The notes beneath the pieces are model-generated. The model was given only the letters and a program-made list of their open reading frames with translations, was not told the origin of the DNA and did not search any database. 64,000 nucleotides of DNA from Pachyseris speciosa (Eukaryota; Cnidaria; Anthozoa; Scleractinia; Pachyseridae). The position numbers were made by a program, and so were the translations under genes. The DNA is taken from assembly GCA_016490735.1 (NCBI GenBank), contig JAEMWC010001018.1, positions 131,001 through 195,000 of the forward strand, in the 5' to 3' direction. Position 1 is the first letter of the stretch; the number at the start of each line of letters is the position of its first letter. Positions 1 to 64,000 of the stretch are shown one piece after another.

Positions 1-24
1 CATTCATTCATTCATTCATTCATA
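1..24. repeat. (CATT)n microsatellite
   Basis: Six CATT units at the very start of the window; the array may continue upstream. Confidence 0.9.
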
Positions 25-42
25 AAAATTGTTTAAACTAGT

Positions 43-899
43 GAACCTGTGTATATCACGAATCTTAAGATTTGAATTTGTGAATCCAGCGCGGGTTTCC
101 GCCAGTGAATTACGGACTAAAGAGACCGTTTGCGGTCTATGGCTGCTGCTCGAGCCTTTTACTTGCATCGGTAGTGAACACCATGCATTATCCATCATAT
201 GGCTACCTCACTTATCATAACATTTTTATTGTCCTCGGGTTTCTGAAACTTATGAAGAACACGGCCTTGGATGATCGGAGCAAACCACTTCGACAAGGAG
301 CAGTATATTCGTGCAGCAAAATCCATCTACTACAGACTTAAAACAATCTAAGAGTTTGGTAATGCAAACCTTAACAGGATAAACCGTCCGCCAACGGCAG
401 GTGAAAGTAGTAATAGCAATTACTCTGAAGCAAATGCTCCCTGCAAATATAAGTTTAATACAGTAAGTTAAATCATTATTAATTATGTTCTCTGATGACG
501 TCGATGGCCGAATTGACTTGTTTCATGAAAATATATAGATTGACACTAAACGTCTGTTTAAATATCATCACGCGGTTGATTCTTTCTTGCCATTTTAGTC
601 ATTCAGTGTGTATAAATATAATAATGCTGAATTTCAAAAGGCTTAGCGTTGGTATAAGACGGCTTTATTTGAAATCGTAATCTTGCGATTATAATTGCGT
701 AATCCAGTCCGTATTGTTTTCAATTACACATGTGCGATGTCAAAGAAAGTGTGTTCCTTATGTGTCAAAATTTTTCGTATTGAAAGTCATCATTTAGTGT
801 ATTTCCTTATAGAGTCCCTTTTATCCACTTTGTGTCTTTCGTCCCAGCTACATAATTCCTAACACAAATTGTATACTGATTGGCAATGCATACAAATTA
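43..899. repeat. Segmental duplication, copy A
   Basis: This stretch recurs in the same orientation at 3834-5282, on the other side of the GPCR gene. Both copies open with the block gaacctgtgtatatcac and close with the block ending ttggca(a/g)tgcatacaa. Copy A lacks two internal segments that are present in copy B. No protein-coding signal spans it; the short open frames here are not conserved between the copies, so I read it as non-coding duplicated DNA. Confidence 0.8.
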
Positions 900-2057
900 T
901 CTTTATAGAAACAGATTTTTAAGCCCTGGGGCCCGTTTATCGAAAGTCCGGGTAACTTAACGGGCCGCGAAACTGTCATCTTTCTCAGCATCACGAAGAT
1001 GTTCTCGGAATCGGTCACCTAGTCGTCTTCCTGTTTCGCCGATGTATAACTTTTTACATAATGTGCAGGTTATGCAATAGATAACATTTGCGGAGGTACA
1101 CGTGAAACCATCAGTGATCTTAACAGATCTCTTAGATGTAGGGCCCGATGTTTTGTCAGTGTTTTGAATGAAAGGACAAGTTTTGCATCGCGAGCGCGCG
1201 CATTTAAAAGTGCCATGTTGTTCAGTTGTTTTGAATGCGCTTCTAACTAGAAAGTTACCGACATTTTTGTCACGTTTGAATGAAATCAGCGGTCGTTGCG
1301 AAAAGACAATTAAAAGTAGTAGATTATAGACTGATGACTATAGTAGATTATATACTGAAGTAGTCATCATTCAAACAATTTTCACCCCGACGTCCCCTAT
1401 TAGAAAGAAACTTCGATGTTGCTCTGGATTAATCTTTTAAGACAGTGTCAGATTCCTTGGACTCGTTGGGCAATTTTCTCGACGCCTATAATTCAAAGGG
1501 TTCAAGATGTCTTATATGAAGGTCTCCTTTGAAATGTTTGCTGCTCTAGAATGCCGAGGACTCAAACTTGATTGTGACGCCAGCAATATGAACCGTTGTT
1601 GATTTGCTCGTGATCGTAACCTGGTAACAGCGCTCACATTCTTTGAACTCTCATGGTACTTCGTAGTGACGTAGGAGTGATGACAGATAGAATTCTCCAG
1701 TTAAACGAGACTTACCTGTAAGTTGAATTTTGATTTGGATTCTATCTTGTCATCAGACCCTGCGCTGCGCTGCACCCTGGTAACCTTTTAAGATGGATAT
1801 TTTAAATTGCTACCCTTTCAGTTGACTGTCTTCCCCTTGCCACCATTGGAAATAACATAATTATATTTTTAGTTTGGTTTCCCCTGTACATAATACTAAA
1901 GAATATGTTATTCCGGAAGAAGTTATTGAGACTATTTTGAATACGACAAAATAATAATTAAAAGCAGCTATTTTTTATTATAGGGTCTATTCGCAGATTT
2001 TTGTTCATTCACTTTCGTCGTCGAATTCTCAAAATTTTACTCCTCCAAACATAAAAA
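900..2057. other. Non-coding stretch downstream of the GPCR
   Basis: No convincing exon or RNA gene on either strand. A short direct repeat lies at about 1318-1360 (two versions of tagtagattata...ctga). This is the 3' side of the minus-strand GPCR gene, so its 3' UTR should fall in the right-hand part. Confidence 0.5.
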
Positions 2058-3066
2058 CTAAACTAAGATCGCCAGTTTAAAGTACTTTTTTAAAACCTCC
2101 TCCATTGTTGTGTTAATGGAGCTAGTTACCTGAGGTATCGCACGAAGAGGAATTTGAACCTGAATTTGTCTTCGTCGTCGTCGGATGAGTGACACCAGAG
2201 CTCTTCTGAACTCTGGCATCCTGATCGTGTACAAAATAGGATTAACAAGAGAGTTGGCAAAGCACAAACCGTTCAAAGAATTATTCATATGCCTAATTAT
2301 TGATTTTGGAAGGTATGCTGTTACATCGGTTTTGTAATAAAGAAAAGTAATTACAAGAAATTGCAGCCACATTGTTAAAGAGTCCAGAGTCACGATAAAC
2401 AGTGTCTTAGTCATTTTTTTTCTCCCTATTGGCTACACCATGGTGATAGGAAAGCGCTCCGCAATAAAATTTTATTATAATGGAGGTGTAAGACAGAAAA
2501 ACGATAAAAAGGCAAATTAAATTGAACGAGCACCATATGTAAAAGGAGCTTAAACTATTTCCGCATATTAACCCCAAAACAGTTGAATAGAGACCAGCTG
2601 TAACCCAGGTGACCGTAATAACAACTCCAAGGACCCAGTTCTTTATGACACGGTGCTTAAATGGACGAAACGTTGCATGCATACGTTCTAACGAAATCGC
2701 AGTGAGGTTTGTCAAGAAAGCTGCAGGAAACAATTGCTGCATGCTGGACATATCTTTATGCCAGATTTCTTGGGAGGTTAGGTTCCAAACGTTGCACATG
2801 ATATTGTCAATTTGAACCAAATACACAACTTCCGAAAAACCCCCAACTAACATATCTGCAACTGCCAGGTTAATCATTAGGTACATGCTGCGTTTGCGAA
2901 GACTTCGGTTTCTAACAAAAACAATTATTGTCAGAATATTTAATGTTACTATGGCTACAGACTCGGTTATCAACACTGTAAGCCAGGCGATACACTCTGA
3001 TGAAGAAACATAACTGGCGCTGTTGTCACCTTCTGATCCGTTTTTCTGAATAGAATCATCAACCAT
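2058..3066 (-). CDS. Rhodopsin-family (class A) GPCR, single exon, one frame break
   Basis: Seven-transmembrane receptor of the plasma membrane; ligand unknown. The first 219 residues carry TM1-TM5: an N-terminal N-G-S glycosylation site, the TM2 motif NLAVAD, a TM3 end reading SLERMHATFRPF in place of the usual D/ERY, and TM5 followed by a basic loop. The rest lies in another frame and carries TM6, TM7 with NPILYTIRMPEFRRAL (the NPxxY signature) and a basic tail. The frame changes at an 8-base T run (2414-2421), where the two open frames overlap by 8 bp; all seven helices are present if the frames are read together. This is either a recent pseudogene or a base-call indel. SLERMHATFRP is typical of the expanded cnidarian orphan class A receptors. 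The single-exon structure and the flanking duplications fit a tandem or retro-expanded GPCR family. Confidence 0.85.
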
Positions 3067-3149
3067 CTTTCTGTGAAAAGAACATCAAAGGAGTGTACCA
3101 GGGTCAGGTTACTTATTTGTTGGTTTGTTTTTGGTAGAATGTTTATCAC

Positions 3150-3768
3150 TTAAGGTGGCTAACACCGGTTTCTAGTACTTTCCAGCTTTTGTACTTTGGT
3201 GGATCATTATTACCAATCTTGAAAAGTTGTTGCCATTATAGGCAAGTGGTATCAAACAAATGCCCAATCATTGCTGAACAGGTTCTAAATTTTTCCACTC
3301 AATAGGTAACCACAAAAACACTGTAACCCTCTAGAAACACTCCTAATTTACTCAAAAACGAGCACAGTGACCCCCATTATTTCATTAGTTAAAATTAATA
3401 AGCATGTCAAGATCCAATATTGTTCAATCTTAAAAAATAATTTATCAGCGGATTCAGAGCCACTTTAAAGTGGCTCAGATTCGGCTCCTACAATTTTTTT
3501 TAAAGCAAAAAGTTGGAATTTTTATTATGCTAATGTTTCCTGGCAATAAAACACGTTCGTTTTCAAGTTATTGTCACTTAAAGATAAAATTAGGGGTGTT
3601 TTTAATAGGCTAAAATGTTGCTATGGTAACCTATTGTGTCATAAAGGTTTTACAGCTCGTTCACAAATGATTGGCTTTTCTTTGATACCATATAGTGGTA
3701 ATAACTCAAGACTGGTAGTAATGATCTATGAAAATAAAGACGCTGGAAACCAGCCAGAGCCACCTTAA
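3150..3768. mobile_element. TTAA-flanked MITE-like repeat (probably two units)
   Basis: The block lies between TTAA at 3150-3153 and TTAA at 3765-3768. Its ends are imperfect inverted repeats: GGTGGCT at the left and AGCCACC at the right, with the match resuming as GGTTTC(T/C)AG a few bases in. An 18-bp perfect palindrome near 3457-3474 (agccactttaaagtggct) looks like two further end sequences abutting, so this may be two head-to-head units. TTAA target duplications suggest piggyBac-type mobilisation; no transposase is present. Confidence 0.65.
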
Positions 3769-3833
3769 TCTTGTTAAAAATATTGTCAAGTTAGTTACCA
3801 CTGCAAAATCTTGCCACCTGTTCAACCGATGGA

Positions 3834-5282
3834 GAACCTGTGTATATCACTAATCTTGAGATTTGAATTTGTGAATCCAGCGCGGGTTTCCTGAATTAGG
3901 GACGAAAGAGACTGTTACTGAGCAGTCTATAGCAAGTGCTCGAGCCCTTTCACTTGCATCGGTAGTGAACACGAAGCATTATCCATCGTATGGCTACCTC
4001 CCTTATCATAACATGTTTATTGCCCTTGGGTTTCTGTAACGTATGAAGAACAGAGCCTTCAATGATCAGAGCAAACCAGTTCGACCAGGCGCAGTATATT
4101 CGTGCAGAAAAATCCATCTACTACAGACTTAAAACAAGCTAAGAGTTTCGTAATACAAACCTTAACTGGATAAAACGGCCAACTGCAGCTGAAAGTGCAA
4201 AAAACAGTTACTGTGAAGAAAATGCTCCCTGCAAATATAAGTTTAATACAGTATGTTAAATTATTATATTATTATATTAAATTATGTTCTCTGATGACGT
4301 CGATGGCCCAATTGACTTGTTTTATGAAAATATATCGATTGACACTAAACGCCTTTTTAAATATCATCACATCTACATCTACATTTATTAAGTCGATAAA
4401 ATCCCGTAAAAAAACAAAAAAAATATATATATATATATACATATAAAATCTAATTCTAATTATAAGTTGAATAAAAGTAAATATGTCAAATAACAACATA
4501 AATAAATGATAATTCAAAATCATAATTTAGATAGATCACTTATTTCACGTGCTTTCCTAAATTTGACTTAAAATCAGATAATGACTTGGAATTCACTAGG
4601 TCAGCGGGCAGTGAGTTCCACTCTATTATTGATCTAGGAAAAAAAGGAAAACTTAATGACATCCTTAGAAACTTTTGGCATTCTATACTTAAAAGCATGG
4701 CTGTTTCGGGTTCTTAATTTACTGTGTGGTATTAAGTGTTCTTCTGTGTTTATGTCTACTAGATTATGACTAAATTTGTACATTAAAGTCAATCTGTCAC
4801 GCGGTTGATTCTTTCTTACCATTTTAATCATTCAGTGTGTATAAATATAATAATGCTGAATTTCAAAAAGCTTAGCGTTGGTATAAGACGGCTTTATTTG
4901 AAATCGTAATCTTGCGATTATAATTGCGTAATCCAGTCCGTATAGTTTTCAGTTACACATGTGCGATGGGTTGTAGATAAAGGTGACTGGCTTATTCAGT
5001 AGAATCATCATTTAACAGAACACAAAGTACAGTATGTAAAAACAAGATAAAATAAACATGCCAGGCAGCTGATGTCTAATTTTGCTGTCGTAAAAGAGAT
5101 TACAACTGAACTCCCGGAGAAAGTCAAAGAAAGTGTGTTCCTTATGTGTCAAAATTTTTCGTATTGAAAGGCATCATTTAGTGTATTTCTTTATACAGTC
5201 CCTTTTATCCACGTTGTGTCTTTCGTCCCAGCTACATAATTCCTAGCACAAATTTTGAGCTGATTGGCAGTGCATACAACTG
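3834..5282. repeat. Segmental duplication, copy B, with two extra segments
   Basis: Same-orientation copy of 43-899. Relative to copy A it contains about 425 bp extra at 4373-4797, with tcac on both sides (a possible 4-bp target duplication), and about 158 bp extra at 4966-5124. The first insert includes a (TA)n run at about 4422-4445. No coding capacity is evident in either insert. Confidence 0.75.
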
Positions 5283-5883
5283 TACTTTGAAATCAAAATC
5301 TCAAGAAAAGTAGGGTATGTTCTGACCTCTAATGAACTCCACTTTGTTTCTTTAGCTGATAACTTAACTGCAGAATTTACAAAACTTTTGAAACTCCCTT
5401 CTGGAATGTAAAACAAAACAGCTTAACGGGCCCGGTAGTTACCGGGAGCTTCGAGAGACGAGCCCCTGGCCTTTTGTCAGAGAATTTTGTTCTCGAGGAA
5501 CATCGAACAAAGGCTTGTATAGGTGGCAGTGCATTGCTCATAAATTACACAAACTTCAATACATCCCACAATACATTATGAGCTAGAGCCAGCAGCCTTA
5601 ACTTCACTATCTAGAGCTTCATATACATTTCCTAGTAAAAAATTTCTCCGCTTTACTTCTGCCATCGGACAATCTAAGTATACTTTAAAATCAGAGAGAA
5701 GCTTATTTTAAAACAAGTTCCCAACATACCTTAACACGCGCTTCCGTTCTGGGATGATTGTGAAAAAAAATAATTTTCACTGCAAAGAGAAGTCACTGAA
5801 AAAGATTGTACCAGTTGTTTTAAACATAAGAAACTTTAAAGAAAAAGAGTTAACTGAGAACTACAAAACGAACAAAGTGAGCG

Positions 5884-6342
5884 TTTAAGAATGGCTCACA
5901 CCTGTTTCCAGCACTTTTTTCTAGCACATGGAGAATTACTACCAAGATGGATCATTACTACTACCAGTCTTTATGCGTTATTACCTTTATAGTGGTATCA
6001 AAGACTGTCTGAATGTCGAATATGTTATTGTCGGTGGCTGTGAATCCGCTCCTACACTGAATTTTAAACTTTGCAAAAAGTTGGATCTTGACACGCTTAT
6101 TACTTTTCTACAATAAAAAATGGGGGTCACCAAGCTCGTTTTTGAGTTATTGTCACTTAAAGCTAAAATTAAGTCGTTTTACAAGGTTTAAGTGTTGCTA
6201 TGGTAAACTATTATGTGGATAAAAGTTTTATAACTTGTATACTAGCGATTGAAAATTTCTTCGATACCACTATAAAGGTAATATCGTATAAATAATAGTC
6301 GTAATGATCAATGAAAATAAAATCAGTGGAAAGTGAATCTGC
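5884..6342. repeat. Diverged second copy of the TTAA MITE-like repeat
   Basis: It starts with TTAAGAATGGCTCACACC, like the left end at 3150. It also shares the internal blocks ccgctccta, gcaaaaagttgga, gttattgtcacttaaag and gttgctatggtaa with 3480-3640. The right end is too degraded to place exactly. Confidence 0.55.
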
Positions 6343-6750
6343 TACGGAGAGAATAATTATTAACGGCATTTATCGTGTTTCCGTATGAAAATGAGAAATT
6401 GTATATGATCACATACGCTCAATCACATTGAAGGACAACAAACCGTAGGACTCCAAAAAATTAAGGACTCAGTAAGGCCCGGAGAAAATAATTATTACTG
6501 ATTTATTATGTTTCCGCATAAAATTAGAAATAGCAATTAAAAATGAAAAGAAAAAAAAGTTATCACTACCGTCAATTGCATTACGTTACTGCAATCCAAT
6601 GAACGACAACAAACCTTCCAAGAAATGAAAGACTGAATCAATTCCAGAGACAATAATTATTAATGCAATTTATCATGTATCCGTATGAAGACAAAAATTG
6701 TATTTCAGAATGAAAAAACGGTGATTACATACGCTCAATAACATTAACGC
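6343..6750. repeat. Three degenerate tandem units of about 150 bp
   Basis: The block gaga-aataattatta recurs near 6343, 6482 and 6645. Each is followed by a t-rich tract with gtttccg or gtatccgtatga, then by acatacgctcaat or gacaacaaacc. The copies are diverged and unequal in length. Confidence 0.55.
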
Positions 6751-8498
6751 CTAAATGGAGAAACGACTTCTTTTACTTTCGGGTTTTAGAAGTAATGCTT
6801 AAATCCATAATAAATAACAACTTCTTCATATTATATTAACATTAAAACCGAAGTTTAATTTGCAAAATAAATGCGGTTGCACAGCGCATATCTGATAAAA
6901 CAAAACAAAATACGTTCCTTTGTGAATAGGGTCGTCTTTTACGTTTACTCATCCACCAACCTCCTTGAAAAATAAGCCCCAAGACACATTATAAATATAC
7001 ATGTTACAACGCAGACAGCATTTCAAAATTGTCGTTACTCATATCTTTTTAGCCCATTGAATACTACAACGAGAAAACGCTAATAAGAAAGATTTGCGGC
7101 TTTTTAAAGGCGTGGGGTTTGTTTAATATGTTTAAAAATCGATTTCCAAGGCTTTAGTTTTGTACAATTACTGAATGTTTAACATGAATGCCATTTCTTT
7201 GAAGGAAAGTTTACATTATCATGACAGGTTAACCTCAATTTCTGAGGTGGAAGCCGTTCCCGAACAGTTTTTATCAGCAAAAGAAAAAGTTGGGTGCCTC
7301 CGCTATCTCAATTAAACTGGGATGGCATGTTGATGAACCGAGAAACTTTTCATCCAAACAAACCTGCTCAATAATTAATTTCTTGTTAAGGGAATAAAGG
7401 AAAGCTTCTCCAGTTGCAAAGATGTCACTGTCAGCCTGCCTCCGAGAACCTTTTTCCTATTATTTGAACAAGCATAATTTTCAATGTTTGCTTAAGGACA
7501 CACGAAGAAAGAAAGCATTTAACATGAGTTTTCCCAGTTTTGTGTGGCCCACACGGTGTGTGATGATGTTTTTCATAGCCTTTATAGCTTAGCTCTACTG
7601 CTAAAATGTCTTCAGGGGATTCCCCTCTTCTGTAAGATAAGAGGAGAGACTATTTAAATACTCCCCGTATACCTGAGAGTGGCCCTTGTATATTAGACGG
7701 CGTTATTTCCCTGTTAGTACATGTAGGGTTGCATCAGTTTTTATATCATTTCGTGTAGCCTTTGTAAGTTTTTTGTTTGAGGCACTCGAATTCATGACTG
7801 TTCTTCATTCGAGGTCAAGTTTGATCGACTTTTCTGCACCTAACTATGGCTCTGGTGAAATTTTACAGAAGCGCTACCGACGGCCTGTTCAAGTTATTTC
7901 CTTACGGATAGCAGTTATCTCTCCATTGAAATTTTCGCCGAGCGAAATGTTTGCCGAAGCATCCGACCAGCTAAATGGAAAAATAATTTTTTCCTTGACA
8001 CGTGGCATTCCCTCTGAGATGCAAGTGAACACAGATCGTATATATGAAAACCGCAATTATTAAGCCCCTGTTATAGCTCTTCTCAAGAAATTTATAACTG
8101 GGATTTCTTTAAGCCTTCGTTATCACATTTGTTGTGTGTTTTCTATTTTCTTTTTCTCATATAAAACCAGGGACGATATTATAATTAGTCATTTACATTC
8201 GTAGCTGTAGAAGGTTGCAATATAGCAACCGGGAAACTGTAGTTTCAATACTGTAGTTTCAATATATAGATTTAAAACCATGTCACGTCAACATTTCACC
8301 CATTCGATGATGTTTAATTCTCATGATGATTGACGTTTAATTTTGTTAGCTCAAATGACTTACCTGTGTATAACGTCCAAAGCAGTTCCGATTTTCGAAC
8401 GACAACCGTTAAACTTTTAATCAAAAGCAAATCCTACTTTGGCAGGAGATGAGAGTGGAATATAAAGCGGTAACCGACAACTCCAGGAAAAAAAATCA
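6751..8498. other. Host flank left of the Polinton, no gene seen
   Basis: AT-rich sequence without a supportable exon. A 125-codon open frame at 7686-8063 has no recognisable motif and no repeats, so I did not call it. The last six bases before the Polinton, CATGTC at 8499-8504, are its target duplication. Confidence 0.5.
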
Positions 8499-8504
8499 CA
8501 TGTC

Positions 8505-8774
8505 AGTAGTATAGTGTTTGGGGGTACGAAATCAATTGATCTCGTTTTCCCCAAACACTATACTACTGCCTTCTGGTCTCGTATTCTGGAATATATAGTT
8601 ATTTAATTTGATGGAATATATAGTTATTTAATTTGATGGACTCTATAGTTGCTCAATTTGATGGAACCAAGGTCTGCACACTTCATCTATAGTTTATTAT
8701 AATGCGTGACATTCTCGGAAAATCACCAAGCGTGACATTCTCGGAAAACAGGGAATGAGTCATCACCTATAGCT
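8505..8774. repeat. Left terminal inverted repeat of the Polinton (270 bp)
   Basis: Matches the reverse complement of 27953-28300. The order inward is: a 63-bp near-palindrome (8505-8567), a spacer, two full 25-bp units (ggaatatatagttatttaatttga-type) plus a diverged one, a unique block, then two copies of gcgtgacattctcgga. It is shorter than the right repeat mainly because it has fewer 25-bp units. Confidence 0.95.
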
Positions 8775-8810
8775 GCAGAAAAAAAATAGCAAAACTGGTG
8801 GCCACCAGAA

Positions 8811-8866
8811 CCTCTCATGAGGGACTTAATTTGGAATTTGAATCACCACCCGTCCCTCATGAGAGG
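8811..8866. other. Perfect 15-bp hairpin followed by a T run
   Basis: CCTCTCATGAGGGAC at 8811-8825 pairs with its exact reverse complement at 8852-8866 and is followed directly by a run of T. It lies in the non-coding left subterminal zone between the TIR and the polymerase gene. The function is unknown; it could form a structured RNA end or be a relic of a small insertion. Confidence 0.6.
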
Positions 8867-9448
8867 TTTTTTTGTTTTATTTTTTTGAATTCCCACCACC
8901 TCACCACCAGAGCTCTGGCCCTATCAGACCCTCTTGGGGCCAATTATTTGTTTTTTCACCCTCCGGCTTGAGATTGAACCGGCACTTCTGTCAAAGCCTA
9001 AGCTTCCACTATAGCTCTACCCAACAATCCGACACCATCTAAGGGTGATTATTTATTTTTCATTTTTTATTTTTCATTTTTTTTATTTTTCATTTTTTTA
9101 TTTTTCATTTTTTTATTTTTCAACCCATGGAATAACGGCGGGGGTTTTTCATTATTCCACGGGGTGGCTTGTATACATTTCGCTAACGAAAGGCCCCCGC
9201 TTTTTCCAATCGTTAGATACTCTGCATACAAGCCACTCTTTATCTGTGTGAAACAACCCTTATATATTCGTTTGTATTTTCATTTTTATGCTTGTGGTAC
9301 ATAAATGAAATTTACAAAGATAAAAAATAATACGCATGTGTAAAAAGCGAAAAATCTGACGTAGTTTGATGACTCATTCGAAAGGGAAACCCCCCAAAGA
9401 GGGCAGTATTTTAAAACTCACAAAAATCATATGGCGTGACGTCAACAG
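8867..9448. other. Left subterminal non-coding zone
   Basis: It contains a (T4-8ATTTTTC)n low-complexity tract at about 9048-9121, then a G/C-rich structured patch at 9138-9236. In that patch two stems interleave: 9138-9144 with 9194-9200, and 9164-9176 with 9224-9236. A small TTTCG-CTAA-CGAAA hairpin lies at 9178-9191. It is downstream of polymerase B, so it may include that gene's 3' end. No protein is encoded. Confidence 0.55.
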
Positions 9449-12400
9449 CTAGATTTCATAATGTCCATAGGCAAAGCTTGTCACGCCATTATCATGAATA
9501 TACCGCTTGTCGTCAAAGCAGCTGAGTGATACTTTATTTATCTCATAACTTCCAAGTTGATGGTTATGACTTCTGATTGTTTTCATTCTATGATGCATCT
9601 GTTTATTATCAAATAGTGTCTCTTTATAATTTTCATGTTTGATGTTATTCTTAATAATATTCTTACTAATACCTTTTGCTGTCTTCCCTCCTTTCTGATC
9701 ATCTTTAATATAGCTATACATCTTCGATCTCAGTCCTACGAATTCACATATTGGGACTCCAGCAGCCTCATCTTTCATCATACCAATTACTTTTTTATTG
9801 GTCTTATCGGAGAATGGCGAGCTTTCAGGATAATCACTGTTATCGAATTTATTTTTATCCTTCCAGAAATTTCTATAGATGTCATGGGTTCCAATTTCAT
9901 AGGTTAGTGAGTCTGTGTCTGTGAATAATAATTTTGCTTCATCTCCATATTTCTCTTTGATGTAGTTGTAATGGAAATCGTACATCAGTGTCTTGCTAAG
10001 GTCTAGAATACACATCCCCACATATGCTGGCCGGTTTAAAGTAAGTGTTTCTTTTATCTTATGAACAGCTACTAGATTTTCATTGAAGATTTTACTGCTA
10101 ACATATGTCGGTTTAGCAGCCATTTTCAATAGCTTATTCTCATCAGTCACCAATCTGACGTCTACTCGCTTTCTAAGGTTTTCCATCGTTTTGCCAAATA
10201 CACTGTTATTCATCAGCTTGAAAAAGTCTTTCTCATAGGCATTTTTAGCATTCTTACGTTTTTCAGTATTGAAATCAATATATTGCCTAAGCCACGCGGA
10301 CTGATTGAATTCTAACACTCGATGGATTTTAGTTATTTTCAAACCGAGATCAGTATATAATTGGAGGTTCCTATAATGGAGCACGTATTTTTCTTTGTTG
10401 CTTAATGTTGGTATTAGTTTATGTACCAGACCAGTTGATATATTGTATTTCTTTGCTATGTTTTTACAATAATCTGATAGCATGTCCCCAGTCACTTTAA
10501 TCCTTTCCGGCCCAAGTGGGTAGTCATTATGTAGATCATGTAACTCTTGGGGGTATCTGAGGTCAACTTCAAGTATCAGACCCTTTGCACTATCTTCTTT
10601 ATAGACAGCCAGGTCCAAATTATTAATCTGTTTTTGTGTCATCCATCTGAATCCGCCTTTTGGTAAATATTGACTCATAGCCCAACCATACAAATTATTA
10701 GCATCAAGATACACGATGTACTTCGAGGGCGCCTTCTCGTCATACTCTTTCATGTATTTATTATTTGCTTTACCGTAACGGTTGGCTATATAGCTGATTC
10801 CTCCACGCATACCCTTTTCAATGAACTGGAACATATCAATGTCTGTCATCAATTCTAATTTTATGTCAGTCATTTTAAGCATAGCGTCCCAAGATAAACC
10901 GGGAGATGTGAAATAGTGACACGGGTCCAGTTTATAGTACTCAAGGCATGTTTTTCTGAAGTTTTCAAATACATCAGCCAGTAGGAGTACATCTGTTTTA
11001 AGGTACAGGTCATGATAATCACCCATGTTTTTCAAAGAGAATGTTTCCCACACTGTCTGAGCATGTGTGTAGTCTTCATCTGATATATGCGTATCACTCA
11101 GTATGCTATAGAATTCATCTTTTGAGGGCAGCTTCTGATTGAATTGATTGAAACTGTCCATGTAGTCGTAAGGATAAACACCTTTCTGTCCCATCAGATT
11201 AAGATCATTTCCCTTAAACTCTTGTGAGGTGAATTTTAAGGCTTCTTTTGGTAGATTGCCTACAAGTTTTTCCAAACTGGAGCTCATGAACTGGAAACTA
11301 TCAATGAAGGTCAAGTGATTGCCGAGCATGAAAGCCATATACTTCTCCATGTTATTTGGGATAGCATTGATATTCATTTGACAGTCTTCACCTTTCTTTT
11401 TTTGTAAGTGTGCTTCTTAACAATGGCTCCAATCTCCTGCATAATAAAATGACTATCATAGCCTCTCAGATTGTGGAATATAACAGGTATTTTTATTTCT
11501 TCTGGGTTCACTCTGAGTTTCAGATTACAATCTTGGTGAGCAGAACCTCTGTATTTACCAGTGATGTGACAATGATCTCGAACTCGGATATCTTTGTCAG
11601 TGTATTTCTTATCACAGATGTGACAAACTTTGGCTTTTCGGAATTTCTCTTCATCATCTTTAGTCATTTTCAATGGTTTGTTGAAATTTTATTTCACAAC
11701 ATTCTTGCAATATTTGACCTCCTCCAGCATAGCTTTCATAAATTTGTACACAGCCTTTTCACCCCTGTATATTGCTGCTGGTTTGCTGTATTTATCATCA
11801 TAACAACAAACCACTTTATTGCCGTAGCCACAGTCAGTATGCTTCTGATAAGCCTCTGTATATGATTTATCACTGTTGGGTTGGCAACCGTGTATTTTTT
11901 CAGTGATGGCCTCAAAATCAGCATAGATCACAAATGGTACCTGCTGTTGTTTATGAAAGTTGTTGAATTTCAGTATGTTGCTATCTTTGTTTGGCATTTT
12001 TATTGCCTGTGTGCCATTTACTTGCATGCAGTTGCCCTTGTGATCATTCAGAACCCTTTCAGAGCTGAAACACTGTAAGCAATGCATACAAAAGTGTTTT
12101 CTTTCTTTGTGCTTTGTTTGATTGTACATGAACTTATTGAAATCTTTGATTAGCACATAATGCTTGTTTTCATTTTCAGTTATTAGAAGCAGATTCAAGC
12201 AGTCTTCATATTTCTCTTTTGAAACAAAAATTGGATATGGCTGTCTATCCTCATAACCAAAAACATTGATGTTGATCTCATTTTGTTTCTCTATCTTGTT
12301 GTAATGCTTGGTTGCAACTGGGAATTCAATCCCTGTATAATCCAATTTTTCAATGTATTTTTTGTCAACTTTTTTAACCCTCTGTGGGTATTTCTCTTGT

Positions 12401-13248
12401 GGGTTCAGGTGTCTGATGTGGCACCATCGGAAGCATTCATTATCCTCATTTTTCAAGTTAATTAAGCCCTTTGCACTGTTTCTGAGTTCATTCGGTAGTT
12501 TAATGTATGAGGAGCCCTTCATTGGCGCATATTTCACAACATTGAGGTAATGGCTGTCAACAGATTCAATTGTCCAACCTGAACCTTCAGATACCCAAAC
12601 TGCAATCTTATTCATTATTTGGTCTTTTGACAACTGTAGTGATTCAGTTACTTCCAGATTATTCACAATTGTTTGAGCTATACTGTTGAAATATGCGGTT
12701 TTAAACTCTAATTGTCCATCAGTCATTTTTACAAATGTTACCTTTAGCGTTTCAACAAATTTCAGTCCTTTCATTTCATTCAACGATTTTATAATATTAT
12801 ATGCAACAGCCTTTCTTGTGTTTTGCAGTTGCGCAAGCGGGTCTTTGTTATTTTTTATACTGATTTCAAAAGATTTTGCGAAGCCCTTCAGAGCTTTCTC
12901 TGTTTGCTCTATTTTTGTTCTGGGTGTTGGAACCGGCACAGGCTTTTTGGCTCTTGGGGCGGGAATTGGTCTCTTTTTCAATTGCTCTATTTCTTCCAAC
13001 CATTCAGCAGGTGGAGCTGGTAATCTTTTCCTCTCAAAATAATCAACCAATTCTTTCACAGTTGGTCTTTTCGTCCTTGGGGCGGGAATTGGTCTTGTTC
13101 TTGGTTTAGGTACTGGTTTTGTGTCATCAACTATAATAACTTTAGGCTTTTTCTGCTGCTTCAACAGCAATTCGATTAGCTTGGATTTGCTCAATTTTTT
13201 GAGACTTTTCTTGTCCATATTACTACTAGTTTCGATAATTTTTTTCAT
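9449..13248 (-). CDS. Protein-primed DNA polymerase B (Polinton pPolB), with two breaks
   Basis: Replicative polymerase, expected to start synthesis from a terminal protein at the element ends. The ATG at 13248 opens a 519-residue segment: a SAP-like helix (about 13-30), a proline-rich stretch with repeated P(A/V)PR motifs (about 44-115), a Cys/His finger (CMHC...H...C, about 386-405) and Exo I (YADFEA). The next segment (to 11374) has a CxxC/HxxxxH-type finger and Exo II (HNLRGYDSHF). The last 642 residues hold Exo III (YLKTDVLLLADVF), motif A (DANNLYGWAMSQ), motif B (NNSVFGKTMEN) and motif C (TDTDS). An in-frame TAA near 11689-11691 separates the first and second segments. A frame change at a 7-base T run (11397-11403) separates the second and third. 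All catalytic motifs are intact. A shared early-type promoter block lies 47 nt upstream. Confidence 0.93.
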
Positions 13249-13295
13249 TTATAATGTATCTATAGTTATTATTTCTTTAATACATTTCCGTCTGC

Positions 13296-13308
13296 GTTTA
13301 AATATGGT
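13296..13308 (-). promoter_or_regulatory. Early-type promoter block of polymerase B
   Basis: On the minus strand it reads ACCATATTTAAAC, 47 nt before the polymerase ATG, followed by CAG, a purine/C-rich step, AAATG and an ATTAAA-type tract. The same arrangement occurs before the BRO-N nuclease gene and nowhere else that I found in the element. A TATA-like core with conserved downstream sequence is the simplest reading. Confidence 0.6.
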
Positions 13309-13328
13309 TGAGAATTCAATTGATCCAA

Positions 13329-13550
13329 TTACTGGATCCTTTTGAATTGTAATTTTGGAAGAATATTTTTTTGATGTTTTTTTGTTTTAATATGACAAGA
13401 TTTTCCTGCCATTGTGTAGTTACGTCCTGTCTTACATATGTTACAGTACCATTCTTTATTTAGCATATAGGTAGTCTTGTGTTTTTTTCTTTCCTCATCA
13501 CTGAGAACTCTAGGCCTTCCCCGACCTCTCTTGACATTTTGATTCTCCAT
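13329..13550 (-). CDS. Small AT-hook / zinc-finger protein (73 aa)
   Basis: An N-terminal AT-hook (RGRGRPR, about residues 8-14) is followed by a C2H2-like finger (CNIC at about 36-39 with HIKTKKH at about 53-59), resembling U1-type or Polinton finger proteins. It is probably a minor-groove DNA-binding factor of the element. It lies between polymerase and nuclease on the same strand, and its start follows an AT-rich leader without the TCTAA motif. The specific role is unknown. Confidence 0.75.
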   Translation of the reverse strand: MENQNVKRGRGRPRVLSDEERKKHKTTYMLNKEWYCNICKTGRNYTMAGKSCHIKTKKHQKNILPKLQFKRIQ

Positions 13551-13583
13551 ATATAATCTATATATTTTTATTTTTATATCAAT

Positions 13584-14506
13584 TTAATTTTCTTTTAAAT
13601 CTTTCCTTCGTGATAAGTATAATTTGCTTTCTTCCAAGTGTTTGGTTATTTCATGAATCAAGTCTTCGAAACTATTGCTCATGAGGTATTTGCATTTGTT
13701 TTTCTCATACATTAGCTTCATATCAGACTGTTTGTCTGACACTTTATACACACCTGTTGGGCTTTTAAATTCAAGACAAAGAGCATTGTATTTTCTTGTG
13801 GGATTCATCAGCATTAAATCACATTGTCCAGCCATATATCCTTTCTTATAACTTCTGATTCTAATGTTCGGGCTTATTTGATTTTCACCTAATCCCGCCA
13901 CCATTAATGCGTCTTCATATTTCTTTCTGATGAATGACACAATCTTGTAGTGCAGATCATTTTCACTTTCAATCATCAGCATATTATTGCTTCTGTCATT
14001 GAACTGATTGTAATACCCCTGTTTTCTGATTGATGGCAACACTTTAGATGTAACCCAATGTTTAAATTTTGCTGCTTCCTGTTTTTTAGAGGACAGTATT
14101 AGTGAATAAAATCCTGATTCATTTATAAAAAAACATTTGAAAGTTTTTTCAATGGTCTCAGCACGAGGTAACGTTTGTTACATCGTGAATCAGTGGCCTC
14201 AGCACGAGGGACCGTTTTGTTACATCGTGAATCAGTGGCCTCAGCACGAGGGACCATTTTTGTCCCCCGTGAATCAGTGGCCTCAGCACGAGGTAACGTT
14301 TTGTTACATCGTGAATTTATGCTGATTTTGTGGTCTCTTAAGATTCTATCATCAGATAAAACATGATCCTTGATTGCCTTTTGTGGATTTTTATAGTCGA
14401 GAATAATAGCTATGTCTCTTCCTCTGAACCATATTTCATTTTTATCATCAAGATAGCAATCTATTGATACATCTAATTCTTTATTATCGTAGGAATATTT
14501 TTGCAT
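13584..14506 (-). CDS. BRO-N domain plus PD-(D/E)XK nuclease, one frame break
   Basis: The N-terminal 127 codons carry the first half of a BRO-N fold (EIWFRGRDIAIILDY, then KAIKDHV). They then run through a 42-bp tandem repeat encoding about three and a half copies of a 14-residue unit (RCNKTVPRAEATDS). In the last copy a T3 run (14174-14176), which is T4 in two sibling copies, moves the frame. Past it, the second frame encodes the rest of BRO-N (NESGFYSLIL, then LPSIRKQGYY), followed by a nuclease core (GQCDLML...LEFKSPTG), a VRR-NUC-like D...ExK pattern. The open segment that starts at 14042 has no ATG, which also argues that both parts are one gene. Likely a DNA repair or replication nuclease. 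An early-type promoter block lies 50 nt upstream. Confidence 0.82.
14156..14322. repeat. 42-bp minisatellite inside the BRO-N coding region
   Basis: Four head-to-tail copies begin at 14156, 14197, 14239 and 14281. The first copy on the plus strand (last in the gene) is 41 bp, one base short in a T run. The repeat length is a multiple of three, so expansion keeps the frame except in the short copy. Confidence 0.95.
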
Positions 14507-14556
14507 TTGTATATTATATTATAATAATTTATTTTTTTAATTCATTTTCGACCTGT

Positions 14557-14569
14557 GTTTAAATATAGT
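14557..14569 (-). promoter_or_regulatory. Early-type promoter block of the BRO-N nuclease
   Basis: The minus strand reads ACTATATTTAAAC, 50 nt before the ATG at 14506. Aligned with the polymerase upstream region, the identity continues through CAG, CG, AAATG and ATTAAA over about 45 bp. Confidence 0.6.
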
Positions 14570-14656
14570 CAGGAATAATAATATTCTTGGCTACATAATA
14601 GCAAATAACAGATATACTGTAGGGTCTACTCACATATATGTTAGATAATTTTCTCT

Positions 14657-15672
14657 TTATAATATGTCTTTTAAATCCTTGAACGGGATCCAACTGTCAA
14701 ATTCGTCACTGTAACCCTTCCACTTCACCAAAGCTTGTTTCTTCTTGTAATCTCTGCGAATGACTTTATCAATACGGAATACATCCTGTCTGGCTTTCAA
14801 TAATTCAGCTTCATAAAAACTCCCTTGTATTTCTTCATCGTTGAGATCTTTTAGTTTGTAAGTGACTGGATTAGTGTATTGGATCTTATCAACTGTAAAT
14901 ACTTCTTCAGTCCAATTTGGTGTATAGCCCTTGTCGAACACATTCCGTTTATACTTGGATATTCGGACCTTGTCACCTATTTTAAATTTTGGTTTCTGTT
15001 TTAATGTTTTCATATCGCCATACAAATTGAAGTAAACAGTTCCTTCGTTCCTCTTATCAGATGCTTCAACGGGTGTCATCTTTGTGCTTGAATGTTTGGT
15101 ATTATTATACTGTTTCACTAATTTTGGTAACATGTCTAAATACTGTGTATTACCTTGAACAGTGAACTGCTTCCACATTTTGGATTTAATTGTCCTATTC
15201 CATCTTTCAACTACTGATGATTTCTCTTCATTCTCAGTTGAGTACATCTGTACACTATGTTTCTCTAGCAAGTCCTTCAAGTGTTTGTTGTAAAACTCTT
15301 TTCCCTTGTCGACCCATAAATACTGTGGTTTTCTACCTTCCTTGAATATTGATTTGAATGCTTCAGTGACAGATTCACCTTTCTTATCCTTCAATGGGAC
15401 AATCCAACCATATTTGCTGAAGACATCAATAACCATAAGAAGATATCGATAACCTTTATTCCATTTACTGAACTGTTGCATTTCAACTAGATCACTTGCC
15501 CATATTTCATCAATTTTATTTACAATCACACGCCGCCGAGTGAAATTTCGTTTTATGGGTGCATGTAATTCATCAGCTAGTTTTTCTTGCCAGTTTTCTT
15601 CACTCGACGGCTTTTTCCGTTTTTTGAAACACCGAGACCAAGTTTCTGTTTTTTGTCGATTAAGAATCTAGC
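14657..15672 (-). CDS. Retroviral-type integrase with C-terminal chromodomain
   Basis: RNase-H-fold DDE recombinase that should insert the element ends and make the 6-bp duplication. Counting from the GTG at 15529 (290 residues): first Asp in WASDLVEM (D13), second in LWVDKGKEF (D74), Glu in SSVVERWNR (E108), a spacing of 33 residues. An SH3-like/C-terminal region and a chromodomain (ALVKWKGY...DSWIPF) follow. The frame stays open upstream of 15529 to about 15672 and encodes family-like sequence (EKLADELHAPIKR) but no ATG, and it overlaps the 3' end of the PLA2-like gene. The true start is therefore unresolved: non-ATG initiation, reinitiation, a lost ATG or a frameshift from the upstream gene are all possible. 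Confidence 0.93.
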
Positions 15673-16314
15673 TGTTTGACCCCATTTTGGCATCTCACCA
15701 TATGGTATTTGATCTAGTGACTCGACCATTGTTCTATCACAATCGCCTTTATTTTTTCCCATATCATAACAAATATCGTGGTAAGCTGCTATTTCATCCA
15801 CCTTATTGTAAGGTTGTACATTCCATTTCAAGACCTCGCCAGTATTTGGATCATATTCCAACTGCTCATGCAATGGATTGTATGGTCCCATATATTTATA
15901 TTTACTTGGTGTCCAACCTGCTTTTGGTTTAGGAAGCTTGCCAATTACCTTATGGATATCAATCGCGCCTCCCATTTTATTGATTTTAGCTACCCATTTT
16001 TGTATATCTTCTGGTTTTGCATACATGATATCTCCAAGCAATGAGCCACCACGTGTATAATCAACTCCAGCAATATCTGTTTTATACATTTTTTTCTTGT
16101 CAGAGCGTTTGGGTCTAATAGCAGTGCTCAATTGCATTAAGCCTTCTTTACCAACCTTTGTGATTGTAGGCTTTGCGAGGGAAAGTCCTTTGTCAATTAA
16201 TTTCTTTTGCAGCTTTGGATTTCTCATTGCTTCAGAAGCATAATATCTTCCCATTTCTACACCTTTCTTTGCTAAATAAGGGACTCCATGTTCTAAGAAT
16301 CCTGTTAGCGCCAT
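15577..16314 (-). CDS. Parvovirus-type phospholipase A2-like protein
   Basis: 245 residues. The C-terminal half has the PLA2 signature: a glycine-loop-like YMGPYNPL (about 141-148), then VDEIAAYHDICYD (about 173-185) with the catalytic His-Asp pair. The N-terminal half is basic and helical with no known fold. In parvoviruses and Polintons such domains are thought to help virions cross endosomal membranes; here that is inference. The tail is strongly basic (KSRRVKKTGKK). The ATG at 16314 lies 44 nt after the stop of the DUF5679-like gene. Confidence 0.85.
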   Translation of the reverse strand: MALTGFLEHGVPYLAKKGVEMGRYYASEAMRNPKLQKKLIDKGLSLAKPTITKVGKEGLMQLSTAIRPKRSDKKKMYKTDIAGVDYTRGGSLLGDIMYAKPEDIQKWVAKINKMGGAIDIHKVIGKLPKPKAGWTPSKYKYMGPYNPLHEQLEYDPNTGEVLKWNVQPYNKVDEIAAYHDICYDMGKNKGDCDRTMVESLDQIPYGEMPKWGQTARFLIDKKQKLGLGVSKNGKSRRVKKTGKKN

Positions 16315-16358
16315 ATCTGCGGCTGAATCTAGTATGCCCGCCCCTTCAGACGGGCTAT

Positions 16359-16517
16359 TCAGTTTCCCCGATTTCTGACAAATTTAGTCTTTGTGATTCC
16401 ACATTCAGCACAAGTACATTTCATCACAGTTCGACCATTTTTTGTCTTTTGATATCTTTCACTTCCTGGTACACACTCAGTCTGCTTCTTCTGTTTCACA
16501 CAATATGATTTTACCAT
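16359..16517 (-). CDS. DUF5679-like small zinc-ribbon protein (52 aa)
   Basis: A short reading frame beginning MVKSYCVKQKKQTEC and ending near a CTCAECG knuckle, preceded by NGRTVMK. This matches the DUF5679 pattern of a Cys-containing N-terminus, a conserved N-G-R segment and a C-terminal CxxCG. One expected N-terminal Cys is replaced by Gln. It starts 17 nt after a TCTAA that overlaps the stop of the protease gene. Small basic zinc-ribbon proteins of this type recur in Polintons and other large DNA viruses; the function is unknown. Confidence 0.7.
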   Translation of the reverse strand: MVKSYCVKQKKQTECVPGSERYQKTKNGRTVMKCTCAECGITKTKFVRNRGN

Positions 16518-16534
16518 TATACCATTAAGTTAGA
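16518..16534 (-). promoter_or_regulatory. TCTAA late-type promoter, DUF5679-like gene
   Basis: TCTAA starts 17 nt before the ATG, with TATA directly before the start codon. It overlaps the stop codon of the upstream protease gene. Confidence 0.55.
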
Positions 16535-17855
16535 TATTTTTGAAGTAGTCTATGATGAATCTGTGATTGACTCTTGTGTCTGTTGGATCAAATTCAGCAT
16601 TATGTATTGTATTAAGAATGGATCTGCCTTTTTGTCTCTCAAGAAGATAGTACAAACACCAATATCCACATAATACTGATTCCCTTTCTTGTATCTCATC
16701 ACCAGAGTATTCAAGTTGTTTACCGCTTGCAGCCATGTATTTCTGTACTTCTGTTGGCATCATTAAACCGAAAGAGTCGAAGTATTCACAGTATTTATCA
16801 TTTTTGAAATTCCTATAACAAACCCAATGAGTACCAGGTCCAATTTTGGAATCAAGATTGACTATCCCACATTCATTGTTTCTCATCAGGTTCGGCAGAT
16901 TGTCTCTTGAAAATACTCCTCTAAAATGTTTTATTCCAAGTTGTTTAACCCAATTGATTAAATCAAAGTTGGATAAGGGTTTATTTACAAAATGGTTCCT
17001 AGTATGGGGATTGAATTGAATGGACTGTTTTTGCCTAGTAGAAGTCCTTTTCCTTTGGTTTTTCTTTTTTTTTTTCATTCCCATGCCTATTGGGTTATCC
17101 CATGTACCAAAAACAGGAGGGGATTGCCATGGAATCATAGCATGTTTCCCACCACTTTTATTTTTTGCAATGGAATCTGGAACATGAACTGGTAATGACC
17201 GTCTTGGACGGCTGCTTTCAACATGCAAACCTTTTCCAGTTAATTTTCTAATTGCTTCTATGGCTAAAGGAATACCAATGCTTGCAAGAATTGACGCAAT
17301 CCCCCGTCCAGTCTGCGCTTTTGTGGGTCTGATAACAACATCACCACCAGACTGCAATTTGCTCATTATCTGTGATAGCTGTCCTTTTGTGAGCAAGTTA
17401 CCTAAGCTCAGTAATTGAGGCAGATTATTATTAGGAATCATAAAACCACCTTTTTGTCCACTTCCTTTCTTGCTGCCAAATAATTTGTCAATACCAAGAC
17501 TGCCAAGTTGACTTATTGCACCTGTAGCCAACGCTGGGATAGCTTTTGATGCAGCTCTGGCAGCATAAGGCAGAAGTTTAGTTCCAAGTGAAAAAAGACT
17601 GGACCAAAGAGAGCCTCCTTCTTGGACTGATTTTCTGATCTGTGCTTTGGATATCTTTACATCAGCACCTGTTCCATTTCTCTGTGCTTTGGCTAATTTT
17701 TTTATCTGTGTTTTTGTCAACATCATTTGATCACCTCCAGTGAGATCTCCAACTCTAAGTCTCAATGTTACCGGTGAATTTGTTTGTATAGCTTTTGCAA
17801 GCATTTCCTTCTGACTTCCTGAAAGTCTTACTCCATGAGGATGATAAGTAGTCAT
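16530..17855 (-). CDS. Structural precursor fused to adenain-like cysteine protease
   Basis: 441 residues in one frame. The N-terminal 270 or so are typical of a Polinton virion-precursor protein: a basic helical start, LTKTQIKKLAKA, small Gly/Ala-rich hydrophobic segments (about 82-120 and 180-205) and repeated double-glycine sites (LTGG, QEGG, QKGG, QSGG). The C-terminal part is the adenovirus-type maturation protease: His343 (GTHWVCY), Asp360 (YFDSFG), a likely oxyanion Gln near 387 and nucleophile Cys396 (VLCGYWCLYYL). Protease and substrate-like region are joined by a lysine-rich linker with a K5 run. The enzyme would process capsid precursors at Gly-Gly-type sites. The fusion may be genuine, or it may join two genes. 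No TCTAA motif is seen upstream. Confidence 0.88.
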   Translation of the reverse strand: MTTYHPHGVRLSGSQKEMLAKAIQTNSPVTLRLRVGDLTGGDQMMLTKTQIKKLAKAQRNGTGADVKISKAQIRKSVQEGGSLWSSLFSLGTKLLPYAARAASKAIPALATGAISQLGSLGIDKLFGSKKGSGQKGGFMIPNNNLPQLLSLGNLLTKGQLSQIMSKLQSGGDVVIRPTKAQTGRGIASILASIGIPLAIEAIRKLTGKGLHVESSRPRRSLPVHVPDSIAKNKSGGKHAMIPWQSPPVFGTWDNPIGMGMKKKKKNQRKRTSTRQKQSIQFNPHTRNHFVNKPLSNFDLINWVKQLGIKHFRGVFSRDNLPNLMRNNECGIVNLDSKIGPGTHWVCYRNFKNDKYCEYFDSFGLMMPTEVQKYMAASGKQLEYSGDEIQERESVLCGYWCLYYLLERQKGRSILNTIHNAEFDPTDTRVNHRFIIDYFKNI

Positions 17856-17922
17856 ATAATATATGTTTATACTAAATTGTATTTAATATAAAACAATCAT
17901 TTAATTTATTTAATTATTTAAT

Positions 17923-19210
17923 TTACATTGATCTCAGAATTAATTTTCCATCAGTCTTTCTCATCTCAATATCCTGCTCATAGAGGACCAGTGCATACAC
18001 ACTGTAATCAGCATTTGTTGCAGCACTCAAAGTGTATTTGAAAGTCAGTTTTGTCATTCCATCTTTGATATCCTGTTTCTGTTTTGTCAGATCGAAATAA
18101 ACAAAAGGGAATATTGTACCGAAATTGCCCCTGTTGAGAAGGGTACTTTCACTGAAATCGTTTACAGCTTGAACATATTTCAAAACATCTCTAAATACTC
18201 TTGTTGGTTCTGTTGATGGTTTATAACGAAGCTCTGGATAATCATTTCCGTTGCCAACCTCAAGATAACAATCAGTCAAAGTTCGGTTATTTGCAACTGA
18301 GAATGTGTTGTACAAGAATTTATTGGCTGTCTGAGATGCATCACTTGCATCATTGATGATGAATACAAAGACATGTCTGGGTTTGTTTATTGCTGTGGAA
18401 ATACGGAAATTGGCAGTCTGTTGTCTTGTTGAATTGCCTCTCTCAACCAGTTCTCTCATGTAAGTCCACTTTCTGTTGTCAAGATACTTGCTCATGTATA
18501 AGGACTTTCCCGTAGAATTGAAAATAATACGAGGAACTATTAGCTGGAATTTAGTTAGTACCACACGGCAATCATCAGCAGCTTGCCAAATCAAATTGGC
18601 ATCACTCTCAAGTGTCAATTTCACCTCTACTTTTGAGTTAGGCATTAGTTCATCCCAAAAGCTCTTGAAAAAACCGTATCTGTTCAATGCTATCTCTGCA
18701 TTTACTTCACCATTTGCACCATTCAACAGTGCTTTGCGAGCTGCGAAACCTTTGTTATAAGTAGCCACCTGGGCAACTCTATCATCAGCTTGTTTTTGTC
18801 GTCAAGATAGAAGAACTCATTGGTTCCCTGACTTACAGCATAACCCTGTGAATACTCAAGCAATGACTTAATATTTGTGGCTTGGTTGGCATCTCGGCAC
18901 TCATAAACATCAAGACCATTCATTTTTACATTAATGGTGTTAATAAGAGCGTGAACTGAATTAACGATACCATTTCGATCTCCTGCAGCAATGTCAGCTC
19001 CATCTGCAAGCTTCTTTACAATGAAAATAACATTGAAACGGGCATTATACCAGTCAAATGGTGTAGTCTCTCCACTGTTGTCAACAACGAAACGGTAACC
19101 TGTTTTCTCTGATGATCACCATTTGCTACTACAGTATTAAGTGCTGTCTCTAGTTCGAACACTACATCTTCATATCTTTCGATATGTTTTGAGTCACGAT
19201 AGTTTGACAT
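17923..19210 (-). CDS. Major capsid protein (double jelly-roll), two frame breaks
   Basis: About 430 codons in three frames. The start (MSNYRDSKHIERYEDV) follows TCTAA by 16 nt. The frame changes at a short T run at 19103-19106 and again at about 18793-18797; sequence similar to Polinton capsids continues across both. The C-terminal 281 residues carry the most recognisable part (RGNFGTIFPFVYFDL and TNADYSVYALVLYEQD). This would be the hexon-forming double jelly-roll protein of the virion. It sits downstream of the minor capsid and AT-hook genes in one leftward cluster. Both breaks are single-base shifts next to A/T runs, with no in-frame stop substitutions inside the segments. Confidence 0.88.
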
Positions 19211-19226
19211 ATATTATTGTGTTAGA
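19211..19226 (-). promoter_or_regulatory. TCTAA late-type promoter, major capsid
   Basis: TCTAACACAAT... begins exactly 16 nt before the capsid ATG and ends in TAT directly before it. Confidence 0.6.
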
Positions 19227-19232
19227 TAAAAG

Positions 19233-19463
19233 TTATTTTATTTTACGTGGTCGACCTCTCTTTCTTTTGATTAAACCACCAGTCTGGCTCACACTCTCAG
19301 TTCCACTCTTTCTCTTTTTCAAAAGTTCTATGATTTTGTCGCCAGCTTTTTTGCCAGCATGTTCACCAATTGTTGTTGCTGCTTTTTTTCCAGCTGTTTT
19401 GATCATATCAGTCACAATACCTTCACCATGTTGTTCATATTTTTTAAACTCAAACCGTTTCAT
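19233..19463 (-). CDS. Small basic AT-hook virion-type protein (76 aa)
   Basis: Lys-rich helical N-terminus, a Gly/Ala-rich middle and a C-terminal AT-hook (KRKRGRPRK) just after a QTGG double-glycine that could be a protease site. The position between minor and major capsid genes and the composition fit a DNA-condensing core protein cleaved by the element's protease. The function is inferred only. A shortened CCTAATAGTAT precedes the ATG. Confidence 0.7.
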   Translation of the reverse strand: MKRFEFKKYEQHGEGIVTDMIKTAGKKAATTIGEHAGKKAGDKIIELLKKRKSGTESVSQTGGLIKRKRGRPRKIK

Positions 19464-19476
19464 ATACTATTAGGTT

Positions 19477-20262
19477 TTATAATTCTGTCTCTCTCAAGAA
19501 TAACTCAATATACCAATCTATCCCATTCAAATCGACTGGAGCTCCAGAAGAGTCTGTGACATAAAAGCGTATTGAGCTGATATTATGTGTTGAGACTGGA
19601 TTCCATGAAAGAAAACGAGGTTTGTAAGTGAAAGGTAAACTTCTAACGAGATCTGTGACAGGAATAACAGCGATTGTATTTGTGCTATTTCCATCAACAA
19701 TGCTATCTGTCACCAAATCACAATTGATATAAATTTCATCTACTCCTCTTGTAATATCAGGTAGATTTGTTCCATATTCTGTGGCTGGAACTAATTTTGA
19801 ATCGAAACCGATAAGTTTTCTGAAATCAAGATTTCTCAGATCCACTCTATAGTTTTCATCAAGTTCAATCAAAATGCGATATGTTGACAAAACGAAATAC
19901 ATGTTAATACCATACAGGAATTTTGATTTGTCTGTTTCAGATGGATTCAGTACATGGTTATTTTTTCTCATATACTCATGAATGTAACTATTGATATCGT
20001 CGTATGAATACATCCCGTTAACGAATGTTATTGTTTCCCAGTTTACACCTTTGTCATAGCTGTATTTCATTTGATTATTCCCAAAAATATCTCTGATATT
20101 GTACCAACTGTATGTCATATTGATGACATTCACAGCCATTTCATATTTTAAATCATTCGTTAATTTAAGAGGTGAATTGAATCTTTTTTCAAAATCATGA
20201 CTCTTGCTGACACCAATTTTGTCTCTGTTTTTACTGTTGAATCGTAATGAAATTTCTGTCAT
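19477..20262 (-). CDS. Minor capsid protein (penton-like, single jelly-roll)
   Basis: 261 residues, intact. It starts MTEISLRFNSKNRD and is beta-rich throughout, with NMTYSWYNI near residue 50 and a C-terminal beta-strand pair (IRFYVTDSSG, then WYIELFLRE). Sequence and place next to the major capsid match Polinton minor capsid proteins, which form the five-fold vertex base. The fibres encoded to the right would be expected to dock on it. Start supported by TCTAA 16 nt upstream. Confidence 0.85.
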   Translation of the reverse strand: MTEISLRFNSKNRDKIGVSKSHDFEKRFNSPLKLTNDLKYEMAVNVINMTYSWYNIRDIFGNNQMKYSYDKGVNWETITFVNGMYSYDDINSYIHEYMRKNNHVLNPSETDKSKFLYGINMYFVLSTYRILIELDENYRVDLRNLDFRKLIGFDSKLVPATEYGTNLPDITRGVDEIYINCDLVTDSIVDGNSTNTIAVIPVTDLVRSLPFTYKPRFLSWNPVSTHNISSIRFYVTDSSGAPVDLNGIDWYIELFLRETEL

Positions 20263-20278
20263 ATACTTTTACATTAGA
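20263..20278 (-). promoter_or_regulatory. TCTAA late-type promoter, minor capsid
   Basis: TCTAATGTAAAAGTAT lies directly before the ATG, with TCTAA at exactly 16 nt. It overlaps the end of the preceding gene. Confidence 0.6.
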
Positions 20279-20568
20279 TATTTCATCATTATTTTATTTA
20301 GCTCACCGGTTTTCAGGATTCCCAGTCTGTTCAATGTATGCAATATTTTTGTGAATTCATTTTGAACATTTCTGCTGTTGTTGCCGGCTGAAATAGATCC
20401 ACCAAGTAACTGTAGTCTTGAAAGCATGTCACCCAAAAATGCATCCCTTGAACCCATTCCTTTCCCTGTTTTGTATTTGTAAGAAGCTAATACATCTGAA
20501 ATCGTTTCTCTGTATTTCTTCAAAGTTTGTATTTCTCTGTCAAAAGATTCTCTATCTTCTGCACTCAT
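20269..20568 (-). CDS. Unknown helical protein (99 aa)
   Basis: Charged helical N-terminus, a QLLGGS double-glycine at about 53-58 and a helical C-terminus. No family recognised. Its ATG overlaps the TGA of the upstream gene (ATGA), so the pair is probably translated from one transcript. Its place before the penton gene suggests a virion or assembly role. Confidence 0.65.
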   Translation of the reverse strand: MSAEDRESFDREIQTLKKYRETISDVLASYKYKTGKGMGSRDAFLGDMLSRLQLLGGSISAGNNSRNVQNEFTKILHTLNRLGILKTGELNKIMMKYLM

Positions 20569-21074
20569 TGATTTTTTTTTCTTCTTCCCATATCCTTGGC
20601 TATTTCTGAAGATTTTTTCTTTTCTTCAAGAAGTTTTTGTGGGGTGATTTGAGTTAATTCGGATGGTTTCAAAAGATTGTGATTTCTTAATATGATTCTA
20701 TCATCTCTATCGAAATTGTTATCGATCGCTAATATGTTGTGTGTCCAATCCTCTTCTTCAGGTGCTTCAATGGCTCCAGGAAGTTCCATACCCATTGTAA
20801 TTGCTCTGCGATTAGCTTCAATAACATCATCAAGTCCTTGTGTTAAGGCTTTTTGATTTTTTTTCAACTGTTTAATGACTTCATCCTGTTTTTCGTCGAC
20901 ACTTTCTTTCACACTCTTCTGGACATCAATAGAGGGTTTCAGCAATTCTGATGTTGTATCATATGCATCCTGTTTTCTGTATTCATAAGTCTTGATAACA
21001 TCACGAACTTCTCTTGTTTTGTTTCCAGCTTCAATTCCACTTTTAAGAAGCCTTTTCATTCGTTCTATATCCAT
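20565..21074 (-). CDS. Unknown coiled-coil protein (169 aa)
   Basis: I chose the ATG at 21074 (MDIERMKRLLKSG) rather than a TTG two codons earlier because TCTAA lies exactly 16 nt before it. Long charged helices at about 30-100 suggest a coiled coil, then an acidic patch (PEEEDW), then a lysine-rich end (MGRRKKNQ). It is the first gene of the leftward structural cluster, divergent from the ATPase. No family recognised; a scaffold or core protein is a guess. Confidence 0.65.
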   Translation of the reverse strand: MDIERMKRLLKSGIEAGNKTREVRDVIKTYEYRKQDAYDTTSELLKPSIDVQKSVKESVDEKQDEVIKQLKKNQKALTQGLDDVIEANRRAITMGMELPGAIEAPEEEDWTHNILAIDNNFDRDDRIILRNHNLLKPSELTQITPQKLLEEKKKSSEIAKDMGRRKKNQ

Positions 21075-21110
21075 ATACAATTGTGTTAGACTAATCTAAA
21101 CTATTTACAT
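21075..21110. promoter_or_regulatory. Bidirectional TCTAA promoter between structural cluster and ATPase
   Basis: Leftward TCTAA (plus-strand TTAGA at 21086-21090) is 16 nt from the ATG at 21074. Rightward TCTAA (21095-21099) is 16 nt from the ATPase ATG at 21111. The two cores are only 4 bp apart (TTAGA-CTAA-TCTAA). Confidence 0.65.
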
Positions 21111-21749
21111 ATGGAAATCCCTAATTATGATATTCAGGGTTTAAAGAATTCATTCAGACAGTTGTATCCGTATATGCCAAAAGATACATTTAGAATGTTA
21201 TTGGCTGGTAATTCTGGATCTGGAAAGACAACATTGTTCATGCATCTGATTATGGAACCATTGGTTTATTATGATCAGATACATCTTTATGCAAAAAATT
21301 TGGATCAAGACAAGTATCAATATCTTCGGAAAGTAATGGAATGAAATAAGCAGTCACATTGGATATCCTGCCTTGGTTTGCAGTCAAGAAGAGATATTGC
21401 CAGTTGAACAAATAAAAGACACAGATTTGCAGCGATTGGTTGTTTTTGATGATTTTGTGACTGATAAAAAACAAGATCAAATCATAAGCTATTTCATTCA
21501 GGGAGACACAAGAACTGTTCAGTCATATATCTCACACAATCATTCTATGGCTGTCCAAAATCAATCAGATTGAATTGCAGTCACTTCTGCCTTTATGATT
21601 TCCCATCCTCAAGAGAAAGGAACTTGATTGCACAAGAACTTGGAATCGACAAGAAGAAATACATTGAAGCAACCAAAAAACCATATTCCTTCTGTTATGT
21701 TGACAAGCCGATGAAAACAATCAAGAGAAATTTTTATGGTGCTGTTTAA
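21111..21749 (+). CDS. A32-like genome-packaging ATPase (FtsK/HerA type), two frame breaks
   Basis: P-loop motor that would pump the genome into capsids. The first 77 codons carry Walker A (LLAGNSGSGKTTL). After a single-base shift at about 21342, which creates a TGA, the next frame carries Walker B (RLVVFDDFV). A second shift at about 21503-21507 leads into the last segment, which is rich in family-like sequence (CLYDFPSSRERNL) and ends at TAA 21747-21749. About 213 residues in total, the usual size for Polinton ATPases. Both breaks are single-base; one adds and one lacks a base relative to the continuing frame. Confidence 0.9.
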
Positions 21750-21765
21750 TCTAATCTAATATTAT
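21750..21765 (+). promoter_or_regulatory. TCTAATCTAA late-type promoter
   Basis: A doubled TCTAA directly after the ATPase stop; the first copy is 16 nt before the ATG at 21766. Confidence 0.55.
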
Positions 21766-21840
21766 ATGGCAATCAATAATTTCCAAAATGTTGAAAAACA
21801 GGAGAATCCAAAAACAGAAAGAATCGAAAAATTAATCTAA
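21766..21840 (+). CDS. Micro-ORF (24 aa) with its own TCTAA promoter
   Basis: It encodes MAINNFQNVEKQ followed by a charged tail. It is very short, but it begins with ATGG in a TATTAT context, is preceded by TCTAA at 16 nt and ends in the TCTAA that precedes the fibre gene. It could be a real peptide or a truncated remnant of a third MGVFN-type gene start. Confidence 0.4.
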   Translation: MAINNFQNVEKQENPKTERIEKLI

Positions 21841-21852
21841 CAAGATTGTATA
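21836..21852 (+). promoter_or_regulatory. TCTAA late-type promoter, fibre 1
   Basis: TCTAACAAGATTGTATA, 17 nt, ends directly before the fibre ATG. Confidence 0.55.
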
Positions 21853-24800
21853 ATGGGAGTTTTTAATTCTCCACAAGATCAAGATAAAACTGAAACTGGT
21901 GAAAGAGGCCCAGCTGGTCCAATTGGTCCCAAAGGTGAAAAAGGTGATAGAGGTGATAGAGGTCCAAAAGGTAATACAGGTGCAATTGGTCCACAAGGAG
22001 CTACTGGAGCTGTTGGTCCCAAAGGTGATGGATTTAGATTAACACAAGATGGTAATTATGACATTGAAAATAAACGTTTGACAGATGTTGGTGATCCAGT
22101 AAATCATTATGATTCTGCTAACTTGGGATATGTTAATGATGCTGTTTTATCAATTGAAGGAACACGTGTTAATCCATTCAAATTTCTTCTTGAAGATACA
22201 TCAAAAACAACTATTCTTAGAAATGCGAATAATCTGCAATTGGAAGATTTTGACAAAAGCCCTTACTCATTTAATAAAATAGCCTTGTCTTTTGTTATTC
22301 CTACTGCTGGTCTTACAACTGTTCTTCGTTTTGATCTGACACAATTGGAAGTTTCAAAGTACACTTTAGTTGTTGAGTTTTATACTGATGGTAGCCCAAA
22401 TAATGCAACAGTCGATGACGACAATCTGTCATCTAATTTAATTGAAAGAAAGGATTCAATAAAAAGAGCATTTCCAAAGACTCATCTTGTTGATGGTTAT
22501 CTCAAAAGAATATTCTTCCTTGAAAAAACAAGTCATGGTTCCACATCAATGGAGTTATTGTTGATTTCACCATATTTACAAAATAATAAAAAACATTATG
22601 TTATAGTTTATGGTGTTTATGGATTTTCTAATATCATTTTATCACATATTCACGACCCAGCTTTTGTAATAGAAGAAGGAAGAATTGTATTTGATCGTGA
22701 GCTTAAAATGAGTTTTCGTAGAATAGTCAATGTTGCATACCCTATATTAAAACAAGACTGTGCAAATAAAAAATACGTTGATGATGCTGCCATATATCTG
22801 ACGAATAATAAAGCGAATATAGCATATGTTAATTCTAACTTTGTGAAAAAAGATGGAAGCGTTGCAATGACTTCTGATTTGAATCTTGGAGGTAACAAAT
22901 TGACTAATGTAGCAGCGCCAACAGCAAACAATGATACAGCTACAAAGGGGTATGTTGATACTGAAATTGCTGGAATTACTGGCATTGATGTTTCACCATT
23001 TCTTAAAAAAGATGAAAGTGTTGCAATGACTGGTGATCTTGACATGGGTGACAATAAAATAACAAATGTTGAGACTCCAAACTCTGATAAAGATTCTGCC
23101 AACAAAAAGTATGTTGATGACCTTGTTTTTTCAGCATCAGGAGCTCAACGCAACCCATTCGCTTTTCTGTTAAAAGACAAATCCAAGTCTTCTGTAGTTA
23201 GTGATGCAACAAACCTTCAAATTGAGAATTTTGACAGATCACCTTATCACATAAACAAGTCGTCATTGTCTTTTTTCATCAAACGAAGAGGCAACTTTAC
23301 ATCCAAAATTCGTTTTAATGTTTCATCTTTGAGAAACAGTCAGTACACTTTTGTTGTTGAGTTTTACTCACCATCAGACCCACACCAAGCTACAATTGGG
23401 CTCGATCTTCGCACATTGAACATACGTGATGTCGGACAGCCATTTCAAAAACCTTTTCTCAAAACCCCATATGTTGATGGTTATATGAAGAAGCTTTTCC
23501 GAATCGAAAAAACTGGTGGCGGTCAAGCGTTAATTGAGGTTTTACTTTCCAGCACAGCTCCTGCGTCTAACACCAAAACACATATCATCGTTTATGGGGC
23601 CTATGGCTATCATACCAATTTGTCTTACTTTGTTCATGACCCAGCTTATGAAATTGAAAACGGCCATGTTGCGTTTGGCAGTAATGTTGACATGAAATTA
23701 AACAAAATCCTCAACCTGCAGGATAACCCCTCAAACCCACAAGACGCTGTAAACAAAAGTTATGTGGACCAGAGGTTGCAAACCAAACTCGATACGGTTG
23801 CACAACAAAATCTAAATATGAACAACAATGCCATTACTGATCTTGCTCCACCCGTCAACGCAGACGATGCGGCGACAAAACGTTATACTGACGAATATTT
23901 TCTCCGACGAGACGGTTCGACTGCAATGTATGGCGATTTGTCGATTGGTGGAAATAGAGTGACTAATTTAGCGGACGTGGTGAATGAAACTGATGCAGTG
24001 AACTTTAGAGTTTTAAATCGAGCTTCACAAACTATCAGAGCAAACACTTTATTATTGAATGGAACAAATGCGATGGCAGCGGATATGAAACTTGGAGGGC
24101 ATAAAATCATTGACTTAAAAGAAGGAACAAATAAAACCGATGCCGTAAATTTAGATCAATTAGAAAAAAGTCATATTTCATCTGCTTCTCATCCAAAGAA
24201 TGCTTTCAAATATTTGATGAATGATATCGATGAAATTAGCACTGAATATGGCTTGACAGTTAATGGATATGTCAATTTACCTCGTTCACCACATTTGATT
24301 TCAAAAAAGGTCATTGATATAGACTTGAATAAAAAGCTAATCATATTTACAGAGCTAAAATTGGTTTTAATATGTACACAATAAAAGATGGAAAATACAC
24401 TTTCATTCTTGAATGGCTATTTCCTGATTATGAAGGAATGAGTCTTAGTAGTGTAACATTCAGTGCAAATGGTGGAATTACATTCATAAAACTGTAGGGA
24501 GAAAATTTGATAACAGAAATGAAGATCATTCGAGATATTTATTATGGATTGAAAAACCATCAGCAAGTTCACCACCTGAATATTTATATTGTACGATTCA
24601 TATTAATGCTAACCCAACTTATCCAAATAAGTACAAAGTTCATTGTGTTGCATATGGTATTGATTTCGAAGCTGCAGACGTTCCATCAAGTGTTTACGAC
24701 TTCTCTGAACCTTTCAAAATCGTGAATGAAACAATACAATTACAAACTGATTTAGATTTGAATGGTTTTGATGTGAAAGAAAATGAAAATTGGTTGTTTG

Positions 24801-25410
24801 GTGGAGACAATGGCGAATTGACAATGCTGAATAATATTAATATGAACACTTATCTGATAAAAGAGGCCAAACTTGGTGGTGATTTAAATCTGAATGGCTA
24901 TAGAATTCATAATAATAGTTTGAATCTATTTCGTTCAAGCGTTACAGGTGTAATCATGGAAACGGCTTTCGATTTGGGTGGATTTGCTCTTTACAGGCCG
25001 AAATTAGGAGGTGATCTAAATTTGAATGGGAATGGAATAATCGGTCAAATACAATATTTAAATTGCTTTGTCAAAGCCAAACAAGGACATAATAAGAATG
25101 CTTTAAAGCCTGTATTGATAAATGGCTCTGAATTTTTAGTTATTCACAACAATAACTTTCATATAAGAATATGTATGTAATACAAGGAACAAAACCCGGA
25201 ATATTCTACTTCAAGACAAAAGCTGAAGGTGCTGGAAATTTGCCATTACCAGCAACAATTTTTGAATACAGACATGGTGCTACGGGTAGAAACATCACAA
25301 CGGTTGACGTCAATAAATCATTATCGAGAGGCTCTTTAATCATTGATTATTCACATCCCAATAGTGGAGAATTTGATACAGCATTCACACTTGAAGTAAT
25401 TATGAATTAA
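21853..25410 (+). CDS. Large collagen-stalk fibre protein, three frame breaks
   Basis: Begins MGVFNSPQ, then Gly-X-Y collagen repeats (about residues 16-58). The body alternates tail-fibre-like repeats (for example SVAMTSDLNLGGNKLTNV followed by ATKGYVD) with two to three copies of a globular module of about 150 residues that starts NPFKFLL/NPFAFLL. The first 843 codons are open. After about 24331-24335 (an A5 run) the third module continues in another frame, shifts again near 24480-24487 and a third time near 25166, and the last frame ends at TAA 25408-25410. The whole would be about 1,185 codons. Likely a trimeric receptor-binding fibre at the capsid vertices; the head segment is the broken part. 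Confidence 0.8.
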
Positions 25411-25426
25411 TCTAAAATAATATTAT
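25411..25426 (+). promoter_or_regulatory. TCTAA late-type promoter, fibre 2
   Basis: TCTAAAATAATATTAT, exactly 16 nt, directly before the ATG and directly after the fibre 1 stop. Confidence 0.6.
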
Positions 25427-26437
25427 ATGGGAGTTTTTAATTCTCCACAAAATCAAGATAATAAAGGTGATAAAGGCGATACTGGTGCAATTGGTCCTAA
25501 AGGTGATAATGGAAATGGTTTTACATTAACACAAGATGGTCACTATGATCTTGGAAACAAACATTTGACTAATGTAAAAGCAGGCAATGATTCTGATCAT
25601 GTTGTAATCAAATCACAAGTTTCAGATATTGTCAGAGATAGTTTTTTGGATTTGTGGGTTTCTGAATTCATCAGATTATACTCTAAATGTACTTATCAAA
25701 TCGACAGAGCGAATAATAATTTTCTAGATATGAATGCAGACAGAAAAGTTGAAACATTGTACGATCTCTCGAATGAAGAAAATAATGCAACGCAACCGAC
25801 TTTGAACATAAGACCCACTGTTTGTACCAAGGCTGAGAAACATAATGGACGTTATTATTTAGACTTTAATGGATCACAGAGAATGATAAGTCAAATCAAT
25901 TTGAATAATGATGTTGTTAATGTCTTCATTGTTTATAAATTAAATTCAAATACAGGTGGAAGTCCATGGAAAAATGGTCTTTTTGGTCATGATAATAGAG
26001 GTTATGATAAGTTTGTCAGCTATTACAATGGTTCAAATTTAGTTATAAGTGGTGTTGATCAATCAAATTGTGTATATTTTGGTTCAGCAGCATCTATACA
26101 AAGTTTCAGAAAAATAGCAGATTATTCAGTAAATGATTTGGGTCAAATAAATGTTTGGCACTGCTTGTCTGTTCACTGGGATAATTTATCTTCTCCAAAA
26201 ACAAACACAAGTAAAATCTATTGGAATAAAAAACATATTGGAAGTTTTACAGCGGCTAACAGAAGTGGTAGTCGGCAAATGACTTTTGGTGATTTGGATC
26301 CTAGCTCCATCGCACCTCTTGACGGTAGTGTTATTTTTTTCTGTGTGTACTTGGATTCTATATTAGACGAAAAAACAATTTCAGATCATCATCAAATTTT
26401 AATCCAACGATATAATATAAATGAACAAAATAATTAG
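25427..26437 (+). CDS. Short collagen-stalk fibre with LamG/ConA-like head
   Basis: 336 residues, intact. The N-terminus MGVFNSPQNQD matches fibre 1, as does the block after a short collagen stretch (about 12-32): TLTQDGHYDLGNKHLTNV against the matching fibre 1 segment. The remainder is a single globular beta-rich domain with features of a concanavalin/laminin-G lectin fold (YYLDFNGSQRM, VNVFIVYKLN, WHCLSVHWDN). Probably an alternative receptor-binding head on the same anchor. Its last 17 bases overlap the next gene. Confidence 0.78.
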   Translation: MGVFNSPQNQDNKGDKGDTGAIGPKGDNGNGFTLTQDGHYDLGNKHLTNVKAGNDSDHVVIKSQVSDIVRDSFLDLWVSEFIRLYSKCTYQIDRANNNFLDMNADRKVETLYDLSNEENNATQPTLNIRPTVCTKAEKHNGRYYLDFNGSQRMISQINLNNDVVNVFIVYKLNSNTGGSPWKNGLFGHDNRGYDKFVSYYNGSNLVISGVDQSNCVYFGSAASIQSFRKIADYSVNDLGQINVWHCLSVHWDNLSSPKTNTSKIYWNKKHIGSFTAANRSGSRQMTFGDLDPSSIAPLDGSVIFFCVYLDSILDEKTISDHHQILIQRYNINEQNN

Positions 26438-26840
26438 ATATGTGAGATGGTTTACTCGGGATGCCGAACGGAAAAACCCTGGTGTTGACAAGAGGATTTT
26501 GAAATCAGCTTTGGTTTATCAGTTTCTATATCACAAACATTTTAACAAGTATGTTGAGGTTAGAGATATCCTTTTGGAGCATGAAGACATTGGATTAATT
26601 GGATATGGTGATGGTTGCCTGACACATTTGCTGGAGCATACTCTTGGATGGATTAATGTGTTGCAAACACATGCAATATTACATGATGCTTTCGGTCGAT
26701 TCTACGTCAAACATTCACTTGACAGAGGATATTCTTATGCTTTCCCCCGTTTCATGACAACGAAATTTAACAAATTGTCACCTCTAAGTGGACAATTGTC
26801 TGGTTTGTGGTACTGTGTGTTCAACAGAATCGTTATATAA
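26421..26840 (+). CDS. Unknown protein (139 aa)
   Basis: Starts MNKIIRYVRWFTRDAERKN inside the end of fibre 2 (17-bp overlap). It is His- and aromatic-rich in the middle (DGCLTHLLEHTLGW) with a basic C-terminus. No family recognised, no clear membrane segment, no TCTAA. The overlap suggests co-transcription with fibre 2. Confidence 0.6.
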   Translation: MNKIIRYVRWFTRDAERKNPGVDKRILKSALVYQFLYHKHFNKYVEVRDILLEHEDIGLIGYGDGCLTHLLEHTLGWINVLQTHAILHDAFGRFYVKHSLDRGYSYAFPRFMTTKFNKLSPLSGQLSGLWYCVFNRIVI

Positions 26841-26849
26841 GCATATTGT

Positions 26850-27335
26850 ATGAAAGACAGAAAGAGCATATTCAACTGGAACCATATTTCAGGTGAATTA
26901 ACAGAAGATCAGGTAAATGAATTAAAAGCCTATTACCACACATATCACAGAAAGTGTTGGGCTCATAAACAGGCTGTTAAACGGTTCAAAAAATGGAAAT
27001 TACTGGGGAATTCCTTGTCCATCATCTTTGCAACTGGGGGTCTCGCCACAAGTGTGGCAACAGGTGGTGTTAGTTTGGTAGCCATCAGTACAGCAGCACT
27101 TTTGATACAAGGGTGGATGAAGCATAAAAACCTAGATTTGAAAATCCAGAATTGCACATATGCTTATCAAAGCTATCAACATCTACTCAATTCAATAAAA
27201 GACAAGTTGAGAAGTGGTGATTTTGATGCTTCAAGTATACAAATCTCAATGAAGAATATCGATGATTATGTGACTGACAATAGTCCAATTATTGATAAGT
27301 ACCTACTGAAATATGATGAAAAATTCACTGCTTGA
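26850..27335 (+). CDS. Two-transmembrane glycine-rich hairpin protein (161 aa)
   Basis: A charged N-terminus (about 1-50), then a continuous apolar Gly/Ala/Thr hairpin at about 51-88 with a central TGGxATSVATGG turn, then a soluble helical C-terminus. It resembles small viral membrane proteins (holin-like, SLATT-like or fusion-like topology) only in layout; no family is claimed. It ends 11 bp inside the convergent VLTF3-like gene. Confidence 0.6.
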   Translation: MKDRKSIFNWNHISGELTEDQVNELKAYYHTYHRKCWAHKQAVKRFKKWKLLGNSLSIIFATGGLATSVATGGVSLVAISTAALLIQGWMKHKNLDLKIQNCTYAYQSYQHLLNSIKDKLRSGDFDASSIQISMKNIDDYVTDNSPIIDKYLLKYDEKFTA

Positions 27336-27888
27336 TAATACTAATAATCTTATCAAATCTCAACAATAGAATCTCAACCCAATATCGATCATAAAATCCA
27401 AGCGTCTTTTTTGATCTAGTAACTATTATTTTATCAAATGGAAGATCAAGCATTAAAAATATTTGCTTAAGCATAAATTTCGTACTTATCATCCTTTTAC
27501 GATTCTTATTCACCAAAGGAAGGACAGTGTCTATCTCTTGGAATATTTTCAATATTTTGCCTTTATCTTTTACAGAAATTTGAAGTCCATTCTTACAACA
27601 TATACCATTTATCACATTTTCAATATGGTACTTCCGATGATATACAGATTTTCGCCGTATTTTATACATATTATTATGAAAGTCAACGTACTCTTTACAA
27701 TAGTCATAGCTGTGGACTGAACCGCAATTTAGACAAACATTTTCACCATCATCGTTAAACATTTTCTGATTATCACAGCAAGGTGCTTTCACACTTTTAA
27801 CAACTTTGACCAATAGCTGATCACAAAAATAACATGACAATTCTCCCATATTCTTTAATTCATTGTGGATTACTGAATTACAACTCAT
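27325..27888 (-). CDS. VLTF3-like late transcription factor
   Basis: 187 residues. The N-terminus has a zinc ribbon of the TFIIB/VLTF3 kind (CYFC...CC...VCLNCGSVHSYDYC). It is followed by the Y-x-R-K-x-x-H element (YHRKYHIENVI) and a helical C-terminal domain with RMISTKFMLKQI and an aromatic end (GFYDRYW), as in poxvirus VLTF3 and its giant-virus relatives. It would act as a late-gene transcription factor in infected cells. It is the only leftward gene at the right end and is separated from the TIR by a short palindrome and an E-box. Assignment is from motif order and composition, not from a search. Confidence 0.6.
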   Translation of the reverse strand: MSCNSVIHNELKNMGELSCYFCDQLLVKVVKSVKAPCCDNQKMFNDDGENVCLNCGSVHSYDYCKEYVDFHNNMYKIRRKSVYHRKYHIENVINGICCKNGLQISVKDKGKILKIFQEIDTVLPLVNKNRKRMISTKFMLKQIFLMLDLPFDKIIVTRSKKTLGFYDRYWVEILLLRFDKIISIIKQ

Positions 27889-27921
27889 TCTATAATATTA
27901 TGTGATATTTTATTTTTATGT

Positions 27922-27943
27922 AACCATCGGATGGTTCCACGTG
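27922..27943. promoter_or_regulatory. Palindrome plus E-box upstream of the VLTF3-like gene
   Basis: AACCATCGGATGGTT (27922-27936) is a perfect inverted repeat around one base, followed one base later by CACGTG (27938-27943). Both lie 34-55 bp upstream of the VLTF3-like ATG, between gene and TIR: candidate operator and host bHLH site. Confidence 0.45.
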
Positions 27944-27952
27944 AGAAATAAT

Positions 27953-28300
27953 AGCTATAGGCGATGACTCATTTCCTGTTTTTCCGAGAATGTCACGCTT
28001 GGTGATTTTTTCCGAGAATGTCACGCATTATAATAAACTATAGATAAAGTGTGCAGACCTTGGTTCCATCAGATTGAGCAACTATAGATTCCATCAAATT
28101 AAATAACTATATATTCCATCAAATTAAATAACTATATATTCCATCAAATTAAATAACTATATATTCCATCAAATTAAATAACTATATATTCCATCAAATT
28201 AAATAACTATATATTCCAGAATACGAGACCAGAAGGCAGTAGTATAGTGTTTGGGGAAAACGAGATCAATTGATTTCGTACCCCCAAACACTATACTACT
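27953..28300. repeat. Right terminal inverted repeat of the Polinton (348 bp)
   Basis: Inverted copy of 8505-8774, with five full 25-bp units (about 28090-28214) against two at the left. The outermost 63 bp (28238-28300) repeat the terminal near-palindrome. Confidence 0.95.
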
Positions 28301-28306
28301 CATGTC

Positions 28307-29007
28307 TTGCTATATTTGTGCTGCTCGAGCCACATATAAACTGCCACTGTTTCTAGCATTCAGTCCTCACCTTGAATTAATTATTCGGGTGGCGCTAAAC
28401 GCTGTTGACTAATTGATTTTTAAAGACGTCACGCCCTCTACTGTTTACTTTATGGAACTTCCTTTGCAGCTATCCAAAAACACGCCTTTAACATTTGGCC
28501 AAAAGTGATCCGACATGGCATGAATACTTCGATAACAACCGCATAATAAATCTTAAATTTGTTTCTTACCACGCATTATCAAAATATGATTCAACTCTAT
28601 CGACTTATATCTATTGGTAGAAGTATTATTTGGAACGATTAAATTACAGAGGACGAATGACCTTGGCGCCTATGAGAAAGCCCTTGTTATTAGTATTCCT
28701 TTTCCGTACGTGAACTGACCATCATAGATCATCAGCTCTACAATCGCTCATACCTCAAATGCCGCGTGAATGGCAATCGAGCTACGCTGGCGAAATCATG
28801 TAATATATAGATTTAGCCAAGCCCAAAAGCGTAGCTCCACGGTATTGAACAACTTCGCATCGCTTTCCTTGCACCAAAATTTTATGTTTTACAGCAGTCA
28901 ACAGGAATTGACGCGGTTCAAAAACTTCAAAACATTAAAGTATTACAAGAAAACAATACACCACGTGTACGCCTTTTTCGAAAACAAATTTAAACAGTCC
29001 AAAAACG
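28307..29007. other. Host flank right of the Polinton, no gene seen
   Basis: CATGTC at 28301-28306 is the right target duplication. A 127-codon open frame at 28770-29153 runs through the MITE that follows and is not supported as a gene. Confidence 0.5.
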
Positions 29008-29330
29008 ATCAAACATTTTCATTCAACATCGTGACGTGTTTGACGAGCATGTTTGACCGTTTAGCCACATCTCTCAACATTGCATTTAAATGGCTTTCCA
29101 TGTTTGATCAAACATTTTCATCCAACATTTCGCATAGGGAAAATAACGCTTGATAGTTTAGTCACCTCAACCAAGAAAGTGTGCACAGCGACAAAAGCAA
29201 CCAAATGAATCACATACTCAAAAATCGTTCTGTGTACCCACTCTGTGTAGTGCTTGGTCAAATATTGTTTGTGCGTTAAGCCACCAAACGGTATGTTTGA
29301 CAAACACGATGTTGGATGAAAATGTTTGAT
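29008..29330. mobile_element. MITE-like foldback, 323 bp
   Basis: gatcaaacattttcat(t/c)caacat occurs at 29008 and again at 29106-29128, and its exact inverse at 29308-29330. The ends also share CGTG and GTTTGaC blocks. There is no coding capacity; target duplication unclear. Confidence 0.6.
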
Positions 29331-29787
29331 CTTTTAGTCGGGGCTTTAATCCTTAACTTTACGAGGACTCATTGCGATTACGTGTTATTAAGATAAGGGC
29401 AAATGTTTCTTAGCGCTGTTGAGGCACAGCCGTCGAAAAACAGTGAGCCAAGCAGAACAAAAACACTCGTTCGCTTGCAAGCAAAACAACAAAACCAACA
29501 ATTCAACTACTTGTTTGGGTCCAAAACGAGTAGAGATGATTGATGAGTGAGCTACAAGATGCCGCGGTAAAGTGAAAGCCCTTGAAGCGTTGAATCATTT
29601 TGTTTTTCAACCACACAATTCGGGCTCGGTACAAGTCGATCCAAGTTTTAAGTTTTTCCTGAGAAAATATTTTGCTCTTCTTTTTTTATTACTTGAAATT
29701 TTACCTTCCGGGGAATCTTTTAACTAGTTCCGGATTTGTAGCGGAGCTCCGGCGGCCCAAACGGCCGCCAAGCGGAGCAGCATACGT

Positions 29788-29819
<32 letters not shown>

Positions 29820-32673
29820 ATCATGGCTAGCGGTATTGCTCTTGGGCGCGTACGCACGATGGTGTCGCAGAATAATTAATAATATCCTAATAATAATCAT
29901 AATAATCCAACATGGCGGCCAAACTCCACCTGTCTCAGCTGACCAGCTATAGTTTACTGCGTACGTCTCTGATACTGGACATTCATCTTATAGCCAATTG
30001 ACACCAGTCAAAACAAGGTAACCGCTCACCAATGTCACGTGACCATATCGCGAGCTCAAGTTAAGACCTCATCGAGGTCAGCTTTTTTTTTTTTAAGGTT
30101 ACCGCTGACCTGGTACTTGCTTTCAATTGGATCGCTGGCGAAGTTCGGACGGTTTATATCCTTGGCTCCGCTTTGTTAGGAACAAGAGCCGGATTGACAG
30201 TTGGAAAAGTCTCGCAAAGAGCGACAGCTCCTTGCCAAAAGCAAACACGATATTTAACAGCTGCAGCATTCGAAATGCCAGCAATATGTTGTCCCTCACA
30301 GCAATCCTCGTTGTTAGTTAAAAAAACGCAGACTTAAAAGGCTAATTGCAGTAAAAACTTCGTCTTTAATTTAGTGTTTATTGAAACCAATTTGTTTGTC
30401 TGTTGTCATTGCCAATCTCAGATGTTATGATTAACAGTGATGTAAAAAATAATACCACCCACGACTTGTATTCAAGGTTTGTAGTTTGCAATATTTGTAA
30501 TTGATCGACGTCAAGAATAAAACCATCCTTAACCATTTGCAGTCGATCACCTGTGTTAATTCATGGCTTATCGTGCCGCAGTCACTTTTCACAACGAAAA
30601 GTTAAAGTCATTTTCGCTTAATGTTTTTCGGTGCTATTGTAAACTAGGAGAACACCAACGGCAGTTTTTTATCGTCTCTACTCTTATAGATCACAAATAC
30701 GAAGCCATAAAATAGTAAAAACAAGGCGAACAAAGTACTGTTCCAGAGATACCAACCTCTGGAGATTTAAAATCTGAAGATTTTTTTCCAGCCTCCTTAC
30801 ACCCCCCTCCCCCCGAAAATGATTTTTCTCCTCCTACCCCCCTCCCCCGGGTAAAAAAAAAAACTTTTTTCCACCAAATCAAATCGAGCTATCTTAGTTT
30901 AATTTCCAGAATCAACTATATCACTAAATGAATCAATTGAATGTGCTCGATAACATTATGACCAAATGTCTTTTATCAGTTCAGGGATACGATTTCAGTC
31001 TACAGTGGAGCAAAGTCTTTAAAAGGTTCAAAGTGGTTTTTATCCGGGAGATCTGATCACCCGCACAGGAGATCGGGAGATTCGTTGCGTATGTGGGAGA
31101 CTCCCGGATAATCCGGGAGAGTTGGCATGTATGCTGTTCTTCTTTTTTGGGTGATGTCGAAGAGTATCCTCTTTGAGGTTTTACCATTTTGTTTTGTTGT
31201 GGAATATTTCGCTTTGTTGAGGTTAAAATGTCAACGATACATGTTAGAAAATTGTGACTCAGCCAAAGCACATAACCGGTTCTGATGTTGGATTTAAAAG
31301 TGAGACACTGGGACTGTTAATCTATAGTTTAGAGATTTAAACCATTTGTACTGAAATGTAATCGGATGTAATGAAGCAAAATCGTTTATGCTCATAGTCA
31401 TGTAGTCCCTTGATCCAACGAGGCAAAGGCCGATGATAAATCCAAAATGTAGGTCAGCACATGTTTGAATGGTGGCTGTGGCTCTGCAGCAAAACAGTAA
31501 ACAAAAACTATAATCACAAGACAGAAGTCCTTACTAGAGTCCTGGCTCGAGTCCTGGCATTGATTTTATTTTATCGGTAAATGCCATACAATAAGGAAAG
31601 AACTGTGGAGCTCCGCTTTTAGGCTTGCCTAAATATATATATTAGAGTTGTCGTCGTTTTATAGAGTTGTTGGGCAACGTAAAACGAAATAAAATTCATT
31701 GATTAAGCTGGGGATAACGAAACAGTACGCGTTTATGGGTCCTACATTGCAGGTTGAGGTGGGAACTAAGGTGTGTTATTAGGTGATACGCTCCATTTAG
31801 CCGTTGGCCCCGAGAAGCTTAGTTGTTACACTCCCTCTCCTCCATGACACTTCTTTTCTTTTGTATTTCTACTTTGTTTTTCTGTTTCATGGAGAACGGC
31901 GGCAGTGCCAATATGTCTTGTACAGAACCACGGTATCAAAGAAAATTCACAACAGAACATTTGCTGAGCCTCTGTGCAGTCCGGATCCAATTTGTTCACA
32001 CAAATGTGTGACAAATCGTCTTTGACAAGGCTACAAGGGTAACCAGGAATAATCATATTGTCGAAAAGGAAATCTGATCTTTGTTTTTTTAAAAATGGTT
32101 GTAGATTGCACACTTAAAACCTAACGGATGAATCATATTCCCTTTCTTATTTTCACTCCAAGATATTGGCCGACTGAAACGATTAACAACTCATAGTCCA
32201 TTCTTCGTTAATCTTCAAACTGATAACCATTGAGTTCAATACTTCTAAAATCAGGGGAGTTGACCAATTGAAAACTTCAATGATGCACGGTATGGGCCTT
32301 AACTAGAAATGTTCAACGTTTCCATTTTAGTTTATTGTCTTTTCCTAATCAAACAATTTATCCTATGCTGTCTCCTAGTTTGTAAAACAGCGGCAGCCAC
32401 CTTGATGTGGGCGTTAATGAAAAGAAAATACAAATTTTCTCCATCGCAATTCTCTTGGATATTACCGTGCCATCTTCTTCGCCATCTCGCCGGAATCATA
32501 AGTGGGCGAAGCTGTGCGAGCAAGCTCCGTTACGATTGGCGTAGCCTCGCCCAACTGAGTGATTTACAGAACAAAAAAGCCCTCAGTCCCTTCGAAGTTT
32601 GAAAAACGCGCAGCGAGATACAACAAATCTGGCTGAAAAGATGGCCTTGAATGGCTTTCCACTTTCTTTACAA

Positions 32674-32674
<1 letters not shown>
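29331..32674. other. Repeat-rich non-coding stretch
   Basis: No exon I can support. It contains a GC hairpin near 29751-29770 (ggcggcc-caaac-ggccgcc), a T12 tract after a gaggtcagc hairpin arm at about 30075-30110, C-rich tracts at 30805-30850 and a degenerate cgggaga-type repeat at 31045-31120. Short open frames here overlap each other on both strands and lack motifs. Confidence 0.45.

Positions 32675-32759
<85 letters not shown>
32675..32759. repeat. (AAT)n microsatellite
   Basis: Uninterrupted AAT units, about 28 copies. Confidence 0.95.
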
Positions 32760-32760
<1 letters not shown>

Positions 32761-34110
32761 TGGAGGTTACAGAGCTACTTTGAGAACTAAAATTACGAGA
32801 TTATGATAAAACGTCTATCGTTTTACGGACTGGTAGGTAGCTGTTGCTATTCTAGGCGAACCGGCTATTAGTTAAACAAAATAAACAACAATTTCATTAA
32901 TATTTTATAATAAAGGGAAATTGAAATAACGTTCAATCAGTGGTTCCATGGACAGTATTGTAGCTGCTGTAGAACAACTCAACTTTATTCAGGTCATCTT
33001 GATACCCGTCCCGTACGGTAAATAAACGGTTCTTGTAAAGGAAAATATTGCAAAAGATATTAAGGATAAGACTACAGAAAGCTTGAAACAATACAGGAAA
33101 CATGCGGCTACAATACCAACGCACCTTATCGGTGATTCTACGTACGACACAAAATACTACCAACAGCGAAAAAACATGAAACTAGACAACCTGACTTTAC
33201 ACTATGAACAACGAGGCGGAATGAAAAACCTGCACAAAAAAGACTGACTTTTAAGAAATAAGACGTAATAACGAATTCAAAACTATTTACACACTGTAAA
33301 AACTGACCAGTTAAGGTAACCTTTTTAAATGGTTATAACCTATTGAAATGGGTGATTTTGACCAAAATTTAATTGGTTAAATTTGTGTACCTATTTGGTA
33401 TTGGTTGCAGTAACCAATTATCTAAAGTTAAATCAACTATAAAAAAATGGTTTAAACAATAATTGTCAAAACAACCATTCTTGTTAGTCAAAATAAACCT
33501 AATTGATCAAAACGCTTGTCAGCATAACCAATTAAAATAGTTGTTTTAACCAATGCTTTGTAAACTGTTTCATCACCAGAAAAAAGTTTTTTCAACGCAC
33601 CCAGAAGCATGAAATAGAAAGTAAAAACAAAAAGCATGCATGTATAAAAGCTTGTTTCTTTATTTCTATTATTTGTATAGTGTTATTATGTAGAAGATTG
33701 CAATTAGGGAATACATGTAAATAGTGATTAACCACATATAGGAGATAAGTAAGAATCAAAAGTGTCACATGCATGCAATTAAGTTAAACATTAATTCTGA
33801 GCAAAACAGAAATCATACAAGCACAAGTTATTCTTACTAACCAATTATGATATTGGGTTCTTTTAGAGACAAGCAGTGTCTTTGTGATTAAGTTCATAAT
33901 ACCTTTAAGGAGAAGTTACTTTAATTGAAAACAAAAGACAGATTTGAATTAAATGATTAAGTATGGCAATTTGCCTGCCAAAATGATTGAAATGAACCTT
34001 TTTACTGGTCAATACAATGCATGCTTCATGTTCTTAAATGTTATTGTAAGTATACAAAAATTGTTCAAATAACTGACAAAATAACAACTAACAGAACCCA
34101 TACTGAAACT

Positions 34111-37100
34111 CTAATCATCAGGTGTCATAAACCTTGGGGCTACAAACAAAGGACCATTCCTAGCATTTTGACCATATGGTTTTACAGAATGAACTGGCAT
34201 GTAAGTTGCCAGCATTTCCTGTTTTCTAAGAACCTTGTTGGGTGCAAATTCTTTACGAACTTCAAATGCATGATAATGGCTATTATATTGCATGGTCCTG
34301 TATTTGGTAATCAAAAAATATATAACTTGACCACCAAAAACAATTATTTTAGAAATGGTTCCAAAAACTGGCAAGTCTCCATCATTTGCAAGGAACACCA
34401 CAGCATTCTCTTTGTACTTGGTCCCCAAAATGATAACATTGGTGGCCCTGTAGTTATAAAATAACAAAAAACAAATATACTTTCTATATCCAAAATAGAT
34501 GTTAATGGGTTTTTTCTTGGTAGATTGTGGTATTGGAACTGTCACCACTACTGAATCTTTCCCTACAGCTGTGGCCAATTATGCAGTTTTAAGATGGCAT
34601 GCAGAATGGTACTGTTTCAGTTCAGGGCATAATTATTCCATTCATGAACATTGTGATTCCTTGTTTACCAGTGGTTAAACACAAATCCTTTCAGTTAATT
34701 GTACTGTACATGTAGTAAATGTGGATTGATCCTGATAACCTGTCAATTTGAAAACTGCCAACTGGACAAGGACTGACTGTGCTGTTTGCCACTGGGTATT
34801 TATGTTTGAATTATTTTACTACTCATGTATAGAGCTCAAATTAACTTTTAACCACATGCCAGTGAAACAATCATAATTTCTCTTCAACTTACTCATACAA
34901 TAAATCTGTGTCATCAAGAGTTGGTTCCTTGGCTTGAAGTTCAATGAAATAGTCAACATCCCCAGCAACAACTGTTTTCCCTGTTCCTGTGAAATACAGG
35001 AAAAATTAACATAGAGATTTAAAAGTCTGAGTGGAAATCCATTAATCCTTTAACCCCTAAGGGGTCTCCCTTTGATGGTCTGGTGTTAGACTCCCTTTGA
35101 CGAGTAAAATCGTCTGGCATTGGACAGAGTAATTAGTCTATAAGTCACTCTTAGGGAGGAGAGGGTTAAGGCAGTATAGTTTTTTTTAAACCTTTTAACC
35201 CCTAAGGGGTCTCCTTTTGACGTGTCACATCATCTGGCTCCTTTAACACTTAAGGGGTCTCCTTTTGATCAGTAAAATTATCTGGCATTAGACAGAGTAA
35301 AATCTATAAGTCACTCTTTGGGAGAAAGGGTGAATTTGTAAACATTAAGCTTGGATAAAATTAATTCTACATGTGTTTACATTTGTCATGAAATTTTTGA
35401 TCCAAGCATCAAAGTCATAATCAGCCATGTCCAAGTGACCTATTTCTGCAGGTTTATGAAGAAATTCACTGTTGAAGTGTCCTGGTGAATCAAGTTTAAG
35501 ACATTGAAGCCGCTGATGTCTTACAGCCAATGAGAAAGCCACGTTGGTAAAATTTCCCAGAATTCCAGCAAGCTGTTTGAAATATCTATGTTTGGCTTCA
35601 TATCTCATACACCAAGATCTCACCATTGGCCCAAGCCTATAAATAAAGTAAATTAAAAAATAATGTAAAAATACCATCGTCAAATCAAATTGCAGAAGAA
35701 GCACAAGTTATGTACACTGGCTGTATGACAAGCATTTATCAAGTGTGCTGTCCACCCATTTTGTAAGCAAAAACAATGATTATAATTATGTTGGCTACTC
35801 TTTTGCCTTTCTTGGCACAATGTATATGGCATTATATGAGGCAAGCCAACCACCCAGGCACACAATTATCAATAATATTTAAAGTAATAAGATTACTTCA
35901 CAGTGTATGAGGTACTAGTCAAGATAAAATTAATCTTGAAGTAGAAACCACCTTTTTCACTGAACCCCCTAGATTTGTTAAAGACAATATCTGAGGTAGC
36001 TTTTAGCATCTAATGACAATCTGACCTGAGCATTTGCGATGGGAAATGGATCATGTAGTCCATCTTTGGAATCACTGATCTCCCTGGATACAAGCCAGTA
36101 AATGTAACATGATGCTCTTCAATCAACCCTTCCAGCACACCAATGCTATCCTCATTAACAACAGGTGAAAACACAATGTCATTAATTTCAAGAAGCATGT
36201 TAAACAGTTGCCACCTTTCATCATCGTCAGGTACAAGACTTCCAATAATCAAAGGGAGAAATCTACCCAAACACCACATTTGTGCAGCTGCAAGAAAACA
36301 TTACAACAGTTATCTCCTAATTTGAAAATACAAACTTTGCTCATTTAGTACCTAGAATTAATTTTTTTTTATCACTTTGTACAGAATATGAACATACTTA
36401 TAACTTAGGCCAGGGATCATATATTTCTTTACATGTATGTAACATTGTGAACAAAACTTAATTTTTAGAGTTTACCCAGTGATAATTTATGACCACCAGT
36501 GGACACACAAAAAAGAGGCAATATGCAACTTTTGCCATACAGGTAGAAGAAACTTGAATGTCAAATTGCTCAGAGATTCTAAATTAAACTAGCATATCAA
36601 AGAGAAACCTCGTTATGCGTATTAAGTGGTCACATCAACAACATAAATTTAAAGACACATTTACTGTAATACATTGCCACTCAACTCTCTAGAAGTTGGT
36701 CACTAAACTACAATTATGGACAAAAGTGTTGACACATTTGAGCAAAATAATTGCTTTCTAAGAGCAACCTTCTGTAATTGAAAAAACCTCTTTTTTGTTG
36801 ACAGCCAAGTCCCCCTCTCCCCCTTTTCAATGTTGAAATACACTCTGTGGATACTGGCACGTGGTTACAACATTGAAAAGGGGGTAGGGCAGAGGGTTGA
36901 AATGTGAGAATTGGAGATTGGAAAACTCACGTGTTCAACGAACAAGGTCTTTTTAGGGGAGTGTCTCAACTACTTTTCTCCATGATTGAAGCTTCTTCAA
37001 TGGCGCTTGCCATTATGTATTTGAGTTAAATAGAGTCTGATGTTGTATGCATGAAACAACAACAACAATACTTTATTTCAGCCCATAATTACCACAAGAT

Positions 37101-40100
37101 AAAAAAATAATAACACGGCAGATGATAGGGTGCTGACTGCCCGAAATAACCTAAAAGTTAAATATGCCAGGCAGTCAGTGAAAAGAAAAGATGATTAAAT
37201 GTTTAGGTCAGGGACACAAGAACAAACAGACATAAATACCCACAAAAATAAATGTAGAGATAAACAGAGTTACATAAACTACCAGTATTTTAAATGACTA
37301 AAATTCTTATATTGCAAAACAGTATTATTTCTTATCTAGTAATCTTTGATAAAGTGCTGTTTCATTTTCTTTTTAAATAAAGACAATGGAGATGATTTAA
37401 TATCTTCGTCAATTGATGGAATTCCATACTGATGTACCTTGAAATCTAATATTGAATATTCCATAATTTGTTCTTGCTTTTGGGAGATAATAGGACTGTT
37501 TTGCAGCAAGCCTTGTATTATAGTTATGAATCTGTGTTACTTTAGTGAAAAAAGAAATAAAGACAGATGGTAATAGTTCGAATGTATGGTTTAATTCAAT
37601 ACCTTTCTGCTTTAAACTGTTGGTATCACTGTTTAGAGTTTTCAAGGTAACTGGCGATGGTTTGTTCTTGTCATTGTAGTAACCATAATCAAAGTCTCTG
37701 ATTCTTTCATTCAACTGGTCCAGAGTGAAGTATTTTTCTTGATTAATAAAAACTTTCAACATCTCTTTGCATTCATACTGAAGTACACCTTCCAAGATGT
37801 CATGCATGGCATCTGCAGGAAGACCTCCAATTACATGAAAGTACCGGGAACGGTGACAGAGATCTGATCTCCTGTTGATGCCGTAAATCATACCACTTGC
37901 TGGAACTCTTTCAACTTCTTCACAGTGGTAGTTGTTCCCTGCCTTTGTTCTAAGCACAAACTGCGATTCCCTAAACTGATGAAACAGGATACCAAGAAAG
38001 AATAAGGAAACGAAAAGGATACCAAGTAAGTGTGGTTCATCATGTAAAACTTTCAGCGACTGAGGAAGCGAGGGAAGTCAATCGTTTCGCTTGCATTTAC
38101 TAGTATGGCTAACTAAAAGCTATGCAATAAAGGATTCCCAATAATTAAATAAGTTATGCCGCCTTGAATACACCTAGTCCATATATTTATTTTAGTGCTC
38201 CATAAGGCTTACCTTATCATTATAGAAATTGCTGGGAAGAGAAACAAACAGTGTTCGACTTGATGGATGCTCATTTATCAGATACAAAACCACGATCGAG
38301 TCTGGTTCATTTGCAGATAAATTAGAACCGCACGATCAAAATATTCACCAAGGTCGGACATCAGTTGAAATCTGGCATATCGCTACGACAGATTCAAGTT
38401 CGGAGGTACCAGATCATCCCTTTTCTTTGCTTAAAAATACTAGCTAAGCAAAGTCTGAGATGGGCATCTTCCTTCGGGTTAACACTGTACAGCACTGTCA
38501 ACTCTGAGATCAGAGGTGATTTCAAATGGCAGCGACCCTATGCATGTATCAACAAAGTAACGGGACAAAAGTCGCATTTTGCCAGGAAAATTATCAAACA
38601 AATTCAAGGAGACAACAGCCTTACAATGGAAGACAATATTCCAACATGTTTGTGCAGAATTACCTTCAGGTTGACCCCAAACTAAACGGATTTTTAACAA
38701 GAGCCCGCCAGCAAGTAATTTCGTGTTACTCGAAGTTCAACAACACTAGTTGCCTACAAGGTCTTTTCCTCACTGCTACGACGACTGTTGTTGAAATTAC
38801 TGACGCAAATGAAGAAAGAGGAGGTTAAGAAAACACAACGACAAAAATTAGCGATACTCGGGAAATAAGCCGGATGAACAAGGATTATTTTCGCAAAATA
38901 ACACTCACTGGCGATTTGCGTATTTTCCGTCTGTGAGATTCAGTGTGGCGCGCAATGCGTCTTGGATGAACATGGGTCTTTAAACTTACTATAATAAATA
39001 TTACAAATTTCTCTTACCTTTTTTGCAAATGTGCACTACATGTATTTGAAATTTTACTATAACAATGCAGACATGATAAAAAACTAACCAATTTCTGTTG
39101 TTTATTGGTGTTTTGGAGCAATGTTACTTGTCGTTTCTACCCCTTGGAAGGCCTAAACCATACTCTGGAAGTAACTTATCAAACTTTACTTAACATGTAT
39201 CTGTCTGGGGGTATTTTTTAATTTGCATTAAAGTTATTTTAAACCTATTTTTTGCATTCATTAGCTCTATTTAAAGGTACTATATTTTAAAACCCTATTT
39301 GACTGTTTAAGGCTATCTTCAGTTCTATATTTTTTTAATAAATACATTCAGATACCTGAGAGATCTTTTGTTTTAGCTCTGAGGTTGTCTTACTGTAGAA
39401 TTCAATCAATTCCTAGGAATTCTTTGGAATTCTAATTAAGTTTGGCTAAAGGTAAAAAAATTCCAAGGAATTCCTAGCACATCAAAATAATGATAGTTGC
39501 GACTATTTTTGTGATTTTGGGAAAGTCTTGCAAAGGTTTATCCAAGATCCCTGGAGATCTTTTGCAAGATTATATGAGTTCCTTTAAGATCTTGGCAAGA
39601 TCCACAAAAGATCCTTTAAGATCCTTGAAGATCTTTTGCAAAGTTATTAAAGATCCTCAAAGATCTGGGCAAGATCTGTGAAGGGTCCTTGAAGATCCTC
39701 AAAGATCTTCAAAGGATCCTTAAAGATCCTTAAAGGTCTTTGGTAAGGTTATTGAAGATCCTCAAAGATCTGGCCAAGATCTGCAAAGGATCCTTGTAGA
39801 TCCTTAAAAGATCTTGGCAAGATCTGCAAAGGATCCTTAAAGATCTTTGAAGATCCTTAAAGATCTTGCCAAGATCTTCAAAGATCTTGGCAAGAAAGTT
39901 GAGGATCCTTGAGGATCTTGGCAAGGATCCTTGAGGATCCTCAAAGATCTTCGCATTAGGATCCTCAAAGATCTTCATGAAGATCTTTAAGGATCTTTGA
40001 AGATCCTTAAAAGATTTTCACCAGGGAGAATAACAAACTGAATGTACATGTATATACACAATAATTAACAATGATTATTATGCTTGCCTGCCGGCTGAAA

Positions 40101-40130
40101 ACGTGAAGACAGGCGCATACATTTAGTATC

Positions 40131-40191
<61 letters not shown>

Positions 40192-43100
40192 GAAATTATC
40201 ATAACAATACTAATAGTTATAGAAATTATCAATTATAACTTTCAAATAAATGAAGGTCTCTTTGAAAACGGCAAATGACAGTTTCAGTTAAACATGTAAA
40301 GCAGATCTAACATTTTGTAATAAGATTTTGAGTGAAACCTTTGTCCGGATTAGTTGGGAACCAAGATTGTCACCGGAAATAAATGCAATAGTCCCTCTCA
40401 GAGAGTGTCTTTCACCATTTACTATGAATTGGTGCCCTGCATCCTGAAACAAATAGTAAAATTGATAATTACTGTACATTAAACTAAAAGGTCTCAAACA
40501 TTTGAACTTAGAAATCCAGGTTGATTACCTCAAACAAATATGTCAACCTTATTGCCATCGTCATAGTGATCTGGTTAGCTGACACTTTGGGAAACTAGTA
40601 TCAGCAAAATTAAATATCCTATTATTCTAAATAGAAGTTAAACAGGGAGAACACTGCCAAGGAAGCACAGCAAGTTCTGCACAAAAAATGCAAGCAGGAC
40701 TGCCAAGTATGTTTTTGAGGTAGTTTGGATAATAGGAGCTTTACTGCAAACTAAAGAGTGACAGGAATAAATCTTGAGCTCTACATGAAGAAATGGTGTA
40801 GCACGCGGAAAAGTAAATTAGGGTTGTATGATATTATTTAAGTTATCTTGACCTTTTGGCTTTCTAAGCCTTATAATAAATAATTTATTATGAGTAGTAC
40901 TGTTCAGTAATACTAGATTTTCATTAGATACTGGCTCTTAACACATTAAGTACTTACTTGTTCTAAAAACTGTAAATCATCCAGGAAAGGCTCCAAAATT
41001 GCATCAATTCCATATTTTTTAATGACTGGGTGTGTTGCAACTGCTAATAGTTGAATAGCGTCAAGTTGAGATCGATATTTGGGACTAATGTTTCCTAGTG
41101 TGTAATATACAACCCCTAAAAAATATCAAAAGGATTGTACAAGAATGCATGCTTTGAACAATGTATAAATTATTTATCACATTGGGTGAAAGACTATGAA
41201 TCCATCCATGGTAAACTATATAAAATCTTGCCACTCATTTGAATATCACTGTAAGAATGGTTCCTTAAATGTTTTCATATAGCCTATTCTACTTTCAAAT
41301 GCAAATGACTAATAAAGTCACTGTTACATGCATTATACACCAAAGTTTTATTAGCTATGGTTACACCATGCATGTTTTCTTGTAACTTGTCTTGCCTGAC
41401 AGATTAATATCAGTTTTGCTCTTGCACGAATAGATACATGACCTATTACCTTTACAGAATGTTCAAAAAATTTGTTGCATCATTATGATGACCAATGCAA
41501 AAAGAACCCACTTCTGCTTCTTGCAAAGACTGCATTGTAGTGGCAAAACACTGGGAGACACATTCACTAAAGGGTTTCTTGCCCTAGACAATTTTTGGTG
41601 TAACTTGTGTCACAAAAAAAATGAGAAATGTTACAGTTCAATCTCTAAAGTAACACAACTTAAGGCGTGATCGAAACTTCTCAAAATAATACACACCTAG
41701 CTTATGTTTCCCTGTCTTGCTGCCCAGAGGGTTAGTTATCTCAACCTCATCATAGTACAAAAATAACTGTAGTGCACTTGGATCTCTTGAGAACAAAGAA
41801 TGTTCCCTGAAAACTTGTCCATCACAGAAGTCTTCAATTTTACCATCATTTCGCTGGTGGCTGTTGTATACCTGACATAATTATTTAATAAAGATGATAT
41901 TGTCATTATTTGTTTTAACTTAACCTCTGGTCACTCACCAACCAACTCAACCATGAGATCTCGTTCACCTCATTTAACTCGTCCCTCTGCACATAAAACT
42001 TAACTACATCCAACACTGAGGGTATGCTTTTTGGAGCCATTCTGGAATGAGAATGGTTCAAAATTATTTTTGGTGGGATTTTTCTTCGATTGTAATTCTT
42101 GAGACCTTAGAATCCATTCCTGTTATCCCGCTGAGTGGTGTAGACTAAGACCATGAGTACAGGTACTTCCTATTTTTCAACTTGTCCCCAGCATGAATAG
42201 AGTGCAAGTCACGAAGTGTATACATAATATTGATGTAGGAGGCTGGGCGGAAATCTTGCTCAGAATAGTCGACTTTTTATGGGTCAAATTTTCATCATTC
42301 CAACCATTGTCATTCTTTCTATTCTCATTCTGGGAGTCATCCTCAAAACGCAGTACGCTGAATAAAACTTGGTTGGCAGAATATGATCTAATGAAAGTAT
42401 TCTCAAAATCTAGGCATCATCCAATACCATGGCAACGATACAAACATCATGGCTTAGTATTCTCACCTCGTGAAGAATGGTTTGTTTATTCAGCATAAGT
42501 TGAAGTGAATCTAACAATGGAACATACATCATCTCATCTTCCTTCAACACTTGCCTCTGCCTGATGCCTCTGCGTCTTCGAGCCGATGAATGACCAAGAG
42601 TGATTCGTCTTGGTTCCTTGAAAAAATGAAAAAAAAAAAAAAAGACTGCTTGCAGATTATAAAAGACTAATTTTACGCACGCAAGACTTGGTATTTCGTC
42701 AAAATAAATAAGCTTAAGCTTAAATTGATCTAAATAAACCACAAATGAAAGTTGTAAATAAGAATTTCCTGCAATGTATATCATCGTTATCCGAATCAGA
42801 AACGCACAAACACTCAACACAACCTATTTATCGCCCCCAGAGCCCTAGTTCAGAGCCCTCGGTCACAGTTGCTGGTCATGCGCATGTCCTTGCGCACAGA
42901 CGAGTAAGTTGATTTTTCCCGTTTTCACTCAGTCGCAGAGTCTCAGTAAAGTAATTTACACTGGTACTCACCACCAAACTGAAATTTTCTTTAAAATAGG
43001 CAGCCTGCTTGTATTCTGTATTTACATGCGCGAAGGGATTCGATATAGAGTGGTCGTCTTCAAACAGTTCTGCCAAGCCTGGTACTGCGTCAAATCTCAG

Positions 43101-43596
43101 TCCTGCACTGTCCAATCTGTTCTGTACCCTCATCCTCAAGATTTCAACTGCATTTTTTACAAGTGTTGTAACGTTCTCCATCATATTTTCCGTAGCTCTC
43201 TGAGTAAGCCTATTGGCTTCCTTTGTCTGAAGCAAAAACAGGGCACCGTTTTTTTTTTCTCTCTTCAAGACTAAGTTCAAGTTTATCATAAAGACTTTCA
43301 TCATTGTCCGGTTCAGCTTCCATAACTTCCATCTCAGTCTCTTCCTCTCCTCCGCTTTGGTCACCGTTATTTTGACAAAGTCGAATAGCTGAGTGCAAGT
43401 TTAACTCTGCGTGATCACGCCGAAGATGTGACTGATAGGAGCGGGGTTTTTGAAAGGTTCGCTGGCATCCGGGCACGTCGCATTTCACAGACAAGTTCGG
43501 CTCAGAACCATGAACCCTGATTAAATGACTTAACATCAAGGCAAGCGTTAAAGTGTGAAAAGCAGGACAAAGCTGGCATTTTAGATTTTCGGTCAT
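34111..43596 (-). CDS. C2H2 zinc-finger CACTA-type transposase, about 11 exons
   Basis: Exon 1 (about 42972-43596) has two C2H2 fingers (CQLC...H...H; CDVPGC...HLRRDH) and a coiled region. Later exons, approximate: 42467-42616, 41938-42043, 41699-41875, 40965-41116, about 40290-40445, 37603-37976, 36026-36288, about 35389-35639, about 34894-34985 and the last ending at 34111. Donor and acceptor GT/AG sites fit at most joints. Exon 37603-37976 encodes GGLPADAMHDILEGV, the most characteristic transposase block, and joins in phase to the AQMWCLGRF exon. A frame change occurs at a T10 run (43249-43258), and the exon near 40290 runs off-frame to a stop, so this copy may be inactive. It starts 446 bp from the divergent SAM gene. 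Confidence 0.7.
35048..35335. repeat. Tandem intron repeat (TTAACCCCTAAGGGGTCTCC family)
   Basis: Two to three partial copies, each opening with the palindromic CCCCTAAGGGG or cacttaagggg block and sharing gagtaaaat-(c/t)-tctggcatt(g/a)gacagagta and tataagtcactct. Located in a transposase intron. Confidence 0.7.
36775..36920. repeat. Small foldback in a transposase intron
   Basis: CCCCCTTTTCAATGTTG near 36820 and its inverse CAACATTGAAAAGGGGG near 36870, with flanking ccctct / agaggg arms. Confidence 0.6.
37055..37598 (-). mobile_element. 5'-truncated LINE fragment (3' end of ORF2)
   Basis: The minus strand encodes IHNYNTRLAAKQ, then ARTNYGIFNIRFQGTSVWNSI and SLFKKKMKQHFI, the typical C-terminal tail of CR1/Rex-type cnidarian LINE ORF2. 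An untranslated end with a (TTG)n tail follows (plus-strand caacaacaacaa at about 37054-37065). It begins a few bases after the splice donor of the transposase exon 37603-37976, so it sits in the intron. Confidence 0.7.
39538..40016. repeat. GATC-rich minisatellite
   Basis: About 480 bp made almost entirely of variants of AAAGATCCTT and AAGATCTTGGC, with roughly 37 GATC sites, each inside a local palindrome. The period is about 10-12 bp with a looser higher-order unit. In a transposase intron. Confidence 0.9.
40132..40189. repeat. (AAT)n microsatellite
   Basis: About 19 AAT units, like the array at 32675. Confidence 0.95.
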
Positions 43597-44042
43597 GGTG
43601 CTTCTCTTTTTGCATCATCCGATGCGCGGAGACGATCCGTTTGCCAAAACTAGACTTTCAAGAAATTTCCGGTGTTGTGACCAATTACATACAAGCGGTA
43701 GTTCCTATAATTAGTCCGTATAATTGGTTGCGATGCCGGGACAAAGCGTTGTTTCCGCTATCTAATTTATCTTTTATCTTGTCCGGAGCCACCTTTCTTT
43801 TATTATTTCACCGCAACATTCAAAAGGACAGTTTCAGCCAATGAGGGTTAAGGAATTTGACGATTACAGGGCGCTGCCAGTAAACTAATGGAATTTTGGC
43901 GGCCAAATGCAAGATTTTTCCGTTGGAGCAATCACACCGTTCATTCCACTGAAGACGCGATTCTTCAAGAGAAGGTTAATTTTAGGAAAGGTGATTTAAC
44001 ATAAATCCTAGTTTCGTCGTTAGTAGAACAAGTTATTGAAGT
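43597..44042. promoter_or_regulatory. Divergent promoter region of the CACTA-like element
   Basis: 446 bp between the zinc-finger transposase ATG (minus, 43596) and the SAM-protein ATG (plus, 44043). No gene inside; it includes the 5' leaders of both. No specific core element was identified. Confidence 0.45.
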
Positions 44043-47000
44043 ATGGCAATCAATCGCAACTCAACAGTAAAGGAGGTCGTAAAATTTCTCGAAAGCAAAG
44101 GACTTGGCGGAGAAATCAAGCAAAAGCTGGAAGGTAACCATGTCTATTTTAAACCAGAATTCTGTCTCGCAAAATCAAATTTTTTTCGCGTAGTATCAGC
44201 CTTGCATTTGTAATATTCTGGTTTGTTTTTTAGCTGATTAGATCTTCTTAAAGATCCTGCGTAACTGACCAGCAGCATTTTCTTCTATTTTAATGCCTTC
44301 TACAGTGATCAGTTTTCCTAATCGGTCAATTAAAAGGTGGTAATTCAATTTTCATTTCTTGAAAACCATTATGTTTCTTGCTTGTGAAAGATGCCGACCA
44401 CGATGGCGAAAGTTTCATCGAAATGGACCTGTTGGATATCAATTCTTTGACTCCCAAAGTAAAGGTTCGGAAGACGCTGAGACTTGCATGGACAGAAGTT
44501 ACTGGGATGGTAGGCATTAACTTATTATTACTTCGTTGTAACAAAAAAAAATAGTTTGGCAAATGGTAGACCTTAGTCAGAGAGCCGGAGCAACCATAAG
44601 GTTTTTTTTAATGGTCACCTTCGGGTTTCTCGTCGGCCGTAATTTCAAATGGAAATGCATGTTCATGTCAGGAGCCTATTACCCATGTATAATGATTCTG
44701 TTAAGACAGGATACTAACGACTAGCGTAACTCACTGGGAATGTTATGGTTTCTCCGTAATAACCTGCATTTTACTGTATATTTATCAATTATTTTTTCCT
44801 TCTCACACCGAAGAAATGCGCACGTGTCTCCAGTGTCCATTACCCAGAATCCCATCTGCTCTAGCAGGGTTGTAGGGACGGGCTCTCGTTATCAATTTTG
44901 CAACTTATTCGAAGTTTTCTACGGTTGAATTTCAACAATTTAACTTAAAATATTCTAGACGGTGATTATATAAACTTATCCTTGTGTTTTTTTTTTTCAG
45001 GAGTTCAATGCGGACGGGGAAAAGGTTCCGTCAAAGACCCCAAAGAGCACGGGATCAACGCCTGCAGCTTCTGTAGATTCTCGTACTCCACCATCATCTT
45101 TTAGTGCTACTTCATCGCCCGATAACGAATTGGTGGAAGCCGAAGGGGCTATCAACACCCCTGATACTGAATCAAGTTCTTCCAGTAGCTGTTCCTCGAT
45201 ACCGTCGACGTTTGTTCGAAGGACAAGTCCGAGGAAACGCAAACAACCAGAAGAGTCCCCTTTGACCTGCACATCCTCCAGCTCAACAAACAAGCGGCGT
45301 AGCTTGTTCAAGGTACGTGCTATCAAGCTTTCATCGATGAATTTGCAACTTTTGACATATCAAAATTCAGCTTGAAAGTGAGGCCCAGAGGACAAAAACA
45401 AAGGGAAGTGAAAGTTTGTTTCACTTTCCTTGTAATTTGTTTCTATTGTCTTTGTCACCTAAGCCCCTTCATCAAGCTAAATTTTGATGTTTCGAAATAA
45501 ACTAACAGTATCACTGTATTTTTGTATGCCCTTTTATGCCAGGCATTCAGACTTCCTTATTTGTTATTTAATGGTATAAAGTTGGTATATGAGAAGTATA
45601 TGAACAATATAGTTATTGTACATGTGCTAAACTTTGGCTCTGTAGACTCTGTACGTCAACACTCATCCTCTTGAACCAGACAGCCATCATAATGGTAAAC
45701 TATTTTACCTCAATATGAGAATTGACTGTACTATGAACATAACCAACCCACACCATCTGACAGAAGGATAATCACTTCCCAATGCAAGGGGTCTTGACAA
45801 AGTGCAAGCCAGCAAGCCATGCAAGTCACGTGAGTCACAGGGTCAGGTTAGCGTTCAGTTTTTTCAAACTCACTTGACTCACATGGCTGGCTCACATATC
45901 ATACATACTTATCCGACTGGGCCATAGGCCAAGTTGGCTAAAGTCAGGGGACATTCAGCAACATTGAACAGGATTTATAGCTGTTTTATTACTGAATGCA
46001 ATAACCTCAATTCGCTGAGTATACTACAGGGGAAAAAAGTAGAAAAACTGCCATTTCCCTCCCTGATGCACAAAATTACAAATGTTGCAGGATAACCTGT
46101 CAAAATTACTAAGGCTCAACAAAATTAATAGTGAGTGCACATGACGATAGTTTGGACACTGCAACGATGCATTGAATATTAAATTAAAAATCAAATACAT
46201 ATCATATTATCTTTGAACCTAATGTTTTCACTTTGTATTTTCAAGGAAGTGCCCAAGACAACTGCCAGTAAAGGTGCCCATAAGTATTGGCTGGAAAAAT
46301 TTGAAATCCCTTCAAAGGTATGTTCCAACTTTTATTGTTTACAATGTTATCCCATTCATTATTTAGTGCCACTCATGTTATTTCCCTGATTTATTTTTGC
46401 TAGTGGGAACCAGCTGTACAGGCAGTAATTGATAAAGGAGAACTGTCAGTGGAGCACAAGAATGCCTTGAACAGACAGCTTTGTACAGCTATTATTGCTT
46501 TCACTGATACAGTGACAAAAGCAGAACGTGACCACATTGCAGTAGAGTTAATTAAAAAGTATCCTTGCCTGAAGGGTACGGTTGGAGCTGGTCACGTAAG
46601 TATCCAAGTCATTTTCTTTACTGCTTAGAGTCATTTTAATGGCATAAAAGTGTCATGATTGATAATCGGTGAACTAAACATTTTGGTGCTTGGCACAGTT
46701 ATTAGGAATCACATTTGCCTGATGTTGGGGCCATTTTGACTGACCAGCCATGACAAAAGCATATAAAATGATAATTTTGCAATGACTTTGTTCTCCCTTT
46801 TAATCACCTTCATGTATGATTGAAATTCAGGGGACTTAACTTTCAGAAATTGACATTATCTCAGTGGCTTTATCTGAAGTGGGGGTTGATATCAAATCTC
46901 AATAGGATCTTGTACAATCTTATTGGATTCCATTAAGGTCTCTGAATGAAAATGACATAAGATGATCTTTGTGGTTTAATTTTTAAGTGAGCTCTTTTTG

Positions 47001-50000
47001 GTAGAAATTAAACCTCAGTAGTACTTATCCTTGAACATCTGAGACCCTACGGTCTTGTAGAATCTGACAGGTTTACCAAGCAGCTATTACTACTATGCTG
47101 GCACTACACACACACCATTAACCTTTGATTTCTTGAAAACCTAACTGCTTAGAATACCAGATACCTTCTCATAAGATGGGCATCTTGTTACTAATTAAAA
47201 GTCAGATGCACCTCTTTGATTCAGACATCATCACACAGAGATAAAAAAGATGTTTTAATAGGCATATTCTATTCTGTTTAATTTGCAGTCATTCTGGGCG
47301 AAAAAAATTAAAGACCGCTTTGAAAACACAAACAAAAAAAGAAATAGAGAGATTAAAAAAAGATTACAGCAAGAGGGTGTCAGTTTTCCAAAAGGAAAGC
47401 CTGGAAGGAAAAAGAAAGCTGGTCACCCAGCTGCTGTCATTCCTGGCATTCCAGAGGGGGTGACAGATGACACATACCAACAGCAGAAGCAAACAATGGT
47501 AAGCGAATGGAAGAAGGCGAGGAAAGACCAAAACCTCATTAGGGAGCTGATGGCATCGACTTTTCCCATGCGAAGAAGAGAAATCCTGACAGAAAACATC
47601 CGTGTCTGGAAACTCCTGCAGGAGTTCCCCATCTTTGGCAGCAATTCTGGCAGTGAGGTATTTTATGCTGATAACATGTTAAAATAGACATCAAAAAGTA
47701 AAATATTGCCTCGTGTCCAGACCAAGGAAGGAGTAACTGAAGTAACTTCAACATTGAAGGAAAAGGATTAACCCAAATATTTTGAATTTTTCCCAAGTTA
47801 TTACCTTTTGGTAAAGCCCTTTTGAAAATACCATTTTGTCTCCAATGCATGTTTGAAGCAAGTGCTCTTTTTTGTGCATTTATGGTTTTTCTGGATAAAT
47901 TTTGTTATTGATTATGTGTACACTGATTTGCCTGTCATTGCAAATTATTAAACAGTCGTAAACTATGTTCAGAAACAGCTGTTGCTGAAGCATTGCTAAG
48001 ATAGGAAATTTGGGGATATCAGTGCCTGCAAAGATTCCACACATGTATTGTGATGTTTGTCTGCGAACTGGATTAGATTGTGGCATGAGGAAGTTTGATG
48101 ATCTCAAGTAAAATGGTTCATGTTCGCAAATTTGGTTTTTATAAGGATGGTTACATGTTTCTAGCTGCACCTAAACAAAAAGGTGTGTTCTTCCCTGTCA
48201 TTTTCTTTCCCAGCCTTTTGTTTTGCTGACTTCCCAAGGATATTACTCTTATTTATTGCCCTCTTGTTTCTCTTGTCATTGTGGAAATGTGAAAGTTACA
48301 CTTTTTGTGTTACACATGCATATCAAATGATTGACAGATATGCATATGTACGAAACCAAAAAAAAAAAAAAAAACGTGTCACATTTTGTTATCCGTCGGA
48401 GACAGTACACTGACTGTTGAAAGCTTATAGTTTTTATACAGGGGGAAATTCATTTTTTCCAAAAAATGCCTTTACATATAGTTTTTTAAAGTTTAATGAA
48501 TCCTAGTAATTTCTTCAATATTTTTGCTTTTTCTTTATTTAGATTAGAGCAGAGCTTGGGCGAATCTTTGATGAGCCTGAAATAAACAAGGTCATCAAAG
48601 ACAGATTTGTTGGAGGGTGGAGGGAAAAGTTGCTGTTACTGCTTCGGAAATCAAGCAACAAAGATATTACAGAAATTTTTGAAGAGGCAGAAGGTGTGGA
48701 GTTCCTAGATGAAGATGGTAAGCTCCAATGGATAGAATTTATTTACATGATTGCTTTACATTTTTGTGTGAGCAATTTATTAACAAAATATACAGTGGAT
48801 TAAATTAGCCATGGGCTTTCAAGTTAATATTAAGTTAAAATCTATAGCAGATGATTTCATTCCACATAGAGGGCACTTTCTTGCCTTCAGTGCTATACTA
48901 ATCTGTGGTGTTACAGTGTATTTGTACATCCAGTGTAGAAAAAATTGTCGAAACTTCAATCTGTATCTCAGCAAATATGTGTTAATTTTCCTTCAAGAAA
49001 ATCAGTAGAGTTAAACTTGAAAGACTGTCACTGCATAGAATGAACGTTGTCTAATACATGTAACATGTCTATTATAATTTTTGCCCTAGCTGCTAAGTGT
49101 ACATGTAGTGTCGTATAATGACATGTCTGTTATAATTTTTGCCCTAGTAATTAAGTTTACATGTAGTGTGTGAAATTTACGGGTATTATGATGAGAAGTA
49201 ACATGGCCAGTTATAGACCTCCCAGATGGGGTGTTCTAAAAGAGCACTTAACCCCAAAATATTTTGGGGGTTAAATACATCTTTGCACCTGTTTGGAGTG
49301 CATTGTGTCTTTTTGCACCTTTTTAAACCAAATCTTGACTTTTTAGAGGCTGTAAAAGTTACAAAATCTAGCTATCATCTGTCCTACGATCAAGCTAGTA
49401 AGGGACATGGATCTATTCCTTACTTGATGTCACAAACTGATTTTCATACATGCTTACAAAGACTTACTGCAATGCAAATCACTTTGTGACGTCAAGTAAG
49501 GAATAGACCAATGTCCCTTACTAGCGCAGTCGTGGGACAGATGATGGCTACATTTGTACAGTAACGTTCACAGCCTATAAAAAGTCAAGATTAATTTGGG
49601 TTTAAAAAGGTGCAGTGTGTTTTGAACATGTAGGTGCAAAGATTTATGTAAGCAAAAAAATATTTTAAATCGTCATGTTTAGCAGGCTGAGGGTTTGACT
49701 TTGATCTTTATTGATTTAACTTTCTGTCCTTTGTCTGCTTTTAGAAGTTCACAACCGATGCATAATGGCAGCACTGCCCTTTTTGTTCATGGAACGAAGG
49801 AAAGGAACCCAATCGAACATCCAGTCCTTTTGGGTCAGAGCTAAGGTACTTAATGTCTCTTGGAATATGTTTTAAAGAACAATAGCAGTAATGCTGGTCT
49901 GTGTTAGAAATAAGATATCTGGCCTTGGTTCGATTGTGCAATGGCGCTTTGGTTAACAAAAAAATTGGCAACAAATTATGGAGAGGTGCCAGGAGAGTGT

Positions 50001-50501
50001 TTGTCAAAGTTTACTTACTCAGTGACAGTGGGAGGCAACAGTCTTGGTGAAGAATATTTTGTTGTAATATAATATTAAACCTTTCAATTTTATTTAAACC
50101 ACATCTTTGTACTCACAACATACTTTTGTGCATGTGAAAATTAACGCTAAATTATGTGTTAATGTTATTTTGCAGAATGATGACAGTGATCAAGTGGTTG
50201 ACAATTTAATCGAGTTATCAACATTCCAAGGCTTATCAGCACTGGGGATTTAGCTGCTTTGAATGAGCTGTTCTTAGCCTCAGAAGGAATGGTGGTGTGC
50301 AAATTCAAACCACTTAGCATTCTCACTGCCATTGTTACCCTTTTGGGAAGCTTTTATTGTTTTAACATGGAATTCCACAAAGGTAATGGTGGCAGTGAGA
50401 AAAATGTGTTTTTGTTGCTGGAGCACATGTTGCTAGGCTGTGCTAGTTTGACACTTCCTCTTTCAGTGGAAAATGTCCTGTCAGATTTACTGAAGGGTTA
50501 A
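44043..50501 (+). CDS. SAM-domain protein (SAMD3-like) of the CACTA-like element, 9 exons
   Basis: Exons, approximate: 44043-44134, about 44391-44508, 45001-45312, 46246-46317, 46405-46596, 47289-47657, 48542-48717, 49744-49844 and 50176 onward, nearly all with clean AG/GT borders. Exons 1-2 encode a SAM domain (VKFLESKGLGGEIKQKLE, then GESFIEMDLLDINSLTP). Exon 3 is Ser/Pro-rich with a basic RTSPRKRKQ patch that could be a nuclear signal. Exons 5-6 carry ELIKKYPCLKG and SFWAKKIKDRFEN, as in SAMD3-like proteins. The last exon runs to TAG at 50251-50253 in one frame, while family-like sequence (LASEGMVVCKFK) continues in another to 50501; the shift is near 50223-50226. It may be an accessory factor acting with the transposase, by analogy with TnpA/TnpD of plant CACTA. 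Confidence 0.65.
49250..49670. mobile_element. Foldback MITE in a SAM-gene intron
   Basis: The arms are long imperfect inverted repeats: agctatcatctgtcc against its inverse near 49535-49550, aagggacatggatctattcc against a near-inverse at about 49495-49520, and tttgcacct against aggtgcaaa near 49630. No coding capacity. Confidence 0.65.
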
Positions 50502-50519
50502 ATCTTTTTGTTGTTTTGT

Positions 50520-51130
50520 TTGTTGTTATTTTGGATGCTGCTTTCAAATGACTGTTTAAAATAACCATTTTGAAACAATTATTATAACTTCTTTTTGCAG
50601 TTGTATGTCATAATACTGGATCTAAATAATTATTGAAATAACCATTAAAAATGTTTACTTCAACCTTTATTTTGGAGTCACTGTGATCTATTTTTTGTCG
50701 GTTAAAACAACCATTTTTTGTAACCTATAAGGAATGGTTAAATCTCCCTGTTGTTAACTATTTTAAATTGGTTACCTCAGATTCATGGTCCGAACCAAAA
50801 AACTATGGTTTTTATAACCAATTTAAAATGGTTATATGGCCATAAGAAATAGTTGTTTCAACCAAAACCCATCGGTTGTGTAACCCTATTTAAAAGGTGG
50901 TTTTAACCGAAAAAAAGAGGGTTATACCGACCTATTTGTTAATGGTTAAAAAGGTGGCCAGTACTAAGTTCAAAACTACCATAATTTTTGGTTAAAACAA
51001 ACGTTTAAGAACAGTTACATTGACTGAAAAGGAAATGGTTAAATTAACCAATAATGATCAGTTTATAATAACCAATATAAATATGGTTACCTCAGATTCA
51101 AACTTCAACCTTTTTTTTTGGGTTATGGTA
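50520..51130. repeat. Right subterminal repeats of the CACTA-like element
   Basis: Many degenerate ggtta-aac/aacc-attt units in both orientations, matching those at 33318-33560. In CACTA elements such arrays are binding sites for the element's own protein. Confidence 0.65.
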
Positions 51131-51150
51131 ACTGGTCAGTTTTTACAGTG

Positions 51151-52490
51151 CACACATAATGAAGTGTGAGCGTTACGTAATAAAACAAAGGAAAAAACAA
51201 ATATATAAAGGCGTTGAATGGCTACGCAACTGCGGTAACAGTATAAAAATATTCTGCTATCCATAGTGGTTCCGTAACTGAACCCCTCAAAGGACAGGAT
51301 TTCAAACCATGGATTTAACTTTAACACCTAACAGTAAATGAATATCTACAATCGTCACAGAATTTTGCCTATTCATCTGACAGGAAAGTGCTACTTCGTT
51401 TGAAAACTATTGTAGACTTCGCAATTTTATGAATTATGCTTTCAGATCTTTCTAATTTGTTGGTTTGGTGGTGACGTTTTTAAACAACCAACGTCGAACA
51501 AGGCCAAACACTGTACCCACAGCACAACGCAAATTTAGCAGGCATCAGTGGTCAGAACTATGCCTTGTGGAACTCAAACCAGAAAGAGGCATTAGCGTGT
51601 GATAATTGGAAATACTCCTTTGTTTTCCCCAAAGGTAGCGAGGAAAGCAACAGTTAAGAACGTATGGACTCATCTAATCTTCACTATACTTTCTTACCAG
51701 ATCTGTGTCAACTAAACAGTCCAGTGACTGTTCGCGGACAAAACAATGCTAAGTCAAGTTGTCCCTGTAACAACTTTTGTTTCCAACCGATGAGTTAACG
51801 CAGTCCTATGCTCCGCAGAGTATTGGGCACGACTTTAGAGACTGAAGATAGCAACTGTTTTACTATGCTCGTCATTTGAATTCCACGAAGACGGGTCTGC
51901 TTTCACTTGGGCTTACCTGCTAAATAAAACAAATAAAAAAAGTTATACCATCCTATCTCCATTTGTAACTTCAACTATGCAGACAAAAAAATAAATTTGA
52001 TTTACCGTCGAATAAGAAGGGGCAAGGACCCTCACAAAGAAGTGAACGTGCTTCAACCGTTCCTTTTTTCTTTGCTCGTTTAGGCGTGCGCGCTTCTACG
52101 TAGCAGCCTCATTTTTTAAAGTGTAGCTACTATTCAATATTAGTTGAGAGAGGTCCATGAGAAGAATGCTAGCCCTACAATAATATACCTCGATGCCATC
52201 TCATTTCTCGCTCAGGTCAGGAAACTAATGTACTGGTCTATATTAATGTCCGTGTTGCGTCATTATCAAGACCTGAAAACACAGAAAAACGTCTTCTAGT
52301 CATTAACTTAGAACTAGACGACAAACTTCATACGTTGCCAGATGGATTACACCATGAAAGGTCAGTTTCTTTTGCGGAAAACGTCTGTTCCCAGGGTAAG
52401 AAATTGAACTAAAACACATTTCACTGATTTGGAATGGTGCCCAGAGCGAAAACATAGAGCTCGTGGTTACCACTGCGTGAGGCAAAAAAA
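51151..52490. other. Gap between the CACTA-like element and the next gene
   Basis: No exon supported on either strand. It may hold the 3' UTR or further exons of the minus-strand gene that follows, because a strong splice donor (GTAAGA) lies at the end of its last recognised exon. Confidence 0.4.
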
Positions 52491-55400
52491 TCACGTTTTA
52501 ATCTTACCGTGAACCATGCTGAATATCTCCTTAACAAGGTCCTCACACTGATTCTCCCAGCTGTACCTCTCCCCATAGCTTGTTCTCAGTTCCTCGGCCT
52601 CTTTTAGACGACCTGCTCTTTTTTTCTGCCGAACAGAGGCTATTGCGTCTGCCCATTTCTTAGGATCATCGGATTCTACCAAGTGTGATTTGCCTGTTGG
52701 CAATTCTCGGAGTGCCTCTCCAAACCCAGAGTTGCTGCTGACAAGGATGGGTAGCCCGGCAGATAACGCTTCAAGGGCGGTCAATCCGAAACCGTCAGTT
52801 CTGGAGGGCATGATTGCAAGGTCAACCTCACAAAACAACACTTTCATTTCCTCCTCGCTTTTTACAAATGTTCTTACAATCAGTTGACGTTCGGAAACAC
52901 CACTCTGGAGCAACTTATCTTTGACTTCCTCTTCTTTTCCTTCAGAAGCACCCACAAAAACCAGACGATACGAACTGTCCAGCAGCGCTACTGCCTTTGC
53001 GGCGGTGTCATATCCCTTGAGTACAAAATCTTCTAAATCTCCGCGACCAAAGATTAAAACTTTAAAGTTTTTACCGTCTTGTGTACCTTGTTTTATCGTT
53101 GAAAACTCATGGAACACACCGGGTGTCAGCTGAAAGATATCTTCTTGTTTTTTACAGGACCGCAGGTAAGATGAATAAGTCTCCGTTAACTTTGGTCCGA
53201 CTGCCACAACAAGATTTGCCAGTTTACACAGGTCAACTTCGTCTTCTTTCTTCTCTTGACCTTTAGCAATGGCTTTGGAGTAGTCCTTGTACATGCCAAG
53301 CTCTTCAGGGGCGGTGTGGACAACTTGTATCCAGTTGCAGTGGTGGGTTCTTCTTATGGCTTGAACTTGTTTGCCGAGCTTTACACCATGTCCAAGTACA
53401 ACGTCAATGGCAAGGTCTTCTGGTGGAAAGCCCAACCAGTCAAGGCAATCATAGCCCGGACGCGTTTGTGCTTCTCGAATGGTCACATCGTGTTTCTTTG
53501 CGTTTCTCTTGTGCGCTTCATCACAAAAATCTTGTGGAACTAGGACTGTGACGTTTACTTGGTTGTGTTTTGCCAGGAACATGGCAAGCTTTTTGTTGAG
53601 GGTTGACAAGCCACCCATTGCTGAGCCCCACTCACTTGCCAAGAGAGTCACATTTAATGGTTGGTCAGAGATTCCGGCAAGAGTAGCTGCTCCTTGTGAT
53701 ATACCAATTGGAGGGGTGGGATGCAATTCCTGTAAGGGCAAACAATATCAAATAAGGGTAAATAGAGTGGTTTTCCATAAAGTGTCGCACCAAAGGCGTT
53801 ACTCTAGCCAATCATAACAGACCCAAACGATGTAATGAAACAATAAGAAGTCGAATAAATTACGTAAATGTGCAATTGCTGTTATACTAATCTCTCTTTT
53901 CTTTTCTTTTTTTTTTTTTTTTTGCTCAGGTGTATGTGTGCAAAACTGCTATATTGTAACTGCGATTAAATAGAATAAAAAAAAAGTGTGTTAAAAAATT
54001 ACGCAAAGTCGGCACCAGGGGCGAGAAGACGCTTGCACTCAAGTCACGATTGTTTTGTTTTGTTTTTTTTTGGATAACCATTAATGCAATCATAAAACCA
54101 AGTAAAGCGAAATGAATAAATTATTTTGATTACCTACTGATCAAAGCCTATTTTTCGTTACCTAGCTGTCTGAAGGCTCAAACCAAGGCGAAAATTGCAT
54201 GACGTTAACCCTGGAGTCTTCAGTAAAACCCGGTGATTTACAAATGATAAACTTCTTTGTCCTGTCTTAAACAAGTAATTTTACGTAAGAACCTAAATCC
54301 CGAGCCTGTCTTAAACAGTGTAACCCAACGCTACATTTCCAGGGTGGTAGGTGGGGGTGACGCACGACCCGCAGCGGGGAATTTTTTTTTTACGCTAACT
54401 TCAAGATGGCTGACACTAACGTGACCGACTGGTAACCAGTATACAGAGGCGATTAGTACTGGGCACTACCAGAAAATGACGATTTTTCTTCCATTGGATA
54501 TTTTGCTCTCGTGTAGGCTTCCAGCTTCTTGTCAAGCTACTTCTTGTCGGAGTTGACTTGAATACAAAAATGCATAGATATTATTTTAAGTACGAAATGC
54601 GTTGCGGGCAATATTCTTTGTCTACATTGTAGCGCTATGTCAAGACGTCGAATAACCAGCGGTTATTTTCTCGAATCGTTGCGAGTGCTCCATTTCGAGC
54701 ACTTGAAGGCGCAGTGGCGTGATAATTCTTTGCCTACTCTTGTTTTCTATGTAAGAGAAATCCCAAGTGTTCTTCAAACATTTTGATCTCCCTCCTGGCT
54801 GTGGGCGTAAAAACGAAATCGTTTGTGCTTTTTCGCCCACTTTTCTGGGTGCTCGCGAGCCCTCGGAACGAGACGATCAAGGGTCAGATTTTTTGGAAGA
54901 CCTGGGATCAGTTGAAGCATGGAAAGCCTGGCATTATTTGAAAGAACAGCGGGTTTGCAGCAAGAATGATTGCACCATGATATTATGTGATGGTTTGGTT
55001 GACAAATGGTTATGTCTGAGAAAGTTGTATAATTTTATAGTACAAAGTTGAAATTTCAGATGCAACATTGGTTTTTAAGGTGGTTCGAAATAGTTTTCAT
55101 TTTCCCGAGACAAGTTCTACAAATTCTTGTATGTTTCGTTCATCGTATCACCATGAAATGTGGCACAGAAATAAAAGACACATCATAGATTCATTACATG
55201 ACATTTATTTTAGAAAACCTGTTACCATGGCAACCATACGACGCATTCAGTTGACCCTTTAAAATCGGAATCTTTTATCGTATTTAAAAAACAGGTCGGT
55301 GAAATCTTCTCAAACGTCTATATTATATGTTACCAGGGATGATCTTTAAAATATTTCATTTTATAAAAATTCTGTAGGGCAGATTAAGAATAAAACTACT

Positions 55401-58400
55401 TTTTGATTATTGCTTTCTTAATTTTTTTGCAACCTACAGAATCTTTTAAAAGTCGGACTATGTACGCAGCCAATTGGCCGTTCCGAAATTCAAAGGGGAA
55501 CTGGGGCGAGTTTCAAATTTGAAGTAATCGATAAACTGACACCATCACACGAAAGGTAATATTGAAATTGGTCGTTTGACCGAGTTTGATTCTTTTAGGT
55601 TGGACAGAGACCAAGTTATGGACCTTGAAACATAGCTCAAAATCCATACAAATGTCTCTAATTTTGTGACAGCGTCCCCCAAAACCATACAAATATATGG
55701 CTTTGGGGGACGCAGCTTCAAAATTAGAGACGTTTGTATGGATTTTGAGCTATGTTTCAAGGTCCATAACTTGGTCTCTGTTCAACCTAAAAGAATCAAA
55801 CTTGGTCAAACGACCAATCTCAATGTTATCTTTCATGCGATGGTGTCAATTTATCGATTACTTCAAATTTGAAACTCGCCCCAGTTCCCTTTTGAATTTC
55901 GGAACGGCCAATTGATCTTAGTTGTTACCAAAAAAATGAAAAAATCTACCGAGCGAAAGCGGAAATATAAGCGACTAAAGTTACGAAATTTCAAAAATTT
56001 CGAGTCGAAAAGATTAGCATTTGAGCATGTGCGACACACGCGTGCTCTTACTTTTTATAGATATGGCGTGTGTTGTTTACACGCGCGCGCGCTCGGCTAA
56101 AAACCCTTGGGAGCCTTTTTAAACAGGAATACTGCATTGAAGAAATTATGATGCAATATTCCTTTCTGAGTTAGATTAGTGGGCGCAAAAGCGCAAACGA
56201 TTTCGCTTTTACGCCCATGTTTTTAGCAGGGTGTTCAATGGAAAAGTAAGAGTAACTCGTAATAAGATATATGGATGGCCTTAAAGAATTCAAATTATGC
56301 AAGAGTAGAGTGTTATCAGGCACCCTTACCGAGCCACGCTTTGAAATGAATTCCCAATGATTAAATCACATGCAAGATAGATTACCTGGTGTCCAGAAGG
56401 GGCAAACCAAGGTGTAAACTCCTTGGTATGAACTTTGATGTCTTGAGCAAAAGGAGACTTGGTGCAGATGACGGTTTCATTGCCAATGAACAACTCGGAC
56501 AGAGACCAGAAGTGAAGACATTGTTCTTGGTTGCACCGTTCAAGATCATGTGAACGACAGTTCTCAATTGCACCTCCTTGAGAACATACTGGGCATAGAA
56601 CACTCATCTCGTATCTCATATTGCTCAGCCAGTGAAATTCGTTGCGCATGCTCTCAAGCAAAACGTCCACTTGCCTGCAAACAACACCAGCACAAGTGGA
56701 GGTAGCAGCGCCGTGATCGTCTTCCGCGACGATAACAACTTCAACGCTAGAGGTGTGGCAAGCGAAGATTACGGAACAGACTTTATCTCCAGATGTAAAA
56801 AATCTGGCAAATTTCCTGAACAACTCTGGTTTTACTGGTCTCAAAAAATGTCTGTGGCCCCACTGAAAGAATTTTATTACTAGTCGACAAAACAACCCTG
56901 CAGGAACTGAACCATTTTGAAATTTGATAAACAAGGAAGGGATTTTTGCCTGGGTAACCAGATGAAGAACCTTGTCTCCTGGATGCGTTTTCAACATTGA
57001 TGGCACGATGAAACTCTTCGACGTTTCTGATGGCCAGGCGCACAGCAAGCTGAATTTCTCCATGACTCTAACAAAGCTCACTCTAGATTCATTGTTGCTA
57101 CACAACGTTCCCCAAACATGGGTTAAAAGTTCCTCATCCAAGATTCCTTCGGTCTCAAGCTTGCACCACATGGCTACCAATTTCTTTTCCTTACAGTCAT
57201 AGGGCTTGACAGTTATCACCTTTTTGAAGACATCGATCAACCACTGTGGATCTAACACCACCAATTTGTTCAACTCTGGTGAGTCGTCAAAATGAATCAA
57301 GCTTCGCAGGTCGTGCAAATAATCAATCAATGTCTTTGCCTCTTTCTCTTCATTAATGTTGCAGCCGGTTGATGCAATGTCTTTAGCTACCTCCAAGGAA
57401 ATGTACTTGTCTTTTTCTTTTAACGCGTTCATGGCTTGATCAAACTTTAACCACCTTATCGGAATGGTTTCGTTGATGTGAGGGAGATCTTTAGCAACAG
57501 CAAGCACTTCTTGTCGTAGTCGTACAACCTCCAAACACTCCGACTCAGTACCCGACTTTGTGTTATCCACAACAAAAACATCATGCAAATGGGCACCGTA
57601 TGGTTTGCTCTTGAGACAACCAAAAATCTCACGGGCGAGTTCTATTGGATCGCGATCTTCATAAGTTTTATCGGCGTGGGTGCAAACTAGGAAGACCTCG
57701 GGGAGCTTGTCTGGAAGCACCTTTGATTTAGGACGCACATCTTGATCTTCACTTTGATTACTAGCCAGGGAGGCTACAGACATCATCCAGAAATCAAGAT
57801 AATCAAAGTTGGTTTTCATGAAGCTATCTTGATATGTCTTGTATACCCCTTGCTTTACTACGGACTTGGCTGTGTCGCGCGGATTTAAGCTGAGGTCATA
57901 GACTAAACAGTAGATTGCTCGCGCAGTTAGAAAGAGTGGATGTGTCTCACAGTAAACTGACTGTCCGGCAAAATCCCACACAGTTGAGTAAATGTCTTTC
58001 CTACTGTCCTCCCAACCACCTTGAAGTAACTTTTCGGTTACCGTTGCCACTGCTTCAGGGACGCAAGAACAAGAGTTATCAAATTGTTCCTGATTCTGTT
58101 CTGACGATCTGGATGATAACTGGGAGCCATCTCCGTTGACGGTAAACTCTGGTTCGCTGTGTATTTGAGAGTACGCGGGATCATCTCGTCTTGCTTGCCC
58201 GGACGGACCCGGTCGCTTTGGTATTACGGAGACGTCAAAATCAGAACTACTTTCAATTTCGTCTTCACTTATCTCAAACAAAGAACGTTCACTTTCTTTT
58301 TCTATGTTATCCACTATCCACATTGCTGCGTGATGATCAAAGGAAATCTCTACATCAGCGTTTTGGTCTTTCTTCTTGGTTCCTGTTCTCCAAGTCTCGG

Positions 58401-61400
58401 TGGTCACCTTGAAATGAGATGGATCCACATCTATGCCAATCGTACTATTCTCCTCTGGGTCGAAACATATGCCTTTCAGCGACTTCTTTAAACTAGTCTT
58501 GCCAGCTCTGTGTTGTCCTATAATCATTATTGGAACCCTCTTCACTGACGTTTTTCCCTCAGCTAGAGCCTTGTTATAGGCATCCACCGCTAAGGGACCT
58601 CGAGCAAGAATTTCAGGAGGAACTGAAAAACAGAATGACGCAAAACAATAGTAATGGTGATGACGATGACGATGACGATAACGATGACGATGACGATGAC
58701 GATGACGATAACGATGATGATGATGATGATGATGATGATTATTATTATTATTATTGTGGTGGTGGTGATGGCAGCTTTGGCAAAAAACATTGCATGAAAA
58801 AACGGAGAAAAAAGAAATAGACAGACGGGATAGAATGCGGAAAAAAGGAAAAAACGAACAGAAAAAAAGGGAATTTTTAACTGACAATGCGAAGAGTCTA
58901 TGTCAAAATCTTTACAGGAAGAGGGTGACTCGTTTAACAGGGAACTGCTCTTAGAAAAAAACATATTGTTTTTTTTTAGAATTTAGCAAAATACCTGATT
59001 GCTTTAACATTGCTTACGAATGTCGCTGCATTTTTCTCACCTGCTGATGCTAATCCAGATTCCTTACTGACAACCAAACCTTGCACTTCTTTCACAAACG
59101 CTAGAAATTCAGGCATCTTTCTCACTATGGCCTCAGGCTCCCAAACTCCGCTACCGAGTAACCTGTCCCACTCTTCGCAATGTATGTACAAATCAGTCTG
59201 CAGAAATAATGAAGTCACATGGCGTTAATTAACTTACATCAAGGTGGCCAAAAGAGAGCTCGTAACGGAATAAATGTTCGGTTTAAAGAGTTTGGAGAGG
59301 CCTTATTGGATGAAGCACTTCATTACTTCGTAAATGCTTTGTTCTGGTAGTTTCGTCAATTCTGGAATTAGAAAACGTGGAAAACACTCAAAACTACATT
59401 CATGCAATAAAATTTTATCGGGTTTTCTCAAGATCCTCAGCTGGCTCTTAAGTATAGAAAGCCGTTGCTGCCAAAAGCCTATCAAGTTTTAAATCCTGAC
59501 CGAAATGGCGTTTTATTTGATCGAGTTACAAAAGTTACATGGTCAGTCAGTTAGAAATGCATGGTCGAATTCTGGAGTATTATGGTTGAGTTGTTTTCGG
59601 AAAGTTTTAGTTCTCGCAAGCGAGTTTTTAATTTCTCGCTAGCGAGTTTTTAATTTCTCGCTAGCGAGTTAGCGAGTTTTCAATTTCTTGCCAGCGAGTT
59701 TTCAACATCTTGCTAGCGAGTTTGTAATTTCTCGCTTGCGAGTTTTTAATTTAACTTCTCACAAGTGGTCCCCATGTTTTTCAGTTTTTCCAAGAAAGAG
59801 AAGTCCTGGGGATCACACGAGGTGTTCAACATGGCAGATCGATGAAGAACTTCACAGTTTCTCTTTTGCTGGTTTTGATGACATTGTACAACAGTTAAAC
59901 ACCTTTTCCGACAACCATGCTTCTTCATACTTGGAAGGAAACTGGACTGAAGACAAAAAATGGTGTTACCATTTGGTTTGGGATGATTTGGCAGCAGTGA
60001 AAGTACAGAGCGTCGAAACGACCTCCGTACACTGCTGAATAGAAAAGCGAGTATTATGGTAACACGAGTCTAGCTCTAGCCCGAGTCGATTTCAAGTCAC
60101 GAGTGAAGTTCGAATCAAATATTTTTATTTCAGGTTTTCAAAATAGTATTCTTTTGGCTTTTACTGTTTTTGTCAAAAAAATATTGTAGAGTTAAAATAA
60201 AGATCAGCAGTTACGTTTTACATGAAACAGATTGCAAACGCAATCGCGAAGATTTCATTTTGCATTTTCAAACAATATAAGCTATCAGTATCCGTCGCTG
60301 AGCCTCGCCATATATTAATTTTGCGGAGGAGTCTTAACGATTTGGTTGGGCGTGATTGAAGCGGACAAAGTTTTTGGGAAACGGTATGGTAGAGAGAGTT
60401 TTATTGTGTGACGGATGTTGCGTGACTGGAGATGTCAAATGTAAATTAATGCTTGTATTGTAAACTTTGGGCCGGTGTGCCGACTAGGCAGGTATCTCTT
60501 ACAGGTCACATTCCACAGGTCTCAGGTACTGGTCACTGTTTGTCGATTGGTAACTAAGCCAAACAGCTTCATCACGATCTAAAAAGAAATTTTGGATAGT
60601 GATTAGGGCTAGGAGGCACTTTTGGGCTTGTTTATTTATCTGTTGCACGGTGACCTGTACTTTGACCTGTGGAATGTGACCTGCAAAAGAAACCTGCCGG
60701 TGCCGACTTTCGCTAGACCGTAATGGTAACTCGTATATCTAGGGATTCAGGTCGTTTAAAACTGCGGATTTCTTCGTAATTTCTTGCTGCTTTTATTGGA
60801 ACAGTTGGAACGAAATAGCCGGAACCAAAACGGTGAATAATAATCGGCTAGAACGGGTTTACTGAGGATGCAACAAGATGGTCTTTGGGTGCCACGAAAT
60901 GCTAATAGTTTTGTACTCCACTTCAATTTTTATAGTATGTCGTTCAAGTGGTACCTCGAGCTCTGCCTCTGAAATTGAAGAGTCGGTATTTGTGAGTAAA
61001 ATTAATGATGCCGAAGAATATTTACTTCTTTGAAAAACACCTGACAACCAGAGTCGAACCAATTCAATGCAGGAATTATGAATTCTCGCAATAGGTAGAA
61101 AAAAAAAAAGAGTCAAATCTGCAGTTAAAAGACAAAAAATCAACAACTACGACAACAAACGAAAACTTTAACTTGACTTGAAATTGACTCATGTTACCAT
61201 AATACTCACTTTTCAGCAGAGTACGGAGAAATAACTAACTCGCTAGCGAGAATTTGAAAACTCGCTTGCGAGAACTACAACTTTCCGAAAGCAACTCAAC
61301 CGTAATACTCCAGAATTCGACCATGCATTTCTAAAACTGACCATGTAACTTTGTAACTCGATGATATAAAACGCCATTTCGATCAGGATTTACAACTTAA

Positions 61401-63579
61401 TAGGCTTTTGGCAGCAACGGCTTTCCATACAGAGCAGAAGATCCTCTCTCTCTCTCTTTCTCTCTCGTGAGAATCTCTTAATATACGTTAATACCGATTC
61501 TCTGGTCTCCTCTACAGCTGTCCCTTCGCTTCGCCATGTGCTTTCCCTCGACAGAATGATTTTAAAGCCTTCTTTGATCTCATAAAGTGACCGTCTGGAA
61601 TATCGCTTGTGGATTAAGTGAAATCCTTCAGGCTCATTCGTCTCTGGTAGATGAAGACCAGACCCATCCTCCTCCGTTACAGTAAGCTCTGAAAGGTATC
61701 TAGACAAGGTACGCCTTACATCTTCATGGGGCAGATAGTCTAAGACAAGACCGCTTTCTGTGGCAAAGCAAATAAACAAGGGAGTTTAAGCAAAAGCGTT
61801 TTTGAACGACGGACGGAAACCGGAACTGAACGTCTCGCAGGGCTTTTGTACACCTTTTCAAGTGAATCGTATCTACGAGAGTAAAGACACTTAGCACTAC
61901 AAATGTGGTAGCCTCAAGGCAAGTTAAGTTCCCTTGTACAGTAATAGGATGCAACTACGTGGATCAGAACCGAAACGAAAGGATATTTACTGTAAACACT
62001 ACAACTGCTTCTAAGATACCTACTGTGTTGCAAAAGAAGATCAATCAGATACACGACAGCTAAAACCGCAAACGGTAAAGTCGACCACTTTTGTGGTTAG
62101 TGGTTTCTTCTTGCGGTTTTATCACGAGTCTGATTGGTTGAAGAACAATATACATTCCAGAAATAATTCTTAGCCAGTGTTCATGGTTTTGTGAGTTTCA
62201 CAATTATCCTTGCTGCAAAATCGCGCGGGATCTCTCCTCATACTTGATGAGCTGGATAAAATCTGGCGATACTACGCAAGAGTGAGCAGGATAACTGTTT
62301 TATTATTCAACTTATTTATAAGAAAGCAGAATCAGGCCCGTAGCAGGGGAAGGGGCAGGGGAGTTCAAGCCCCCAAACCCCCCTCCCCCCACTACCCTTC
62401 AGAATCTTTGGAAGTTAAAAACCAAAAACTACTAAAAGATACCACGACGGTGACGGTAGCGAAAACATCGTAAAAAAAAAGTGAATTCGAGATATTTCAA
62501 ACTTGGTCGCGATTCTTCCAACTCGCTAAATTGTGGACGAATCCTCCTGCAGTCAAACTGTGGACCGGTTCCAAGTTCGAAAAAGAAAGAAAAAGTTTTA
62601 TCGTCGGGTGTCTACGTCCTTCATAAAACTTGAAATTATGAAATAGAAAACTGCCTTCACCGACGAATGTTCAGAGTTCATGTTTTGCTTAGTAAAAATG
62701 TTGCTTTTATGTTCTCTTTGCCATGGCCGTCGTGGCACACATTAAACTTCCTACGACGACAGGGGTAAGGGAGGGAGGGAGGGAGGGGACTAGTCTCACG
62801 TGCCTAATTTGCTGAGCTTAGTAATGCCTTGTTTGACATTTATGTTGGGCCGAACTCAATTTTTATATCTAAACCCGGTCAGTCCTCTCGAAATAGGGGA
62901 GCAGGGTTAGCGCAGTGGTGAAAGTGCTCGCCCTCGACTATTGTGTCCGGGTTCGATTCCCGGACTCGGCGTCATAACTAGGCTGAATTTCTTAGTTCTC
63001 TACGCTGCTCCGAGAGGTTTTTCTCCGGGTACTCCGGGTTTCTCCTCTCCTCAAAAACCAACATTTGATTTAATTTAGAGTTATTTCATTTACAGTCTCT
63101 CCAATTAGTAGAGCACTCGTGTTCAGCTAGAACGATTTGAGACTTAAATAAAGTTATTATTATATCATATTTTTGATTCTCTGAGGTAAAATTCCTTTTT
63201 CGGATTCGGCTCTAAGGGCAGAGAATTTAGCTGGTTAAATAATTGAGGCATTCGCTTTAATTGAAGAGTGCTGGGTCAGATAAAGATACCAAATCGCAGT
63301 TATTATAACACGAAAACTTTCCAACATTTTATCAAGGATCCATTTGTATTGAAAGGTACCTGCTCTTCCACGAATGGTGAGTCTGCAATCAAACTCGCAA
63401 CCAGGGAACAAAATGTCTGCTTGTAGATATTTTCGTGACGGTAAAACCAGCCATCCTCGGCACCGTGACCGCGTTGCTTCATCTTCAAAGTGTATCTCTT
63501 CCAACATGTTCTTCACGTCACTAAAAGGAACTTCCAAGTCCTCCAGATTTTTTTCGACACTCTGCTTTGCCACCCATAC
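52491..63579 (-). CDS. Multi-exon Roc-COR GTPase / glycosyltransferase gene, partial
   Basis: Minus-strand exons: 63360-63579 (encodes VAKQSVEKNLEDLEV...) joins in phase to about 61430-61757 (ESGLVLDYLPHEDVRR...). Exon 59041-59197 (TDLYIHCEEWDRLLG...) joins in phase to 56386-58622, a large Roc-COR exon with G1 GQHRAGKTSL, G3 DFAGQ and G4 THADK, followed by a COR-like region. Its donor is in phase 0 with the acceptor at 53729 of a GT-B glycosyltransferase exon to about 52491 (ASEWGSAMGGLS near the start; KGYD; DGFGLTALEALSAGLP, with Asp where the first Glu of E-x7-E is usual). That exon either stops at 52491 or splices on at a GTAAGA donor. Roc-COR GTPases act as intracellular signalling switches; the glycosyltransferase next to an NTPase recalls coral NLR-like proteins. 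The 61430 to 59197 join is not proven, and the 5' end is outside the window. Confidence 0.72.
53742..56385. other. Intron between the Roc-COR and glycosyltransferase exons
   Basis: No exon supported. It contains a poly-T tract at about 53900-53922, a 444-bp foldback (55471-55914), and two 40-bp imperfect palindromes (gtgggcg...cgcccac) at about 54801-54840 and 56178-56215 that may be the ends of a 1.4-kb element. Confidence 0.55.
55471..55914. mobile_element. Near-perfect 444-bp foldback (snap-back MITE)
   Basis: The two halves are almost exact inverted copies around 55692: CAATTGGCCGTTCCG at the left end, its inverse at the right end, and matching blocks throughout with few mismatches. No loop sequence beyond a few bases. 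No target duplication found. Confidence 0.85.
58640..58756. repeat. (GATGAC)n/(GAT)n/(TTA)n microsatellite in an intron
   Basis: Compound microsatellite just upstream (in gene sense) of the Roc-COR exon acceptor. It creates a spurious His/Arg-rich reading frame continuous with the exon. Confidence 0.9.
59452..61432. mobile_element. Foldback transposon with long inverted ends (about 2 kb)
   Basis: The left end from about 59456 (gaaagccgttgctgcc...) matches the inverse of the right end to about 61430 over more than 150 bp. Further inverted matches lie inside (60020-60110 against about 61150-61235). The left arm is lengthened by a CTCGCTAGCGAG tandem array. No transposase recognised. The right end abuts exon sequence of the host gene. 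Confidence 0.75.
59610..59750. repeat. Tandem CTCGCTAGCGAG palindrome array
   Basis: Six or so units of about 22 bp (tctcgctagcgagtttttaatt type, with variants tcgcaagcgag and ttgccagcgag) in the left arm; two units at 61237-61272 in the right arm. Confidence 0.85.
62762..62788 (+). other. G-quadruplex-type G tract
   Basis: Six G runs of three or more separated by 1-3 bases (GGGTAAGGGAGGGAGGG...). Potential to fold only; no function evident. Confidence 0.6.
62901..63166 (+). mobile_element. tRNA-derived SINE
   Basis: The head has a pol III A box (TAGCGCAGTGG, 62908-62918) and B box (GGTTCGATTCC, about 62950-62960) in tRNA-like spacing. A central domain with ctccgggtactccgggtttctcc resembles conserved SINE superfamily domains, and the tail is AATAAAGTTATTATTAT. 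It is not a functional tRNA: the acceptor stem does not close. Confidence 0.8.
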
Positions 63580-63673
63580 CTGTTTAGCAACAAGCCAGCC
63601 GTTTTTAGTCTTCTTTAGGTAGGTACTTTAAGTAGAGTCATTCAAGTGTATCATAATACGAATTAGCATAAGG

Positions 63674-64000
63674 ATACCCATGTATTGCCATGTATAGCCA
63701 TGTATAGCCATGTATAGCCATGTACAGCCATGTATAGCCATGTACAGCCATGTATAGCCATGTACTGCTATACATTCCCTCGTATATCCGTGTGTGGGCA
63801 TGTATTGCCATTTATAGCCGTGTATAGCCGTGTATAGCCGTGTATAGCCGTGGCCAGCCATGTATAGCCGTGTACAGCCGTGTTCAGCCACGTTTAGCCA
63901 TGTGCTGTCATGTATAGGCGTGTAGTGGCATGTTTTGCGATGTCTCGCCATGAAAAGCCATGTGTTGCCATAGATAGCCGTGTATAGCCATGTGTAGCCA
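63674..64000. repeat. 10-bp minisatellite (ATAGCCATGT)n
   Basis: Variants atagccatgt, acagccatgt and atagccgtgt in phase to the window end; probably continues beyond. The reading frames through it are repeat artefacts. Confidence 0.9.

Follow-up and report, generated by a model that had tools for sequence, protein, structure and literature searches.

A spaced TCTAA motif upstream of virion genes and a VLTF3-like gene in a coral Polinton: a candidate late promoter and its candidate factor

Gene content of the element

The window, which is the whole 64,000-nucleotide stretch of Pachyseris speciosa DNA analysed here (contig JAEMWC010001018.1, positions 131,001 to 195,000), contains an element with the hallmarks of a Polinton/Maverick, namely terminal inverted repeats and an rve integrase. 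The arms of the left terminal inverted repeat region (8482..8755) are 92-98% complementary to the right region (27973..28300), which has short internal repeats. The integrase gene (14657..15481, minus strand), which also encodes a chromodomain, matches PF00665 with 34.7 bits, above the cut-off of 32.6. Two broken open reading frames without a Pfam match at E 1e-3 presumably belong to a family-B DNA polymerase, as judged from a DTDS motif seen by eye.

The genes considered below are found on both strands. On the minus strand are a DUF5679-like small protein (16362..16517; PF18930, E 1.5e-4, 22.2 bits, below the cut-off of 27), a gene that we take to be a protease from its sequence features (16530..17855, no Pfam match), the major capsid gene (17923..19210), a small basic protein (19250..19463), a penton or minor capsid protein of 261 residues (19477..20262; 417 homologues, no Pfam match) and p169, a 169-residue protein (20565..21074, no Pfam match). 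The reading frame of the major capsid gene is broken in the window copy; its 3' part, presumably of a double jelly-roll capsid protein, matches PF21738 (E 1.6e-4, 21.5 bits, below the cut-off of 27), and capsid copies elsewhere in the genome reach 34.4 bits. On the plus strand, the packaging ATPase gene (21111..21749), also with a broken frame in this copy, has a Walker A-like GNSGSGKT in its translation; its name, like that of the penton, is taken from the original prediction. It is followed by a micro-ORF of 24 residues (21766..21840), by fibre 1 (21853..24384), having collagen-like, T7-tail-fibre-like and YadA-stalk-like stretches, and by fibre 2 (25427..26437, no Pfam match), which shares the N-terminal MGVFNSPQ with fibre 1. 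A SLATT-like protein (26850..27335, plus strand) adjoins a VLTF3-like gene (27325..27888, minus strand).

Geometry and retention of the motif

When the sequence is read again, TCTAA is found 16 nt upstream of the ATGs at 19210, 20262, 21074, 21111, 21766 and 25427 and 17 nt upstream of those at 16517 and 21853, in agreement with all eight positions of the original prediction. In seven of these eight cases the signal is TCTAA-N8-TAT. It is located on the minus strand at 16519..16534 (DUF5679-like gene), 19211..19226 (major capsid), 20263..20278 (penton) and 21075..21090 (p169), and on the plus strand at 21750..21765 (micro-ORF; TCTAATCTAATATTAT), 21836..21851 (fibre 1, where the TCTAA includes the stop codon of the micro-ORF) and 25411..25426 (fibre 2). 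The exception is the ATPase gene, having TCTAA-N8-CAT at 21095..21110 (plus strand); this motif and that of p169 are back to back in the 36-bp gap from which the two genes diverge, one motif per gene. The ATG follows TCTAA-N8-TAT after 0 or 1 nt, and in both cases at -17 one additional A separates TAT from ATG, which implies that the constant distance is within the DNA signal and is not measured to the ATG. TCTAA-N8-TAT occurs ten times in the window, always within the element and seven times preceding an ATG, and none of the variants with gaps of 4-7 or 9-13 precedes an ATG in the window.

Eight of 21 element gene starts have TCTAA at -16/-17, as compared with a maximum of 3 over 20,000 dinucleotide shuffles; in a control considering all 5-mers, the best 5-mer in any 2-nt position window reaches at most 6 in 3,000 shuffles. 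The 21 starts exclude 24824 and also 18645, which lies within the broken capsid gene; both are without TCTAA, and the count is 8 of 23 when they are included. Within the element, 10 of 855 ATGs have the motif at this distance, eight of these being the listed genes, and outside it, by subtraction, 4 of 1,598 ATGs of the window. TCTAA is rarer in the window than expected (135 observed, 185.7 expected).

The motif is also preserved in other copies of the 984-Mb genome. Among the fetched copies, which include the window's own copy and many of which are near-identical, it precedes the major capsid gene in 56 of 60 cases, the penton gene in 36 of 38, p169 in 32 of 34 and the ATPase gene in 34 of 35, leaving out loci where the protein match starts after residue 12 or where there is no ATG within 30 nt. 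The fibre genes, though differing, have it in front in four of the five loci covering that place, and four further copies have a fibre gene immediately behind the motif that follows the ATPase gene. In a second VLTF3 family (L070-L076), of which the virion genes were scarcely covered, TCTAA was read by eye at some of the starts. No relatives outside this genome were obtained from the viral contigs scanned with penton, major capsid and VLTF3, nor from penton scans of other genome contigs and of phage records; homologous proteins from other sources exist, without upstream DNA.

The remaining 13 of the 21 starts, including those of the protease, a PLA2-domain protein, the basic protein and p99, are without the motif, and these four may be further virion genes. 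The integrase gene has no TCTAA at -16/-17. The proposal that the motif marks the virion gene set is borne out for the major capsid, penton, p169, ATPase and fibre genes, but not for the protease and basic protein of the window copy. Upstream of this protease (17856..17871, minus strand) TATAA is found at -16, whereas the protease of three diverged copies (L034, L035 and L038) has TCTAA there. Similarly, the basic protein has TCTAA at -16 in L034 and L035, unlike in the window copy, and p169 of L064 has TATAA at -16. In a decayed copy, L082, TCTAA is at -14 of an open reading frame near a basic-protein-like stretch; the two are in different frames, and this open reading frame was not counted as a basic-protein gene. 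The stretches beside it, L084 and L085, contain no recognisable capsid or p169 gene.

The VLTF3-like gene and the proposed late promoter

The open reading frame at 27325-27888, which lies a short way inward of the right terminal repeat and is newly recognised in this element, is VLTF3-like as judged from its sequence. The window copy scores 24.8 bits with PF04947, just under the curated cut-off of 25; the profile exceeds this cut-off at 84 other places in the genome, and a diverged relative, L070, scores 79 bits. These 84 places and the 146 penton places of the genome were all included in the analysis. The protein has N-terminal zinc-ribbon cysteines (C19, C22, C37, C52 and C55 are invariant in 27 sequences) and a helical, putatively TFIIB-like C-terminal domain; the A2L ribbon model matches it with E 0.018 and 15.1 bits, below the cut-off of 22.9. 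Late transcription factors are named in 12 of the first 24 fold matches, none at E <= 1e-3, and the best viral fold match is M4QPM5 of Tetraselmis viridis virus S1 (E 1.3e-3, probability 1.00). A sequence search of the PDB for VLTF3 relatives gave nothing below E 0.16, NCBIfam gave no VLTF3 match, and in VIA-align the absence of other families is uninformative. The gene is kept in two diverged copies with dN/dS of 0.16-0.41, and its pairing with the SLATT-like gene is also present in a very diverged element.

Considering the observed motif, its spacing, its gene set and its retention in diverged copies, together with the homology, the position and the dN/dS below 1 of the VLTF3-like gene, it is somewhat probable that TCTAA-N8-TAT works as a core promoter for late genes and that the VLTF3-like protein of the element acts on it. 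The motif would be the initiator-like core promoter of the late, virion-building gene class, with transcription starting at or just after it and leaders of about 0-15 nt. The VLTF3-like protein, encoded beside the right terminal repeat, would switch this promoter on, presumably by binding the motif, and its zinc ribbon and one putative TFIIB-like cyclin domain could recruit RNA polymerase to TCTAA. Host Pol II would be the simplest choice of polymerase, because the element proteins that were scanned include no recognisable RNA polymerase subunit. Of the original prediction of a late promoter, the promoter-like part is well supported by the fixed geometry, the diverged copies, the differing fibre genes and the back-to-back pair; the late timing is inferred from the gene content, and that the promoter was kept from virophages is a conjecture about a very short motif. 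The VLTF3-like gene, which that prediction does not mention, supplies a candidate trans-acting factor for a late promoter.

Among other readings, TCTAA could be a variant TATA-like core element used by host Pol II and host factors alone, the VLTF3-like gene being otherwise employed. The TATAA found at orthologous places, in the protease of the window family and p169 of L064, agrees with this, but with a canonical TATA box, which lies about 30 nt before the transcription start, transcription would begin within the coding sequence, and neither a TAT at a strict N8 distance nor the confinement to a single class of genes is typical of TATA boxes; we consider this unlikely. It is a little less likely still that the element depends on a helper, its promoter being read by the machinery of a co-infecting CroV-type giant virus as in a virophage. 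The core TCTA is indeed identical to the motif described for late genes of CroV, ChlorV and type 4 EMALEs; the motif is, however, longer here, and the element encodes a VLTF3-like factor of its own. We know of no such factor in mavirus.

A signal working at the RNA level, for example by stop-start coupling of neighbouring genes, would fit the genes at 16517 and 21853, two of the eight, where the preceding gene ends with the TAA of TCTAA as its stop codon, but p169 and the ATPase gene both carry the motif and diverge from a gap with no upstream gene inside on either strand, making this reading very improbable. A splice-acceptor reading was dropped, as no AG is present between TCTAA and ATG in six of the eight cases. 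A chance occurrence in AT-rich upstream regions, spread when a single ancestral element was copied, might be suspected as most copies are near-identical; it is hardly credible in view of the dinucleotide shuffles, the all-5-mer control, the exclusive N8 spacing before ATG and the diverged copies.

The shared spaced signal and the VLTF3 relative in one element suggest that the element itself provides part of the switch for its late genes. A motif common to several genes and a candidate factor encoded by the element make the timing of Polinton capsid genes a testable two-part system. More tentatively, and with rather less than even confidence, Polintons may have a self-contained late switch that is a homologue of the one in pox- and giant viruses; it would consist of a minimal TFIIB-like VLTF3 and a TCTAA-N8-TAT initiator and work with a host polymerase. 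If so, VLTF3 would be an ancient component that giant viruses have in common with Polintons and Polinton-like viruses, and the isolated VLTF3 genes that have been reported from a sea anemone could belong to Polintons. A VLTF3 homologue within Polintons bears on the possible origin of giant viruses from Polinton-like ancestors, and a lone VLTF3 match in a eukaryote genome need not indicate a giant virus.

Comparison with known systems

The VLTF3-like protein resembles VLTF3 (PF04947, vaccinia A2L), which turns on the late genes of poxviruses and giant viruses, in its N-terminal cysteines, its helical C-terminal domain and the VLTF3 names among its top fold matches, whereas it differs from the poxvirus and giant-virus proteins in being short (187 residues) and in belonging to a Polinton in which no RNA polymerase gene was recognised. 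VLTF3 homologues are described as not detectable outside Nucleocytoviricota in the available part of PMC11253617. Adintovirus-like elements of the protist Amoebidium are reported to have VLTF3, capsid genes and a family-B polymerase (PMC11244446, available text); they differ in the host and in an additional Dam methyltransferase, and the term "promoter motif" is absent from that text. The uncharacterised M4QPM5 of the Polinton-like virus Tetraselmis viridis virus S1 resembles the VLTF3-like model by fold; this is an algal virus that forms virions. Neither VLTF nor a promoter is mentioned in the available main text on this virus (PMC4642659).

Mavirus is a Polinton relative with an rve integrase, according to the available parts of PMC8547959, PMC5294985 and PMC13196603, and the TCTA late motif of CroV and mavirus is described in the first two of these. 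EMALE types other than type 4 are described as being without TCTA. When compared by published description, as far as available, CroV, mavirus and the type 4 EMALEs, and ChlorV have the core TCTA before their genes, embedded in AT-rich sequence, as is found here. The present motif is distinguished from the promoter of CroV, mavirus and type 4 EMALEs, and ChlorV by the fixed spacing of TCTAA-N8-TAT and by its occurrence in a Polinton that also carries a VLTF3-like gene.

TCTAA and its spacing to the start codons

The original prediction placed TCTAA 16 nt before the ATG of six Polinton genes, being those of the major capsid protein (MCP, ATG at 19210), the minor capsid protein (penton, 20262), the 169-aa protein p169 (21074), the ATPase (21111), the micro-ORF (21766) and fibre 2 (25427), and 17 nt before the DUF5679-like gene (16517) and fibre 1 (21853). 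All eight sites are found at these positions when the sequence is re-read. They represent 8 of 21 start codons of the element (6 of 21 at exactly -16), where the 21 are our choice from ORFs and homology, including the starts of broken genes and leaving out the starts at 18645 and 24824, both without the motif. When the 40-nt upstream regions are dinucleotide-shuffled 20,000 times, no site is found in 18,144 sets, one in 1,797, two in 57 and three in 2. The best 5-mer of all, in any 2-nt position window, reaches at most six in 3,000 shuffles (six being reached 9 times), versus eight for TCTAA. Considering every ATG, TCTAA precedes 10 of 855 inside the element, eight of which are the named genes, and 4 of 1,598 outside it (by subtraction). 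At -16/-17 it is absent from the integrase, BRO-like and VLTF3-like genes of the window copy and from the polymerase gene, which we take to be PolB.

At the two -17 genes an additional A precedes the ATG, and when counted to TAT all eight are alike, with TCTAA-N8-TAT in seven and TCTAA-N8-CAT at the ATPase. The 64 kb contain 10 sites with TCTAA-N8-TAT, versus 3.5 expected (at least 10 in 1 of 100 shuffles); all ten sites are within the element, and 7 of them have an ATG 0-2 nt later, while gaps of 4-7 and 9-13 in the window give no case with the ATG next. In 85 fetched loci, which take in near-identical copies and the window's own copy, the construct with an ATG 0 or 1 nt later has a gap of 8 in 150 cases, of 6 in 2 and of 7 in 1. 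As the gap of 8 is favoured and the ATG offset is 0 or 1, the spacing belongs to the DNA signal, with the ATG at its edge. The p169 and ATPase genes diverge from starts 36 bp apart, each preceded by a motif of its own, with the two motifs back to back; should they be promoters, the 36-bp gap holds both and the leaders are necessarily very short. The observation is confirmed and its rule sharpened, and the promoter reading of the motif is likely.

Retention, gain and loss in other copies

In the 984-Mb assembly (2,368 contigs), 146 of 3,776 candidate places were scored in the penton search, and these 146, being 97-100% identical, hardly inform on constraint; the 122 matches to a capsid profile are more diverse. 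Counting loci whose protein match begins by residue 12 and has an ATG within 30 nt, TCTAA is present at -15 to -17 in 56/60 loci for MCP (8/11 distinct 22-nt upstreams), 36/38 for penton (8/10), 32/34 for p169 (3/5), 34/35 for the ATPase (6/7) and 5/6 for the DUF5679-like gene (3/4). The corresponding counts are 2/59 loci (2/11 distinct upstreams) for the basic protein, 3/29 (1/7) for the protease, 0/4 for the VLTF3-like gene and 0/9 for the SLATT-like gene. From 59 loci come 14 different 26-nt MCP upstreams; TCTAA is exact in 11 of these, and the others have TCTAG, TGTAA and TCTGA. Conservation is 93-100% in the TCTAA columns, versus 43-64% at -26 to -24; positions -23, -20 to -17, -11, -9, -8 and -3 to -1 are conserved as much as TCTAA, and the constrained block therefore exceeds the five letters.

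The protease has TCTAA at -16 in L034, L035 and L038, and TATAA at the same place in the window family; the basic-protein gene has it at -16 in L034 and L035, and in none of the other 57 loci counted. In L064, TATAA replaces TCTAA at p169. Five diverged loci cover the fibre start; TCTAA stands at -16 in L061, L062, L064 and L065, and none is seen in L063; by tblastn, the window fibre N-terminus matches L062 and L065 at 52-55% and gives no match in L061 and L064. The most distant penton read, the decayed copy L082 (44% identical), has TCTAA at -12. Across these few independent lineages, the turnover looks like that of a functional site open to gain and loss.

The Polinton load of this genome is very high, with at least 146 scored penton places. 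At G000:C12:2533005-2535479 the first bases of two oppositely oriented penton genes are 1.7 kb apart, which suggests nested or inverted copies.

The VLTF3-like gene and its neighbourhood

The main addition to the initial observation is the VLTF3-like gene, an ORF of 187 aa (27325-27888, minus strand) just inside the right terminal repeat (27973-28300). The match of this ORF to the Pfam VLTF3 model (PF04947) has an E-value of 2e-5 and a score of 24.8 bits, which falls 0.2 short of the cut-off, and the A2L zinc-ribbon model matches weakly. At E <= 1 the VLTF3 model matches 26 of 27 aligned relatives (best E 2.5e-10), among which five cysteines are invariant; 527 homologues were found, with PF04947 on about 75 of the 120 listed (hand count). 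Within the same genome the first look gave 1,355 candidates, of which 150 were scored; 84 of them reach E <= 0.001, each exceeding the cut-off, the window copy not being among the 84; 0 of 14 control genomes have a match at this threshold. For at least 8 of the 84, one of the 146 penton places is no more than 20 kb away, versus 0.5 expected if evenly scattered; these eight are all on the same strand, seven being 6.5-7.4 kb upstream (7.1 kb in the window), and a separate listing gives at least five further VLTF3 places near capsid or penton places. The full-length gene stands beside a SLATT-like gene in the diverged copies L067 (82% identical) and L068 (79%), followed in L067 by a terminal-repeat match, for which L068 gave no counterpart. 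The match in L069 is partial, at 43%; in L066, which contains a long masked run, no match was obtained. The dN/dS values (Nei-Gojobori) between the window, L067 and L068 are 0.41, 0.16 and 0.19.

The SLATT-like protein p161 (26850-27335, plus strand; PF18181 E 2.6e-4, below cut-off) is convergent with the VLTF3-like gene. SLATT domains are familiar from defence contexts in prokaryotes. In the second element family (L070-L076), VLTF3 genes or pieces have a stronger Pfam match (79 bits in L070), and SLATT-like matches are seen in L070-L073 and L076. In L071 the SLATT-like gene (35% identical to p161, E 2e-28) adjoins VLTF3, in the same convergent arrangement. Near L070 a stretch appears, by eye, to encode ATPase-like and fibre-like protein pieces, and TCTAA is not seen at the few starts covered in this family. 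With the pair present in two very diverged families, the neighbourhood looks old in these elements.

Elsewhere, the element encodes a BRO-N domain protein (14123-14506; PF02498, 41.1 bits, over cut-off) followed by a short internal repeat, RAEATDSR..., and a PLA2-like domain, as in parvovirus capsids (15577-16314; PF08398, 31.9 bits, over cut-off). Short internal repeats in the terminal repeats (8505-8666 and 28008-28300) generate several overlapping inverted pairs. Beside the element, two ORFs at 2058-3066 jointly resemble, by eye, a broken rhodopsin-type GPCR.

Directly upstream of the VLTF3-like ATG, L067, L068, L077 and L079 have a common TATCTCA(T/A)ATAATARTATAG, which is like, not equal to, TCTAA-N8-TAT. 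It could be the signal of another gene class.

Proposed mechanism and known systems

TCTAA-N8-TAT is proposed to be the late core promoter, to which the VLTF3-like protein, as a reduced TFIIB-like factor, would recruit a polymerase. Host Pol II would be the simplest partner, because the Pfam scan of 18 window proteins, a set without the ATPase, the 97-aa ORF at 11374, the 118-aa ORF at 24824 and the initial part of the capsid gene, recognises no RNA polymerase gene; the main alternative is that a helper giant virus supplies the machinery. The VLTF3-like gene itself lacks TCTAA, and in four further copies a conserved TATCTCA-type sequence precedes it, as would be expected were it made before the late genes. 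Both the 'late' and the 'virophage-like' reading of the motif are plausible.

Among the open-access titles, abstracts and passages listed as matches, none was found to describe a VLTF3 gene for Polintons of animals. E. pallida is a sea anemone. Isolated VLTF3 copies are reported in this metazoan in a passage of PMC5294986, and we suggest that they may be Polinton genes. According to a passage of PMC11253617, VLTF3 homologues are not detectable outside Nucleocytoviricota; in Amoebidium, however, VLTF3 is reported from adintovirus-like regions (passage of PMC11244446), so that finding the gene in elements of this type has some precedent. Judged by title and abstract, none of the open-access matches listed recognisably deals with a Polinton late promoter, and among open-access papers Polinton, promoter and TCTA occur together in PMC8547959 alone. 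The TCTA late motif of the giant virus CroV is described for 124 genes in a passage of PMC5294985. Passages of PMC8547959 give this motif as common to the virophage mavirus and type 4 EMALEs (virophage-like elements) and absent from other EMALEs, and passages of PMC13196603 report it for ChlorV.
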